This document shows, piece after piece, positions 1 to 64,000 of a stretch of 64,000 nt of DNA. A program made the translations under genes and the position numbers. Each line of letters opens with the position of its first letter. Within the stretch, counting starts at the first letter, position 1. The notes under the pieces were generated by a model that worked only from the letters and a program-made list of their open reading frames with translations, searched no databases and was not told where the DNA came from. The stretch comes from Gammaproteobacteria bacterium (GTDB taxonomy: Bacteria > Pseudomonadota > Gammaproteobacteria > Pseudomonadales > Porticoccaceae), in assembly GCA_016191205.1 (NCBI GenBank), contig JACPPB010000026.1, forward strand, positions 1 to 64,000. The letters are read 5' to 3'.

Positions 1-2
1 AC

Positions 3-968
3 CTGCTCATCGCGCCGCCCCAGCGCAACGGCGAGGCGAGCGATCCGCTCTATACCTGGCTGGCGCGCGAGGACGGCCTGGCGAGCCGGCTGGAAGACGC
101 CCGCACGCTGTATGTGGGCTGCACCCGCGCGGCGCGCCGCCTGCATCTGGTGTTTCGCGCGCCGGGCAAGGACAACCCGGCGGAGAACACCCTGCTCGCA
201 CGCATCTGGCCCGCGCTCGCGCCCGAGCTGGCGCAACCCGGCCCCGGTTTCGAGGTGGTTCGTCACCAGGCCGCGGTCGAGAACGTGGATATCGAAGTCG
301 ATGCGCAAACGGACGATGACACAGAGGCAGCGCTGGCGCCGCCGCTCAGCCACGGCGTGCGCCTGCCGCCGGACTGGCGGCCAGCGTTCGCGCCACCGGC
401 GCCCGGCCCGGCAACCCCAGCGTCCGTGAGCGGCGCGGACACCGAAGCGCCCCTCGCCCGCCTGGCGGGAATTCTGTTCCACCGCAGCGTGCGGCAACTG
501 CTGCGCGAAGGCCCGGAGCGCTGGGACGCCCGCCGCGGCGCGCGTCAGGAGTCCCTGTGGCAAGGCGAACTGGCCGCCGCCTGCGCGACCGTGGACGAAG
601 CAGACATGGCCATCGCCCGCATCCGGCGCGGACTAGCCAACCTGCTCGCCGACGCGCACGGCCGCTGGCTGCTCGCCGAGCATCCCGAGGGCGGCGCCGA
701 ATGGGAGCTGGGCTATCTGGACGACAACGGCCAGACGCGCACGGCCATCGTCGATCGCACCTTCGTGATCGAGGACAGACGCTGGATCATCGACTACAAA
801 CTCGCCGAACCCGCGGCGGGCGAACCGCGGACGCAGTTCATCGCCCGTCAGCGCAAAGCCTATGCCGAGCAACTGGCGCGTTACGCCGCTCTGTTCGCGC
901 GCCGGGATTCACGGCCGGTATGCACGGCGCTGTATTTCCCGCTGCTGCCGCACCTGGAAATCCTTTAG
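3..968 (+). CDS. UvrD/RecB/AddA-like helicase-nuclease, C-terminal part (5' truncated by window edge)
   Basis: Open frame from the window start; 'ARTLYVGCTRAARRLHLV' (SF1 helicase motif VI-like) followed by a RecB-type PD-(D/E)XK nuclease region 'FVIEDRRWIIDYKLAEP...QRKAYAEQLARYAAL'. Confidence 0.85.
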   Translation: MLIAPPQRNGEASDPLYTWLAREDGLASRLEDARTLYVGCTRAARRLHLVFRAPGKDNPAENTLLARIWPALAPELAQPGPGFEVVRHQAAVENVDIEVDAQTDDDTEAALAPPLSHGVRLPPDWRPAFAPPAPGPATPASVSGADTEAPLARLAGILFHRSVRQLLREGPERWDARRGARQESLWQGELAAACATVDEADMAIARIRRGLANLLADAHGRWLLAEHPEGGAEWELGYLDDNGQTRTAIVDRTFVIEDRRWIIDYKLAEPAAGEPRTQFIARQRKAYAEQLARYAALFARRDSRPVCTALYFPLLPHLEIL

Positions 969-1076
969 CCAGGCCGCATCGCGGTCCGTTCATCCCGTCG
1001 TCAGCGGAATTACAGTAGAATTCCGGGCCCTCATGCCACTATCGCAGCCGCGCGACGGCCGGGAATACCGAGTCAA

Positions 1077-2150
1077 ATGATCGAAAAAGCCCTTGAAAAC
1101 CTCAATGTCGATTCCCAGCAGGTCTTGCTGACACCGGACGACCTCAAGCGGGATCTGCCCATGACCCCCGCCGCCGCCACCACCGTGGTGCGCGGACGCG
1201 AGACGGTGCAGAACATCCTCGACCGCCAGGACCACCGCCTGATGATCGTGGTCGGACCCTGCTCCATCCACGATGTCGATGCTGCCCTGGACTATGCCCG
1301 GCGCCTGCGCGCGCTGGCCGACCGGGTGGCCGACAGCCTGTTCATCGTGATGCGGGTGTACTTCGAAAAACCGCGCACCACCGTGGGCTGGAAGGGACTG
1401 ATCAACGACCCGCACCTGGACGATTCCTTCCGCATCGACGAAGGGCTGCACATCGGCCGCCGCCTGCTGCGCGACATCGCCGAGTTGGGCCTGCCCGCCG
1501 CCACCGAAGCGCTGGATCCCATTTCGCCACAGTATCTGCAGGACTTGATCGCCTGGTCGGCGATCGGCGCGCGCACCACCGAATCCCAGACCCACCGCGA
1601 ACTGGCCAGCGGCCTGACCCCGGCGGTCGGCTTCAAGAACGGCACCGATGGCGGCCTGACGGTGGCCATCAACGCCTTGCAGTCGGTCGCCAAGCCGCAC
1701 CATTTTCTCGGCATCAACAGCGAGGGACGCGTCGCCATCATCAAAACCCGCGGCAATCCGTATGCGCACATCGTGCTGCGCGGCGGCGATGGCAAGCCGA
1801 ATTACGATTCGGTGAGTGTGTCGCTGTGCGAACAGGCGCTGCGCAAGGCCGGCGTATCCACCAACATCATGGTGGATTGCAGCCACGCCAACTCCAACAA
1901 GAGCCACGAGCTGCAACCGCTGGTGATCGAAAACGCCACCAATCAGATTCTCGAAGGCAATCAGTCCATCATCGGTCTGATGATCGAGAGCAACATCGAA
2001 GCGGGCAACCAGAAACTCTCGGCGAATCGCGCCGAGATGGTCTACGGAAAATCGGTGACGGACGCCTGCATCGACTGGCCGACCACCGAGCGCGCGCTGC
2101 TCGCCATGCACGAAAAGCTCAAGGACGTATTGCCCAAGCGCCTGGGCTGA
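1077..2150 (+). CDS. aroG: 3-deoxy-7-phosphoheptulonate synthase, class I (AroG/F/H family)
   Basis: 'VVGPCSIHD', 'MRVYFEKPRTTVGWKGLINDPHLD', 'GARTTESQTHRELASGLTPAVGFKNGTDG', 'VDCSHANSNK' match class I DAHP synthases. Confidence 0.95.
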   Translation: MIEKALENLNVDSQQVLLTPDDLKRDLPMTPAAATTVVRGRETVQNILDRQDHRLMIVVGPCSIHDVDAALDYARRLRALADRVADSLFIVMRVYFEKPRTTVGWKGLINDPHLDDSFRIDEGLHIGRRLLRDIAELGLPAATEALDPISPQYLQDLIAWSAIGARTTESQTHRELASGLTPAVGFKNGTDGGLTVAINALQSVAKPHHFLGINSEGRVAIIKTRGNPYAHIVLRGGDGKPNYDSVSVSLCEQALRKAGVSTNIMVDCSHANSNKSHELQPLVIENATNQILEGNQSIIGLMIESNIEAGNQKLSANRAEMVYGKSVTDACIDWPTTERALLAMHEKLKDVLPKRLG

Positions 2151-2180
2151 AACGCTCGCTTCCGGAATTCCGAAACCAAA

Positions 2181-2217
2181 AAAGACCGCCGACTGTTGCA
2201 GCCGGCGGTCTTTTTTT
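2181..2217. terminator. Rho-independent terminator between aroG and surE-like gene (possibly bidirectional)
   Basis: AAAGACCGCCG (2181-2191) / CGGCGGTCTTT (2203-2213) stem followed by a T tract. Confidence 0.85.
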
Positions 2218-2227
2218 AGCGGCCTCG

Positions 2228-3181
2228 TTACGGTTTGAACAAACCGTTGACGCGCAGCAGCGCCCGCGACTTGTCCACGGGACCCGCGCCGAAATTACCT
2301 TCGATCACGCTCACCGCAATCTTGCCCTGCCCGATCAGCAGCGCCTCGCTGTTGGATTCCGCCGTCGCCGCATCCATCGACGTGAACGAAATGCCGGGCA
2401 GCGCGGCGGTGATGCCGAGACCCGAGGCCACCGGATCGGCCGCGAGGTTCGCGACGAATACCGGCGACACCGTGGAATAAGTGCCGACCACCGCCCGCGC
2501 GAAGCGCAGGCTGTCGCCTTCGCCGGCGGCGAACCTGGGCACGTTGACGTTGAGGCCGGTGCCATCGGGGAGCAATGCTCCATGTCCTGCGCGCCCTTCC
2601 AGTTCGTCCACCAGCTTCAACACGATCCGCGCGGTTTCGGCGGCGAGCACGGGATTGTTGGCGGTATCGCCATCGGCGCTGACCGCAACCGAGGGAATAC
2701 CCCGATTGATGCCGTAGACGGCGTTGTTGACGGTGCCGGAACTGGGATTCACCAGGCCCGTGTTGTTACCCTCGTTCGGCCCCGAAATGATCAGTTGCGG
2801 CTGGTGGCCCCAACGCGGTTCCGCCAACAGATCCAGTCCGTACAGCAGCGCCATCACCGGGGTGCCATCGACGTAATGGAGATCGGCATCGCCGGCATCG
2901 CTGCCGACTCCCGGAGCGCCGACGTGGGCGATCCCGCCGACACAGTCCGCGCTCAATGGTCCGACCGGCCGCAGAAAATTCAGCGCCGCGCCCTGCCCGC
3001 TCTGATTGTGACAGGGCACGGACACCATGACCTGGTGGCCTTCACTGCGCAGCGCCTGATAGAGGGCACGCACGTTGGCGGACAGACCATCGTCGTTGGT
3101 AATCAGGATATCGAGCGCGTGCAGGGGCGCGGCGAGGACAAACAGCGCCAGGGTCAACGGCAATCGGCGGCATCGCAACAT
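2228..3181 (-). CDS. Secreted SurE-like 5'/3'-nucleotidase
   Basis: Signal peptide-like N-terminus, then 'LDILITNDDGLSANVRALYQALRSEGHQVMVSVPCHNQSGQGAALNF' (SurE NDDG motif). Confidence 0.85.
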   Translation of the reverse strand: MLRCRRLPLTLALFVLAAPLHALDILITNDDGLSANVRALYQALRSEGHQVMVSVPCHNQSGQGAALNFLRPVGPLSADCVGGIAHVGAPGVGSDAGDADLHYVDGTPVMALLYGLDLLAEPRWGHQPQLIISGPNEGNNTGLVNPSSGTVNNAVYGINRGIPSVAVSADGDTANNPVLAAETARIVLKLVDELEGRAGHGALLPDGTGLNVNVPRFAAGEGDSLRFARAVVGTYSTVSPVFVANLAADPVASGLGITAALPGISFTSMDAATAESNSEALLIGQGKIAVSVIEGNFGAGPVDKSRALLRVNGLFKP

Positions 3182-3398
3182 GGTGGGGACTCCCTAAAGG
3201 TGTGGAGTCCCCACGCTAATCGCCGCCCGTGACCGGGGTGTGACATCCGCACTCTTGCGCGCGGCATCGGTGCGCGGACGGCGTGCGCCGAAAGTCGCGG
3301 ACCGGCCATCCCCCGCGACCATCCCCGCGACATCGGCCACGACGGGACTTGTGCTTGTTATCGGCACCGGTCAGCGGTTGACAGGCGGACCGCTGTTT

Positions 3399-3806
3399 TC
3401 AGGCGGCGCCCTGAAACGTCTTCACGTCGAAGTATTCGCGCCAGCCGGTGAGTTTGCCGGCGGCGTCGAATTCCAGAATGCCCATCACCGGCAACGAGCG
3501 GCGCTCGCCCTTGTGGGTCCAGCCGTCGACGCGCTCGGTCACCACGGTGTCGCCCGCCACCACCACCCGCAGCAGATCGAAGGTCATGTCGTCGCCGGCG
3601 GCGACAAATTTTTCCACCGCCTTGCGAATCTGCGCCTGCCCCTTCACCGGTGCGAACGGAATGTTGTGGTACACGCCCTCGGGGGCGAAGGCCGCGACGA
3701 TAGCGTCCACGTCCTTGTGCTCCCAGGCCTTGAAGAAATCCCGCGTGATGCGTTCGTTGCGCGCACTGAAATCGCTGGCCGCAATGGCCGACTTGGCTGC
3801 TGTCAT
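3399..3806 (-). CDS. SnoaL/NTF2-like polyketide cyclase-fold protein (limonene-epoxide hydrolase-like)
   Basis: 'FFKAWEHKDVDAIVAAFAPEGVYHNIPFAPVKGQAQIRKAVEKF'; start placed at ATG 3806 with AGGAGA upstream. Confidence 0.75.
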   Translation of the reverse strand: MTAAKSAIAASDFSARNERITRDFFKAWEHKDVDAIVAAFAPEGVYHNIPFAPVKGQAQIRKAVEKFVAAGDDMTFDLLRVVVAGDTVVTERVDGWTHKGERRSLPVMGILEFDAAGKLTGWREYFDVKTFQGAA

Positions 3807-3984
3807 GGTGGATCTCCTGTTTTTATGTCGATGGTCTGTGGATGAAAATCTGGTTCCGCCGGAGTCTAGACCCGGGTTTTCATTCCGCGCCAGATGCATT
3901 TATGCCTCGACGGGCGCTGGCGGTCGCGGGATGATTTGGCTTAGGCTCTGCGCCAAGACCTATAACAAACCCGGAGCTACCCCC

Positions 3985-4836
3985 ATGACCAATCATGTCC
4001 TCAGTGTGTTTGCCGATGATTTCGTGTTTCTCGAAGGCCCGCGCTGGCGCTTCGGAAAACTCTGGGTCTCGGATGTCAACGGCAAAAAGGTCTACACCCT
4101 GAACGAACAGGGCGCGCGGGAAGTGGGTGTGGAAGTACCCAACCGGCCGTCCGGAATCGGCTTCCTGCCCGACGGCACTCCGCTGGTGGTGTCGATGAAG
4201 GACCGCAGCCTGCAGCGGGTCGAGAACGGCCGTCTGGTCCAGCACGCCAGCGTCGCGCATCTGGTCGAGGGCGAGATCAACGACATGGTGGTGGACCAGC
4301 GCGGCAACGCCTATGTGGGCAGCATGGGCTACGACCTGTTCGGCGGCGCCAAATTCAAGCCCGGCAACCTGGTGCTGGTGACCCCGGACGGCAAGGCGCG
4401 CGTGGTGGCGGACGGACTGCATTTCCCCAACGGCCCGGTGGTGACGCCGGACAACCGCACCCTGGTGGTGGCGGAGAGCTGGGGCAAGCGCCTGGCCGCG
4501 TTCACCATCGAAGCCGACGGCTCCCTGAGCGGACACCGTGTATTTGCCGATCTGGGCGACTACACGCCGGACGGCATCACGCTGGATGCCGAGGGCGCCA
4601 TCTGGGTCGCAGCCTTCGCCAACAACGCCTTCGTGCGGGTGCGCGACGGCGGCGAAATCACCGATGTGATTTCCTCCGGCGAGCGCCGCGCGGTGGCCTG
4701 CACCCTGGGCGGCGCCGATATGAAAACCCTCTACTGCCTCACCTTTGCCGGCGAGATGAAAGACATCGGCAAGGGCATGCGGGCGTCGCGCATCGAGACC
4801 GCGCGCGTGGTCGTGGCGGGCGCGGGATCGCCCTGA
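3985..4836 (+). CDS. SMP-30/gluconolactonase/LRE family protein
   Basis: 'FLEGPRWRFGKLWVSDVNGKKVYTL', 'RPSGIGFLPDGTPLVVSM', 'PNGPVVTPDNRTLVVAESWGKRLAAF'. Confidence 0.85.
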   Translation: MTNHVLSVFADDFVFLEGPRWRFGKLWVSDVNGKKVYTLNEQGAREVGVEVPNRPSGIGFLPDGTPLVVSMKDRSLQRVENGRLVQHASVAHLVEGEINDMVVDQRGNAYVGSMGYDLFGGAKFKPGNLVLVTPDGKARVVADGLHFPNGPVVTPDNRTLVVAESWGKRLAAFTIEADGSLSGHRVFADLGDYTPDGITLDAEGAIWVAAFANNAFVRVRDGGEITDVISSGERRAVACTLGGADMKTLYCLTFAGEMKDIGKGMRASRIETARVVVAGAGSP

Positions 4837-5046
4837 AAACACGGCTGGCCGCGGGGCGGGAGCGATCCCGATCCCGCCCGGCGTGGCCGGCGCCCCGCGG
4901 TTCCGGATCGCCCTGGCCGCGTTGCCGGGACCTGCGTCGCTGTTTGTCGCCCATCCTGCCTATCAGACGCCGGGCGCGCGTGTCCTGACGCGCGCCGCTC
5001 CGTACAATGCCGGCCTCTGCGCCCGGCCCGACCCCAAGGAATCGCG

Positions 5047-6339
5047 ATGCGTGAAACGCTCCCCTCTCGCCACACGCCAGTCGGTAACGGCAAGGGAAAA
5101 ATCCTGTTCGCGAGCCTGATCGGCACCGCCATCGAATTTTTCGATTTCTATATTTACGCCACCGCCGCGGTACTGGTTTTCCCCAGGCTGTTTTTCCCGG
5201 CGGGGGATCCCGCCACGGCGATGTTGCAGTCCCTCGCGACCTTTGCCCTCGCCTTTTTTGCCCGGCCACTGGGATCGGCGCTGTTCGGGCATTTCGGCGA
5301 CCGTATCGGTCGCAAGGCGACCCTGGTGGCGGCCTTGCTGACCATGGGACTGTCCACGGTGACCATCGGCCTGTTGCCGACTTATGCCCAGATCGGCGTG
5401 GCGGCACCCCTGCTGCTCGCGCTGTGCCGCTTCGGGCAGGGCCTGGGGCTGGGTGGGGAATGGGGCGGCGCGATTCTGCTGGCCACCGAAAACGCACCGC
5501 CGGGCCGGCGCGCCTGGTACGGGATGTTTCCCCAACTGGGCGCACCGGTCGGTTTCATCCTCTCGGGCGGCTCATTCCTGCTGCTCACGCATTTTCTCGA
5601 CGATGCGCAGTTTTTCCACTGGGGCTGGCGCGTGCCTTTTCTGGCCAGCAGCATCCTGGTGGTGGTCGGTCTGTGGGTGCGTCTGAACCTGCAGGAAACC
5701 CCGGTGTTCCGGCGTGCGCTCGCTGCGCAGGAACGCGAGCGGCTGCCGTTTTTCACGGTATTGCGCGACCACAAGGGGATGCTGGTGCGGGGGATGCTGA
5801 TGGCACTGTGCACATTCGTGCTGTTTTATCTGATGACGGTATTCACCCTCACCTGGGGCACCACCGCGCTGCATTTTTCCCGCGAGCGGCTGTTGCTGAT
5901 CCAGTTGTTCGGCATTGTGTTTTTTGCACTCGGCATTCCGATTTCGGCCCGTCTCGCCGATCGTCACGGCCGCCGCCGCGTATTGATGGCCGCGAGCATC
6001 GGCATCGCGCTGTTCGGACTGTTGTTCGCACCCCTGCTCGGCGCCGGCAGCGAGGCGCGGGTGATCCTGTTCATGGCACTGGGGCTGGGCTTGATGGGAC
6101 TCACCTACGGGCCGATCGGTACCATGCTGAGCGAACAGTTTCCAACCCTGGTGCGCTATACCGGCGCTTCGCTCACCTTCAACCTGGCGGGTATTTTCGG
6201 CGCCTCCCTGGCGCCCTACATTGCGACCTGGCTCGCGACCCGCTACGGCGTGCATACGGTCGGCTGGTATCTTTCCGGCGCCGCGCTGCTCACGCTCGCG
6301 GCGCTGTGGGGAGCGCGCGAAACCCGGGACGATGCCTGA
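5047..6339 (+). CDS. MFS transporter (metabolite:H+ symporter type)
   Basis: 'GTAIEFFDFYIYATAAVLVFPRLFFP', 'ARPLGSALFGHFGDRIGRKATLV', multiple TM segments. Confidence 0.9.
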   Translation: MRETLPSRHTPVGNGKGKILFASLIGTAIEFFDFYIYATAAVLVFPRLFFPAGDPATAMLQSLATFALAFFARPLGSALFGHFGDRIGRKATLVAALLTMGLSTVTIGLLPTYAQIGVAAPLLLALCRFGQGLGLGGEWGGAILLATENAPPGRRAWYGMFPQLGAPVGFILSGGSFLLLTHFLDDAQFFHWGWRVPFLASSILVVVGLWVRLNLQETPVFRRALAAQERERLPFFTVLRDHKGMLVRGMLMALCTFVLFYLMTVFTLTWGTTALHFSRERLLLIQLFGIVFFALGIPISARLADRHGRRRVLMAASIGIALFGLLFAPLLGAGSEARVILFMALGLGLMGLTYGPIGTMLSEQFPTLVRYTGASLTFNLAGIFGASLAPYIATWLATRYGVHTVGWYLSGAALLTLAALWGARETRDDA

Positions 6340-6467
6340 CGCAATCGACTTCGGGTCCAAGTCAGGCTGAATGACCCCTCGTCTTTCGTTCCCGCGCGGC
6401 GCCCGTCTCCTCGAAAGCGGGGGGCGGCAACCCGGAACTTGCAAAGCATCCGGAGGCCGCCGGATTG

Positions 6468-6902
6468 CTACCGCTCGCCATTCAAGCGCACCGTTGCGCG
6501 CAGATGCTGGTATTTCCACGCGCCGTTGATTTTGACGTAGTCGTCGTCGTAGCGCAGCGCCAGCCATTTGTCGGCGTTGTCCTTGTGAAATGTGAACGGG
6601 CCGAGAAAATACCAGACGCCGGTAGCGCGGTCCCCGTCGATTTCGATGATCGGGTTCATCACATTGTGCTGGGAAAAACGAATGAGTTTCTGGAAACCCC
6701 GGAACAATTCGCGAATCCCCTCGTGACCCTGCGCCTTGCCGAAGCCGGCGCCTTCCCAGATGCCGTCCGGGGCGAACACCGAGGCGATCCGGTCGGGATT
6801 ATGGTCGTCATCGCAAATTTCACAGTAACGCGCTTTCAACTGCTTGATGGCTTCGATGTCTTCCAGGCGGGCGATGCGCTTTTCGAGTTCTGCCAGGTTC
6901 AT
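6468..6902 (-). CDS. SnoaL-like nuclear transport factor 2 family protein
   Basis: 'EDIEAIKQLKARYCEICDDDHNPDRIASVFAPDGIWEG'. Confidence 0.8.
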   Translation of the reverse strand: MNLAELEKRIARLEDIEAIKQLKARYCEICDDDHNPDRIASVFAPDGIWEGAGFGKAQGHEGIRELFRGFQKLIRFSQHNVMNPIIEIDGDRATGVWYFLGPFTFHKDNADKWLALRYDDDYVKINGAWKYQHLRATVRLNGER

Positions 6903-7116
6903 GTCGGATGCTCCTCACAACGGTTGGCGGATTTATTGTGTTGCCTCGCGCGGAACCGAGCGGTGCCGGATCATCCCGGCGCGGAGAATTCGCATCGGCG
7001 CGACCATTCAAGCGTACCCGGATGGCGGATCACAAGGTAGTCCATCGCCGCACGCGAAAGGGGCGACAGTTGCCTGCCGCCCCTTTGCGGAATTTATCCG
7101 TCCGACGCGATGGGTG

Positions 7117-8205
7117 TCAGGCGGCGTTGCCGGTGTACTGCCATTTCTTGAGCGCCGGCAGTACTTTTTCCGCAAACAGCGTCATTCCCGTCTTCACATA
7201 GTCGTAGTCCATGCCCGCGTAGGTGAAGAAGCAGTTGAGTTCGATTGGTCCGACGATGTCTTCGATGCCCTTGAGTTTTTCCAGGCACTGTTCGGGTGTG
7301 CCGTAAATCTGCTGCTCGACATATTGCTCGGTCACCCGATCGGCGTTTTCACGCATGGCGACCGCCGAGCGGCCGTAATGCTCATAGCCCTTGATGTTGT
7401 CGAAATGCTCACCTTTCATTTCGTAATGCTTCATGGCCGACTCCCAGTAGTCGCCCATGTACTTGTGCGCCATGTCCCTGGCGCGGCCCGGGTCCTTGTC
7501 GCAGATCGTGAAAATGTTGGCCGAGGTCGGCGGCGCCGGACGGTTGTGCTGCTTCTCGAACAGTTCGCGATAGAGCTTGATGTCCTTGGCGCGCTGCGTC
7601 CAGGGGCCGACCGCGAAGGTCATCATGGTGCCACCCAGGCGCGCCGCGTGGGGGACGGTGTCCGGTGACATGGAGACGATGTAGGTGCGGTCCTTGAAGG
7701 TCTTGAAGGGCGCGGGACGGATGGCGACGCGAATCTGTTTGAAATATTCCCCGTCGTGCGCGTCCATGTAGCCGGTCTCGAGCGCATTCAGAATCATCGG
7801 CGCCGCTTCGTTGAAGCGATCCCGTGAACTGTCCATGGCGATGCCGAAGCCGTCGTATTCGACGCGGCCGAGACCGCGCCCCAGGCCGACGATCACGCGG
7901 CCGTTCGACAGGTTATCGAGCATCGCGATGTCGGTGGCGATGCGCAGCGGATCCTTGTGCCAGGGTAGAATGATTGCTGCGGTACCCAGCTTGATGGTCT
8001 TGGTTTTGCCCGCCATGTAGGTGAGAAATTGCAGCGGGTTCGGGCACATGGTGTAGTTGGTGAAGTGGTGCTCCACACCCCAGATCGAGTTGAAGCCGAG
8101 CGGCTCGGCCAGTTCGGCGATGGCCACTTCCTTCCGGTAAATTTCAAGATCACTCAGAGGCTGATTGTGGCTGCTCTGAAAAGCCATGACGACGCCGACA
8201 TCCAT
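7117..8205 (-). CDS. LLM-class flavin-dependent oxidoreductase
   Basis: 'IAELAEPLGFNSIWGVEHHFTNYTMCPNPLQFLTYMAGKTKTIKLGTAAIILPWHKDPLRIATDIAMLDNLSNGRVIVGLGRG'. Confidence 0.88.
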   Translation of the reverse strand: MDVGVVMAFQSSHNQPLSDLEIYRKEVAIAELAEPLGFNSIWGVEHHFTNYTMCPNPLQFLTYMAGKTKTIKLGTAAIILPWHKDPLRIATDIAMLDNLSNGRVIVGLGRGLGRVEYDGFGIAMDSSRDRFNEAAPMILNALETGYMDAHDGEYFKQIRVAIRPAPFKTFKDRTYIVSMSPDTVPHAARLGGTMMTFAVGPWTQRAKDIKLYRELFEKQHNRPAPPTSANIFTICDKDPGRARDMAHKYMGDYWESAMKHYEMKGEHFDNIKGYEHYGRSAVAMRENADRVTEQYVEQQIYGTPEQCLEKLKGIEDIVGPIELNCFFTYAGMDYDYVKTGMTLFAEKVLPALKKWQYTGNAA

Positions 8206-8264
8206 AGTGGTCTACCCTTTGGTTGATAAAAAACGTTCTGGCCCGTTGCGGTCAACGCGGCCGA

Positions 8265-9530
8265 TCAAGCCACGCCCTTGGGTTTCTGCTGGCTCATGAA
8301 ACCGAACATATAACCCGCAATACGGCGGATTTGAATCTCGTCAGCGCCCTCGGTGATGCGGTAGCGACGGTGATGGCGATAAATATGCTCGAAGGGCTTG
8401 TGACGCGAATAGCCCAGCCCGCCGTGTACCTGCATCGCCCAGTCGGCGGCTTCGCAGCACAGGCGGTTGGCGGTGTAGTTGCACATCGAGACTTTGTCGG
8501 ATACCGAAAAATTGCCGTACTTGTCCATGCTCCAGGCGGTTTTGTGAATCAGCGCGCGCAACATTTCGGCGCGGGTCTGCAACTCCACCAGCGGAAACTG
8601 GATGCCCTGGTTGGATGACAGCGGCTTGCCAAACGGCTTGCGCTCCCTGGCGTAGGCAACCGCCTGATCGATGCAGAATTGCGCCGCGCCCAGGCTGGAT
8701 GCCGCCTGACGAATGCGGTTCTCGTTGAAAAAGTGCTGCACCACCTGCAAGCCGCGCCCTTCGCCGCCCAGAATCGCACTGTGCGGTACGCGGACATTGG
8801 TCAACGAGACGCGACCGTGATCGGTCGGCATGTTGAAAGTCCACAGCATTTCCTCGATCTTAAGTCCTTCGGCTTTCATGGGCACCAGAAACGCGGTGAT
8901 GCCCTGACCGTCGCCGGCCTTGCCGCTGGTGCGGGCGTACACCAGATCGTAGGGCGCCTTGTGAATGCCGGTGTTCCAGGTTTTCTCGCCGTTGATGATC
9001 CACTCGTCGCCCACGCGCACGGCGGTGGTTTCCATATGGGTGGCGTCGGAGCCGTGGTTGGGTTCGGTGATGCCGTAGGCAAAACTTTTCTTCCCCGTCA
9101 TCAGGTCGTCGACCCACTCCGCTTTCTGGGCGTCGGTGCCATAGGCGAGCATCAGCAGCAGACCCACGTTGTTGCCGACGATAGAATGCTCGTTTTGCAG
9201 ATCGTTGTGCAGACCCAGGCCTTTTTTGGCCAGGTGCTCGCGGATGACGGCCATGCCCAGGTTGGTGCCGTCGCGGCCGCCATATTCTTTGCCCACGGGA
9301 TAACGATAGTGGCCGGCGGCATCGGCCAGGCGCTTGGCTTTTTCGAGCAGCGCTTCCCATTCCGCATTGGGCAGGCCGCCGCGCTCCCAGTCGGTGCGGG
9401 CGTCCTCGCGGCGATGGTCGAAGAAGCGGATGTTGTCGTCCTGGTTTTCCAGGGGTTTGATGACGCGCTCGATAAACTCGTCGAGTTCGAGCAGGTAGTC
9501 GGCAAGATCCTGGGGGATGTCGAAGTTCAT
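8265..9530 (-). CDS. Acyl-CoA dehydrogenase
   Basis: 'YGITEPNHGSDATHMET', 'QVHGGLGYSRHKPFEHIYRHHRRYRITEGADEIQIRRIAGYMFG'. Confidence 0.9.
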   Translation of the reverse strand: MNFDIPQDLADYLLELDEFIERVIKPLENQDDNIRFFDHRREDARTDWERGGLPNAEWEALLEKAKRLADAAGHYRYPVGKEYGGRDGTNLGMAVIREHLAKKGLGLHNDLQNEHSIVGNNVGLLLMLAYGTDAQKAEWVDDLMTGKKSFAYGITEPNHGSDATHMETTAVRVGDEWIINGEKTWNTGIHKAPYDLVYARTSGKAGDGQGITAFLVPMKAEGLKIEEMLWTFNMPTDHGRVSLTNVRVPHSAILGGEGRGLQVVQHFFNENRIRQAASSLGAAQFCIDQAVAYARERKPFGKPLSSNQGIQFPLVELQTRAEMLRALIHKTAWSMDKYGNFSVSDKVSMCNYTANRLCCEAADWAMQVHGGLGYSRHKPFEHIYRHHRRYRITEGADEIQIRRIAGYMFGFMSQQKPKGVA

Positions 9531-9572
9531 GACGTGGTCTCGTTGTGGAATTGGCGAAAAAATCCGTGTGCG

Positions 9573-10328
9573 CTACGTGAACAGGTGCATGGCAAGGCCG
9601 GTGTCGCGACCGGCTTCCAGCGCCTGGGCGAAGGGCAGATCGGCAGCGCGGCGAATCAACTGCTTGGTCAGGCGCAGGGCATCGTGATTGAAGCCGGCGA
9701 GTTGCTCGGCCATGGCGCTGGCGGTGGCCAGCAGTTCGTCGGCCGGAACTATCCGGTTGATCATGCCGAAGGCGAGGGCCTGGCGGGCATCGATGTTGTT
9801 GCACAGGGTCAGCAGCTCGAACGCGGCCTTGCGGCCGATCTGGTGGACCAGCGTCGGCGCCACCCCGGCTGCGGCCATGCCGAGCTTGACCTCGGGATAG
9901 CCGAACATGGCGTTGTCGGCGGCCACCACCAGATCGCAGCTCACCGCGAGATTGCAGCCGCCGCCCATCGCATAACCCTGCACGGCGGCGATGACCGGCG
10001 TGTCCATGCGCTGGATGGTGCCGTAGAAGCGGATGATATTGTCCAGACGTTCGGCGATCTGATGGCCCGCGGGCGCGGTTTTTGCGGATGTCTTGCCATC
10101 CGCCTTTCCTCCACCGGGATTGCCGCCACCCAGATCCGCGCCGGCACAGAACGCCCGCCCGGCGCCGGCCAACACGATCACTGCCACGTTGCGATCGGCT
10201 TCGGCGGTGCGCAGCGCGGTGGCGAGTTGTCCCACCAGTGCGTCGTTCATCGCATTGAGTTTTTCGGGACGGTTCATGGTCAGGTAGCGGATCGCGCCCG
10301 CGTCGCGCGTCAGAATCAGTTCGCTCAT
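9573..10328 (-). CDS. Enoyl-CoA hydratase/isomerase
   Basis: 'VAVIVLAGAGRAFCAGADLGG', 'VIAAVQGYAMGGGCNLAVSCDLVVAADNAMFGYPEVKLGM'; start at ATG 10328 preceded by GAGGAA. Confidence 0.9.
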   Translation of the reverse strand: MSELILTRDAGAIRYLTMNRPEKLNAMNDALVGQLATALRTAEADRNVAVIVLAGAGRAFCAGADLGGGNPGGGKADGKTSAKTAPAGHQIAERLDNIIRFYGTIQRMDTPVIAAVQGYAMGGGCNLAVSCDLVVAADNAMFGYPEVKLGMAAAGVAPTLVHQIGRKAAFELLTLCNNIDARQALAFGMINRIVPADELLATASAMAEQLAGFNHDALRLTKQLIRRAADLPFAQALEAGRDTGLAMHLFT

Positions 10329-10397
10329 GGTGTTTCCTCTGCAAAAAAATCGCGCCGCGGGCCGGGGTGCTGACGCCCGGTCGCTCACCGGCTGGGG

Positions 10398-11570
10398 TTA
10401 GAAACCGTTCAGGGTCGCAAAGCGATCACGGTGGTACGCGCCATCGCCGAGCGTGGTCTCGGCGGCACGGGCGCGCTTCATGAAAAACCCGATCTCTTCC
10501 TCGTCGGTCATACCGATACCGCCGAACATCTGGATGGCTTCGCGGCCGATCAGGTTGGCCACATCCGAGGTGCGTGCCTTGGCCGCGCTCGCCAATGCGG
10601 GAGCATCGGCGCGGCCTGCGTCCAGCGCGCGCAGCGCCGCCAGCGTCATCGACACCGCCAGCTCGCGCTCGCAGAACATGTCGGCGGCACGGTGTTTGAG
10701 GGCCTGAAAAGAGCCGATCAGCGCACCGAACTGACGGCGGATTTTCAGATACGCCAGGGTGCGCTCGAAGGCTTCCGACAGCACGCCGACCAGCTCCGCA
10801 CTCAGGCCGGCCGCGGCGCCGTCAAACACCGGGTCGAGAATCAGCGCAGCCCGATCGACTGCGCCGACGACCTGACTCATCGATACCTTGACATCGGCAA
10901 AGCGAATCCGCGCGGCGTTGCGCACATCCAGCAGGGAAGTGCGCACACATTCAACGCCCGGGGTTTGCGGATCGAGCAGAAACAGCGTCAGCCCGTCGCG
11001 CGCGCCGGGCTTGCCCGCGGTGCGCGCAAGCACCAGCAACTGATCGGCGTCGTGGCCGTCGAGCACAAAGCGCTTCTCGCCGGCGAGTCGGTAACCATCG
11101 GCAACGCGGGTGGCGCGCATGGCGACCTGCCAGGGCGCAAACCGGCCCTGCTCCTGAAAGGCCAGCGCCAGCACCAGTTCGCCCGCGCAGATACCGGGCA
11201 ATACGGCCTGCTTCTGTGCCTCGCTGCCACCGCGCAGAATCGCGCTCCCGGCCAACAGCACGGTCGACAGCAACGGCTGCGGCAGCAGCCGGCGCCCCAG
11301 TTCTTCGAGCACCACGCCGAGTTCGGCATGACCGAGTCCGAGGCCGCCGTACTCTTCCGGAAACAGGATGCCGGTCCAGCCCAGTTCCGCCATCTCGCGC
11401 CAGTGGGCGCGGGAATAACACAACGGCGCCTCCACTGAAGCTTCGCCATCGCGGTAGGCGCGCAGTTGCGCGATGTCGAAGCGCGCGCTGGCGAATTCGC
11501 GCACCGAGCGCCGCAGCAATTCCTGCTCTTCGGTCGGTACCAGCGCCGATGAGCGCGTCGCGGTGGTCAT
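10398..11570 (-). CDS. Acyl-CoA dehydrogenase family protein (catalytic-Glu-lacking subunit type?)
   Basis: ACAD fold 'LGWTGILFPEEYGGLGLGHAELGVVLEELGRRLLPQPLLST', 'IQMFGGIGMTDEEEIGFFMKRARAAETTLGDGAYHRD'; 4-bp overlap with the upstream ACAD. Confidence 0.85.
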   Translation of the reverse strand: MTTATRSSALVPTEEQELLRRSVREFASARFDIAQLRAYRDGEASVEAPLCYSRAHWREMAELGWTGILFPEEYGGLGLGHAELGVVLEELGRRLLPQPLLSTVLLAGSAILRGGSEAQKQAVLPGICAGELVLALAFQEQGRFAPWQVAMRATRVADGYRLAGEKRFVLDGHDADQLLVLARTAGKPGARDGLTLFLLDPQTPGVECVRTSLLDVRNAARIRFADVKVSMSQVVGAVDRAALILDPVFDGAAAGLSAELVGVLSEAFERTLAYLKIRRQFGALIGSFQALKHRAADMFCERELAVSMTLAALRALDAGRADAPALASAAKARTSDVANLIGREAIQMFGGIGMTDEEEIGFFMKRARAAETTLGDGAYHRDRFATLNGF

Positions 11571-12763
11571 TCCGGCAGTCCCAGGATGCGCTTGGCGATC
11601 ACGTTGCGCTGGATTTCATTGGTGCCGCCCTCGATGGCGTTGCCCTTGGCGCGCAGCCACTGGCGCGTGATGCGCAATGCCGCGTCGCTGAAGCCGGGGC
11701 CTTCCCAGCCCAGGCCGTCGGCACCGAGCAAGGTCATCATGAGTTCGTGGCGACGGTTGGTGAGCGCGCTGCCGTACAGTTTCAGCATGGAGGCGATGTG
11801 ATCGCCGCCGCGACCCGCACCGGCCTCGTCGGCGCTGCGGTTCATGGTGAGCCGCAACGCGAGGCTGTCGAGCTCGCACTGCGCGACCTGCGCACGCAGC
11901 ACAGGATCGGCAATGCGCACGCCTTCGCTGCCCAGCTCCTGCTTGGCCAGCTCCGGCAGCGTCTGGGCGCGCCCGAGATCGCCGCGGCCGATGGAGCCCA
12001 GCGCCTGGCGCTCGTACTGCAACAGTTGCTTGGCGATGGTCCAGCCTTCGCCGAGCTGGCCGAGCAGATTTTCCTTTGGTACCCGCACCTGATCGAAAAA
12101 CGTCTGACAGAACGCGGAGGGTCCGCTGATCAGGCGAATCGGCGCCACCGAAATGCCCGGCGATTTCATGTCGATCAGCAAAAAACTGATGCCTTCGTGC
12201 TGGGGCGCCTCGGGGTCGGTGCGCACCAGACAGAACATCCAGTGCGCCTTGTCGGCATGCGAGGTCCACAATTTATGACCGTCGACGACAAAGTGATCGC
12301 CATCAGGCACCGCACGGGTGGTGAGACTCGCGAGATCGGAGCCCGCGCCCGGCTCGCTGTAGCCTTGGCACCACATCACCTCATCGCGGGCGATACCCGG
12401 AAGATGTCGCAGTTTCTGTTCCGGCGTGCCGCGCTGGAGCAGCACCGGCCCCAGCAGCGACAGCCCGGCGCTGATCGGCGGCGGTCGCACGCCGACACGG
12501 CGCAACTCCTGGGCCAGCACGCGAGCCTGGTCCCGGTCCAACCCGGCGCCGCCGTATTCCCGCGGCCAGGTGGGCGCGAGCCACCCCTGCTCCGCCCGCA
12601 GGCGATGCCAGCGTCGCTCGGCGTTCCTGATGGTTTCGGGCACCACGGCTTCTGGCTGCATGCCGCTCTCGACGTCCAGCGGGCGCAGCACGGCGGGATA
12701 GCACTCTTCCAGCCAGCGGGCAATGTCGGTGCGAAAGTTATCCAGCGCGGTCTTGTTGTTCAT
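11567..12763 (-). CDS. Acyl-CoA dehydrogenase family protein
   Basis: 'WCQGYSEPGAGSDLASLTTRA', 'IEGGTNEIQRNVIAKRILGLPE'. Confidence 0.9.
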   Translation of the reverse strand: MNNKTALDNFRTDIARWLEECYPAVLRPLDVESGMQPEAVVPETIRNAERRWHRLRAEQGWLAPTWPREYGGAGLDRDQARVLAQELRRVGVRPPPISAGLSLLGPVLLQRGTPEQKLRHLPGIARDEVMWCQGYSEPGAGSDLASLTTRAVPDGDHFVVDGHKLWTSHADKAHWMFCLVRTDPEAPQHEGISFLLIDMKSPGISVAPIRLISGPSAFCQTFFDQVRVPKENLLGQLGEGWTIAKQLLQYERQALGSIGRGDLGRAQTLPELAKQELGSEGVRIADPVLRAQVAQCELDSLALRLTMNRSADEAGAGRGGDHIASMLKLYGSALTNRRHELMMTLLGADGLGWEGPGFSDAALRITRQWLRAKGNAIEGGTNEIQRNVIAKRILGLPE

Positions 12764-13150
12764 TCCCGGATTCTAGCCTGTGCAATGCCACGGACGAAAT
12801 CATCCGTATCCTTAGGTACTCCGCGGTTGTGGCGCCGTACGATCATGTCGGGTACGATCGCCCCGCACCGCGACCAGCCGGTCGCCCGTGCCCGAGCCAA
12901 GCGCCGCCGATTGCGAACATCTCGCCGATAGAGCGAGCTTCGTCGCGGCGCCCCTGAAGCCCAGGTGAAAGCGCGATCCACGGACGACGACCCGCCACAT
13001 TCGGCGCTACGACCACCCGCCCTCGGGCAGTCGGTGAGTCTCGTTGCGTGCCCCGACACGGCAAGCTCCGGCTCAACGTAACCGCAGGCCTCATACCGAA
13101 GCCTCGACTTTTCATTGGCATCACAGATTTATGTTGGAGATCGGCAGTCA

Positions 13151-15562
13151 ATGAGATTCCGTCTGGCGAAATGGATCATGGATCATCGCGGCATGGTCGC
13201 GATTGGATTTATCCTGGTGACGCTGGCGTTTTGCGCTGGCTTGCCCCATGTCCAGATCCGCACCGTCTTCAAGGACCTGCTGCCCACCGACGATCCCTTT
13301 GTGCAGGTCCACTTCGACCATCCCAACTTCGGCAATCCGCTGCTGATCTCGGTGATGGTCAAACGCAAGCACGGCGATATCTACAACCCTGAGACCCTGA
13401 ACAAGGTCTGGAAACTGACCCGGGATCTGGACCTCGCGCCCAAAGTCAATCACGACACCGTGATTTCGATCTCCACCGAAAAGCTCCGTTACGCCGAAGC
13501 CACCTCGGATGGCGTCGAACTCCAGCCGCTGATGGACAATAAGGCGCCGAGCACACCGGCGCAGGTGGCGGAGTTCAAGCACCGCGTGACCATGTCGCCC
13601 AACGCGCGCCTGTTTTACATATCGCCCGACGAAACCGCGACCCTGATCAACGTCGCATTTCTGGATTCAATCGACTACGGCGAATCGTTTGCCTTTGTGC
13701 AGGATCTGGTCGAAAAAGCGCGGGACGCCGACCACGATGTTTACGTCGCCGGCCAGCCGACCCTGACCGGCTGGGTCTACAAGCTCCAGAAGCAGACCTA
13801 TGGCATTTTCGCGGTCACCATCATCGCCTTGATGGTGGCGCTGCTGCTCTACATGCGCAATGTCGCGGGAGTTACCACGCCCATCGTCTGCGCGGCGGTG
13901 GCGGGACTGTGGGGCTTTGGCTTCATCGGCTGGCTCGGTCGGCCCATCGAACCGCTGCTGATGATCGTGCCGCTGCTGCTGGTGGCACGCTCGTTCTCCC
14001 ACTGCGTGCAGTACACCGAGCGCTATTACGAAATCCTGATGCATGTGAAAGACCGGCGCAAAGCCGCCGAAGTCACCATGGCGATCATGATGGCGCCGTC
14101 GATTCTGGGCATCATGACCGACGTGTTCGGCATCATCTTCATCGCCGTGGCGCCGATCAGGACCATGGTCAATCACGCCCTGTTCTGCGGCTTCTGGGCG
14201 CTCTGGATCATCCCGACCGGGGTGTTTCTGATCTCGATTCTGCTGTCGTATCTGCCGGTGCCCAAAAACCTGGAAAAAATTGTCGGTGGCGAGGAAAAGG
14301 AATCCGGCATCCATTTGCTGGAAGAAAAGCTGCTTTCGGGCATCGCCCGGATAACGGTGGGCAAACCGGCCATTGCAACCCTGGTGATCACGGTGATCAT
14401 CGGTGCGGTTTCCATCTACATGAACTCGCTGATCAAGATCGGCAACCCCGTCGAAGGCAGCAACCTGCTTTGGTACGAGTCGGAGTACAACACCGCCGTA
14501 CGCGCCATCAACGCGCATTTTCCCGGCATGAACACCCTGGAAATCGTGCTCGAAGCGAAAGAGCACGAACGCGACCGGCGCATCGCACGCACGCCCGATG
14601 TCGTGGCGGTGTCGACCAAAATCCAGAGCATCATGGAAAGAGACCTGGAGGCGCCGCCGCGCGCGACCCTGTCGTTTACCGACTATATGCGGGAAGTGTT
14701 CCGCCTCTATTCGGGCGGCAATCCCAAGTGGCTGGACCTCGATCCCACTGACGAAGCCGTGGCAGCGGCCGGGTTTGCCGCCACCTTCGGTTCGGACCCG
14801 CTGAATTTCGCCACCATCGCGGATTTCCAGTTCCAGAATTCCACCGTTTCGATCTGGTTCAAGGACAACAAACAGGAGACGGTGGACGCGGCGCTCGCCA
14901 GTGCCAGGCGCGCGGTGGATGCGGTCGGCGAAGACCATCGCGAATTTCGCGTGCGTCTGGGCACCGGCGTGATCGCGTTGCAACAGGCGATGAACAATGT
15001 CGTGGAACGCTACCACTGGTTTATCCTGGGGCTGGTAAACCTGGCAGTGATGGTGATCGCGGCCTATGCCTACCGCTCCATCGTCGCGGCGCTCATTTTG
15101 CTGGTGCCGGTAAACCTGTCGAACTTCATGCTGGGTGCCTCCATGTATGCGCTCGGCATCGGCATGGACATCAATGCCACCATCGTCGCGGTGATGGGCG
15201 TCGGTGTCGGCATCGACTACGGCATCTATCTGTTGAGTCGTATCTGCGAGGAATACACCGCGCGCAATCACGACCTGAAAGCCGCGATTCATGCCGCGCT
15301 CACCACTACCGGCAAGGCGATCATGTTTACCGCCAGCATCATGCTGATGGGCATCCTGCCCTGGTACTTCCTCTCCGATCTCAAGTTCATGGCCGATATG
15401 GGCATGCTGCTGGTGGCCATCATGCTCATCAACATGGTGCTGTCCCTGGTGGTACTGCCCCTGGTGGTGTGGTTTGTGAAACCCAGATTCCTCAGCCGCG
15501 ACGACTTGATCGTCGGTGAGCAGGTCGATCTGTCGCAATTCGCGCTCGGGACCGCGCACTGA
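13151..15562 (+). CDS. MMPL/RND superfamily transporter
   Basis: About 800 aa; two clusters of TM segments; 'ATIVAVMGVGVGIDYGIYLLSRICEEY', 'TTTGKAIMFTASIMLMG'; start at ATG 13151. Confidence 0.88.
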   Translation: MRFRLAKWIMDHRGMVAIGFILVTLAFCAGLPHVQIRTVFKDLLPTDDPFVQVHFDHPNFGNPLLISVMVKRKHGDIYNPETLNKVWKLTRDLDLAPKVNHDTVISISTEKLRYAEATSDGVELQPLMDNKAPSTPAQVAEFKHRVTMSPNARLFYISPDETATLINVAFLDSIDYGESFAFVQDLVEKARDADHDVYVAGQPTLTGWVYKLQKQTYGIFAVTIIALMVALLLYMRNVAGVTTPIVCAAVAGLWGFGFIGWLGRPIEPLLMIVPLLLVARSFSHCVQYTERYYEILMHVKDRRKAAEVTMAIMMAPSILGIMTDVFGIIFIAVAPIRTMVNHALFCGFWALWIIPTGVFLISILLSYLPVPKNLEKIVGGEEKESGIHLLEEKLLSGIARITVGKPAIATLVITVIIGAVSIYMNSLIKIGNPVEGSNLLWYESEYNTAVRAINAHFPGMNTLEIVLEAKEHERDRRIARTPDVVAVSTKIQSIMERDLEAPPRATLSFTDYMREVFRLYSGGNPKWLDLDPTDEAVAAAGFAATFGSDPLNFATIADFQFQNSTVSIWFKDNKQETVDAALASARRAVDAVGEDHREFRVRLGTGVIALQQAMNNVVERYHWFILGLVNLAVMVIAAYAYRSIVAALILLVPVNLSNFMLGASMYALGIGMDINATIVAVMGVGVGIDYGIYLLSRICEEYTARNHDLKAAIHAALTTTGKAIMFTASIMLMGILPWYFLSDLKFMADMGMLLVAIMLINMVLSLVVLPLVVWFVKPRFLSRDDLIVGEQVDLSQFALGTAH

Positions 15563-15619
15563 TGATCGCACCATGGCAAACGGCTCCCTGAGAATGTCCG
15601 CCGCAACGGAGGTATGCCG

Positions 15620-16432
15620 ATGAGCTCGCCCGCAACGCCAGACGTTCTGCTGTCCGAATGCCGGGGCGCCATCGGCATTCTCACCTTCAATCGTCCCGAA
15701 CAGCGCAACGCCCTGTCGCCGCAACTGCTCGAACATTTTTGCGCGACACTCGAGACCTGGGCCGCGCGCGGCGATGTGCGGGTGGTGATAATCACCGGCG
15801 CCGGCGACCAGGCGTTCTCCGCGGGCTACGACATTCGCGCCATCGAAACCGTGGGGCCGGCGGGCGAATCCCGCGAGCGGGAGCGGCGCCCCGGCACTCC
15901 CTTCGATCGCGCTCTGGCCGCCATCAAGCACTTCCCCTACCCCACCATCGCCATGATCAACGGCCATTGCTTCGGCGGCGCATTGCATCTGGCGCTGTGT
16001 TGCGATCTGCGCATCGCCGCCGATCATGTTTCGATGGGCATGCCGCCGGCCAGACTGGGCGTGGTCTACGGTGCCGAGGGTCTGTTGCAGTTCATTCAGG
16101 TGCTGGGCAGCGCGCGCGCCCGCGAAATGTTTTTTACCGGCCGCACCTATCGCGGCCAGCCCCTGCACGCGCTCGGCATCGTCGATCACTGGGTGGGTGC
16201 GGATCAGCTCGCTGCGCAAACCTTCGCCATGGCCGAGGAAATCAGCCGCAACGCGCCACTGGCACTGCGCGGCATCAAACGCATCATGAACCTGGTCGAA
16301 GCGCCCGCGCTGTCGGCCGAGGTGCGCGCCGAGGCCGCGCGCCTGGTGGCCGAATCCTTCGCCAGCAGCGATCTGAAAGAAGGTCAGGCCGCGTTTCTGG
16401 AAAAACGCACACCGCGCTTCACGGGAAAATAA
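15620..16432 (+). CDS. Enoyl-CoA hydratase/isomerase
   Basis: 'GILTFNRPEQRNALSPQLLEHF', 'VVIITGAGDQAFSAGYDIRAIE', 'GHCFGGALHLALCCDLRIAADHVSMGMPPARLG'; ggagg upstream of ATG 15620. Confidence 0.9.
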   Translation: MSSPATPDVLLSECRGAIGILTFNRPEQRNALSPQLLEHFCATLETWAARGDVRVVIITGAGDQAFSAGYDIRAIETVGPAGESRERERRPGTPFDRALAAIKHFPYPTIAMINGHCFGGALHLALCCDLRIAADHVSMGMPPARLGVVYGAEGLLQFIQVLGSARAREMFFTGRTYRGQPLHALGIVDHWVGADQLAAQTFAMAEEISRNAPLALRGIKRIMNLVEAPALSAEVRAEAARLVAESFASSDLKEGQAAFLEKRTPRFTGK

Positions 16433-16506
16433 TCTTCACCACAAGCCGCTCCTTACGCCAAAATGCTCCTGACAACACGATAACCACACGAGCCGGGGAC
16501 CCTGCC

Positions 16507-16980
16507 ATGAAGGACTTTGCCGAGCGCGTCGAACGCTTTGCCCGCGCCGTTGAAGCGCGCGATGGCGCAACCTTCGGCAACCTGTTCACCCCGGACGCGG
16601 TCTATCACGACGCCATCTACGGCGCCGTTCGCGGCCGCGACGCCATCGCACGCATGCTGGTCGACGACTGGTACCGGGACGGCGATCGCTGGCTGTGGGA
16701 CATGCACGATCCGGTGGCCGACGACCGTCGCGGCTATGTCCGCTATACCGCCAGCTTCCGCTCGATCAACCGCTTCAGCGAGGGCAACCGCATCGTCGCC
16801 CTCGGCGTCGCCATGTTCGGTTTTGCCGACGGACTGTTCAGCAGCTACCACGAGATCGCCAACGGTACCCCGGCACTGTGGGATCTCAATGTGCGCGGCG
16901 AACATCTGGAGCGCGTGGTGCGCCGCATCGCCGACGCCCAGCGCAACAGCGCCTCGCTCGCGCGCCACTATTCGGGGTGA
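16507..16980 (+). CDS. SnoaL/NTF2-like protein
   Basis: 'FARAVEARDGATFGNLFTPDAVYHDAIYGAVRGRDAIARMLVDDWYRDGDRWLWDMHDPV'. Confidence 0.75.
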   Translation: MKDFAERVERFARAVEARDGATFGNLFTPDAVYHDAIYGAVRGRDAIARMLVDDWYRDGDRWLWDMHDPVADDRRGYVRYTASFRSINRFSEGNRIVALGVAMFGFADGLFSSYHEIANGTPALWDLNVRGEHLERVVRRIADAQRNSASLARHYSG

Positions 16981-17070
16981 GCATCGGCCGCGCGCGGGCA
17001 TGGTCGCGACGCGACCCGGCGTCGGGCCACACGGCTGGAATTCGGCATTGATGAAGGCAGTCGGGACTCC

Positions 17071-18144
17071 ATGACCGCACCGCACGCTGATTCCCCCCGG
17101 GTCTGGGTGTTGCTGGGCCAGAAGGCCGGCGACAATCAGCAGGTGCTGGCGCTGGCCGAAGCACTGGGCTGGCCGTTCGCCGGCAAACAGATCGTCAATC
17201 GTCCCTGGGAACTTCTCACCAACCGCGGCGCGGGCACCACATTGGCGGGCATCGACCGGCGCCGTTCCAGCGACCTTCAGCCGCCCTGGCCGGATCTGGT
17301 GATCAGCGCCGGGCGCCGCAACGAACCCGTGGCGCGCTGGCTGAAAAAGCGCAGCGGCGGCCACGCGCGGCTGGTGCATATCGGCCGACCCTGGGCGCCG
17401 CTGGGCGCCTTCGACCTGATCGTGACCACCCCGCAGTATTTTTTGCCGGCCGCGGCCAACATCGTTCACAACCGCCTGCCGATGCATCGTATCGACCGCG
17501 CGCAGGTGCGGACGGAAGCCGCAGCGCTCGCCCCGCAACTCGGCGGACTGAAGCCACCCTACACGGCGGTGCTGCTGGGCGGCGACAGCGGGCCTTTCGT
17601 TTTCACGCCCGCCAAGGGCCGCGGGCTGGCGCTCCAGGTCAATGCCCTGATCGCGGCCGTGGGCGGCTCGGTGCTGGTCACCGACAGCCGCCGCACGCCA
17701 CCGGATGCCGCCGCGGCGTTCTGGTCGGCGCTGCATGTACCGGCCTGGCGCCACGACTGGCGGGACGGCACCCGACCCAACCCCTACCGGGCGTATCTGG
17801 GACTGGCGGATCGCTTTGTGCTGACCGGCGAGAGCATGTCGATGCTGGCGGAGGCCGTGGCGATGGGCAGGCCGGTGCACCTGTTCGCGATGGACGACCC
17901 CGGACGCTGGTGGCGCAGAATCCACAACTGGCGCTTCAAGCCCCTGAGCCACCGGCTGGCGATGGCCATCGGGCCACGGCGGATGCGCCGCGACGTGGCG
18001 CGAATTCAGCAGGATCTGGTAACCCGGGGGCTGGCCAGCTGGCTCGACGCACCCCTGAACGGAGAGCCACTCCAGGCGGATATCGACCCCGGCGCGGATG
18101 TGGCGCGCGCCGCGGAGCGGGTCCGCGCGCTGTTCGACGGCTAG
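17071..18144 (+). CDS. ELM1 (Mito_fiss_Elm1/COG3660)-family GT-B-like protein, paralogue A
   Basis: 'VWVLLGQKAGDNQQVLALAEALGWPF', 'PPWPDLVISAGRRNEPVARWLKKRSGG', 'VHIGRPW', 'VLLGGDSGPF', 'ADRFVLTGESMSMLAEAVAMGRPV'. Confidence 0.82.
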   Translation: MTAPHADSPRVWVLLGQKAGDNQQVLALAEALGWPFAGKQIVNRPWELLTNRGAGTTLAGIDRRRSSDLQPPWPDLVISAGRRNEPVARWLKKRSGGHARLVHIGRPWAPLGAFDLIVTTPQYFLPAAANIVHNRLPMHRIDRAQVRTEAAALAPQLGGLKPPYTAVLLGGDSGPFVFTPAKGRGLALQVNALIAAVGGSVLVTDSRRTPPDAAAAFWSALHVPAWRHDWRDGTRPNPYRAYLGLADRFVLTGESMSMLAEAVAMGRPVHLFAMDDPGRWWRRIHNWRFKPLSHRLAMAIGPRRMRRDVARIQQDLVTRGLASWLDAPLNGEPLQADIDPGADVARAAERVRALFDG

Positions 18145-18156
18145 TTTCGCTCCGGC

Positions 18157-19104
18157 TCAGGCCGCGTTCGCGACCTGACTCGCCAGAGGATGCAGCGGCG
18201 CCGGCGGCAGATCCGGCGTACGCGCCAGCACCTCGAACAGATCGTGGCGCACATGGTTGCGGGCCATCTCGGCGCGCAACAGTGGCTCGTCCAGCAGACC
18301 CTGCGCCAGGCACTCCTTGACCAGGCCGAAGAAAAACCGCTCCTGATTCCGATCCGGGTGGGCGCGATAATTGCCCATCAGACCGTACTCCCCGAACAGA
18401 TGCCGGCGCAGCCGCAGCAGCCAGGCAGCGGGCGGAAACAGCCGGAAACGCTCGGCCGGTCGCCAGTCCACCGGCAGGCCGGTCTTCCAGGGCTGGGTCT
18501 TGCGGCGCGTGGTGTGGAGCATCCGGGTCGCCACCGTGAAGTGGTCGAAATCGTTCCACTCCGGCTCGAAAAACCCGATGCTGTCGCGTGGCTCGTCCTT
18601 GAGGCACACCCAGGGCTGGTAATCCTGCGTGAAGTCGAACATGGCGTTGAAGCGCTGCTCCACATTCCAGTGCTTCAGTTGCGCACAGTCGAGCAACATC
18701 ACACTGCTGGCGAAGCATTTGTCGATCAGGCCCTTGGGCCCCGAACGCATGCGGCACAGGATGGCCTTGCCCCCCATGTCGCGGTTGAGCAGCGCCCAGA
18801 CATCGGTGGCGGCAAACACGTCCGGATCGATCACCAGGGCGCGCCCGGTGAAGCCCATCAGCGCCGGCGGCATGAACCGGGTCGGCGTAAACGACTGCAA
18901 GTCATCGTTGAGCCAGACGCGTTTGACGCCGTCGCGCAGATAGCTCTGCCCTTCCCGTGCCTCGAAACAGGGATAATCGCGGGTATCGATGATGCGCACG
19001 TCGAACAGGTCGTTGTGCTGCGAAAAGCGGCGCAGGGCATAGGCGGCAACCTTGGCGCCGACGATCTGCTTGTGATTGGTCTGGATAAAAACGCAGTGTT
19101 CCAT
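18157..19104 (-). CDS. Glycosyltransferase family 8-like / nucleotide-diphospho-sugar transferase-fold protein
   Basis: 'VFIQTNHKQIVGAKVAAYALRRFS' and 'GRALVIDPDVFAATDVWALLNRDMGGKAILCRM' (DxD-like region 'IDPD'). Confidence 0.55.
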   Translation of the reverse strand: MEHCVFIQTNHKQIVGAKVAAYALRRFSQHNDLFDVRIIDTRDYPCFEAREGQSYLRDGVKRVWLNDDLQSFTPTRFMPPALMGFTGRALVIDPDVFAATDVWALLNRDMGGKAILCRMRSGPKGLIDKCFASSVMLLDCAQLKHWNVEQRFNAMFDFTQDYQPWVCLKDEPRDSIGFFEPEWNDFDHFTVATRMLHTTRRKTQPWKTGLPVDWRPAERFRLFPPAAWLLRLRRHLFGEYGLMGNYRAHPDRNQERFFFGLVKECLAQGLLDEPLLRAEMARNHVRHDLFEVLARTPDLPPAPLHPLASQVANAA

Positions 19105-19265
19105 CGGGCGGCATCAAACCGGTGGCTGGCGGGGACACCACTATACCAAGGCCAGCCGCGGGCGAGCATCCATCTGAATCGCCCTCCCCATGACCTGGCG
19201 CAGACCCCGGCTCTGGCGGGAGGGTAGCGGATCGGTGTAGGCTCCCCGCCAGAACCGAAACCGAG

Positions 19266-19901
19266 GTGTCCCGCTTGTCGTTGATCGATCTTGACGCTGT
19301 GCGCCGCGCGCCCCTGGTGCGCGACCCCTTTGATTTTCTGGTCGTGCCGGACGCCCTGGGTGCGGCGGCGCAGGCCGCTGTCCACGCGGATTATCCGGCC
19401 ATCGAATCCGCCGCCAATCACAAGCTGGAAGACCTCAGCGCCGGACCGGCTTTCAACCAGCTGATGGCGGAACTGCAGGGGGAAGGGCTCGCCCGTGCCC
19501 TGGGCGCGCACTTCGACATGCCGCTGGAGGCCTTGCCCACCACCATCACGGTGCGCAAATACTGCGAGCGCACCGACGGCAACATTCACACCGACCACAA
19601 GAGCAAGCTGCTCACCGTGCTGCTCTATTTCAACCCGGAATGGACCTCGCCCGAAGGCCGGCTGCGTTTTCTGCGCTCGCCCGACAATCTGGAGGATTAC
19701 GCCGCCGAAGTGGTGCCGGTCGCCGGCACCCTGATCGCGTTTCGCCGCACCGATCATTCCTGGCACGGCCACAGCCGCTTCGTGGGCGAGCGCCGCATGG
19801 TGCAACTCAACTATCTCGATGCCAGCCTCTGGGCGCTACTCCACCAACGCGCCAGCCGGCTGGCCACGCATTTCATGAAGGAAGTGCTGCATATTCGCTA
19901 G
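19266..19901 (+). CDS. 2OG-Fe(II) oxygenase (prolyl 4-hydroxylase-like)
   Basis: 'GNIHTDHKSKLLTVLLYFNPEW' (HxD) and 'SWHGHSRFVGERRMVQLNYL' (distal His and Arg). Confidence 0.75.
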   Translation: MSRLSLIDLDAVRRAPLVRDPFDFLVVPDALGAAAQAAVHADYPAIESAANHKLEDLSAGPAFNQLMAELQGEGLARALGAHFDMPLEALPTTITVRKYCERTDGNIHTDHKSKLLTVLLYFNPEWTSPEGRLRFLRSPDNLEDYAAEVVPVAGTLIAFRRTDHSWHGHSRFVGERRMVQLNYLDASLWALLHQRASRLATHFMKEVLHIR

Positions 19902-20052
19902 CCGGTCCGGCGGGGACCGGGCGCGCTCGACGTGCGCTGCGGGAGACCTTACCATGACCCAGTCTGGCCGAAGTGGTCAGGCCATGCGTCGCCTGGCCCA
20001 CTCGACGCTCCAGCCAGCACGATAGAACAACAAGATCCACGGCGAGGAACCC

Positions 20053-21384
20053 ATGACGCACGCAATCGCTCGCTGCGGCCGCGTTTTGACCGAAGTGAAC
20101 CGCCGTGGTGCGCACGCTCTCCTCGCTGCGGTCATCCTTTTGAGCGGTGCCGCCAGGGCCGAAGACGACGCTCCCGGGTCGCCCACTTTTGCACTGCATG
20201 GTTTCGGTACGCTGGGCGCCATCCACTCGGACCAGAACTACTCCGACGTGGTTTCCAGTGTCTATCTGCAACCCAACGGGGCCGGCGCCACCAGCGCCTG
20301 GAGCACGGGCGTGGGCAGCAAGGCCGGCGTGCAACTCGATGCCTTGTTCAGCCCGAGACTGTCGGCCGTCGTGCAAGTGCTGTCCCAGCACCGCTACGAC
20401 AATTCCTGGACCCCGACGATCGAGTGGGCGAACGTCAAATACCAGGTCACGCCCGAACTGAGTGTGAGGGTCGGCCGCACTGTCTCCTCGATATTCATGA
20501 CGTCCGACACCGCCAATGTGGGCTACGCCAACCTGTGGCTCCGCGCGCCCCAGGAAATCTACGGCATGGTCCCTTTCACCCATCAGGACGGCATTGACCT
20601 CGCCTGGAATATCAATATTGGCCCGGCGACAAACTCGGTTCAGGCCAGTTTCGGGAGCAACAAGTTCGACGTCATCGACGGTGACAAAATCAAGGTGGGT
20701 AAAATGTTCATTGCCAGCGACACTCTCGATTACGGAGTGCTGGCACTGCGTGTCGGCTATGTACACACCGACGTCACCTTTGACTCATCCGGCCTCGACG
20801 CCTTGCTCAAGGGTTTGTCCAACTTCGGCAATACCCTCACTCTGTCGGGGTTTCCCACGGAAGGAGACAGCGCAAGCACCCTCGCCAATGGCTACAACAT
20901 GGATCACACACCCATTGAAGCCTTCACCGCCGGCCTCCGCGCCGATCCGGGAAACTGGCGCTTGACCGCCGAATGGGCCCGGATATCCGATGCCGGGATT
21001 CTGCCCAAAACGACAGGCTGGTATATCACCAATGGTTATCAGCTGCGCACACTGACACCGTACATCACCATCGCCACACTGGATTCCAAAACCCCGGCGG
21101 AATCCGGAATCCCTCTCGCCGGCCTCCCCACGGGGCCGTTGTCGGGCGTGGGAGACGCGCTGAATCGCGGTCTGGGAGTGGTTCTGGATATGGCCGCTCC
21201 GTCCCAGAAGAGCCTGACCCTGGGTTTGCGTTGGGATCTGCTCGACAACGCCGCCCTCAAGTTCGAATACGAACACATTCGCCTCGACGATCTTTCCGGC
21301 GGACGTTTCGGCAATCTGCAACCGGGATTCAAGCCGGGAGGTGATGCGGATCTGTTCTCCATCGCCCTCGACTTCGTGTTTTGA
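20053..21384 (+). CDS. Outer-membrane beta-barrel porin-like protein
   Basis: Signal peptide; repeated amphipathic beta-strand pattern; C-terminal Phe ('SIALDFVF'). Confidence 0.75.
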   Translation: MTHAIARCGRVLTEVNRRGAHALLAAVILLSGAARAEDDAPGSPTFALHGFGTLGAIHSDQNYSDVVSSVYLQPNGAGATSAWSTGVGSKAGVQLDALFSPRLSAVVQVLSQHRYDNSWTPTIEWANVKYQVTPELSVRVGRTVSSIFMTSDTANVGYANLWLRAPQEIYGMVPFTHQDGIDLAWNINIGPATNSVQASFGSNKFDVIDGDKIKVGKMFIASDTLDYGVLALRVGYVHTDVTFDSSGLDALLKGLSNFGNTLTLSGFPTEGDSASTLANGYNMDHTPIEAFTAGLRADPGNWRLTAEWARISDAGILPKTTGWYITNGYQLRTLTPYITIATLDSKTPAESGIPLAGLPTGPLSGVGDALNRGLGVVLDMAAPSQKSLTLGLRWDLLDNAALKFEYEHIRLDDLSGGRFGNLQPGFKPGGDADLFSIALDFVF

Positions 21385-21392
21385 GCACACCG

Positions 21393-21833
21393 ATGACACA
21401 GGTCCCCATTTTGAACGCGCTCAGGGTCGCCGCACTCAGCACACTACTCGGCATTGCCGGCAGTCATGCCATGGCCGATGTCGTTGCGGTCGTATCCCCC
21501 AACAACCCTGCCACCACGATCAGCAAGCGTGAGGTTTCCAACATCTTTCTGGGCAAGACCAATCGCTTCCCCAACGGTGCACCTGCCGTCGCGATCGACC
21601 AGCGCGAGGGCTCGGCGCCGCGCGTGGAGTTTTACCTCAACGTCAGCAACATGCAGCCCGCGGAGATCAAGGCACATTGGTCCAAGATGATTTTTACCGG
21701 ACGGGGCCGGCCGCCCATGACGGTCGACGGCGACGAGCAGGTGAAGAAAGCGCTGGCCAGCCGACCCGACGGCATCGGGTATATCGACAGCGCCGCGGTG
21801 GATGACAGGGTCAAGGTACTGACCGTCGAGTAG
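21393..21833 (+). CDS. Small periplasmic phosphate-binding (PstS)-like protein
   Basis: Signal peptide; 'SKREVSNIFLGKTNRFPNGAPAVAIDQREGSAPRVEFYLNV...HWSKMIFTGRGRPP' typical of short PstS-like substrate-binding proteins; exact start (21381 or 21393) uncertain. Confidence 0.75.
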   Translation: MTQVPILNALRVAALSTLLGIAGSHAMADVVAVVSPNNPATTISKREVSNIFLGKTNRFPNGAPAVAIDQREGSAPRVEFYLNVSNMQPAEIKAHWSKMIFTGRGRPPMTVDGDEQVKKALASRPDGIGYIDSAAVDDRVKVLTVE

Positions 21834-21864
21834 GCCGCAATACCGTCATGTGGATGACTGATTC

Positions 21865-24159
21865 ATGCGCTTGAATGAAGGCTCGAAGAGGACGTTTCAC
21901 GCGCTGCGCCACTGGCTTGGCCGCGCCACGGAGCCACTGGTGCTGTTCCCCGGCCTCACGGTCCTGCTGCTGGCGGTGCTGTGGGTCGGCACAGCCAGTC
22001 TGATTCGCCTCGAATACGCCAATGCCCGGGCGACCGCCACAACCAGCACCCGCGAACTGAGCGAAACCTACGAGGCCCAGAGCGTGCGTGCCTTGCGGGA
22101 AATCGACCGCACACTGAAATTCGTTGCCTACGCCTATGAATCGGCGGGACTCGAATCCGTCCTGGTCGATCTCGGCGAAAAAACCCTGCTGCTCCCGAAC
22201 TTTCTGTTCACGGTAAGCATCGCCGACGCCGAGGGCGACATCCGCTCAAGCACGCACACCGGCGGGCGCGCGAACATCGCTGGCACGGATTACTTCGAGG
22301 CGCAACGCGGACAGTCTGTGTTTGCGGTCGGTGCCCCGCAACGGAACCCGGAATCACAGGACTGGATCCTCTTCTTCAGCCGGCGCCTCGAGCAGCGCGA
22401 CGGCAGCTTCGCCGGAGTGGTCGTCATATCCGTGGAGGCGTCCTACTTCGTCAGCGGATACGAGCCGGCGAAACTGGGTCAACACGGTTTTCTCGGTCTG
22501 CTCGGTACGGATGGCGTCTTTCGGGTGAGTCGCAGCGGCCACACCATGACCGCCGCTGCCGTGGTCGAGTACGAAAAAATCGTCCCCGAAGCCGACATCG
22601 ACCTGATCCCGGTTTCGCTCTCCGTCAACAGTTGGGATCAGGTGCAGCGTTACACGGCAGCGCGCGAACTCTACGAATTCCCGCTGGCCGTGATCGTCGG
22701 TTTGTCGGCGGACGAACAACTGCGCCCCGCCGCCGCAAGGGCGCGTAGCTATCTGCTGCGCAGCGGCGGCGCCAGTGTGGTGCTGATTGTCCTCATGGCC
22801 CTGCTCGGCCGTTTGAGTTGGCAGCTTCAGTTAACCCGGCAACGGGCCGCGGAGGAGCAGCTCGCGCACGCCAGGCGTATCGAATACATCGCCCATCACG
22901 ACAACCTGACCGACCTGCCCAACCGCAGCTTTTTCAGCCACATGCTGAACCAGGTGCTGGCGCTGGTCAAACGCTACGACCGCGAGTTGGCGGTGCTGTT
23001 TCTGGACCTGGACCACTTCAAGCTCATCAACGACACCCTCGGTCACGATGCCGGTGATGAACTCCTGAAGGAGGTAGCCCGCCGCCTGAAGGAAGCAGTA
23101 CGGGAAAGCGACGTCGTCGCCAGGTTGGGCGGCGACGAGTTCGTCGTGTTGCTACCGGAACAATGCGACAAAGACAGTCTTGAAATCGTCGCGCGCCGGG
23201 TACTGACTTCCGTCGGCAAGTCGTACGACTTGCATGGGCACGAGTTCCGGGTCACCGCCAGCATCGGCATCAGCCGCTATCCTCAGGATGCCGAAGACGA
23301 ACAGGGCCTGCTCCAGAATGCCGACCTTGCCATGTATCGCGCCAAGGCAAAAGGCAGAAACAAATTCCAGTTCTATGCCGAGGCCGAGGCCGAGGAAAAA
23401 CTTTCCCTGGAACGCCTGAACCTGGAATCCGCGCTGCGACAGGCCCTGGAGCGGCAGGAATTCATCCTCCACTACCAGGACCAGCGAGACCTGAACACTG
23501 GCCAGGTCACCGGAGTGGAAGCTTTGCTGCGCTGGCAACACCCGCAACTCGGCGTCATCCTGCCGATGCAGTTCCTTCCCCTGGCAGAAGAGAGCGGGCT
23601 CACCCTTCCGATCGGCAAATGGGTGATCGAGACCGCGTGCCGGGATTGCGCGGCCATGCAGACGGCGGACGGGCGGCGCTTGACCATGTCCATCAACCTG
23701 TCGGCCCGGCAATTTGCCGACGAGAACCTGACCCGCGACCTGGCGAGCATCCTCGACAAAACCGGTATCGAACCGGACCTTCTGGAGCTCGGCGTCGCGG
23801 AGAGCGTGCTGCTGACCGATGTCGACAAGGCAGTTTCGATACTGGGTGAAATCAGAGCCCTTGGCGTACGGGTTGCGATCGACAACTTCGGGGCCAGCTA
23901 CTCGTCCCTGTCGACCCTGAGCCGGTTCCGTTTCGACACGGTCAACATCGACGGCAGCGTCATTCGGGATTATGCGCATAGTCCGGAGGACAGAAAATTG
24001 ACCGAAGCGACCATTGCCATGGGCAAGAATCTGGCCTTCACCGTGGTGGCCGAAGGCGTGGAAACCGAGGAACAGGCGCAGTTCCTGCGCGACAGTGCCT
24101 GCGACAAGGCGCAGGGGTTTTATTTCGGGCATCCAGCACCGAGGAACAGGGATGGTTGA
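21865..24159 (+). CDS. Cache-GGDEF-EAL protein (diguanylate cyclase with degenerate EAL domain)
   Basis: N-terminal TM and dCache-like periplasmic region; 'RESDVVARLGGDEF' (intact A-site and RxxD I-site); EAL-domain signatures 'EALLRW', 'NLSARQF', 'DNFGASYSS', 'EGVE'. Confidence 0.9.
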   Translation: MRLNEGSKRTFHALRHWLGRATEPLVLFPGLTVLLLAVLWVGTASLIRLEYANARATATTSTRELSETYEAQSVRALREIDRTLKFVAYAYESAGLESVLVDLGEKTLLLPNFLFTVSIADAEGDIRSSTHTGGRANIAGTDYFEAQRGQSVFAVGAPQRNPESQDWILFFSRRLEQRDGSFAGVVVISVEASYFVSGYEPAKLGQHGFLGLLGTDGVFRVSRSGHTMTAAAVVEYEKIVPEADIDLIPVSLSVNSWDQVQRYTAARELYEFPLAVIVGLSADEQLRPAAARARSYLLRSGGASVVLIVLMALLGRLSWQLQLTRQRAAEEQLAHARRIEYIAHHDNLTDLPNRSFFSHMLNQVLALVKRYDRELAVLFLDLDHFKLINDTLGHDAGDELLKEVARRLKEAVRESDVVARLGGDEFVVLLPEQCDKDSLEIVARRVLTSVGKSYDLHGHEFRVTASIGISRYPQDAEDEQGLLQNADLAMYRAKAKGRNKFQFYAEAEAEEKLSLERLNLESALRQALERQEFILHYQDQRDLNTGQVTGVEALLRWQHPQLGVILPMQFLPLAEESGLTLPIGKWVIETACRDCAAMQTADGRRLTMSINLSARQFADENLTRDLASILDKTGIEPDLLELGVAESVLLTDVDKAVSILGEIRALGVRVAIDNFGASYSSLSTLSRFRFDTVNIDGSVIRDYAHSPEDRKLTEATIAMGKNLAFTVVAEGVETEEQAQFLRDSACDKAQGFYFGHPAPRNRDG

Positions 24160-24282
24160 TTCGTTGAACCGGTTGCGGAAAAACGTCTCAAGCACCGCCA
24201 ACTGCGCGGCGCGCGGCGGCCAAGACATCTCGTATAGACTGACGAGTGTCCGGGAACCGCGCACCAAGGCGGATAGCATCGC

Positions 24283-25380
24283 TCACCGGGGCGGCTCGAA
24301 ACTGACGCTTTTCACCAGCGCCCACACCCGCTGCCCGGCCGCCAGTCCGAGTGTCGCCACCGCTTCGCGGGTGATGCGGGCGCGCAGGTGTGCGCCGTCC
24401 TCCTCCGGTCCAAGGGCAAGCAGCACCTCGGCGTTGGAACCGGCGGAATCCTCGGCAATGCGCAGCACCGTCACGGCAAGCTGATTGCGGATACTGACAC
24501 CTTCGATGCGCTGCAAGGCAATCGCCACATCGCGGGCGCGCACCCGCAGACGCACGGGAGACCCGACAGCAACCTCGATCCGGGGCACCGCCATGCGCTG
24601 CCCCGCAACAGCAATTTCCGTCAGCGCATACTCGGGCACCTGCCCCATCACGCTCCCGTTGAGCACCACACCGGCATCAAAGTGGCCGGATATCGCCTCG
24701 GCTTCCGGCCGCTCCAGCACTTCATGGACTTCGCCGCGCGCAACGACGCGACCGTCGGCAAGGATCAGCACTCGGTCGGCGAGTTGGGCGACTTCCTCCA
24801 CGGCGTGAGAGACGTAGATGAGCGGGATCCCGAAGCGCGCCGGCAATTGGCGAATGTAGGGCAGCAGCTCCGCCTTGCGTTTCAGATCCAGCGCCGCCAG
24901 CGGCTCATCCAGCAACAGCAGGCGCGGATTGGCCAGCAACGCCCGGGCGATGGCCACGCGCTGGCGCTCGCCACCCGACAGGCCGCCGACGCGGCGGTCG
25001 AGCACCGGGGCCAGGTCAAGCGCCGCGACCACCTCGTCGAAACCTGGCGCATGCGCGCCCGGCCTAGCCCGGTCGAGCGCGTAGCGCAGATTGCCGGCCA
25101 CCTTGCGATGGGCGAAGAGGCGCGCGTCCTGGAACACATAACCGATCCCGCGCCGATAGGGCGGCAGATTCACACCGCGGGTACTGTCCAGCAACGCCTC
25201 GCCGTCGATAACGATGCGCGCCGACGCCGGGGTTTCCAGCCCGGCCAGCGCGCGCAACAGGGTGCTCTTGCCGCTGCCGGATACCCCCATCACGGCAGTG
25301 ACCCCGGCCAGGTCGATGGTCTCCGCGACGCTGAGCGCGAACCCCGGGTGACTCACCTCAAGGACGCATTCCAGCCTCAT
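24283..25380 (-). CDS. modC: Molybdate ABC transporter ATP-binding protein
   Basis: 'GVSGSGKSTLLRALAGLE', 'LSGGERQRVAIARALLANPRLLLLDEPLAALD', C-terminal TOBE-like domain; gene context. Confidence 0.92.
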   Translation of the reverse strand: MRLECVLEVSHPGFALSVAETIDLAGVTAVMGVSGSGKSTLLRALAGLETPASARIVIDGEALLDSTRGVNLPPYRRGIGYVFQDARLFAHRKVAGNLRYALDRARPGAHAPGFDEVVAALDLAPVLDRRVGGLSGGERQRVAIARALLANPRLLLLDEPLAALDLKRKAELLPYIRQLPARFGIPLIYVSHAVEEVAQLADRVLILADGRVVARGEVHEVLERPEAEAISGHFDAGVVLNGSVMGQVPEYALTEIAVAGQRMAVPRIEVAVGSPVRLRVRARDVAIALQRIEGVSIRNQLAVTVLRIAEDSAGSNAEVLLALGPEEDGAHLRARITREAVATLGLAAGQRVWALVKSVSFEPPR

Positions 25381-25753
25381 GTGGCGTGTATCGGGAAGCG
25401 GCGGTTCAGCACATAGATCAGCGCCGGCACGACGAAGGAGAACACCAGCAGCCCCCCGGAGAGCAGATGCGCCTGGGCGAACTGGAGCGTCTCCACCTGC
25501 TCGTAGATGGCGATCGAGATCACCCGGGTGCGGCCCGGGATGTTGCCGCCCACCATCAGCACCACGCCGAACTCGCCGAGCGTATGCGCGAAACCCAGCA
25601 CGCTGGCGGTGATGTAGCCGCGCAGGGCCAGCGGGCTGGCGACACTGAAAAACGCATCCAGCGCAGTGGCGTGCCGACCAGCAGCAGCAGTCCCACCGCT
25701 ACGGTGGCCAGATGCAGCGTGAGCCAGACCGGGCCGAGATCGAGATCGTTCAT
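25377..25753 (-). pseudogene. modB: Molybdate ABC transporter permease with internal deletion and frameshift
   Basis: N-terminus 'MNDLDLGPVWLTLHLATVAVGLLLLVGTPL' in one frame; C-terminus 'ATALDAFFSVASPLALRGYITASVLGFAHTLGEFGVVLMVGGNIPGRTRVISIAIYEQVETLQFAQAHLLSGGLLVFSFVVPALIYVLNRR' in another; the central ~95-120 codons of ModB are absent. Confidence 0.85.
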
Positions 25754-25757
25754 GGCG

Positions 25758-26501
25758 TCAGGGCAGCCCGTAGCCGAGTTCCGCCATCACGGCGCGAGCC
25801 GGCGGGCTCTTGAGGTAGTCGAGAAACGCCTGCGCCGCCGGGTTGGCGCGGGCGCGGGTGATCAGGATGGCGTCCTGCTTCAGCGGCGGGTACAGATCCT
25901 CCGGCACCGCCCAGTGGCTGCCGGGTTTGGGACCGGTGATGACGGACGACAACGCAACGAAGCCGGCTTCAGCCGCACCGCTCGCCACCATCGCGTAGAC
26001 CTGCCCGATATCCTCGCCACGCACGATCCTGTCCTGCACGGCCGCCCGCAAACCGAGTTTTTCCAGTACCTGCTGCGCCGCCGCGCCGTAAGGCGCCACC
26101 GCCGGATTGGCAATGGCCAGATGGCGGAAAGTGCCGGCGCGCAGGTAAGCGGCGCCATCCTCGCTGATCGCCTGCGGGTCCGGGCTCCACAGCGCCAGCC
26201 GCCCGATGGCGTAGGTAAAGCGCGAGGCCGGCACGCCGAGACCGCTGTTGGCCAGCAGCTCGGGACGCTCGACATCGGCGGACAGCAGCACGTCGAAGGG
26301 CGCACCCTGCTGAATTTGCTGCACCAGCTTGCCGGAAGACCCCGGCACCAGGGTGAGCCGGTGGCCGGTCGTTTGCTCAAAACCCGGTTCGATACGCGCC
26401 ATGGCGGCGGCGAAATTAACGGCGACCGCGGCCACGACCTCTTCGGCGCGGGTGTCAGCGATGCCGAGCAGCAATACGGCAGTCAGGACGAAGGCTCTCA
26501 T
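25758..26501 (-). CDS. modA: Molybdate ABC transporter substrate-binding protein
   Basis: 'AAVAVNFAAAMARIEPGFEQTTGHRLTLVPGSSGKLVQQIQQGAPFDVLLSADVERPELL'. Confidence 0.92.
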   Translation of the reverse strand: MRAFVLTAVLLLGIADTRAEEVVAAVAVNFAAAMARIEPGFEQTTGHRLTLVPGSSGKLVQQIQQGAPFDVLLSADVERPELLANSGLGVPASRFTYAIGRLALWSPDPQAISEDGAAYLRAGTFRHLAIANPAVAPYGAAAQQVLEKLGLRAAVQDRIVRGEDIGQVYAMVASGAAEAGFVALSSVITGPKPGSHWAVPEDLYPPLKQDAILITRARANPAAQAFLDYLKSPPARAVMAELGYGLP

Positions 26502-27304
26502 GCGTTGACCCCCAGGATCACGCTGCCGGCCTTGAACACCGCGCAGGCGGGCCCGCCCTTGCTGAGTTGCAGGTTGTCGAGGCTGTCATTGGTGATGATG
26601 GCGCTGACCGCGGTGCCGCCAGTCAGATCGATCACCACATCGGCATTGACGCTGCCGCGGGTGATGCGCGACACCGTGCCGCACAGCCGGTTGCGGGCCG
26701 ACAACTTGATGCCCGGGTCGAGCGTGGTCAGCAGCACCGAGGGCGCCTTCACCAGCGCCCAGACCTCGCTGCCCGGCACGAGCTGCAATTCCGACAGACT
26801 TTCCATGGTGATCATGGCGACCAGGCGATCGTGGTCGTTCAGGGTGACGGTCACTTCGGCGTTCACCGAACCGACGCGGATGCCGGTCACGGTGCCGAAA
26901 AACTGGTTGCGGGCGCTGGTTTTCACGGCCAATCTCCTGATGAGTTGATAGGTGTCTGCCTGTTCGAGCTGTTCCTGCAGGCCGATCAGGAAGCGGCGCT
27001 GGTGTTCGTGAACCACCCGGTGGGTGAGCACCAGCCGCTCACCGGCCGGCGTCAATCGGGTGCCGCCGCCGGCGCTGCCGCCGCTTTGCGTCACCACCAA
27101 GGCTTCACCGGCCAGGTTGCGCAGGGCATCGACCGCGTTCCAGGCGGCGCGGTAGCTCATGCCCATGGCCTTGGCCGCCTGGCTGATGGAGCCGGTGGTG
27201 CCGATCAGCTCCAGCAGCCGGATGCGGCGATCCTCCAGTTGTCCTCCGCCATCGGGACCGAGCTCGACCTTGCCCTTGATCTGCCAGCGCGTCTGCGGGG
27301 ACAT
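26498..27304 (-). CDS. modE: Molybdate-responsive transcriptional regulator ModE
   Basis: N-terminal wHTH 'RRIRLLELIGTTGSISQAAKAMGMSYRAAWNAVDAL' plus two TOBE/MOP domains; SD AGGAGG before ATG 27304. Confidence 0.93.
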   Translation of the reverse strand: MSPQTRWQIKGKVELGPDGGGQLEDRRIRLLELIGTTGSISQAAKAMGMSYRAAWNAVDALRNLAGEALVVTQSGGSAGGGTRLTPAGERLVLTHRVVHEHQRRFLIGLQEQLEQADTYQLIRRLAVKTSARNQFFGTVTGIRVGSVNAEVTVTLNDHDRLVAMITMESLSELQLVPGSEVWALVKAPSVLLTTLDPGIKLSARNRLCGTVSRITRGSVNADVVIDLTGGTAVSAIITNDSLDNLQLSKGGPACAVFKAGSVILGVNA

Positions 27305-27319
27305 GTACTCCCTCCTCAT

Positions 27320-27345
27320 GCGTTATGAATAGCGGTGCATAACGC
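27320..27345. promoter_or_regulatory. Candidate ModE box upstream of modE and the divergent NifZ-like ORF
   Basis: Inverted repeat GCGTTATG-N10-CATAACGC, resembling CGnTAT...ATAnCG ModE operators. Confidence 0.65.
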
Positions 27346-27411
27346 TAGTCGAATTAACCCTCGATAACAATCACGCAAGAACGAAGCCAAACTGGATGGC
27401 AGCGCTTCGGC

Positions 27412-27741
27412 GTGGAAAATAATAGCAAAATCAATCTATTGGAGATTCAGCCCGGAACCCCGGCGGCGAAACAGACGCCCAGAACGTCGGGAACCCTACA
27501 ACCGGGGTGTCGTCATGACGCCCGGGCGATCCACAACGACGGCAGCCTGCCGGACCATGACGCAGAGGCCCTGCTGGTTCCCGCCGGCGGCCGCGGGGTC
27601 ATCGTGAATATCGGCCACCTCGAGCAGGACCCAAGGCAGGTTCTGTACCTGGTGCGCTTCGAAGGCGAGGACGGGGTGTTGGGACCGCCGGTGGGCTGCT
27701 GGCCGCAGGATCTGCACAGTGCGCCGCCCGCTGCGTCCTAA
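27412..27741 (+). CDS. NifZ-like domain protein
   Basis: 'AIHNDGSLPDHDAEALLVPAGGRGVIVNIGHLEQDPRQVLYLVRFEGEDGVLGPPVGCWPQDL' resembles the NifZ pattern (NDGT..G..L..G..G.V...G...Q....Y.V.F...VGC...EL); GTG start. Confidence 0.6.
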   Translation: MENNSKINLLEIQPGTPAAKQTPRTSGTLQPGCRHDARAIHNDGSLPDHDAEALLVPAGGRGVIVNIGHLEQDPRQVLYLVRFEGEDGVLGPPVGCWPQDLHSAPPAAS

Positions 27742-27948
27742 GCGTGGAGCCGGGGCGTTTCTCGCTCTCATCCGACCATATGGCACCAAGTATTGCCCCC
27801 TAGCCAGGCGCGGCCGGCGTTCGCCTCCGGCCGCTGCATCCGGTCAAGTAAAGTGCGTTGGTACGCCTGATCTGGTGCGACGCCATGGGCAACCGGGCAG
27901 TTTTGACCGGTTGCCGCAAGTGTTGCGTCCCCCAGCCGCACGACTGCT

Positions 27949-29031
27949 TCATTGGCCGTGGCGGGACGTCTCCTCTGTGGCAGCGGCAGGACGCGGCTGG
28001 CTCGGATCGAAGGCCCTGAACGACGGGTTGTCGTACTTGCCGTAGGGTTTTTTTAACGATTCGCTCATGTAGAAATCCGGATCGTATGCGATGTCCTTCC
28101 ACATATAAAAATCGGGCTTCTCGATACCTTCATATTCGACCGTCAACATCGCCCCGCCGCCTTCTTTGCCAGCCGAGGTGGTGTGTTCCTCGATGTGATC
28201 GTGTGCCATCCAAATACCGGGATTGTTCATCTTAATGATGAGGTCGTAGCGCTCGCCTGGCTGCAATGCAATCACATCCACCATATAGGGCGCCGGAACC
28301 GGAAGGCCGTCCTTGTGCGTCACCATTGCGTCGTGTCCATGCGGGTGGAAAGCCACCGGCGAGGTCGGCGCGTACAGGCGCAGACGCAGCACGTCGCCCT
28401 CCTTCACGCGTATGGGCTGGTTGCCCGGGTGCGCCTTTCCGTTGATGGAAAAATAGTCCAGCACCCGATGCGGGACGCCGTTCTTGCCGTATTCCTTCGC
28501 GACCGACGAGTCCCAGCCGGAGAACATCAGTATCGCATCCTTGGTAACCTGCTTTTCCAGCTCGGTCGGTTTCTTCGGATCAACGATCATCGGCCCCCAC
28601 ATCCCGCGCAAATCGATGTGCTCGGCCGTGTTCACATGGCAGTGATACCAGAGGCTGCCGGGCTTGTCGGCGACGAAGCGATAGATAAAACTGTCACCCG
28701 GCTCGATCGCCTGCTGCGAGACGCCCGGCACACCGTCCATTTTCCAAGTATGCGTCTGATAGGTGCCATGGAAATGGATGGTGTGACTTATCGTGGTGTT
28801 GTTCTGCACGTTCACCTCGACGTTGTCGCCTTCCTGCACGTGAATCAACGGTCCGGGTACCTGCCCGTCGTAGGCCCACACCTTGGTGGTAAGGCCCGGC
28901 GCCACTTCAAGGTCGTATTCCTCGATCGTCATGTCGAATTTGCGCAACTCCGCCCGGGCGCTGAGCGTGAAACCCAGAAACCAGAGGAGGATCAATACAG
29001 CTCGTATAGTCATCATGATATTCCACTCCAC
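27949..29031 (-). CDS. Two-domain multicopper oxidase (blue copper oxidase, NcgA-like)
   Basis: 'HTIHFHGTYQTHTWKMDG', 'LWYHCHVNTAEHIDLRGMWGPMIV' (type-1 Cu in domain 1), 'AFHPHGHDAMV', 'WMAHDHIEEHTTSAG' (Cys replaced by Asp in domain 2). Confidence 0.88.
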   Translation of the reverse strand: MEWNIMMTIRAVLILLWFLGFTLSARAELRKFDMTIEEYDLEVAPGLTTKVWAYDGQVPGPLIHVQEGDNVEVNVQNNTTISHTIHFHGTYQTHTWKMDGVPGVSQQAIEPGDSFIYRFVADKPGSLWYHCHVNTAEHIDLRGMWGPMIVDPKKPTELEKQVTKDAILMFSGWDSSVAKEYGKNGVPHRVLDYFSINGKAHPGNQPIRVKEGDVLRLRLYAPTSPVAFHPHGHDAMVTHKDGLPVPAPYMVDVIALQPGERYDLIIKMNNPGIWMAHDHIEEHTTSAGKEGGGAMLTVEYEGIEKPDFYMWKDIAYDPDFYMSESLKKPYGKYDNPSFRAFDPSQPRPAAATEETSRHGQ

Positions 29032-29116
29032 GGGGAGAAATTAGAAACTGGTTCTGCGTCATTTCCCGATTCCAGGGAGAACCAAGGATGCACCCTCGTT
29101 CCCCCGCATCGATCCG

Positions 29117-29464
29117 TTAGTCTTTCTGGCAGCACAGTTCGCGCAGGTGACCGACGAGGGCATGGATGTCGTCATCGGTCAGATTGCCGCCCCAGATCGG
29201 CATCAACACCGACTTGTTGACGGATTTTCCGCCTTGCTGAATCACCTTGAACAATTCGTCGTCGGTGCGCGCGGACATTTCCTTGATATCTGAATGATCG
29301 CGCGGCTGGACTGACATATGGGCGGCATTGATGCCCTTGCCGTTGCCGTGTGCGCCATGGCACTGCGTGCAATACATGGTGTAGAGCTGGGCGCCGCGGT
29401 CGCCCTCGGCGTGTGCCACGGCACCCACTGCGAGTACCGAAGCAGCAAGCAAAAGCTTTTTCAT
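29117..29464 (-). CDS. Monoheme cytochrome c, class I
   Basis: Signal peptide 'MKKLLLAASVLAVGAVAHA', 'CTQCHGAHGNGKG', C-terminal Met region 'VLMPIWGGNLTDDDIHALVGHLR'; 4-bp overlap with upstream gene. Confidence 0.9.
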   Translation of the reverse strand: MKKLLLAASVLAVGAVAHAEGDRGAQLYTMYCTQCHGAHGNGKGINAAHMSVQPRDHSDIKEMSARTDDELFKVIQQGGKSVNKSVLMPIWGGNLTDDDIHALVGHLRELCCQKD

Positions 29465-30153
29465 GGCTGCTTCTCCCCGATCACCTTGAGATAGTCCGCC
29501 AGCTTGTGCACCGCATCCGCCTTGATATCGCCCTTCGGCATCAAGGTGTGCGGGTCCCAGGCCAGGGGATTCGCGATATATGCGCTGATGAACGCCGGCT
29601 GCAGCCGTATCCACGCCGTGTACAGCTCGGGACCCGAAACTCCGCCACTGTTCGGCGCATCCTGATGGCACGCATCGCAGCCCTTGAACTTCCCGAAGTT
29701 CATCTTCCCCATGGACTTGGCGATGGTGCCGGGCTGGTAGGTTTCGGCCTTGATCAGATCGTCGAAGGGCTTGAGCGTCATGAGATAATCGGCCATCGCG
29801 TCGGCCTGCGCGGCCGGCACTGCCGGATGCTCGGCCAAGCTGGCCGCGTCGACAACATCGCCGTTCGGTCCGTCTTTCACATGCGCGGGCGGGAATACGC
29901 CCGCCGGCCGAATGCGGGTGGGATTCTGCAGCCAGCTGACCAACCAGGCGCGCTGGAATTTGTTGCCGGCAAAATCCAGCGGCGGGGCCTTGCGTTCGGC
30001 GCGCTCCTGAATGCCCAAGGTCGCGTAGTCGTGCGTGAGGGCATGGCAGGTGCCGCATTGCTGCTGCACATCCCCAGCCGTATCGGCCTTTGCCGCGCCG
30101 GGGACGCCCGCTGCCAACATTGCCGCCACGCCCAGACTGAACAGGTGTTTCAC
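29461..30153 (-). CDS. Diheme cytochrome c
   Basis: Two CxxCH motifs: CGTCH and CDACH; signal peptide. Confidence 0.88.
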   Translation of the reverse strand: MKHLFSLGVAAMLAAGVPGAAKADTAGDVQQQCGTCHALTHDYATLGIQERAERKAPPLDFAGNKFQRAWLVSWLQNPTRIRPAGVFPPAHVKDGPNGDVVDAASLAEHPAVPAAQADAMADYLMTLKPFDDLIKAETYQPGTIAKSMGKMNFGKFKGCDACHQDAPNSGGVSGPELYTAWIRLQPAFISAYIANPLAWDPHTLMPKGDIKADAVHKLADYLKVIGEKQP

Positions 30154-30189
30154 GGGTACTCCTTTGTTCCTTGTGCGTTGACCGAGGGA

Positions 30190-31131
30190 TCAACGAAGAA
30201 TCAATTGATCGCCATGCCCTTTCAGGGGATTGGCGTCCTTGCTGTTCATCAGCACGGTGATGCCGCCGTTCATCGCGTGCTTCATGCTGTGATCGACCAG
30301 CGCATTGTTGGTGGGGCGATCTTTCGGGCTGATGATGTCCAGGATCACGCCATGTGCAGGGGGTACCTGCATGGTCTGCATGCCCCACAGCACGTTCTTC
30401 GGATTGCCGTTGTCCCACACGCGGTCCCAGATGCCGGCGATCGGGTGAAAAGCCGCCCATTCGTTGATCATCGCGTTGACGAAATAGATGCGAACGCGCT
30501 CGCCAGGCTGCGATTCAAGCGCGATGCCGGCATTGGAGTCGTGCACCGGGTCGTAATGGAAAAGCCTGCCGTTGACCAGCACTCCTTGCCATTTATCGCC
30601 CGCGGTACGCTCCTTGCCGGAAGCCCCCGCTTCGAACAGATCGCCGTGGACGAGGACGTACTCGCGATCGGGTTTCGGGAACACCTCGCTGTAGCCTTCC
30701 TTGGGGTCGACGATCACCACGCCGTACATGCCGCGCGAGATGTGCTCGGCCATCGAATCAGAGCCGCAGTGATAGATCCAGACGCCGGGGTGTTCGGCCT
30801 TGAAGGTAAAGTTTTTCTTCTCGCCGGGCTTGATCGACTCAAAATCGGTCAACACGTCCAAGCGTCCGGCGTGGAAATCCATCGAGTGGCTGTTCTTGTT
30901 GGCGGGATCGTTGAGCAGCGTGAAATCGATGGTATCCCCTTCGTTGACGCGCACCAGCGGTCCCGGGATGGTGCCGTTGTAGGTCCACATCGGTGCCTTG
31001 GTTCCAGCGTTGTCGATCTGCAGCTCAACTTCGCGCACCGGAATCTCGACCTTGACAGTCGCGGCCAGCGCGCTTGCGGAAGATGTCGCGGTGGCCAGTA
31101 GCAGCACGAGAGCGAGGGAACGATGTTTCAT
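30190..31131 (-). CDS. nirK: Copper-containing nitrite reductase, ammonia-oxidiser (Nitrosomonas)-like type
   Basis: 'NKNSHSMDFHAGRLDVLTDFESIKPGEKKNFTFKAEHPGVWIYHCGSDSMAEHISRGMYGVVIVDPKEG' (type-1 Cu H/C/H/M and type-2 Cu His, catalytic Asp), 'FHPIAGIWDRVW', 'LVDHSMKHAMNGGITVLM'. Confidence 0.85.
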   Translation of the reverse strand: MKHRSLALVLLLATATSSASALAATVKVEIPVREVELQIDNAGTKAPMWTYNGTIPGPLVRVNEGDTIDFTLLNDPANKNSHSMDFHAGRLDVLTDFESIKPGEKKNFTFKAEHPGVWIYHCGSDSMAEHISRGMYGVVIVDPKEGYSEVFPKPDREYVLVHGDLFEAGASGKERTAGDKWQGVLVNGRLFHYDPVHDSNAGIALESQPGERVRIYFVNAMINEWAAFHPIAGIWDRVWDNGNPKNVLWGMQTMQVPPAHGVILDIISPKDRPTNNALVDHSMKHAMNGGITVLMNSKDANPLKGHGDQLILR

Positions 31132-31175
31132 GTAGGTATTCCTCTTTTCGGTTTAGGTTTTAGCGCAAGATCAGC

Positions 31176-31189
31176 TTGACCCATATCAA
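31176..31189 (-). promoter_or_regulatory. FNR/NNR-like box in norR-nirK intergenic region
   Basis: TTGAC-CCAT-ATCAA (one mismatch to TTGAT-N4-ATCAA). Confidence 0.45.
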
Positions 31190-31200
31190 AAACCGGGCCA
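31186..31200 (-). promoter_or_regulatory. Candidate sigma-54 (-24/-12) promoter for nirK operon
   Basis: Minus strand TGGCCCGGTTTTTGA compared with TGGCACG-N4-TTGCW; correct GG to G spacing, -12 C replaced by A. Confidence 0.45.
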
Positions 31201-31224
31201 GAATTATTTTTAATATATTTCAAC

Positions 31225-31256
31225 AGGTTAATAACCTATGTTGTTTAATAAGCAAC
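31225..31256. promoter_or_regulatory. Two adjacent palindromes in the norR-nirK intergenic region
   Basis: AGGTTAATAACCT (31225-31237, perfect) and GTTGTTTAATAAGCAAC (31240-31256, near-perfect). Confidence 0.5.
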
Positions 31257-31294
31257 TTCAGTTATGATGTTTTTTTGACAACATTGATGTCTCG

Positions 31295-32836
31295 ATGACT
31301 ACGTCCGATGCCTTTGTCAATCTTGCCGGCGCCGTCGCGGATCTTTCCAAGGCAATGCCCAGGGAGACCCGGTATGCGCGCCTGCTCGATGCCTTCCGGC
31401 GCAGCTTTCCCTGCGACGCAATCGCCCTGCTCGCGCGCGACGGCGAGCAACTCATACCGCGCGCGGTAGAGGGCCTCAGCACCGATACACTGGGGCGGCG
31501 CTTCGTGATTCGTGATCACCCACGCCTGGCGCAGATCCTGCACAGTACCGAACCGGTACGCTTTCCCGCCGGCTCCGCACTCCCCGATCCGTATGACGGT
31601 CTGGTCGAGAAAGCGGGTGATCATCTGTACGTGCACGACTGCATGGGTGCCTCGCTGTACATCGACGAGCAGCCCTGGGGTGTGGTGACGCTGGATGCCA
31701 TGACGCCGGAAAGCTTCGACGCGATCGACCTCGATATTTTTCGCGCTTTCGTCGCGGTGGCCGCGGCCACCGTGCGCGCCGCGGACTGGATTCAGCACCT
31801 GGAAGAACAGCTCGAACGTCATCACCGCATCCAGCGCTCGGGGGTGCACGAGGGCGCTGCGGATGAATTGATCGGACAAAGCCCGGCCATGCTGCAAATG
31901 GAGCGCGAAGCGCAGATCGTCGCGCCCTCTGACCTGCCCGTGCTGATCCTCGGCGAAACCGGTGTCGGGAAGGAACTGGTGGCGCGCAGGATTCATCGCC
32001 ATTCGGCGCGCGCGCAAGAACCGATGGTCTACATCAACTGCGCCGCACTGCCCGAATCGCTCGCCGAAAGCGAACTGTTCGGTCACATGCGCGGCGCGTT
32101 TTCAGGCGCCACCGAGGATCGCATCGGCAAGTTCGAACTGGCGCACGAAGGTACGCTGTTTCTCGACGAGATCGGGGAATTGCCCCTGACGGTACAGGCG
32201 AAACTGCTGCGCGCACTGCAGAACGGCGACATTCAGCGCATCGGCAGCGACAGGCAGCATCGCGTCGACGTGCGTGTGATTGCCGCCACAAACCGGGATC
32301 TGAAGCATGAAGTCGCGACCGGCCGCTTCCGCATCGACCTCTACCATCGCCTCAGTGTTTATCCACTCCTGGTGCCACCGCTGCGCGAACGCGGCGAGGA
32401 TGTGCTGATGCTCGCGGGCTATTTCATCGAGCGCAATCAGCGCCGTCTCGGTCTACGCGGCGCGCGACTGAGCCGTGGCGTACGCCAGTGGCTGACGCGG
32501 TATCCGTGGCCAGGCAACGTGCGGGAACTTGAACACACGCTTTCCCGCGCAATGATCCGCGCGCTGAGCGTCGCTTCCTCGCGCGAACGCATCATCGAAC
32601 TCACAACCCAGCATCTGGGAGCGGAGGCGCAACCGATACCGGCCGAAGCGGCAGCCGCCACGCCGATTCCCGACGGCGATTCGCGTCCGCTCAACGAAAT
32701 CATCGAGCACTGTCGCCGCGAGGCGATCCAGCTGCGACTGCGTCAGCACGAGGGCAACCGCGCTTCTGCTGCGCGCTCTCTCGGACTCGACCGAGGAAAT
32801 TTCCATCGTTTGCTGAAAAAGCTGGGCCTGCGCTGA
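31295..32836 (+). CDS. norR: NorR-type nitric oxide-responsive sigma-54 activator (GAF-AAA+-Fis HTH)
   Basis: GAF 'TLGRRFVIRDHPRLAQI', 'LPDPYDGL', 'HDCMG'; AAA+ 'GETGVGKELVARRIH', 'GAFSGA', Fis-like HTH C-terminus. Confidence 0.88.
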   Translation: MTTSDAFVNLAGAVADLSKAMPRETRYARLLDAFRRSFPCDAIALLARDGEQLIPRAVEGLSTDTLGRRFVIRDHPRLAQILHSTEPVRFPAGSALPDPYDGLVEKAGDHLYVHDCMGASLYIDEQPWGVVTLDAMTPESFDAIDLDIFRAFVAVAAATVRAADWIQHLEEQLERHHRIQRSGVHEGAADELIGQSPAMLQMEREAQIVAPSDLPVLILGETGVGKELVARRIHRHSARAQEPMVYINCAALPESLAESELFGHMRGAFSGATEDRIGKFELAHEGTLFLDEIGELPLTVQAKLLRALQNGDIQRIGSDRQHRVDVRVIAATNRDLKHEVATGRFRIDLYHRLSVYPLLVPPLRERGEDVLMLAGYFIERNQRRLGLRGARLSRGVRQWLTRYPWPGNVRELEHTLSRAMIRALSVASSRERIIELTTQHLGAEAQPIPAEAAAATPIPDGDSRPLNEIIEHCRREAIQLRLRQHEGNRASAARSLGLDRGNFHRLLKKLGLR

Positions 32837-33026
32837 GCACGCCTCGGGCGTTCATGCCCGGAGTACGATGGCGGGAGCGATCCAGTCAGATCAGGCCCGC
32901 TCCAGCAGCCGGCTGAGTTACGAGACGCCGATGTAACCCAGGCCGTTGGCGAAATTCACCATGGCATCCGGATGGTGGCGCCGATCATGGGCGATGCGCA
33001 GGCTGATGACATTAGCAGGTCTTAAG

Positions 33027-34163
33027 TTATGCGCACGCCACCAGCGCACGAATGCGTCGCACCACCACTTCGAGATCGTCCGGGGGAACGGTGCCGCCGA
33101 TCCGGAACGGCTCCCCGACCCAGACCGCCAGATGGCGCTCCACCAGCAACTGGTGAAAATAACGAAAATCCCGGGTGCCGTTGAGCAATCCGAAATAGTC
33201 GAAGCGATAGACCAGCCGCGCCAGCCACTGCCGGACGCGGTCGGCGCGCGTCTCCCCGCGCGGGTCGAACAGTTTGCGCAGCAGCACGCGGCGCGCCTGA
33301 TCCACTCCGCCGAGCAGGCCGGTCGGGAGGGGAAAGATCGCCAGCGGCTTGCCCAGGGCGGCCACTTCCACCAGCATCGAAATACTGTCGCCGGTAACCA
33401 CGAAACCGTTCGCGGTGCCCAGCAGCGCGCGATAGGGGTTGTCGGCCTGGCTGCCCCTGGCATCGTCCTGCTCCGCCTCGGCCGGCCACGCAAAAAACGG
33501 CACAGCGGACGGCAACTGCTTGCGCAACCGCGCCACCACCGCCGCCGGCGTGCGCCGACTGGTCACCACATAGGGTGTACCGCCCAGATCGCGAATACGC
33601 CGGGTTTCCGCGATCAACGCCCGCGTGACCCTGGCGTTCATCACAAAAGGACCGGTGGGGCCACCCACGAACACCGCGATCAGGGGCCGCTGCAGGGGTG
33701 CCAGGCGGCTGCGCCAGCGCTCCGCTTCGGCCTGGATCGCGTCTGTGCTGACCCGCATCAGCGGCAGGGTGACCGGCAGGTAGTTGGGCAGGGGTGGCAG
33801 ATGGTTCTCGCCGCTCGCCACCACCAGATCGAATACGTGCATGGCGCCCGAGGGCTTGCCGATATGAATGACGCGGGTGCGATTGCCGGATTGCTGCCGC
33901 ACCCAGAGCGCCGCCATCGCGGGCCGGCGGCCGACGGTGATGATCAGGTCGGGCCAGGGCGGGGTCAGCGGATCGGAGCGCTCCAGGTCCAGATGGTCGA
34001 GGGTGCGCCGAAAGCGCGGCTTGGCGACCACATACTTCGAACGCATCACCAGCATTTTGCGATCGCAGGGCCAGCCCAGCGCGGCGGCGACCGCTTCGAC
34101 CTGGCCGTTGTCGCCGCGCTTGTCGCCCAGCAGCAGCCAGGTGACGGGAGTCAACGCCAGCAT
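33027..34163 (-). CDS. ELM1-family GT-B-like protein, paralogue B (divergent)
   Basis: 'VTWLLLGDKRGDNGQVEAVAAALGWPCDRK', 'PPWPDLIITVGRRPAMAALWVRQQSG', 'VIHIGKPSG', 'VFVGGPTGPF', 'FVVTGDSISMLVEVAALGKPLAIF'. Confidence 0.8.
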   Translation of the reverse strand: MLALTPVTWLLLGDKRGDNGQVEAVAAALGWPCDRKMLVMRSKYVVAKPRFRRTLDHLDLERSDPLTPPWPDLIITVGRRPAMAALWVRQQSGNRTRVIHIGKPSGAMHVFDLVVASGENHLPPLPNYLPVTLPLMRVSTDAIQAEAERWRSRLAPLQRPLIAVFVGGPTGPFVMNARVTRALIAETRRIRDLGGTPYVVTSRRTPAAVVARLRKQLPSAVPFFAWPAEAEQDDARGSQADNPYRALLGTANGFVVTGDSISMLVEVAALGKPLAIFPLPTGLLGGVDQARRVLLRKLFDPRGETRADRVRQWLARLVYRFDYFGLLNGTRDFRYFHQLLVERHLAVWVGEPFRIGGTVPPDDLEVVVRRIRALVACA

Positions 34164-34166
34164 TGC

Positions 34167-35102
34167 TCAGCTCGCCGCGTGATAGCCGAGTGCCGGCTCC
34201 AGATTCGCCGCCACCAGGGCCTCCAGCTCGGCCACCTGCTCCGGCGTGAATTCGTCCCGATAACCACCGACCTTGCCGCGCCGGGTCTTGAACGCGGTGG
34301 GATCGCCGGACCGGCGCAGACGCATGCCGCCCTGGCGGAAGAAGCCGCTGGCTTCCATCTTGCGCAGATTGTCGAAGGCGCCAAACTCGACCGCTTCGGA
34401 AATTTCCTCGGCGCTGAAATTTTCACCCATGAAGCGGGTGATCTCTGCCAGCGTCTCGGCGGGACGGCTGCGCAGGTCTTCGTAGCGCACCACCAGCGCG
34501 TTGTCGAGACTCAGGCTGTTGCGATACCACTGATTCAGATAATCGATCAGAAACGGCAGTCCGATATCGCTGTGGCGGACGAAGTTCCACATGTCGATGG
34601 TCTTGCGATCGATGGGATGGGCAATGGCGTGGTTGATCAGTTCCTGCTTCGCGCGCGACTGGCGGCGGGTGAACTGGTAATACCAGGACACCGCGATATC
34701 GATGGGATTGCGCACCAGGATCAGCACCGGCTTGTGGCGCAACGCATTATCCGCGGCGCCGACGGCGAGGCGCTCGCCCACTGCCGTTTCGTAGCTGTAA
34801 CAGCCATTGGTGGCGGCGAGGCGCGGGATCGCCGGATTGGTGCGGGCAAACTCGTCGGTGTTGATGAGCCGCGAGGCCGGCAGACCGTGGCGCACCTGGT
34901 AGAGCCGCGACAGCATCACCTTGAGCCAGGTGTTGCCACTCTTGGGATGGCCGATGATGAGCAGGCTCGCCCGCTCCGCCTTGGCGAGCTCGAGCCGCGC
35001 CAGATACTTGCGGCGCAGCGCGACCCGCAGGGACGCCGGCAGCGGTTCGGTGGGCGCGATGATGAGCGCTTTCTTGACTCCGTCGCTGAGTTGCACGGCC
35101 AC
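34167..35102 (-). CDS. P-loop sulfotransferase domain protein
   Basis: 'ASLLIIGHPKSGNTWLKVMLSRLY' (5'-phosphosulfate loop), 'VLILVRNPIDIAVSWYYQF' (3'-phosphate-binding), 'VVRYEDLRSRPAETLAEITRFMG'; start (GTG 35102) uncertain. Confidence 0.85.
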   Translation of the reverse strand: MAVQLSDGVKKALIIAPTEPLPASLRVALRRKYLARLELAKAERASLLIIGHPKSGNTWLKVMLSRLYQVRHGLPASRLINTDEFARTNPAIPRLAATNGCYSYETAVGERLAVGAADNALRHKPVLILVRNPIDIAVSWYYQFTRRQSRAKQELINHAIAHPIDRKTIDMWNFVRHSDIGLPFLIDYLNQWYRNSLSLDNALVVRYEDLRSRPAETLAEITRFMGENFSAEEISEAVEFGAFDNLRKMEASGFFRQGGMRLRRSGDPTAFKTRRGKVGGYRDEFTPEQVAELEALVAANLEPALGYHAAS

Positions 35103-35511
35103 ATACCCCACTGTATCGGCTGACAAAAAAGGGGCGTCAGTATGCGGCAGGGGCGCTGCCAGCACCAGCCGGTCCGGGTCGCGGACGCCGTCGCGCGGAG
35201 CCTTGTCCGCCACCCGGACGCATCCGGCGGATCCATCGCGGCGGGTCAATACCTGCAAGGTGGATGGTAAACTGCCGCGCCGCCACGCACTCCCGGTGAT
35301 TCCATGCGGCGACGGACCCGGTGACGGCAACCACTGCGCAGGCCGGCGCGTACCCGCCCGCGGATACAGCTTCCGGATTCCGCGGGGGGAGGCGGTACAT
35401 CCAGACACAGAACCCGGACAGATCAAGGAGTTACTGGCACTTGACGACAACCATTCTTGCCCTGGTCCGGCGCCGCCCGACCGCAGGGTACGGCGCCGGA
35501 GCCTCGACACC

Positions 35512-37245
35512 ATGCGGCTGATGCTGGCGCTGTTCCACAAGCACCGCTGGCGCACCATAACCATGCTGTTGGCGCTGTTGTTGTCCGGGCTCGCCGAGGG
35601 CGCCGGTATCTCGGCGCTGCTGCCGCTGCTCAATGTCGCCATCGCCGCGGACCGCGGCGCCGGCGCCGCGGTGACCCCGCCCGGCCAGTTCGAACAGATC
35701 GTCATTGATCTGCTGGCTTACCTGGGCATCGCCCCGACCATTGGCTCGCTGTTGCTCATCATCGTCGCCGGCGTCGCCCTCAAGAGTGTGCTGCTGCTGG
35801 TGGTGCTGCGCCAGGTGGGCTACACCGCGGCCCAGCTCGGCACCGAGCTGCGGCTCGACCTGCTGCGCGCGATCCTGCGCAGCCGCTGGGAGTACTTTCT
35901 TCACCAACCGATCGGCAAACTCACCAACGGCCTTGCCACCGAGGCGCAGCGCTCGTCCGATTCCTATGTGTACGGGGCGACCGCGGCCACCTTCATGATC
36001 AACGCGCTCATCTACGGCGCCATCGCCGTGGCGATCTCCTGGCAGGCGACATTGCTGAGCCTGATCGCCGGAATGCTGGTCATCGGCGCGTCACATTTCC
36101 TGGTGCGCGCGACGCGCCGTGCGGGCCGGCGCCAGACACTTCTGCTCTCCTCCCTGATGGCGCGCCTCACCGATACCCTGCAATCGGTCAAGCCGCTCAA
36201 GGCGATGGCGCGGGAACACCTGGCCGACACGGTCCTGGCGGGTGAGACCTATCGCCTCAATCGCGCGCTGGAACGCCAGGTATTCAGCAGCGCGCTGCTG
36301 AATTCGGTGCAGGATCTGCTGTTTGCCCTGTTCATCGCCCTGGGCATGTACATCGCGCTGGTGACTTTCAACGTCGAACTGAAGACCGTGCTGGTGCTGG
36401 CGATCACGCTGGGACGAGGCTTCGGATCCCTCGGCAAGGTGCAGAAGCAGTATCAGAAGCTGGCCCAAGGCGAGAGTGCGTACTGGTCGCTGCAGGGGTC
36501 GATCGACGCCGCCACCGCCGCTGCGGAGCATCTGGGCGACGGCCGCGCGCCCAGCCTGGAACAGGGCATCCGCGTCGAACATCTATCCTTCAGCTATGAC
36601 CAGCGGCAAGTGTTCGAGGATCTGTCCCTGGAGTTCCCGGCGCGGACTCTGACCGCCCTGATCGGCCCCTCGGGCGCCGGCAAGACCACGATCATCGACC
36701 TCGCCATCGGCCTGGTACGCCCCTCGGCGGGGGAGATTTTTGTCGACGGTATCGCGATGGGCGAACTGGACCTGCGCGCCTGGCGCAGCCTGATCGGTTA
36801 CGTGCCCCAGGACACCGTGCTCTTGCACGACAGCGTGCTGCACAACGTCACGCTGGGCGACACCGCGCTCACGCCCGCCGACGCGGAAAACGCCCTGCGC
36901 GCCGCCGGCATCTGGGATTTCGTCGCCGCGCTGCCGGAAGGCATGAACACGCTGGTCGGGGAGCGCGGCGGCAAATTGTCCGGGGGTCAACGCCAGCGGG
37001 TCGCCATCGCGCGCGCGCTGGTCAACAAACCGCGCCTGCTGATCCTGGACGAGGCAACCAGCGCGCTCGATCCCGTCAGCGAGCGGGAAATCTGCCAGAC
37101 CCTGGTCGGCCTCAAGAACGATCTGACCATTCTGGCGATCTCCCACGACAGTGCCCTGGTGGACATTGCCGACCGGGTCTACGAACTGGCGCGCGGCCAA
37201 GCCCGGTTGCTGGAGCCGCAGCGCTCAACCGTCCAGATCAAATAA
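35512..37245 (+). CDS. ABC exporter, fused permease-ATPase (MsbA-like)
   Basis: N-terminal TM domain; 'GPSGAGKTTIIDLAIGLV', 'LSGGQRQRVAIARALVNKPRLLILDEATSALD'; start at ATG 35512. Confidence 0.9.
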   Translation: MRLMLALFHKHRWRTITMLLALLLSGLAEGAGISALLPLLNVAIAADRGAGAAVTPPGQFEQIVIDLLAYLGIAPTIGSLLLIIVAGVALKSVLLLVVLRQVGYTAAQLGTELRLDLLRAILRSRWEYFLHQPIGKLTNGLATEAQRSSDSYVYGATAATFMINALIYGAIAVAISWQATLLSLIAGMLVIGASHFLVRATRRAGRRQTLLLSSLMARLTDTLQSVKPLKAMAREHLADTVLAGETYRLNRALERQVFSSALLNSVQDLLFALFIALGMYIALVTFNVELKTVLVLAITLGRGFGSLGKVQKQYQKLAQGESAYWSLQGSIDAATAAAEHLGDGRAPSLEQGIRVEHLSFSYDQRQVFEDLSLEFPARTLTALIGPSGAGKTTIIDLAIGLVRPSAGEIFVDGIAMGELDLRAWRSLIGYVPQDTVLLHDSVLHNVTLGDTALTPADAENALRAAGIWDFVAALPEGMNTLVGERGGKLSGGQRQRVAIARALVNKPRLLILDEATSALDPVSEREICQTLVGLKNDLTILAISHDSALVDIADRVYELARGQARLLEPQRSTVQIK

Positions 37246-38451
37246 CGCCCGCACCCGGGCCACCGCGCGCGCCACATCCCCGCCGGCATCACTCTGCCAG
37301 TGGGGCTCCGGATCGCCCAGCCAGACCGCACGGCCGCTCGCCACCAACTGCCGGTGGATCAGAGTGATGTCGCGGGACAGACGCTGCCAGCCCCAGCGCA
37401 TCAGGGCGCGGTACAGCAGCCCGCTCAGGCGAAAGTCATTCCCGTCGGGATCAGCGCGCACATCGGCGCCCGCACCACCACAACCGGCACGCATGCTGTG
37501 ACGTCCAGTGCCCAGGTCGAAGAGGTACAGTGGCTTTCCGGTCGCGCAGGCTTCCGACAGCATGGAAACGCTGTCGGCAGTGACGACAAACGCGTCCGCC
37601 AGCGCCAGATAACCGAAATAGGGATTGGTGGCAGCATCCGGTTGCCAGGCATAAAAATGCGTGGGCACGCCCAGATCCCCGGCAAACACCCGGGTCGCCG
37701 CGTCCGCCGTGCGCGGGCTGGTGGTGATCAGCAGGGAACCGCCGCGCTGGCGGGCCAGCGCCGTCGCGGCGTCAGCCAGCCGGCGCGCGGCTTTCGCGCC
37801 GAGCGTGAAGGGGCCGCTGTCGCCGCCCAGGATCACGGCGATGCGCGGCGCCGGCAGTTGTGCCAGCGCGTCCCGCCAGCGCGCGGCCGCCTCGCGCAGG
37901 CGGGAGGCCTGGACCCCGTGCAGGGGCAGGTCGTTGTGCAGCACATTGGCACGCCGGGGCAGCCGGTACTGCGGCGTGGTGATGACCAGATCAAAGCGTG
38001 CCGGATCGGCCCAGGGGCGGCCGACATGGACGATCCGGCAGCGCCCGCCGGACTGCCTGCGGATCCATCGGCCCACGGGTTCGTTGCGCATGCCCGCCGA
38101 AATCACCAGATCCGGCCAGGGCGCCGCCAGCGCAGCGGAGCGGCGCCGGTCGATACCCCGCAGCGAGCTGCCGCGCAGCAGATTGGTGCCAAACGCCAGG
38201 GTCCGATAATGCAGATGCTTGGTCTCGAAGGGCCAGTCCAGCGCCTCAGCCAGCGCCAGCACCTGCTGTTGCTCGCCTGTGCGGTAGGGTTCCAGCAGCC
38301 ATACCCGGGGTGTTGCGGAAGTCTTCCGGGACAGGTTGGTCGGGGATGCTGAAGTGGTAATGGTGAGGGCCTGCGGGTATATTGGCGCGGCGCAATGTAG
38401 CCCACCGCCCCGCCCCTCACAAGTTGCTCTCAGCCTGACGCCCCAGCCCAT
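37225..38451 (-). CDS. ELM1-family GT-B-like protein, paralogue C (start uncertain, probably internal)
   Basis: 'RVWLLEPYRTGEQQQVLALAEALDWPFETK', 'APWPDLVISAGMRNEPVGRWIRRQSGG', 'VHVGRPWAD', 'ITTPQYRLP', 'VILGGDSGPF', 'ADAFVVTADSVSMLSEACATGKPLYLF'. Confidence 0.8.
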   Translation of the reverse strand: MGWGVRLRATCEGRGGGLHCAAPIYPQALTITTSASPTNLSRKTSATPRVWLLEPYRTGEQQQVLALAEALDWPFETKHLHYRTLAFGTNLLRGSSLRGIDRRRSAALAAPWPDLVISAGMRNEPVGRWIRRQSGGRCRIVHVGRPWADPARFDLVITTPQYRLPRRANVLHNDLPLHGVQASRLREAAARWRDALAQLPAPRIAVILGGDSGPFTLGAKAARRLADAATALARQRGGSLLITTSPRTADAATRVFAGDLGVPTHFYAWQPDAATNPYFGYLALADAFVVTADSVSMLSEACATGKPLYLFDLGTGRHSMRAGCGGAGADVRADPDGNDFRLSGLLYRALMRWGWQRLSRDITLIHRQLVASGRAVWLGDPEPHWQSDAGGDVARAVARVRALFDLDG

Positions 38452-38695
38452 GCCCGATTACAACAGCTACGTCCAATTCATCTGCAATCTGCTCCAGACC
38501 CAGCAAAAAAGTGCGTCCAGGCCCTTGAGCGAGTCGACCGATCTGATCGCCGATGTCGGCCTCAGTTCACTCCAGGTAATGGAACTGATCGAAAAGCTGG
38601 AGGATCACTTCGATCTCTCCATCCCGCTCAATATCCTGCCCAACATCACCACCATCGGCGACCTGGCGACTCAGTTACACAGCTTGAAGCACTGA
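38450..38695 (+). CDS. Acyl carrier protein
   Basis: 'DLIADVGLSSLQVMELIEKLEDHFDLSIPLNILPNITTIGDLATQL' with phosphopantetheine-attachment Ser. Confidence 0.88.
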   Translation: MPDYNSYVQFICNLLQTQQKSASRPLSESTDLIADVGLSSLQVMELIEKLEDHFDLSIPLNILPNITTIGDLATQLHSLKH

Positions 38696-38833
38696 CGCAA
38701 CGCCGGCCCTCGCCGTCCGGGTTCCGGACTACAATGCAGGCCGAGGTGCCGGCCAGGTCGCGGCGCTGTTAGTACTGTCGGACACGCTCCGTCTTGTCTC
38801 TGAATCACACAGCAGATTTTTCGAGGAGTCCTG

Positions 38834-40018
38834 ATGCTGCTGGATAAATTCGAACCCATGTCCCGGGTGCAGGCCGAACTGGCCGCCCTCGGCATCAAGC
38901 CCTTCGGGGCGGTCACCGAACAGTTGCTGTCCGCCACCGAAGGCGTCGTCGAGGGCCGCCGGGTGATCCTGGCCGGCACCAATAATTATCTCGGCCTGTC
39001 CTTCGATCCCCGCTGCATCGCGGCGGCGCAGGCCGCTGCGGCGCGCTGGGGCACCGGCACCACGGGTTCGCGGATGGCGAACGGCACCTTCGCCGAACAT
39101 CTCGCCCTGGAAGCCGAACTGGCCGACCTCTATCGGGTGCCCCACGCCATGGTGTTCACCACCGGCTACGCCGCCACCCAAGGCATGTGCGCCACCCTCG
39201 CCGGCCCCGGTGACGTGATCCTGCTCGATGCGGACAGTCACGCCAGCATCTACGGCGGCGCCCAGTTGAGTGGCGCCGAAGTGATCCGCTTCAAGCACAG
39301 CGACCCCGCCGACCTGGAGAAACGCCTGCGCCGCCTGGGCGAACGCGTCGCCAACACGCTCATCGTGGTCGAGGGTATCTACAGCATGCTGGGTGACACC
39401 GCGCCGATGCGCGAGATCGCCGCGATCAAACAGGAATACGGCGGCCTGCTGCTGGTGGACGAGGCCCACTCCCTGGGCGTGCTGGGCGACCAGGGCGAAG
39501 GCGCCGCCGTGGCGGCGGGCGTCGGCGCCGCCGTGGACTTCTTCGTCGGCACCTTCAGCAAAAGCCTGGGCGCCACCGGCGGCTTTTGCGCAACCCCGCA
39601 CGCCGAACTTGAAGCGATCCGTTTTTCGACGCGCGCCTACATTTTCACCGCCTCCGCTTCGCCCTCGGTGGTGGCTTCGACGCGCGCGGCGCTGGCCATC
39701 ATGCGCGCTGAACCCGAACTGCGCACACGCCTCTGGGACAACGCCCGGCAACTCTACGACGGGCTCAAGGCGCTGGGTTTTCGGGTCGGCCCCAACCCGA
39801 GTCCGGTGATCGCCGTGACCCTCACGGATCGCGACCAGGCCTTCGCCTGGTGGCGCCGACTGCTGGAGGCCGGCGTCTATGTGAACATGGTGGTGCCGCC
39901 GGCATCGCCCAGTGGCGACAGCCTGCTGCGCTGCAGCATCAGCGCCGCCCACAGCCGCGCGCAGATCGAGCAGATGCTGGCGGCCTTCGCCGCGCTGCGC
40001 ACGGACGCCGCCGGCTGA
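38834..40018 (+). CDS. spt: Serine palmitoyltransferase (alpha-oxoamine synthase family)
   Basis: 'GTNNYLGLSFDPRCIAAAQAAAARWGTGTTGSRMANGT', 'VDEAHSLGVLG', 'VGTFSKSLGATGGF' (PLP Lys), 'YIFTASASPSVVA', 'VNMVVPPASPSGDSLLRCSISAAHSRAQI' strongly resembling Sphingomonas SPT. Confidence 0.88.
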   Translation: MLLDKFEPMSRVQAELAALGIKPFGAVTEQLLSATEGVVEGRRVILAGTNNYLGLSFDPRCIAAAQAAAARWGTGTTGSRMANGTFAEHLALEAELADLYRVPHAMVFTTGYAATQGMCATLAGPGDVILLDADSHASIYGGAQLSGAEVIRFKHSDPADLEKRLRRLGERVANTLIVVEGIYSMLGDTAPMREIAAIKQEYGGLLLVDEAHSLGVLGDQGEGAAVAAGVGAAVDFFVGTFSKSLGATGGFCATPHAELEAIRFSTRAYIFTASASPSVVASTRAALAIMRAEPELRTRLWDNARQLYDGLKALGFRVGPNPSPVIAVTLTDRDQAFAWWRRLLEAGVYVNMVVPPASPSGDSLLRCSISAAHSRAQIEQMLAAFAALRTDAAG

Positions 40019-40959
40019 TGGCGAACCCTGCGCCGCGGCCACTGACGGAAAGTCCGGCGGCGGGTGCGGCAGTGTTCACCTTTGCGCATCTGTCCGACCC
40101 ACACCTCAGCACTCCCGCTCCGCTGCCGCCCCGCGACTGGTGCGGCAAGCGCGCGCTCGGCTATCTGTCCTGGTACCGCAAGCGGCGCTTCGAACACCGT
40201 GCCGAAGTACTGGCAGCCTTGCAGCGGGATCTCGAGCAGACGCGTCCCGACCATCTGGTGATCACCGGCGATCTCACCCACATCGGCCAGCCGCAAGAGT
40301 TCGCCCAGGCGCGCCGCTGGCTGGAAACGCTGGGGCCGCCAGAGCGGGTGAGCCTGGTGCCCGGCAACCACGACAGCACGGTCGCCGCTCCCTGGAGCGA
40401 GACCTATGCGCAGTGGGAATCCTATCTGGCGACCGACAGTGACGCTGACGGCACGGCGCTGTTCCCGAGCCTGCGGATCCGCGATGGCGTCGCCCTGATC
40501 GGACTCTCCACCGCGGTGCCGTCGCCGCCCCTGCTGGCCGTCGGACGACTGGGCACCAAACAACTGGCGCGCCTCGCCGAGGTGCTGACGGAGACCGGCG
40601 GCCAGGGATTGTTCCGGGTCATCTATCTCCACCACGCGCCCGTCCCGGGTCAGGACAAGTGGCGCAAGCGCCTCGTGGATGCACCCGCACTCGCCGCCGT
40701 CGTCGCCCGCTGCGGCGCGGAATTGCTGCTCCACGGCCACAATCACCGCACCCGGGAATATCAGCTGGCAACCGGCGGACGCCCGGCCCCGGTATTCGGC
40801 GCGGCCTCAGCCTCGGCGCTGGGCGCGCACGGCGAGGCCGGCGGCTACTGCCTCTACCGGATAGGGCGGGAACACGGAGTTTGGCAACTGGCACTGGAGC
40901 GGCGCCGCTATGATCAAAGCAGCGACAGTTTTATAGCCGCGGACCATCGACGTCTGTAA
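40018..40959 (+). CDS. Calcineurin-like metallophosphoesterase
   Basis: 'FAHLSDPHLS', 'LVITGDLTHIG', 'LVPGNHDS', 'LLLHGHNHRT'; start overlaps spt stop (TGATG). Confidence 0.9.
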   Translation: MANPAPRPLTESPAAGAAVFTFAHLSDPHLSTPAPLPPRDWCGKRALGYLSWYRKRRFEHRAEVLAALQRDLEQTRPDHLVITGDLTHIGQPQEFAQARRWLETLGPPERVSLVPGNHDSTVAAPWSETYAQWESYLATDSDADGTALFPSLRIRDGVALIGLSTAVPSPPLLAVGRLGTKQLARLAEVLTETGGQGLFRVIYLHHAPVPGQDKWRKRLVDAPALAAVVARCGAELLLHGHNHRTREYQLATGGRPAPVFGAASASALGAHGEAGGYCLYRIGREHGVWQLALERRRYDQSSDSFIAADHRRL

Positions 40960-40968
40960 CCAAAGCGA

Positions 40969-41781
40969 TCAGGACTTCCGCGCCGCCGCGACGCCCGCCT
41001 GCACCAGCTCATAATCCGACAGGGTATCGACGTCCACGGCGGCGTGGGCGTAAGGCAGAATCACCGCCCGGATGCGGATATCGAGACGCCGCGACAGCCG
41101 CGCCAGTGCCTCATCCAGCGGCAACCATCCCAGCCGGTAGCGGATCACGGCGCGCCAGCCCAGCAGGCCAATCAGGCGCAGGGGCTTTTTGCGCTGGTTT
41201 TCGATCTGACGCCAGAACGCCGCGATCTCGCGGCCCCGGGGCGTCAGAAAGGCGAACAGATTGCAGCCGCAGAAATCGCCATCGCGAAACCGCAACACGG
41301 TTTTTTTCATGTCCGGAAACGCTTCGCGCACCAGCTCGTAGCGGGCCAGCCCCAGCGTCACGTCGGCGTCCCGTTCCAGACTCGCGCTGCAGAACGTATC
41401 GACGATCTCCCCGGTGAGCAGTGGATGATCGGCGGTGGTCAGCAGCACCGGGCGATCCGCCGGCAACATCGCCATCGCGGTACAGGCACTGGTACTGGGC
41501 GTCGCTTCGGGCGGACACCAGCCGAGGCTGCCCTGATCGACGGCATCGGCGAGCGGCCGGCTGGTGCGCAGATCGGCGTCGGACGGGCCGGCCAGCGTCA
41601 CCCCCGACACGCGCCGGGCCGTGGCCAGCGCGGCCAGCACGCGCCGCACCATGGGCACGCCGTCGATCTCGATCAGGGCCTTGCAACTGACGCCGGAATG
41701 ATCGCGCAATTCATCGCTGGCACTGCGGTCGCCGGCAAGTACGATGGCCGCAAAGACGGCGTCTGACACTTCTTTCAGCAT
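40969..41781 (-). CDS. MobA-like NTP transferase (nucleotidyltransferase family)
   Basis: 'FAAIVLAGDRSASDELRDHSGVSCKALIEIDGVPMVRRVLAAL', 'RPVLLTTADHPLLTGEIVDTF'. Confidence 0.75.
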   Translation of the reverse strand: MLKEVSDAVFAAIVLAGDRSASDELRDHSGVSCKALIEIDGVPMVRRVLAALATARRVSGVTLAGPSDADLRTSRPLADAVDQGSLGWCPPEATPSTSACTAMAMLPADRPVLLTTADHPLLTGEIVDTFCSASLERDADVTLGLARYELVREAFPDMKKTVLRFRDGDFCGCNLFAFLTPRGREIAAFWRQIENQRKKPLRLIGLLGWRAVIRYRLGWLPLDEALARLSRRLDIRIRAVILPYAHAAVDVDTLSDYELVQAGVAAARKS

Positions 41782-41788
41782 GGGAGAA

Positions 41789-42931
41789 CTACAACCATTT
41801 GCGGTAGATCCGGTAGCGTTTGTAGGCGGTGCCGCCGATGGTTTCGATGATGTTGCGCATGCCGGAATTGCCTTCCAGGATCCAGCTCAGTTCGACATCG
41901 ACGATACCGCGCTGCGCCAGGCGGCCACGCACCGCATCGGTCACCATGAACGCGAGCGTCGGCCCCAGGCGCGTGTTGTGGTATTCGCGGCGCACGCCCA
42001 GCAAGGGCACCCGACCGCTGCGCACGCCACTCACTTTGAGGCGCCACACCAGCTTTGCCCAGCCCAGGGGCAACAGGCGCCCGCGCAGATCCCGCGCCGC
42101 CTCGTTCACATTGGGCAGCGCGACGACAAAAGCGACCGGGCGCCCGTCGATTTCGGCAATCTGCACATAGTTCTCGGGAATCAGCGCCGCCATGACCTTG
42201 CCGAGTTCGGTGAACTCGGCTGACGTAAAGGGCACGAAGCCCCAGTTGCCGGCCCAGGCGTCGTTGAAAATATCCCGCAGGATTTCCAGTTCGGCGGCCA
42301 GCTCACGGCGCCGCAGCGTGCGCATCCGCACCTCGCGCGCGGCCCGCTCGGCGAGTTTCATCATCACCGGGGGCGGCACGAAACCGGATTTCAGGGTATA
42401 GGCGAACAGATCCTGGGCCTTCTCGTAACCCTGCTCTTCCACCCGCCCGGGGTAACAGGGCCGACCGTGACTCATCATCACACAGGGCGGCGTGTCGAAC
42501 CCTTCGACCAGCAGACCGGCTTCCTCGTTGATCGACAGGTTGAACGGACCCCGGACTTCCGTGCAGCCTCGCTCGCGCAGCCAGGCTTCCGCCGCGCCGA
42601 ACAAAGCGGCGAACACCTCGGGATCGTCCTCGGCTTCGAGCATCCCGAAGGAGCCCGCCCGATTGCCCTGGGTTTCCTGCTGCAGACGGTCGATCTGGGC
42701 GGTGATGCGCCCCACCGGGTGGCCACCGCGGCGCGCTACCCAGGCCCTGACTTCGGCGTGTTCGAACAGGGGATTGTTGCCGAACACCCGCATCCGCTCC
42801 TCGAAGCGCAGCGGCGCGATCCAGTGGGGATCGTCCCGATACAGCGCCGCCGCCAGACCGAGAAATTCGCGCCGATCGGCCCGGTTGGACACCGGGGAAA
42901 TGCTGAGGACAGTCTGGTCGACTTTGGCCAT
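41789..42931 (-). CDS. GNAT-like N-acyltransferase, bacterial ceramide synthase (bCerS)-like
   Basis: 'FLGLAAALYRDDPHWIAPLRFEERMRVFGNNPLFEHAEVRAWVARRGGHPVGRI', 'GPFNLSINEEAGLLVEGFDTPPCVMMSHGRPCY'; adjacent to spt and acp; start at ATG 42931. Confidence 0.7.
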   Translation of the reverse strand: MAKVDQTVLSISPVSNRADRREFLGLAAALYRDDPHWIAPLRFEERMRVFGNNPLFEHAEVRAWVARRGGHPVGRITAQIDRLQQETQGNRAGSFGMLEAEDDPEVFAALFGAAEAWLRERGCTEVRGPFNLSINEEAGLLVEGFDTPPCVMMSHGRPCYPGRVEEQGYEKAQDLFAYTLKSGFVPPPVMMKLAERAAREVRMRTLRRRELAAELEILRDIFNDAWAGNWGFVPFTSAEFTELGKVMAALIPENYVQIAEIDGRPVAFVVALPNVNEAARDLRGRLLPLGWAKLVWRLKVSGVRSGRVPLLGVRREYHNTRLGPTLAFMVTDAVRGRLAQRGIVDVELSWILEGNSGMRNIIETIGGTAYKRYRIYRKWL

Positions 42932-43102
42932 GGCAGGGTCTATTGCCGGTAGGTTTGGACGCTGTGCAACGGGGTTTGGCGGCACCATCCGCGCTGGGCC
43001 GGCACTATAGCAGAGGCACAACGCCTGCTGACCGCCGGCAAGGGCGCCGAACCCGCGGCGGGGTTCAGAACACGGGATTTTCGGGACAACCGGCTTTCCC
43101 GC

Positions 43103-43131
43103 ACAATTGCTTGACCGGGGCAAGCGATTGT
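43103..43131. repeat. Stable hairpin downstream of tRNA-Cys
   Basis: ACAATTGCTTG / CAAGCGATTGT arms (one mismatch), 7-nt loop. Confidence 0.6.
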
Positions 43132-43139
43132 CCGGGGGC

Positions 43140-43191
43140 ACTGTTCTTCGGGACTGTTCTTCAGGACTGTTCTTCGGGGCTGTTCTGCGGG
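43140..43191. repeat. Tandem repeat, 13 bp x 4
   Basis: ACTGTTCTTCGGG / ACTGTTCTTCAGG / ACTGTTCTTCGGG / GCTGTTCTGCGGG. Confidence 0.9.
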
Positions 43192-43197
43192 AAAGAA

Positions 43198-43271
43198 TGG
43201 AGGCTGGAGTCGGAATCGAACCGGCGTACGCGGAGTTGCAGTCCGCTACATGACCACTCTGCCATCCAGCC
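43198..43271 (-). tRNA. tRNA-Cys (anticodon GCA)
   Basis: Reverse complement GGCTGGATGGCAGAGTGGTCATGTAGCGGACTGCAACTCCGCGTACGCCGGTTCGATTCCGACTCCAGCCTCCA folds as a cloverleaf with GCA anticodon and encoded CCA. Confidence 0.95.
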
Positions 43272-43561
43272 AAGAGCGGGACGCATTCTAACCGAGACCC
43301 ACGCCCGATGACATACTTGCCGGCGGGCTGCCTTCGCAAAAAAACGTCAACCTATCGATCAGTGGGCGTGGTCTGCACGACCTCGGTCCTTGCGGACGGT
43401 TGGCGGGGCAGTAAAGGATCTGCCGTCCGACCGGCACCACCCGGCTCTCAGCCCGACCCGGGCCGCCCGCCACTCCGCCTCTCCCATTTGCCAGTCGGAC
43501 CACAGTTTCCAGCGACGAGAGTGGCTATACTTGGGTCCGCAGGAATCAGGGAGCCCGCGTC

Positions 43562-44053
43562 ATGGCACTACCGATCAAAGCTTGGTTTGGCATCTCATTG
43601 GCACTGGCGCTCGCCGCGCCACTCGCCGCCGCGGAGACCGTCTACAAATGGGTTGACGAACACGGTGTCACCCAGTTCTCGGCGCTGCCTCCCGCGGGCC
43701 GGACCGCGGAGAAGCTCAAGGTCGAAGCCCCGGAAGCGGCGCCAAGCGCCGCCACGGATACCAAGTCCGCCGCGGCCGACGACGGTCGTCCCAAGGACAT
43801 CACCAAGGGCGTCGCGAATCCGAGCGCAGCGGATCTCGCCCAGGAGGAAAAAAAGCGCGCCGAAAATTGCGCTACGGCCAAACGCAACCTGGAATCCCTC
43901 AATACCCGGGCTCACGTCCGCATCAAGGATGAGAACAGCGGTGAAGACCGTTATCTGACCCCCGAAGAACACGAGAAGTGGACCAAGGACTCAGCGCTGC
44001 GCGTGGACGAATACTGCAAGCCCGCCGCCCGTGCAGCGCCACCCAAACATTAG
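43562..44053 (+). CDS. DUF4124 domain-containing protein
   Basis: Signal peptide plus 'AETVYKWVDEHGVTQFSALPPAG'. Confidence 0.85.
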   Translation: MALPIKAWFGISLALALAAPLAAAETVYKWVDEHGVTQFSALPPAGRTAEKLKVEAPEAAPSAATDTKSAAADDGRPKDITKGVANPSAADLAQEEKKRAENCATAKRNLESLNTRAHVRIKDENSGEDRYLTPEEHEKWTKDSALRVDEYCKPAARAAPPKH

Positions 44054-44197
44054 CAGGTTGCTGAAAAACTGTTGCGGGCACCATCTGCTTCGTTGCGCGG
44101 TGCTCGCTCCCTCACCTATCGACTTGATAGGTCTCGATCGCTGCGCTCCGTGCGCCTCGCATCTGGCCCCCTCGCGACGTTTTTCAGCAACCTGTTA
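44051..44197. mobile_element. MITE-like 147-bp imperfect palindromic element
   Basis: 16-bp perfect terminal inverted repeats CAGGTTGCTGAAAAAC (44054-44069) / GTTTTTCAGCAACCTG (44179-44194), extended with one mismatch; internal CCTATCgacttGATAGG palindrome. Confidence 0.6.
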
Positions 44198-44215
44198 GCG
44201 GGTAACAGCGGCTGA

Positions 44216-46789
44216 TCAGCCGCTGACGAACTCAACCGCGCCATCCCGCAGCCCGGCGCGGATCGTCTCACCCGGGGCAAATTTTCCGGCGAGCATGGCC
44301 TGGGCCAGCGGGTTTTCGATGAGCTGCTGAATCTGCCGCTTCAGGGGCCGCGCACCGTAGACCGGATCGAAACCCGCCTCGCACAGCAAGTCCATCACCG
44401 CGTCGCTCACCTCAAGACCGAACTCGCGTTCCGCCAGACGGCGACGCAGATAGCCGAGCTGGATCTCGGCAATACCTCGAATCTGCTCCCGCGCGAGGGG
44501 ATGAAATACCACCACTTCGTCGATACGGTTGATGAATTCGGGGCGGAAGTGGCTGCCCACCTCGATCATCACCGCCGCCTTCATTTTTTCGTAGTGTTCT
44601 TCACCGGCCAGACGTTGAATGATGTCGGAGCCCAGGTTCGACGTCATCACGATCACCGTGTTGCGGAAATCGACCGTGCGGCCCTGACCATCGGTTAGGC
44701 GGCCGTCGTCGAGTACCTGCAACAGCACGTTGAACACATCGGGATGCGCTTTCTCGACCTCGTCCAGCAGCAGGACCGAATAAGGCCGGCGCCGTACCGC
44801 CTCGGTCAGATAACCGCCCTCTTCGTAGCCGACGTAACCGGGCGGCGCTCCGATCAGGCGCGCCACCGAGTGCTTCTCCATGAATTCCGACATGTCGATG
44901 CGCACCATGGCCTCTTCGGTGTCGAACAGGAATTCGGCCAGCGCCTTGCACAGCTCAGTCTTGCCGACGCCGGTGGGCCCCAGAAACAAAAAGGAACCGT
45001 TCGGGCGATTGGGATCCGAAAGCCCGGCCCGCGAGCGCCGCACGGCGTTGGCGACCGCGACCACGGCTTCCTCCTGGCCCAGCACCCGCCGGTGCAGGGC
45101 ATCCTCCATGCGCAGCAGTTTTTCGCGGTCGCCTTCGAGCATCTTGGCGACCGGAATGCCGGTCCAGCGCGCCACGACTTCCGCGATCTCCTCGTCCGTC
45201 ACCTTGTCGCGCAGCAAGTGCCGCTCCCGGGTCTCGGCTTCGCTGGCCAGAATCAGTTTGCGCTCAAGTTCGGGAATGATGCCGTACTGCAATTCGGACA
45301 TCTTCGACAGATCGCCGCCGCGACGGGCGGCATCAAACTCGTTGCGACGCCTGTCCAGTTCCTCGCGAATCTTGCCCGCTTCCTGCAAGGAAGCTTTTTC
45401 CGCTTTCCAGATTTCTTCGAGATCGGAGTATTCGCGCTCGATCGCGGCGATGTCCGTTTCCAGATCGGCCAGGCGCTGCCGCGACTCCTTGTCTTTTTCC
45501 TTCTTCACCACCTCGCGCTCCATCTTGAGCTGGATCAGACGCCGGTCGAGACGATCCATCTCTTCCGGCTTGTAATCCATTTCCATGCGGATGCGGCTCG
45601 CCGCCTCGTCGATCAGGTCGATGGCCTTGTCCGGCAACTGGCGGTCGGTGATGTAGCGCTGCGAGAGTTTGGCGGCGGCGATGATGGCCGAATCGGTGAT
45701 GCTGACATTGTGGTGTTTTTCGTAGCGCTCCTTGAGGCCGCGCAGGATCGCGATGGTGTCCTCTTCCGAGGGTTCGTCCACCAGCACTTTCTGAAAGCGC
45801 CGCTCCAGGGCCGCGTCCTTCTCGATGTACTGGCGGTACTCGTCGAGCGTGGTGGCGCCGACGCAGTGCAGTTCGCCGCGCGCCAGCGCCGGCTTCAGCA
45901 TGTTGCCGGCATCCATGGAACCTTCGGCCTTGCCGGCGCCGACCATGGTGTGCAGTTCGTCGATGAACAGGATCACCTGACCTTCGGCCTTGCCGAGCTC
46001 GTTGAGCACCGCTTTGAGACGCTCCTCGAACTCGCCGCGAAATTTGGCGCCGGCGATCAGCGTGCCCATGTCGAGGGACAGCACCCGCTTGTTTTTGAGA
46101 CCCTCGGGTACTTCACCGTTGACGATGCGCTGCGCCAGCCCTTCTACAATCGCGGTCTTGCCCACGCCGGGCTCGCCGATCAGCACGGGATTGTTCTTGG
46201 TGCGGCGCTGCAAAACCTGAATGGTGCGGCGGATTTCGTCGTCGCGGCCGATCACCGGATCGAGCTTGCCGGCACGGGCGCGCTCGGTGAGATCGACGGT
46301 GTACTTGTCCAGCGCCTGGCGCTGGCTTTCGGCATCGGCACTTTGCACGGTTTCTCCTCCACGTACCTGGTCGATGACGGCTTTCAACTGCTGCTTGCCG
46401 CCGAATTTGTTGAGCGCCGCTGCCAACGCCCCGCTCTGATCGAAAGCCGCCAGCAGCACGGTTTCCGCCGCGATGAACTGATCGCCCTGCTGCTGCGCCT
46501 GTTTGTCGGCGAGGTTCAGCAACCGCATCAGATCGGGCGAGATAGTGATGTCGCCGGTGGGATTTTTGATCACCGCCAGACGCTGCAACTGGGCTTCCAG
46601 CTCCCCTTCCAGACCCGCGAGATCGAATCCCGCCTGGGACAGCATGGGGCGCACCGAGCCGCCGGACTGGCGCAACAGCGCAATCAGCAGATGAACCGGC
46701 TCAACGGCGGTATGGTCGCGGCCGATGGCAAGCGACTGGGCATCGGCCAGCGCCTGCTGCAATGCGTTGGTGAGGCGATCCTGTCTCAT
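44216..46789 (-). CDS. clpB: ATP-dependent disaggregase ClpB
   Basis: Two AAA+ modules '[18 protein letters not shown]', '[19 protein letters not shown]', long coiled-coil middle domain, ~857 aa. Confidence 0.97.
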
Positions 46790-46819
46790 GGTGTCTCCAC
46801 TGGCTTTGAATGACGAGCT

Positions 46820-46848
46820 ATGTTGGGCGCTAGGGCGACAATTTCAAT
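46820..46848 (-). promoter_or_regulatory. Candidate sigma-32 heat-shock promoter of clpB
   Basis: Minus strand ATTGAAA-(N14)-CCCAACAT compared with CTTGAAA-N11-16-CCCCATNT, just upstream of the clpB start. Confidence 0.5.
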
Positions 46849-47016
46849 CACCCCATTCCGTTGGCCCTGCGCAAAATCAACTGCCGCAGCGATACCCGCA
46901 TCGCGCTGGCACCCTTCCCGTCGATGAGCCACACTGTGCCATAGTCCGTGGCTGATCGGGTTCCTGGTACCGGACGGCGGCGTCGGAGAAGTGATTATAA
47001 AGACAAGGCAATCGAT

Positions 47017-47190
47017 ATGGGCGATGTCCTCGCGTTCAAGCCACGCAAACCGCACAAGCTCGGTCTCTGTCAGCATGGCTTCCATGCCTGGGATATCTGC
47101 AAAGAGAAACAATTCGATGTCAAGGCCGGGAAGCTGGTCACCGCGTATCAATGCTCGCGCTGTGGCGCGAAGAAAGTGAAAGCCACCTGA
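47017..47190 (+). CDS. Small conserved hypothetical protein with CxxC-like C-terminus
   Basis: 'MGDVLAFKPRKPHKLGLCQHGFHAWDICKEKQFDVKAGKLVTAYQCSRCGAKKVKAT'. Confidence 0.55.
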   Translation: MGDVLAFKPRKPHKLGLCQHGFHAWDICKEKQFDVKAGKLVTAYQCSRCGAKKVKAT

Positions 47191-47346
47191 AGGCGATGTG
47201 CTGCGCCGCACCGTGCAATTTTTCCGCAATGGCGCCGCGCCCGGCGGTGGTGCCGAAGATCCTGTCCCGCACCACGCCGCGAACCGCCGCATGTGCGGCG
47301 CGGCACGCCGGGATCACGCATGGAACACTGCCGCGGAGAAACTGGA

Positions 47347-47928
47347 ATGCCTTCCCTGCCGTACCGCCGCGAAGGCAATGACCTGCTGATCGAAGTGCGC
47401 CTGAACGCGGTGCGGCAACTGTTCAACACACTCGATCCCTCACCGTTCCACGAAAAGGATCTGGATAGCGCCGCCGAGCACTACCTGGTAAGCGCGGTGG
47501 AGGAATTGCCCGCGGATGCGGCTTTCAAAGTGGTGATTCACCTGCCGGCGACAGAACTGGCCACCGGGCAGGCCCGGCAGCTGCCGGAAGCCATCCACAA
47601 CTATTTCGCGTGGCAGGCGAGCGAAGCCCGGCGGCGCTTGCGCGGTCACTTGCGCGAGGCCCGGGACGCACTCGTTATGGGCGCGCTTTTTCTCGCCCTC
47701 TGCGTGACGATCAGCACCTTTGTCGGTAGCCACTTGGCAGGATTGTTGGCCGACTTCCTTCGCGAAGGCACCCTGATCATCGGCTGGGTGGCGCTGTGGC
47801 GGCCGGTGGATCTCTTTCTGTACGCCTGGCGTCCGCTGCGGCGCCAGCGGCGCAATCTGGAGCGCATCGCCGGCGCGCCCGTGGAACTGCGGTCGGACGA
47901 CCGGCTGAGCGTCAGAACATCGAGCTAA
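47347..47928 (+). CDS. Hypothetical membrane protein, two predicted TM helices
   Basis: Open frame with hydrophobic segments 'ALVMGALFLALCVTISTFVGSHLAG' and 'LIIGWVALWRPVDLFLYAW'. Confidence 0.6.
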   Translation: MPSLPYRREGNDLLIEVRLNAVRQLFNTLDPSPFHEKDLDSAAEHYLVSAVEELPADAAFKVVIHLPATELATGQARQLPEAIHNYFAWQASEARRRLRGHLREARDALVMGALFLALCVTISTFVGSHLAGLLADFLREGTLIIGWVALWRPVDLFLYAWRPLRRQRRNLERIAGAPVELRSDDRLSVRTSS

Positions 47929-48737
47929 GAGGCAGGGGCGAGCACGGCGTCCGGCGTCGGCAGCCTCATACGCCAGTCGCCTCGCTTCCCTCGATAGACC
48001 CAACCGCGCACTTCGACCGCCCGCCCGCGCCAGGCGGCGAGCATCTGTCGTTCCCAGTACTGCTGGTGTTCAGGGTAGATCACGGCGCGGAAACCGCCCT
48101 CGAACTCGATCCACCAGGTAGCGCCGAACAGAACCCGCTCGACCCGCCCGCGGACCCGCTGATAACCGCCGTGCGTGATCGCCGTGCTGGCCGTCGGACC
48201 CGCTGCGGACGGACTCCACAAGCCGAGATGTGCCGTGCGCGCAGTGCGCTCGGCGGCGCTCAGACACTCCGTCAAGGCCATATTGGGCGGTATGACCACC
48301 TGATAGGCGAGACCCTGACGCAGCAATTCCAGTTCGAGGTTGCGCCCATCGCTGCTGACATGGGCGAGCAGGCGGCCGTAGTGGTCAAGCCGTTCGAGAT
48401 CGACATGCAGGGTGACGGCGGCAACCGTGCGGCCGGTGCGATGATCGGCGCCGAGCAACTGTTCGAGCGCCGCCTTGGCAGTGCGCGCCAGCGGCTCAGC
48501 GGGCGCGCCCTCATGACCGAGTTCCGGGGCATTGATCCCCAGCATCCGCACATGGCGCCCGTCGGCAAGTACCAGGGTATCGCCGTCGATCACCCGCGCC
48601 ACCCGGGCCGTCTCGCCGGGCCCGGGCAGCTCGCACGCCGCTGCGTCCGCGCGGCTCGGACCGGCTGCCAACACCATGGCGACCACAACGAAAAACGCGC
48701 CCGAGGAAAATTCCCCGAGCGCGCCGCGAACGTTCAT
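47925..48737 (-). CDS. Thermonuclease (SNase)-family protein, secreted
   Basis: Signal peptide; 'ARVARVIDGDTLVLADGRHVRMLGINAPELGHEG', 'YGRLLAHVSSDGRNLELELLRQGLAYQVV'. Confidence 0.85.
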   Translation of the reverse strand: MNVRGALGEFSSGAFFVVVAMVLAAGPSRADAAACELPGPGETARVARVIDGDTLVLADGRHVRMLGINAPELGHEGAPAEPLARTAKAALEQLLGADHRTGRTVAAVTLHVDLERLDHYGRLLAHVSSDGRNLELELLRQGLAYQVVIPPNMALTECLSAAERTARTAHLGLWSPSAAGPTASTAITHGGYQRVRGRVERVLFGATWWIEFEGGFRAVIYPEHQQYWERQMLAAWRGRAVEVRGWVYRGKRGDWRMRLPTPDAVLAPAS

Positions 48738-48751
48738 CTGATTTGGTAGGG

Positions 48752-48964
48752 CTATTTTGCCGCCGTGACACCGAAGCGCTTGTTGAAGCGATCGATACGA
48801 CCACCGGCATCGGCACTCTTCTGCTTGCCCGTATAGAACGGGTGGCAGGCCGAGCACACATCGAGATGGATATTCTCGGTGGACGTGGAGCCGACCACGA
48901 CCACGTTGCCGCAACTGCACGTCGCGGTGAGCTTGCCGTAAGGGGGATGAATTTCTGCTTTCAT
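48752..48964 (-). CDS. rpmE: 50S ribosomal protein L31 (Zn-binding C+ form)
   Basis: '[65 protein letters not shown]'. Confidence 0.96.
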
Positions 48965-49140
48965 GGGATTGTCTCTCGGACGTGACTTGCGTGCCGCCAC
49001 CCGGTCAATTACCTTGCCGCACCGGGTACCGCGCGCTCCGTGCCTGTGGGAGGGCGCATACTACCAGAAAGCGACTTTCGTTCAAGGCGCAAGCTGGCGC
49101 TCAAGGCGCAAGCCCGTCACGCATCAGGCAAACTCCGCGC

Positions 49141-51336
49141 ATGGCTCCACCCTTTTGCTATCGAATTGCGGTTCCCTCGCCGTTGCGGCGCCTGTTCGAT
49201 TACCTGCCTCCGGCAACCCCTGGTGACACCCTCAAGCCCGGCACCCGGGTACGGGTACCATTCGGAAAACGCGAGCTGACCGGGTTGATCATCGCAACGG
49301 CACACGCCAGCGAGCTGGCCGTGGCGCAGTTACGGTCTGTCACCGCGGTGCTGGATTCCGAACCCCTGCTCCCCGATGAACTGCTGACCCTCGCGCTCTG
49401 GGCCGCCGACTATTACCAGTGCCCCATCGGGGAGGCGCTCGCCGCGATTCTGCCGGGGCCGCTGCGCCACGGCGAGCCGCTCCCGGAGACCGGCACTTGG
49501 CACTGGCAACTCAGCCCCCGCGCGCTGGGACTGCCGGACACCGCGCTGGCACGTGCACCGCGCCGACAACAATTGTTGGCACTGCTGCGGGACGGGCCAC
49601 GTTCGGCGGCATACCTGAAAAGCGCGGGTATTCCGGCCACGGCGATCCGCGCCCTCGCCGATGACGGCCTGATCGAGCGCGTGCGCACTCACCCGGCGAC
49701 CGCGCCGGTGGCAGACGTGCTGCTCGCCGAAACACCGCCATCCCTGCATCCCGATCAGACACGCGCCCTCGCCGCCATCGCGCTGCACGGCTATCACGCC
49801 TACCTGCTGCACGGCGACACCGGGACCGGCAAGACCGAGGTTTATCTGCGCGCCATCGCGCAGGTGCTCCGCCAGGGACGCCAGGCGCTGGTGCTGGTGC
49901 CCGAGATCGGCCTGACACCCCAAACACTATCGCGGTTCAAGCAGCGCTTTCATTGCACGATCGCGGTGCTGCATTCCGGGCTCAGCGGCGGCGAGCGCGC
50001 CCGCGCCTGGGCGCAGGCCCGCGACGGCAGCGCCGGCATTGTGATCGGCACCCGCTCGGCGGTGTTCGTGCCCCTGCGCGCGCCGGGCATCCTCATCGTC
50101 GATGAGGAGCACGATCTCTCGTTCAAACAACAGGACGGCTTTCGCTATTCGGCTCGCGATGTCGCGGTCATGCGCGCGCGCAGCGCGGATATTCCCCTCG
50201 TGCTGGGCTCGGCCACACCTTCGCTGGAAAGCTTCCACAACGCCCGTGCCGGTCGCTACCGCCTGCTGCGGCTGAGCGGGCGGCCCGGCGATCGGGCCGC
50301 GCCGGATTGGCAACTGCTGGATCTGCGGCGCGGGCGACTGAACGAAGGTATTTCCGCGCCCGCGGTCCAGGCCATCGGCACGGCACTCGCGGGCGGCCAC
50401 CAGGTGCTGGTCTTCATCAATCGTCGCGGCTACGCAGCCGCGCTGCTCTGCCACGATTGTGCGTGGATCGCGCGCTGTCCCCACTGTGAAACCCGGCTCA
50501 CCGTCCACATGACCTCGCGGCGGCTCATCTGCCACCACTGTGAATTCCGCCGGTCGCTGCCGGCGCTGTGTCCAGGCTGTGCCAGCGCCAACCTCCAACC
50601 GCTGGGTCAGGGCACGGAAAAAACCGAGCTGATCCTGGAAAATCTGTTTCCCGGCGTGCCCGTCATGCGCGTCGACCGGGATTCGACCCGGCGCAAAAAT
50701 GCCTTGAACGAACTGTTCGACCGGCTCCACGAAGGCGCTCCCTGCATCCTGGTGGGCACGCAAATGCTCGCCAAGGGGCATCATTTCCCGGGAGTCACGC
50801 TGGCGGTGATCCTCAGCGCCGACGACGGTCTGATGAGCCCGGATTTTCGCGGCGGCGAGCGCATGGGGCAGTTGCTGACCCAAGTGGCGGGCCGCGCCGG
50901 GCGCGGCGAGCATCCCGGCACCGTGCTCGTGCAGAGTCACTACTGCGACCATCCGCTGATCGCGACCCTGATGCGGCAGGGCTATAGCGCGTTTGCCGAG
51001 CAACTGCTGGAGGAACGCGCTGCCACGGGAATGCCGCCCTTTCGCGCGCTCGCCCTGCTGCGGGCCGAAGCGCGCGATCCCCGCCATGCCGAAGCGCTGT
51101 TGACGGCAGCGCGGCAGGCGGGAGAAGCACTGGGTCAGCCGGTATATTTTCTGGGCCCACTGCCGGCGCCGCTGGAAAAGCGCGGGGGTCGCTACCGCTT
51201 TCAGCTCAGTCTCAACGCCGGCAACCGGGCCACGCTCCAGCGGTTGCTGACGCCGCTGGCGCTGTTGCTGGAGACCCTGCCCGCGGCGCGCGGGGTGCGC
51301 TGGAGCATCGACATGGATCCCCAGGAAATGCTGTGA
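49141..51336 (+). CDS. priA: Primosomal protein N' (replication restart helicase)
   Basis: 'PLRRLFDYLPP', 'LLHGDTGTGKTEVYLRAIAQ', 'DEEHDLSFKQQDGFRYSARDVAVMRA', Zn-binding Cys pairs 'CHDCAWIARCPHCETRLT...CHHCEFRRSLPALCPGC'. Confidence 0.96.
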   Translation: MAPPFCYRIAVPSPLRRLFDYLPPATPGDTLKPGTRVRVPFGKRELTGLIIATAHASELAVAQLRSVTAVLDSEPLLPDELLTLALWAADYYQCPIGEALAAILPGPLRHGEPLPETGTWHWQLSPRALGLPDTALARAPRRQQLLALLRDGPRSAAYLKSAGIPATAIRALADDGLIERVRTHPATAPVADVLLAETPPSLHPDQTRALAAIALHGYHAYLLHGDTGTGKTEVYLRAIAQVLRQGRQALVLVPEIGLTPQTLSRFKQRFHCTIAVLHSGLSGGERARAWAQARDGSAGIVIGTRSAVFVPLRAPGILIVDEEHDLSFKQQDGFRYSARDVAVMRARSADIPLVLGSATPSLESFHNARAGRYRLLRLSGRPGDRAAPDWQLLDLRRGRLNEGISAPAVQAIGTALAGGHQVLVFINRRGYAAALLCHDCAWIARCPHCETRLTVHMTSRRLICHHCEFRRSLPALCPGCASANLQPLGQGTEKTELILENLFPGVPVMRVDRDSTRRKNALNELFDRLHEGAPCILVGTQMLAKGHHFPGVTLAVILSADDGLMSPDFRGGERMGQLLTQVAGRAGRGEHPGTVLVQSHYCDHPLIATLMRQGYSAFAEQLLEERAATGMPPFRALALLRAEARDPRHAEALLTAARQAGEALGQPVYFLGPLPAPLEKRGGRYRFQLSLNAGNRATLQRLLTPLALLLETLPAARGVRWSIDMDPQEML

Positions 51337-51383
51337 GTCCGGCTGCGCAAATCAGCGCACTCAAACAGCCGGATAACGCCAGA

Positions 51384-52775
51384 TTATTTGCCTTTGTGGA
51401 AACTGAACGCGCGCCGCTTCTTCGCAATTTGGCGCGGCGTCAATTCATTCTTGCGGCCGGCGAAGGGGTTCACCGTGGATTTCAGCTCGATGCGCACCGG
51501 CGTGCCGTGCAGATCCAGTTCGCGCCGATAGGTTTTTTCGAGGTAGCGGACATAGTGGTCCGGCAGGGCTTCGACCTGATTGCCGTGAATCACGATCAGC
51601 GGCGGATTGCGTCCGCCCGGATGGGCGAAGCGCGGCTTGACGCGGCGCCCGCGCACCATCGGCGGCGGGTGGGTCGCCACCGCATCCTTGAGAATGCGCG
51701 TCAGGCGATTGGTGCTGTATTTGTCGGTGGCGGCCGCATGGGCCTTCTGGATCGAGGGATACAGATTGCCCACGGCGCTGCCGTGCAGCGCGGAAATGAA
51801 ATGGATATCGACAAAATCGGCGAAGCGCAGGCGGCGCTCCAGTTCGCGTTTCACCCAGTCGCGCTGATCCACCTCGAGTCCGTCCCACTTGTTGACCGCG
51901 ATGACGAGGGCACGGCCCGCCTCGATGCAATAGCCCAGCAGGTGTAGATCCTGATCGACCAGTCCCTCGCTGGCGTCGACCATCAGGATGGTGACATGGG
52001 CATCGTCGATGGCTTTCAGGGTTTTCACGATGGAAAATTTCTCCACCGCCTGATCGATGCTCTTGCGGCGCCGGACACCGGCGGTATCGATCAGGGTATA
52101 GGCCCGACCGCCGCGCTCGTAGTCGATATAGATGCTGTCGCGCGTGGTGCCGGGCTGGTCGAACACCACGACCCGCTCTTCGCCGAGCAGGCGGTTCACC
52201 AGGGTGGACTTGCCGACATTCGGCCGCCCCACCACCGCCACCCGGATGCTGGACGCCGCGATCGGGAGCGCATCCGGCGGCGTCTCCGGCAGCGCGGCCA
52301 TTACCGCGGTCAGCAACGCATTGACGCCCCGCCCCTGGGTAGCGGTCACCGGAAACACCTGTGCGAAACCGAGGCGATGGAACTCGGCCAGTACTACATC
52401 GGGATTGGTGCCGTCGATCTTGTTGGCGGCGAGAAACACCGTGGCGGAACGCTGGCGCAGGCGACGCGCCACGTCTTCATCGATGCCGGTCAGGCCATCG
52501 TGGCTGTCCACCATGAAAATGATGACATCGGCTTCGTCCACGGCGCGAAACGACTGCTCCGCCATGGCGCTGTCGATGCCTTCCTCACGGCCGGTGATAC
52601 CGCCGGTATCGATCACCACGAACCGGCGACCGGCGAAATGCGCCTCGCCGTACTGGCGATCGCGGGTCAGCCCGGGAAAATCGGCAACCAGCGCCTCGCG
52701 CGAACGCGTCAGTCGGTTGAAAAGGGTTGATTTGCCGACGTTGGGACGGCCTACCAGAGCGACGACGGGGAGCAT
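51384..52775 (-). CDS. der: Ribosome biogenesis GTPase Der (EngA)
   Basis: Tandem G domains 'VGRPNVGKSTLFNRLT' and 'VGRPNVGKSTLVNRLLG'. Confidence 0.97.
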   Translation of the reverse strand: MLPVVALVGRPNVGKSTLFNRLTRSREALVADFPGLTRDRQYGEAHFAGRRFVVIDTGGITGREEGIDSAMAEQSFRAVDEADVIIFMVDSHDGLTGIDEDVARRLRQRSATVFLAANKIDGTNPDVVLAEFHRLGFAQVFPVTATQGRGVNALLTAVMAALPETPPDALPIAASSIRVAVVGRPNVGKSTLVNRLLGEERVVVFDQPGTTRDSIYIDYERGGRAYTLIDTAGVRRRKSIDQAVEKFSIVKTLKAIDDAHVTILMVDASEGLVDQDLHLLGYCIEAGRALVIAVNKWDGLEVDQRDWVKRELERRLRFADFVDIHFISALHGSAVGNLYPSIQKAHAAATDKYSTNRLTRILKDAVATHPPPMVRGRRVKPRFAHPGGRNPPLIVIHGNQVEALPDHYVRYLEKTYRRELDLHGTPVRIELKSTVNPFAGRKNELTPRQIAKKRRAFSFHKGK

Positions 52776-52846
52776 GATTCAGGACAGAATGCGGCGCCCG
52801 GGGCGCGGACGTCGCATTCTACTCCTTACCCGGTCGCCGCGCCCGT

Positions 52847-54097
52847 TCAGTCCGAGCGCAGCCCATAGGCGGTCAGGTCGCCGCTGTTATCGAGCACATA
52901 GAGCCGCTCGCCATCGCTGGCCAGCGACGTACTGACACCGTCGCCATCCACTTTGACGCGGCCGACGATGCGGCCATCAGCCTGTGACAACAGATGCAGG
53001 TAACCTTCGACATCCGCCACCGCCACCACGTCGCCTATTGCTTGCGGCGCAGTGAGATTGCGCAGCCGCAGGTCGCGGTTGACCCACAGTTCCTGGCCGC
53101 CGGTAGCGCGCAGCGCGATCACCTGATCTTCGGCGCCGACGACGTAGAGCTGGTTGGTGCCGAGCGACGGGGCGCGATGACTCGACGCATCGCGTGCCCA
53201 GAGTTCGCGTCCGGTGCCCCGACTATAGGCCGCGACGCGGCCCTGGTAACTGACCGCGTACAGGATGTCGCCACCCAGCACCGCCGTATTCACATCCACC
53301 ATGCGTTCAAGCTCGGTGCGCCCGCTGGGCAGGGCGACACGCGCCTCCCACACGACCGTACCGCTGGCGGCGTCGAACGCCACCAGCTTGCCATTGGCGA
53401 AGCCGACGACCGCCATCGTCTCCGCCATCACGGGCGCCGCCGTGGCGCGCAGGGTAAGCAGCGGGCGATCGCCCTCGTAGATCCACAGCTGTTTTCCGGT
53501 CTGCACCGAAAATCCGAGCACCTTGGCGTCCTGCGTCTGTACCACCACCACATCGGCGTTGGCCGCCGGCGGCGCGAGCATCTCGCTGGACAGCGCCACG
53601 CGCCAGGCTTCTTCACCGCTGTCCGCGCGCAGGGCAACCAGATCGCCTTCGACCGTACCGACCAGCACCAGGCCGCCGCCCACCCCGACACCGCCGGTCA
53701 GCGGCATGTCGATATCGGTGCGCCAGCGACGCTCGCCCTTGGCGGCATCAGCCGCCATCACTCGACCATCCCGACTCGCGGCATAGACCACGCCATCGAC
53801 GACGACCGGGACCAGGGTGGCATCCTGCGGCTCCTGCCCCTTGCCAACCCCGAGACTCCACAGGCGCTTGAGATCAACGCTGGCCTCGATTTTTTTGAGG
53901 TCGTTCGGCTCGCCCGCTTTCTTTTCCTTTTTTTTCTGCTCTTTCTTCTGTTTGTCAGTCAGTTCCTGGGCCTCGCCGGCAGCCGCATCCGCGCCGGTCG
54001 CCACGGGCTCCGCCTCATCCTTGCCCCAGAACTTCAGACTGCTGCAGCCGGACAGGAGCAGCGCTGCGAGCGTCAACGATACGAAAATCCGCTTCAC
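52847..54097 (-). CDS. bamB: Outer-membrane assembly lipoprotein BamB
   Basis: Lipobox 'LLSGC'; PQQ-like beta-propeller repeats; operon context. Confidence 0.93.
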   Translation of the reverse strand: MKRIFVSLTLAALLLSGCSSLKFWGKDEAEPVATGADAAAGEAQELTDKQKKEQKKKEKKAGEPNDLKKIEASVDLKRLWSLGVGKGQEPQDATLVPVVVDGVVYAASRDGRVMAADAAKGERRWRTDIDMPLTGGVGVGGGLVLVGTVEGDLVALRADSGEEAWRVALSSEMLAPPAANADVVVVQTQDAKVLGFSVQTGKQLWIYEGDRPLLTLRATAAPVMAETMAVVGFANGKLVAFDAASGTVVWEARVALPSGRTELERMVDVNTAVLGGDILYAVSYQGRVAAYSRGTGRELWARDASSHRAPSLGTNQLYVVGAEDQVIALRATGGQELWVNRDLRLRNLTAPQAIGDVVAVADVEGYLHLLSQADGRIVGRVKVDGDGVSTSLASDGERLYVLDNSGDLTAYGLRSD

Positions 54098-54795
54098 GGC
54101 GTCGCCTCCTGGGCGGCAACCTGCGCGGGTTGCACCTGATTGAGTTTGATTTCGAGCAGGGATTTCAGCACCCCATCGCGGGCATCGAGATGCTCCAGCG
54201 CGGTCTGATAATCGGCGCGCGCAGCATCGGTTTCACCGCGCAGGAACCGGATATCGCCCCGTGCTTCCGCAAATAGCCCAACCATGGCCTCGGGCACCTT
54301 GTTGCCGGGCAGATTGGCATCCGCCATGGACAGGGCTTCGTCGTATTTTTCCTGGGCGGTCAGTACCCTTGCCAGGCGCAGCCGGGCAATCTGGGCAAGC
54401 TCTTTGTCATGACTCTCCTGCATGACCGCCCGCAGCTCCGTGGCGGCGGCATCCAGATCGTCCCGGGCGACCGCCAGCCGCGCGAGCAGCAACCCCGCGA
54501 GCGCGGCGTACTGAGTGCGGCCGTAATCGGTCTTGAGCTTCTGTGCCGCCGCGGCCATGGCATCGAGACGCTTCGGCTCCATATCCTGGAGCGCGGCGCT
54601 GGTGACTCCCGCCATCATTTCCTCATAAATCACGGACGCGGCTTCGGCCGTGCGCGCGCGCGCTCCCTGCCACTGTTGCCAGCCGAACCAGCCCCCGACC
54701 ACCAGCGTGAGCGCCAGCGCCACCGGTGCTCCGTACTGTTTCCACCAGCGCCGCAGCGCATCCAGTTGTTCCTGATCGGCGTGATGATCGGCCAT
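54094..54795 (-). CDS. yfgM: YfgM family ancillary SecYEG translocon subunit
   Basis: 'LDALRRWWKQYGAPVALALTLVVGGWFGWQQWQ', TPR-like remainder; between bamB and hisS. Confidence 0.88.
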   Translation of the reverse strand: MADHHADQEQLDALRRWWKQYGAPVALALTLVVGGWFGWQQWQGARARTAEAASVIYEEMMAGVTSAALQDMEPKRLDAMAAAAQKLKTDYGRTQYAALAGLLLARLAVARDDLDAAATELRAVMQESHDKELAQIARLRLARVLTAQEKYDEALSMADANLPGNKVPEAMVGLFAEARGDIRFLRGETDAARADYQTALEHLDARDGVLKSLLEIKLNQVQPAQVAAQEATP

Positions 54796-54832
54796 GGTTT
54801 GCTCTTGGTTCAGTTGATGTTCAGGTGGAAAG

Positions 54833-56119
54833 TCAGACCGCTGCGCGCGGGCATTCCCGCCGCAACAGCGCGATCAACGCATCCAGGGCCAGCGATTCCT
54901 GGGGCAGGTCCCGACGCAGGTACTTGAGCGTGACACACCCGCTCGCGACTTCATCTTCGCCCAGGATCAGCGCAAACGCCGCGCCACTGCGATCGGCCCG
55001 TTTCATCTGGCTTTTCAGGCTGCCCCCGCCGCAATGGCTCTGGAGGCGCAGGTGCGGCACGGCATCGCGCAACCGCTCGGCGATCTGGAGCGCCGCAACA
55101 CCCACGGCACCCGCCACCACGAAATACGCATCCAGCGGCTGCTCACCGGCACCCTGCGCGACGCCGGCGGCTTCCAGCAGCAGCACCAGACGCTCGAGGC
55201 CGATGCCGAAGCCGATGGCGGGCGTGGCGTCACCGCCGAGCTGCTCGACCAGGCCGTCGTAGCGGCCGCCGGCACAGGCCGTGGCCTGAGCGCCGAGCCG
55301 GTCGCTGACCCACTCGAACACCGTCTTGCCGTAGTAATCGAGGCCCCGCACCAGGCGATTGTTGACGCTGTAGCGGATGCCCGCTGCCTCCAGCAGTGCG
55401 CACAAGCCGGCGAAATGGTCGCGGGACTCGGCATCGAGATAATCCGCCAGCACGGGAGCGTCGCCCAGGATTTCCCGGGTGCGCTCCACCTTGCTGTCGA
55501 GAATGCGCAGCGGATTGGTGTCCAGCCGACGCTGACTGTCGGCGTCGAGTTCGCTCCGATAGCGCTCCAGATAGGCCACCAGTGCCGCGCGATAGGCCGC
55601 GCGGGAAGCGCCGTTGCCCAGTGAATTGAGCTGCAATTCCAGGTGCTCGCGAATACCCAGGCGCCGCCACAGACGCTCGGTCATCGCCAGCATTTCCGCG
55701 TCGATATCGGGGCCCGGCAGTCCGAACACTTCGGCGCCAACCTGGTGAAACTGGCGCAACCGGCCTTTCTGGGGCCGTTCGTGGCGGAACATGGGGCCGC
55801 GGTACCAGAGTCGCTGCACCTGGTTGCGCAGCAACCCGTGCTGGGAGCCGGCGCGCACGCAGCCGGCCGTGCCTTCCGGCCGCAGCGTCACGCTCTCGCC
55901 GTTACGGTCGATGAAGCTGTACATTTCTTTCTCGACGATGTCGGTGACTTCGCCGATGGAACGCCGGAACAGCTCGGTATTCTCGAGCAGCGGAAAGCGG
56001 ATTTCCTGATAGCCATAACCGGTCAGAAGCGCCGCCAGGGTCGCTTCGAGATGCTGCCAGACAGGCGTCTCGCCGGGCAAAATATCGGTCATCCCGCGCA
56101 GGGACTGCATCGCGTTCAA
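54833..56119 (-). CDS. hisS: Histidyl-tRNA synthetase
   Basis: '[62 protein letters not shown]', '[14 protein letters not shown]'. Confidence 0.97.
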
Positions 56120-56133
56120 AAGAGTACCTGGGT

Positions 56134-57246
56134 TCAGCCGCGGGCGATGATGGAGGCGTCCCGCTCGGCGCGCGCGCGGATTGTAGCGCGAATGTGCTGT
56201 TCGAGCTGATCGACGAGATCGGCCTTGTCGAGTTTTTGCAGGACTTTGCCGTGCGCGTACAGCAGATGCCGGGGGGTGCCGCCGGTCAGGCCGATATCGG
56301 CCACCCGCGCCTCCCCGGGACCATTGACGATGCAGCCGATGACGGCGACATCCAGGGGTTCGGTGATGTCTTCCAGACGCTGCTCCAGCGCATTCACGGT
56401 GCTGATGACATCGAAATTCTGCCGCGAGCAGCTCGGACAGGCGATCAGGTTGATGCCCTTGGTGCGCAGGCGCAGACTTTTCAGCAGATCCCAGCCCACT
56501 TTCACCTCTTCCACCGGATCGGCGGCGAGCGAAATACGCAAGGTGTCGCCGATGCCGTCGAGCAACAGCGCGCCGAGCCCGACCGCGGACTTCACCGTTC
56601 CCGCGCGCAGGCCACCGGCCTCGGTGATACCCAGGTGGAGTGGGTTGTCGATTTGACGGGCGATCGCGCGGTAGGCGGCCACCGCCATGAACACATCCGA
56701 AGCCTTGAGGCTCACCTTGAAATTGTGAAAATCGAGACGATCCAGAATGTCGATATGGCGCAGCGCGGACTCCACCAACGCCGCCGGCGTCGGCTCGCCG
56801 TATTTGACTTGCAGATCCTTTTCGAGCGATCCCGCGTTGACGCCGATGCGGATGGGAATGCCGAGATCGCGCGCCTTGCTCACCAGTTCCCGGACCCTTT
56901 CTTCGCGGCCGATATTGCCCGGGTTGATGCGCAGGCAGTCGACACCGAGATCCAGTACGCGCAGGGCAATCCGGTAATCGAAGTGGATATCGGCCACCAG
57001 CGGTACATCGACCTGGCGGCGAATGGCGCCAAAGGCCTCGGCCGCCTCCAGCGACGGCACCGACACCCGCACGATATCGGCGCCGGCACGCGCAATGGCG
57101 TTGATTTGCGCCACCGTGGCGAACACATCCGTGGTTTCGGTGTTGGTCATGCTCTGCACCGAAATCGGCGCATCGCCCCCGACCGGGACTTTTCCCACCA
57201 GAATCTGTCGCGTGCGTCGCCGCGCTATGGGACTGTCACGCTCCAC
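56134..57246 (-). CDS. ispG: 4-hydroxy-3-methylbut-2-enyl diphosphate synthase
   Basis: '[12 protein letters not shown]', '[12 protein letters not shown]', 'INPGNIG', '[11 protein letters not shown]', '[10 protein letters not shown]'. Confidence 0.97.
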
Positions 57247-57303
57247 GATAGTTACCCACTGCGGTCAACCATTGAGGCCAGACATTCCGTTCGGACATTG
57301 ATG

Positions 57304-57699
57304 TCACTGAAAAACAACCCGCAGCAGCGCACCGAGGACCAGCACCACGACCGCTCCGCCAGCCAGTAGCCAGGCGCGCCGCAGCCCGCGGGCCTGGCGT
57401 TGGTGACGAACCGCACCATCGCTTTCGCTGCGGTGCGCACCGTACTGGACATCCAGGTCGTCGACCAGCGGTTGTGCCGCAATACCCAGCAACGCCGCAT
57501 AGCGGCGCACATAGCCGCGCACGTAAACCGCTTCCGGGAGCTTCGCATAATCGTCGGCTTCGAGCGCTGCGAGCGTTCGCAGGGAGATACAGCTTCCGGC
57601 AGCGATCTGCTCCAGCGTCATGCCGCGCTCGGTACGCGCCATGCGCAACCGGAACCCGGGCAGGGACAATGCGACATCGGCATCACTGGGGTTGGCCAC
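57304..57699 (-). CDS. RodZ-like HTH-TM protein lacking the periplasmic domain
   Basis: 'RLRMARTERGMTLEQIAAGSCISLRTLAALEADDYAKLPEAVYVRGYVRRYAALLGI' (RodZ HTH_25) then single TM at C-terminus; GTG start. Confidence 0.75.
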   Translation of the reverse strand: MANPSDADVALSLPGFRLRMARTERGMTLEQIAAGSCISLRTLAALEADDYAKLPEAVYVRGYVRRYAALLGIAAQPLVDDLDVQYGAHRSESDGAVRHQRQARGLRRAWLLAGGAVVVLVLGALLRVVFQ

Positions 57700-58501
57700 T
57701 GCCCTTGATCCATTTTTGGTAGTCCACGGCTTCACGGGAATAGGGAAACAGATTGCGTAACGCCAACCCCTTGCTGGCGACACCGTCGGCGTTGCCAAAC
57801 GCATCTTCCAACCGCACGGCCAGCCACAGACTACGGGCGGACGCTGGCGCCAACTGCGCATGGCGATCCAGAAACCGCTTGGCCTCGGGGAAGTCTCCCT
57901 GGTCAAAATACAGGCTCGCGAGCTCCAGATAAGGCCCGGGCAGCTCTCTGTCCAGCGCCATGGCGCGCTCCCAGGCATCTTTCGCTTCAGCAGTCTTGCC
58001 GAGTTTTGCGGCCACCGCTCCCAGACTGAGGAATACCTGGGGCCGGCGCTGATAATTCACATCGCGCGATGCCTGCAAGAACTGTTCATAGGCTTCGTCG
58101 AGCCGATTCTGGGTAACGAGAAAAACGGCGTAGTTGTTGCGCGCCTGGGTAAAGTCGCGGTCGTAGCCGAGGGCTTTCTTGAAATATTCTTCGGCACGAG
58201 CGCTGTCGCGTTCGAGTTGGTAGAGCAGCGCCATGCCATTGTTGGCGGCCGGTGAGCGGCTGTCGATTTCGAGCGCGCGCAACAGATTGAGGCGCGCCTG
58301 GTCACGGTTGTTCTCGCCGATGTAGCCCAGACCTAGCTCAATGTAACTGTTGAGCGCGTCCTGACGCTTCTCAGCGCCGGTTTTCTCCCCGGAAGAGGCG
58401 GTCAGGGTCTGGCTGCTCGTCGTGGTCGTGGTGGTACACCCGACCGCCAGCAGCGCGACAGCAATCACCGCGGCAATACCACAGCGCCAAGGCTTACCCA
58501 C
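57683..58501 (-). CDS. pilW: Type IV pilus biogenesis/stability lipoprotein PilW (PilF), TPR
   Basis: Lipobox 'LLAVGC'; TPRs '[43 protein letters not shown]'; position between rlmN and rodZ-like gene. Confidence 0.88.
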
Positions 58502-59621
58502 CGACGATCCTCACGATCTGTTCGTCTCCCATGTCCCGCTGGCGGTAACGTTCGCTGCGTCGGGTTCGATCATTGACGTCGCCGGCCAGCTGACCACAGG
58601 CGGCCGCGATGTCGTCGCCGCGCGTGGCCCGCACCGTCACAGTGTAACCCTGGGCGGCGAGGATTTCCTGAAACCGGGCGACGGCAGCGGGCGTGACGCG
58701 CCGGTACCGGGTGCCGGGAAACGGGTTGAAGGGAATCAGATTGATCTTGCAGGGCGTATCCCGCAGCAGGTCACCCAGCTCGCGCGCCAGCTCGACGCTG
58801 TCGTTGACGCCATCCATCAGGGTGTACTCGACGGTGATGCGGCGCCGGGTGTCCGGCAACTTGCGCAGATAACCCCGCGCGGACTCGAGCAGGCTGGCAA
58901 TGGGGTATTTGCGATTGATCGGCACCAGTTCGTTGCGCAGCGCATCGTTGGGCGCATGCAGAGAGATCGCCAAGGAGACATCGGTGACATCGCCCAGCCG
59001 GTCCAGCATCGGCACCACGCCGGCGGTGCTCAGGGTGACGCGGCGTTTGGACAGTCCATAGGCATTGTCGTCCATCATGAGGTTCATGGCCGCCACCACG
59101 TTGTCGAAATTGAGCAGCGGTTCGCCCATGCCCATCATCACGGTATTGGTGACGCGGCGTTCGGACTGCCCGGCAAAGTTGCCGAATGCCCGATTGGCGA
59201 TCCACAACTGGCCGATGATTTCGGCGGCGGTAAGGTCGCGGTTGAAGCCCTGCTTGCCGGTGGCGCAGAAGCTGCAATCCAGCGCGCAGCCGATCTGGGA
59301 CGAAATACAGAGGGTACCGCGACCGCGCTCGGGGATGTAGACGGTTTCGACGCAGTCGCCGCCATCGGTGCGAACCAGCCACTTGCAGGTGCCATCGGCG
59401 GCATCCTCCTGGCGCACCACCTCGGGCGGACGCACTTCGGCGATCCGGGCGAGCTTTTCCCGCAGCGGCCGCGCGAGGTCCGTCATCACGGCGAATTCCG
59501 TCGCGCCGCGCTGGTGGATCCATTTCAGGATCTGGAGGCTGCGAAAGCGGCGTTCGCCGATCGCTTCGAAAAAGTCCCCCAGCGCACTGGCGGTCAATCC
59601 GAGCAAATTGGTCCGACTCAC
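58494..59621 (-). CDS. rlmN: Dual-specificity 23S rRNA/tRNA methyltransferase RlmN (radical SAM)
   Basis: '[36 protein letters not shown]', 'VVFMGMGEPL-like [19 protein letters not shown]'; GTG start 59621 favoured. Confidence 0.95.
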
Positions 59622-59646
59622 TCCGCCTCCCGGAGTCACTCCGCGC

Positions 59647-60072
59647 TCAGCGCGCGCAGATCTCCCCACCGGTGAAAAAATACGCGATTTCGCGCTGGGC
59701 CGACGCCGGCGAGTCCGAACCATGCACGGCGTTGGCATCGATGGATTCGGCGAAATCGGCGCGAATGGTGCCTGCGGCCGCCTCGCGCGGATTGGTGGCG
59801 CCCATGAGCTCGCGGTTCCGCGCAATGGCGTCGCTTCCTTCGAGCACCTGTACCACTACCGGACCGGAAGTCATGAAAGCCACCAGGTCGCCGAAAAAGG
59901 GTCGCTCGCGGTGTTCCGCATAAAACCCCTCGGCCTGCTCCGTTGACAGCCGCAGCATCCGGGCGGCAACCACGCGCAGTCCGGCACGCTCGAAACGCCC
60001 CACGATCTCACCGATCACATTTTTAGCTACGGCATCGGGCTTGATGATGGAAAGGGTGCGCTCGATCGACAT
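59647..60072 (-). CDS. ndk: Nucleoside diphosphate kinase
   Basis: '[32 protein letters not shown]', '[14 protein letters not shown]', 'NAVHGSDS'. Confidence 0.97.
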
Positions 60073-60177
60073 TAACGTGGACTCCAGTTGCTCGGGATCG
60101 CGCCAGGGGCGCCACCCTGGGGGAAGGGGGCCGGAATTTTACTCTTCCCCTGCCGGCCGGCACAAGGAATTACCCGT

Positions 60178-62022
60178 TCAGGCGGCCTCACCCAACAGTT
60201 GTCGAAACCGGTTCACGGGCACCGGCATGCTGTAGAGCGCACCCTGGTAGGAGTCGCAGCCTATCTGCCGCAACAGACCAAGCGCCGCGGAATCTTCGAC
60301 ACCCTCGGCAATGACCTTGAGCCCGTACTGTCGCGATACGCCAAGCATCGCCTCGACAATGCCACGCGCGTCGGGATCGCGGTGCAGGTTGCGGATGAAT
60401 TCGCGGTCAATCTTCAGCCAGTCGAAGGGCAGACGGCGCAGGGCAATCATGGACGAATAACCGACGCCGAAATCGTCCACGGCAAAGTGCGCACCGAGGG
60501 ATTTGATCGCCATCATCTTGGCGATGGCACCTTCCACATCCTCCATCGCCAGGGTTTCGGTAATCTCGAAGTTGATCAGGGCGGGACTGATGTCGTAACA
60601 GCGCAGGCTGTGCTGGATAACCTCGACCAGGCGGGGATCCCGAAACTGGCGCCGGCTGATGTTGATGCCGAGATGCATATCGTCACGCCAGATGCCTGCT
60701 TCGATGAATCCGCGCAGGCTTTCGCAGGCCGTGCGAATCACCCAGTGCCCGACATCGACGATCAGCCCCGAGGCTTCCAGTAGCGGGATGAATTCGGCGG
60801 GCATGCTGGTGACTCGGTCGCTGTTCACCCAGCGCAGCAGCACTTCGCCACCGACCAGGCGGCCGTCGTTGACATCCACCAACGGCTGCACGAAGAGGGC
60901 AAATTCCTGGTTATCCACCGCCTTGCGCAAGCGGGTGTTGAGCGACACCTGGCGCAGTGCCTTGGCGGCGATACCACGATCGAAGAATGCGCAGCTGTTG
61001 CGCCCCTTGCGCTTGGCCTCGTACATGGCGGTGTCGGCGTATTGCAGCGCCCGCTCGGGATCCAGCGTCGCATCGGCGATCAGTGAAATACCGATACTCG
61101 CGGTAAGGACAAATTCATTGCCTTCATGAAAATTCGGCATCGACACCCGCTCCCGCACGGCGTCGGCCAGCACTCGGGCGCGGCCGGCGGCCTCGGTAAC
61201 GCTTTCCGCGATATTGGGAACAAACAGGACAAACTCGTCACCCGCCTGGCGCGCCAGAAACGCGCCGGGCGCGGTCGTCGACGATTCCGCGAACGGTGCA
61301 AGCACGCGCGCGACCTTGACCAGAATCTGATCTCCCACATCGTGGCCCCAGGAATCGTTGATGTCCTTGAAATGGTCCAGATCGATCAGCATCAGGGCGG
61401 CACAACCCATCGCAGGTTGCTCGGACCGCAGCGCCCGCAGATGCTCGACCATCGCGAGCCGGGTCGGCAGGCGCGTCAGCCCGTCGCGATAGGCCGCACT
61501 GCGCGACAAGTCGGTGCCAGCGAGCTTGCGCAGGACTCCCTCGCGTGAGGGCAACTGCCGAGCCAATACCGACACGCCATCTCTCGCATACAAGGGTTTC
61601 GCGCTGACGGGAGCCTCGATCTGGATGGGAGTCTGGACCGACAGGGTCACCACCAGCTCATGAACCCGATCCGGTGGAGGCGCACCCAGATCGATCCGCA
61701 AATGCTGCACCTCGCCCCCGGCGCGCAGTATCCAGGGCATGCTGTCCACCCCGTCGGCCATGGCGGTGACGATCCGTTCCTTGAACGCCGCCAGCACGAC
61801 GGGTTCCGCCGGCTCGCAGATGTCGAGGGCCGTCCCCACCAGCCGCCACTGCTCGCAGCCAAGCAGCGCGCGGGCCGCCGGGTTGGCTTCGATACACACC
61901 CCATGGACAAAGAACAGCACCCCGAACGGGGCGTTGTCGACAACCCGCCAGTACGCATCGATCCTCATATCGCTCACCAGCGCGGTTTCGAAGGAGATGG
62001 CACTGGTACCACCGACCCGCAC
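60178..62022 (-). CDS. PAS-GGDEF(AGDEF)-EAL protein (probable c-di-GMP phosphodiesterase)
   Basis: PAS-like N-terminus; 'ARQAGDEFVLF'; EAL motifs 'GEVLLRW', 'NISRRQF', 'NFEITET', 'DDFGVGYSS', 'LKIDREF', 'IAEGVED'. Confidence 0.9.
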   Translation of the reverse strand: MRVGGTSAISFETALVSDMRIDAYWRVVDNAPFGVLFFVHGVCIEANPAARALLGCEQWRLVGTALDICEPAEPVVLAAFKERIVTAMADGVDSMPWILRAGGEVQHLRIDLGAPPPDRVHELVVTLSVQTPIQIEAPVSAKPLYARDGVSVLARQLPSREGVLRKLAGTDLSRSAAYRDGLTRLPTRLAMVEHLRALRSEQPAMGCAALMLIDLDHFKDINDSWGHDVGDQILVKVARVLAPFAESSTTAPGAFLARQAGDEFVLFVPNIAESVTEAAGRARVLADAVRERVSMPNFHEGNEFVLTASIGISLIADATLDPERALQYADTAMYEAKRKGRNSCAFFDRGIAAKALRQVSLNTRLRKAVDNQEFALFVQPLVDVNDGRLVGGEVLLRWVNSDRVTSMPAEFIPLLEASGLIVDVGHWVIRTACESLRGFIEAGIWRDDMHLGINISRRQFRDPRLVEVIQHSLRCYDISPALINFEITETLAMEDVEGAIAKMMAIKSLGAHFAVDDFGVGYSSMIALRRLPFDWLKIDREFIRNLHRDPDARGIVEAMLGVSRQYGLKVIAEGVEDSAALGLLRQIGCDSYQGALYSMPVPVNRFRQLLGEAA

Positions 62023-62210
62023 TCCGGAAGCCCGGCACCATATCCCTTCAGGCAGGCGGGGGCGGGGGCTGCCCTCATGTTGGCTCCGTTGTTGCGTGCA
62101 TGGTCAGCGCCTCGCCGAGTGGTATTGCTCCTGGGACCATTGCCCTTTCGGTCCGGGAGTATAACGTCATATGTGCGAGCACTGACGCGTCCGCCGTCGC
62201 TGGCCAGACG

Positions 62211-62678
62211 TCATTTCCAAGGTCCTTGGCGGGCGGCGGAAAAAAACAAGGCACGGAGCATCACACCCACCACCAACAGATTGACCAGCAGCACGCCCAC
62301 CGACAGCCAGGTGACACGTTCGTATAACTCGTACAGTTCCAAAGGCAGGTAGATGCCGGCACTGACGGCAGCGAACCATTCCGCCCACCGTTGCGCTCTC
62401 CACAAACCGTAGGCCTCTACGAATCGCACCGCAGCATACACCGTGGCCAGCGCAGCCAATGCCCATAAACGCGCCTGTGTCAGGCCCGCGGCGGCCTCGA
62501 AGAAAATGCGCAGGTAGCGCTGGGCAGGATTCAAATGAAAATGCTCGACCACCTGTTCGACCAGATGCTGGATATCCTCGTGGAGCAGGGTCAGCGACCC
62601 GAAGCCGGCCGCCAGAACCAGTACCCCCTTGGCCGCCTCAAACAGCGCAACCGCACGAATGGTATCGGTATCTCGCAT
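62211..62678 (-). CDS. DUF2127 domain-containing membrane protein
   Basis: 'IRAVALFEAAKGVLVLAAGFGSLTLLHEDIQHLVEQVVEHFHLNPAQRYLRIFFEAA...VRFVEAYGLWRAQRWAEWFAAVSAGIYLPLELYEL'. Confidence 0.8.
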   Translation of the reverse strand: MRDTDTIRAVALFEAAKGVLVLAAGFGSLTLLHEDIQHLVEQVVEHFHLNPAQRYLRIFFEAAAGLTQARLWALAALATVYAAVRFVEAYGLWRAQRWAEWFAAVSAGIYLPLELYELYERVTWLSVGVLLVNLLVVGVMLRALFFSAARQGPWK

Positions 62679-62781
62679 CACAGATGACCGCGATAGCCGG
62701 CGCAACGCGCTCCGGCACGACGATGAAGCTGCGTGCTCGCCTCGGCAAGGCACCAGGCCGAAATCCCTCGATCGCACCGGA

Positions 62782-63927
62782 TCACCGCAGGCGCGCCAGG
62801 GTGTCCCGAATCGTCGCCGCCGCATGATCGATTTCCGCGGCCGTCGTGAACCGGCCCATACTGAAGCGCAGCGTGCTGTGGGCGAGCTCATCCTGGACGC
62901 GCAGCGCGCGCAGGACATGGGAAGGTTCGAGGCTGGCCGAGGTACAGGCTGAACCCGTGGACACCGCGAGATCCTTGAGTGCCAGCAGCAGGGATTCACC
63001 GTCCACGGCGCCGAAGCTCAGATTGAGAATACCCGGCACGCACTGCGTCGGACAGCCATTCAGATACACGTCCCCGAGATCGCGGAGCGCGTTCCAGAAG
63101 CGCTCGCGCAAGGCGCCGATATGCGCACCATCGGCCACCATCTCCGCACCCGCAATCCGGAACGCTTCCCCCATGCCGGCGACCTGGTGCGTCGCCAGGG
63201 TTCCGGACCGCATACCCCGCTCGTGCCCGCCGCCGTGCATCTGCGCCCGCAACCGCACGGGGGGTTTGCGGCGGACGTAAAGGGCGCCGGCGCCCTTGGG
63301 ACCATGGATCTTGTGCGCGGAAAACGACATCAGATCCACCGCGAGGCGGGATAGATCGATGGGGATCTTGCCGGCGCTCTGGGCCGCGTCCACATGGTAG
63401 AGAACGCCACGCGCACGGCAGACCTCGCCGATGGCGGCGATGTCGTTGAGGGTGCCGATCTCGTTGTTGACGTGCATCACCGACACCAGAATGGTGTCGT
63501 CGCGCAGTGCCGCCGCCACCGCCTGGGGCTGAATCAGGCCCTGCGCATCGGGGTCCAGATAAGTGACGTCGAAACCCTCGGTCTCCAGATGCTGGCAGGT
63601 GTCGAGGACAGCCTTGTGCTCGATTTTTGAGGTGACCAGGTGCCGACCCCGGTCGCGATGCGCCTGGGCGCAGCCTTTGAGCGCCAGGTTGTCCGCTTCG
63701 GTGGCACCCGACGTCCAGACGATTTCGCGGGGGTCGGCGCCCACCAGCTCCGCCACCTGGGCACGCGCCTCCTCCACCGCAGCCTCGGCCTGCCAGCCGT
63801 ACCTGTGGGAGCGCGAGGCCGGGTTGCCGAATACCCCGTCAGCAGTGAGGAATCCCGCCATGTGGGCCGCGACGCGTGGGTCCACCGGCGTGGTGGCGGC
63901 GTAATCGAGGTAGATGGGTAGCTTCAT
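62782..63927 (-). CDS. Cysteine desulfurase (IscS/NifS family)
   Basis: '[15 protein letters not shown]', '[13 protein letters not shown]', '[14 protein letters not shown]', '[18 protein letters not shown]' (PLP Lys), '[20 protein letters not shown]'. Confidence 0.93.
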
Positions 63928-64000
63928 CGGCACCATTTCATGAAAAACAATCGACCAACCGATGTTGAATCGGACGGCTCCGGGCGGCACGCCAGGTCGC

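Follow-up and report, generated by a model that had tools for sequence, protein, structure and literature searches.

The gammaproteobacterial genome GCA_016191205.1 (Porticoccaceae) carries nirK and three ncg-like genes beside norR, and we consider it rather probable that this horizontally acquired set, a putative periplasmic NirK-NcgBCA system, is a device against nitric oxide (NO) and nitrite stress. The window referred to below is the whole stretch of DNA that was analysed, 64,000 nucleotides of contig JACPPB010000026.1.

Gene content and order of the cluster

The minus strand of the window contains, from 31131 to 27949, a four-gene copper/cytochrome cluster:

30190..31131, minus strand: nirK, NeNIR-type two-domain copper nitrite reductase, 313 aa, with a signal-like N-terminal stretch; top PDB match 4KNS
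29461..30153, minus strand: ncgB-like diheme cytochrome c, 230 aa, two CXXCH motifs (CGTCH and CDACH)
29117..29464, minus strand: ncgC-like monoheme cytochrome c, 115 aa, one CXXCH motif (CTQCH)
27949..29016, minus strand: ncgA-like two-domain multicopper oxidase of the 2ZWN/3G5W type

A preliminary description, made from the sequence alone, had proposed these four genes in the succession nirK, diheme cytochrome, monoheme cytochrome and multicopper oxidase, with a 4-bp overlap between the cytochromes. All of this is real, as judged from the PDB matches and the CXXCH motifs, and the overlap, between the ncgC start and the ncgB stop, reads ATGA. The label nirK-ncgCBA given there has to be changed. 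The diheme product matches the diheme gene of a Nitrosomonas ncg cluster (41% over 226 residues) and the monoheme product matches Nitrosomonas ncgC (51% over 89 aa), whereas the crossed comparisons (diheme with ncgC, monoheme with ncgB) gave short or weak matches only; the order is therefore nirK-ncgB-ncgC-ncgA. The statement that this order is reversed relative to Nitrosomonas was also inexact. The operon is not simply that of Nitrosomonas turned round: nirK and ncgA have traded ends, the order ncgB-ncgC is unchanged, and the window shows one of four existing permutations. The four linked genes that characterize the NirK-NcgABC family (nirK, ncgA, ncgB and ncgC) are all present, in an order other than ncgA-ncgB-ncgC-nirK; order does not define the family, because four orders occur in it.

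The monoheme cytochrome contains a Cytochrome_CBB3 domain above cut-off. The multicopper oxidase, with domains Cu-oxidase_3 and Cu-oxidase_2 above their cut-offs, has 2ZWN as its top PDB match (E = 3e-130), followed by 3G5W of Nitrosomonas europaea (E = 4e-110). We assign 3G5W to the NcgA type since it is also the top match of the first gene in a Nitrosomonas ABC-nirK cluster. The listed open reading frame of the oxidase covers 27949-29031, with a GTG start at 29031; the true start is probably the ATG at 29016.

NirK type and distribution of the gene set

The best PDB match of the window NirK is by far 4KNS, the N. europaea enzyme NeNIR (E = 2.4e-102; next distinct sequence, 2.7e-49), with a local identity of 55% over 284 aa, and the NeNIR-like stretches quoted in the preliminary description are present. 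Copper-site conservation, on which that description had staked its assignment, is complete in the full alignment: the type 1 ligands H82, C122, H130 and M135, the type 2 ligands H87, H121 and H281, and the catalytic residues D85 and H229 (window numbering) are all found in the window NirK. These nine residues are kept across all 75 NeNIR-type rows, one of which is gapped at H281.

The NirK tree has 90 rows, comprising NeNIR, the collected loci, class I rows (Agrobacterium, Rhizobium and Phaeobacter) and class-II-like rows. The 75 NeNIR-type rows form a clade with support 100/99, with the class I and class-II-like rows outside, which bears out the view that the window NirK is of the NeNIR rather than the classical type and rules out its assignment to class I or II. 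Seven rows, NeNIR included, constitute a Nitrosomonas group (100/100). The window NirK lies outside it and groups with Zoogloeaceae (five rows, 100/88) within a clade of 36 rows (100/99), most of them nirK-first. The deepest joins of the tree, on long branches (Thermus and locus L014), are uncertain. On the NCBIfam model TIGR02376 (cut-off 296.3), the window NirK scores 175.5, below the cut-off; NeNIR (194.9) falls below it too, whereas the class I and class-II-like controls score above it. A model that NeNIR itself fails misses the NeNIR type, so the low score of the window NirK does not decide the matter.

The family sample consists of 73 loci, collected with the NirK alignment, and 50 hosts were searched. 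The loci come from several phyla; 66 of them have the complete four-gene set, and contig ends truncate at least some of the seven others; with 66 of 73 NeNIR-type loci carrying all four genes, the association is not due to chance. There are four orders: nirK-B-C-A, A-B-C-nirK (Nitrosomonas, Thiobacillus and others), B-C-A-nirK and nirK-A-B-C. The B-C orientation is kept in all of them, and under parsimony the order must have changed three or more times on the NirK tree. In two Zetaproteobacteria loci the gene set is partly duplicated, with doubled cytochrome pairs, B-C-nirK-nirK-A-B-C (L079) and B-C-nirK-A-B-C (L081); tandem duplication followed by loss would explain the permutations.

Occurrence of the set outside ammonia oxidisers has already been published, for Nitrobacter (PMC5080386) and Zetaproteobacteria (PMC3603346). 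In our sample, amoA was found in only 3 of the 50 hosts. The cluster is not an ammonia-oxidiser oddity, and the term 'ammonia-oxidiser type' used in the preliminary description does not suit a NirK that sits in a separate nirK-first clade with Zoogloeaceae denitrifiers and others.

Two loci of the sample also carry a further NirK. In a Pseudohongiella MAG (L024), a second NirK (5963-6778, minus strand), 33% identical to that of the window, lies about 3.5 kb from the NeNIR-type nirK, so that both types coexist in one locus. In a Betaproteobacteria MAG (L094), nirK adjoins a classical-like NirK, and ncgABC is on the opposite strand, facing it.

Acquisition and the norR promoter region

Comparison of flank synteny with genus and family relatives places the cluster in an insertion:

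19902..33026, no strand: insertion containing the cluster, norR, modE, modA, modB (broken), modC and a GGDEF-EAL gene

In a genome of the same genus, orthologues of 17071-19901 are followed by about 960 bp and then by the orthologue of 33027-34163; a genome of the same family has a gap of about 6 bp where the window has 13.1 kb. The multicopper oxidase had no match in the three genus mates searched. NeNIR-type NirK was found in only 3 other genomes of the 295 searched in the order and is absent from the other sampled genomes of the family. The cluster and norR have a GC content of 60%, lower than that of the two flanks (64% and 67%). The genus mates, the 3 genomes of 295 and the visible insertion led us to reject vertical inheritance in the host lineage. 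Identity to the Zoogloeaceae clusters is 80–83% for NirK, 80–82% for NorR and 72–74% for the multicopper oxidase; the kinship of NirK and NorR points to a transfer between distant lineages as the probable source of the cluster. The repeat search revealed no clear terminal repeats around the insertion and there is no tRNA at its edge, and we therefore do not name a type of mobile element.

It seems very improbable that the 13-kb insertion is a decaying, non-functional passenger or a chimera of assembly or binning. The broken modB, the lower GC content and the absence of NeNIR-type NirK from other sampled genomes of the family would fit such an origin, but both flanks are syntenic with genus relatives on a contig of 143 kb, and none of the five genes (the cluster and norR) is broken, the ligand sets are complete, and the promoter elements are conserved.

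Two further observations concern this region. In modB (25381-25757, minus strand, between modA and modC), the first ~30 codons are followed by a C-terminal part that is in a different frame, and about half of the gene is missing, either because the gene has decayed or because the assembly collapsed here. Within about 20 kb lie three related ELM1-like (Mito_fiss_Elm1) genes (17071-18144, 33027-34163 and 37225-38451); such copies are clustered in family relatives as well.

The preliminary description had missed the divergent norR, the tandem NorR boxes and the sigma-54-like promoter:

31295..32836, plus strand: norR, NO-responsive sigma-54 activator, divergent from nirK (NF003451)
31289..31299, minus strand: NorR-box-like GT-N7-AC, GTCATCGAGAC, overlapping the norR start codon
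31269..31279, minus strand: NorR-box-like GT-N7-AC, GTCAAAAAAAC
31243..31253, minus strand: degenerate second box, GCTTATTAAAC, within GTTG-N9-CAAC, with GC in place of GT
31185..31200, minus strand: sigma-54-like promoter upstream of nirK, TGGCCCGGTTTTTGAT, 10 of 12 consensus positions

NorR is full length and scores 716 bits on NF003451 (cut-off 476). Relative to E. coli NorR, it conserves R75, D99, H111, C113 and D131 together with the GAF-T/S-GA loop (here GAFSGA), and has H at the position of R81; these six residues of the E. coli protein are those that we take to matter for NO sensing. The degenerate box lies 26 bp from the first box, which is the spacing of the Zoogloeaceae loci. The -12 element of the sigma-54-like site has GA for GC, both in the window and in its close relatives, and a near-identical element occurs in related NorR-linked loci. 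In each of the nine NorR-linked intergenic regions tested, tandem GT-N7-AC boxes are followed by a sigma-54-like site; when the regions were shuffled, no more than 0.1% of the trials for any one of them gave this layout, which the norR-norV region of E. coli also has. From these elements we infer control of nirK-ncgB-ncgC-ncgA by NorR and sigma-54.

NsrR and NorR are NO-sensor families, both answering nitrogen oxides. Where a linked regulator was found, it is an NsrR-like Rrf2 protein in 32 loci (called by similarity to cluster-adjacent ORFs, one of them in the Nitrosomonas nsrR position, rather than by a family model) and NorR in 13, the window included. No NsrR-like ORF was found among the window ORFs searched, where NorR adjoins the cluster instead. 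The regulator changes at least four times on the NirK tree while the four structural genes are kept, which suggests that NO or nitrite stress is the common signal of the NsrR- and NorR-linked clusters. A comparative study of 2005 lists norVW, norAB/norB, hmp, hcp, nnrS and dnrN as NorR targets and places nirK under NsrR and DNR (PMC1274295). No report of a NorR-linked nirK-ncg cluster was found in the part of the literature covered.

Several known systems can be compared with the window. The NsrR-controlled ncgABC-nirK of N. europaea (NE0927-NE0924) shares the four families (NirK, 55% to 4KNS; NcgA-type multicopper oxidase; diheme NcgB; monoheme NcgC) and an adjoining divergent NO/nitrite-responsive regulator. 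The window differs in having nirK first and ncgA last, a NirK of another clade, NorR with a sigma-54-like promoter in place of NsrR, and a location in an acquired insertion; neither ammonia oxidation genes nor an NO reductase (NOR) were detected in its host. Zoogloeaceae loci (Denitromonas and Cognatazoarcus; L027-L029 and L031) have the same order, divergent NorR and promoter layout; however, these hosts have cNOR, and Denitromonas strains are described as complete denitrifiers (PMC10581121). The nirK-ncg genes of Zetaproteobacteria (PMC3603346) and the nirK-ncgABC genes of Nitrobacter winogradskyi (PMC5080386) are the same set in hosts that are not ammonia oxidisers, in other orders, and a link to NorR is not noted for them. 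The norR-norVW region of E. coli has a divergent norR, GT-N7-AC boxes and a sigma-54 promoter in common with the window, but its target is a cytoplasmic flavorubredoxin NO reductase rather than NirK-NcgBCA.

Host genome and proposed function

The host genome (2.5 Mb in 76 contigs) is 91% complete. The preliminary description had seen no ammonia-oxidation or Nor genes in the window; the extended search likewise detected no amoA, HAO-type gene or norB in the host genome, so that the pair amoA and HAO expected of an ammonia oxidiser was not found. The first pass of the AMO search matched no control; repeated with Nitrosomonas genomes as positive controls, it gave matches in three Nitrosomonas-type hosts and none in the present one. 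The HAO search was weak and matched no control. No NarG or NapA was found above cut-off, the molybdopterin proteins of the host being two formate-dehydrogenase-like proteins and NuoG, and the single haem-copper oxidase is an aa3-type CtaD. Across the family, a cNOR- or qNOR-like gene is present in 31 of the 50 hosts and was undetected in 19, many of them MAGs; of the 13 hosts with a NorR-linked cluster, 6 are among those in which it was undetected. NOR genes adjoin the cluster in only 1 of the 73 loci.

Expression, electron flow, direction of catalysis and physiological role are predicted as follows. NorR would sense NO and, with sigma-54, turn on nirK-ncgB-ncgC-ncgA, as the tandem boxes, the promoter and the NO-sensing residues suggest. 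NirK, with its intact ligands, would interconvert nitrite and NO at the type 2 copper, NcgB and NcgC would shuttle electrons to or from it, and NcgA would be the natural O2-reducing end of the chain. The periplasmic chain NirK – NcgB/C – NcgA – O2 would thereby remove NO, the net effect being protection from nitrogen oxides under oxygen rather than respiration or ammonia oxidation. The direction from NO to nitrite, with electrons passing to O2, appears somewhat more likely, because NO is the presumed inducer and the search revealed no NO reductase. That the set is a dedicated mobile periplasmic NO oxidase, widespread in non-nitrifiers and induced by a linked NsrR or NorR, in which NirK runs backwards and NcgB/NcgC feed NcgA and O2, is a possibility that we offer tentatively.

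The stress-module reading is supported by the four-gene linkage (66/73), the NO-sensor regulators and a host with no detected norB, amoA or HAO-type gene, these host absences resting on an assembly that is 91% complete. Weighing against it, many hosts (Denitromonas, Azoarcus relatives) have a NOR, R81 of NorR is replaced by H, and the NorR boxes are short and degenerate, with GC for GT in the second in-register box of the window.

The main rival to NO removal is nitrite reduction, in which NcgB/NcgC would donate to NirK, nitrite would be reduced to NO as a step of complete or partial denitrification, and NcgA would be accessory. All CuNIR ligands are intact, 31 of 50 hosts have a NOR-like gene, and recombinant NirK of Nitrosococcus oceani is efficient on nitrite (PMC4103548). 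In Denitromonas this role is plausible, because nirK there is described as belonging to a full denitrification pathway (PMC10581121). For the window, where neither NOR nor Nar/Nap above cut-off was detected, we regard it as unlikely: an O2-reducing type of multicopper oxidase is present in nearly every cluster, and NO formed under the control of an NO-activated promoter would, with no sink to remove it, drive its own production.

The multicopper oxidase ceruloplasmin is described as an NO oxidase. NcgA, which resembles laccase-like two-domain multicopper oxidases, might likewise consume NO itself (or oxidize copper or phenol) while NirK-NcgBC only limit nitrite, the two activities being merely linked; this seems improbable, since the conserved cytochrome pair and the fixed four-gene set favour a chain and no NO site is evident in the NcgA sequence.

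Studies of nitrifiers bear on the stress-module reading. In N. europaea, ncgABC and nirK are reported to be needed for nitrite tolerance, and nirK to be harmful without ncgABC (PMC5080386); according to a proposal reported in PMC10781756, NcgABC removes the NO that NirK generates. NO consumption was observed in N. winogradskyi, which has nirK-ncgABC and lacks a known nor; that it produces NO could not be confirmed (PMC5080386). NO oxidation has been suggested for NirK (PMC10999283, PMC13170337), but the stoichiometric conversion of ammonia to nitrite by acidophilic ammonia oxidisers that have no nirK argues against NirK as the essential NO oxidase of nitrifiers (PMC13170337).

The NirK-NcgABC system is already known, also outside ammonia oxidisers (PMC3603346, PMC5080386). 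As far as the partial literature coverage goes, what appears to be new is the systematic permutation of gene order, a subset under NorR control whose promoter elements are conserved, and a free-standing copy, acquired by a host where no NOR was detected. The identity of the nitrifier enzyme that converts NO to nitrite is not established (PMC13170337); the compact, putatively NorR-controlled cluster, from a host where amoA, HAO-type genes and NOR went undetected, is a simpler system for examining possible NO consumption by NirK-NcgBCA. NeNIR-type NirK scores under the NCBIfam NirK cut-off and, where it is counted as nirK, may not mark denitrification. The position of the cluster beside norR, in recently gained DNA, suggests that it serves the handling of NO or nitrite stress rather than nitrification.
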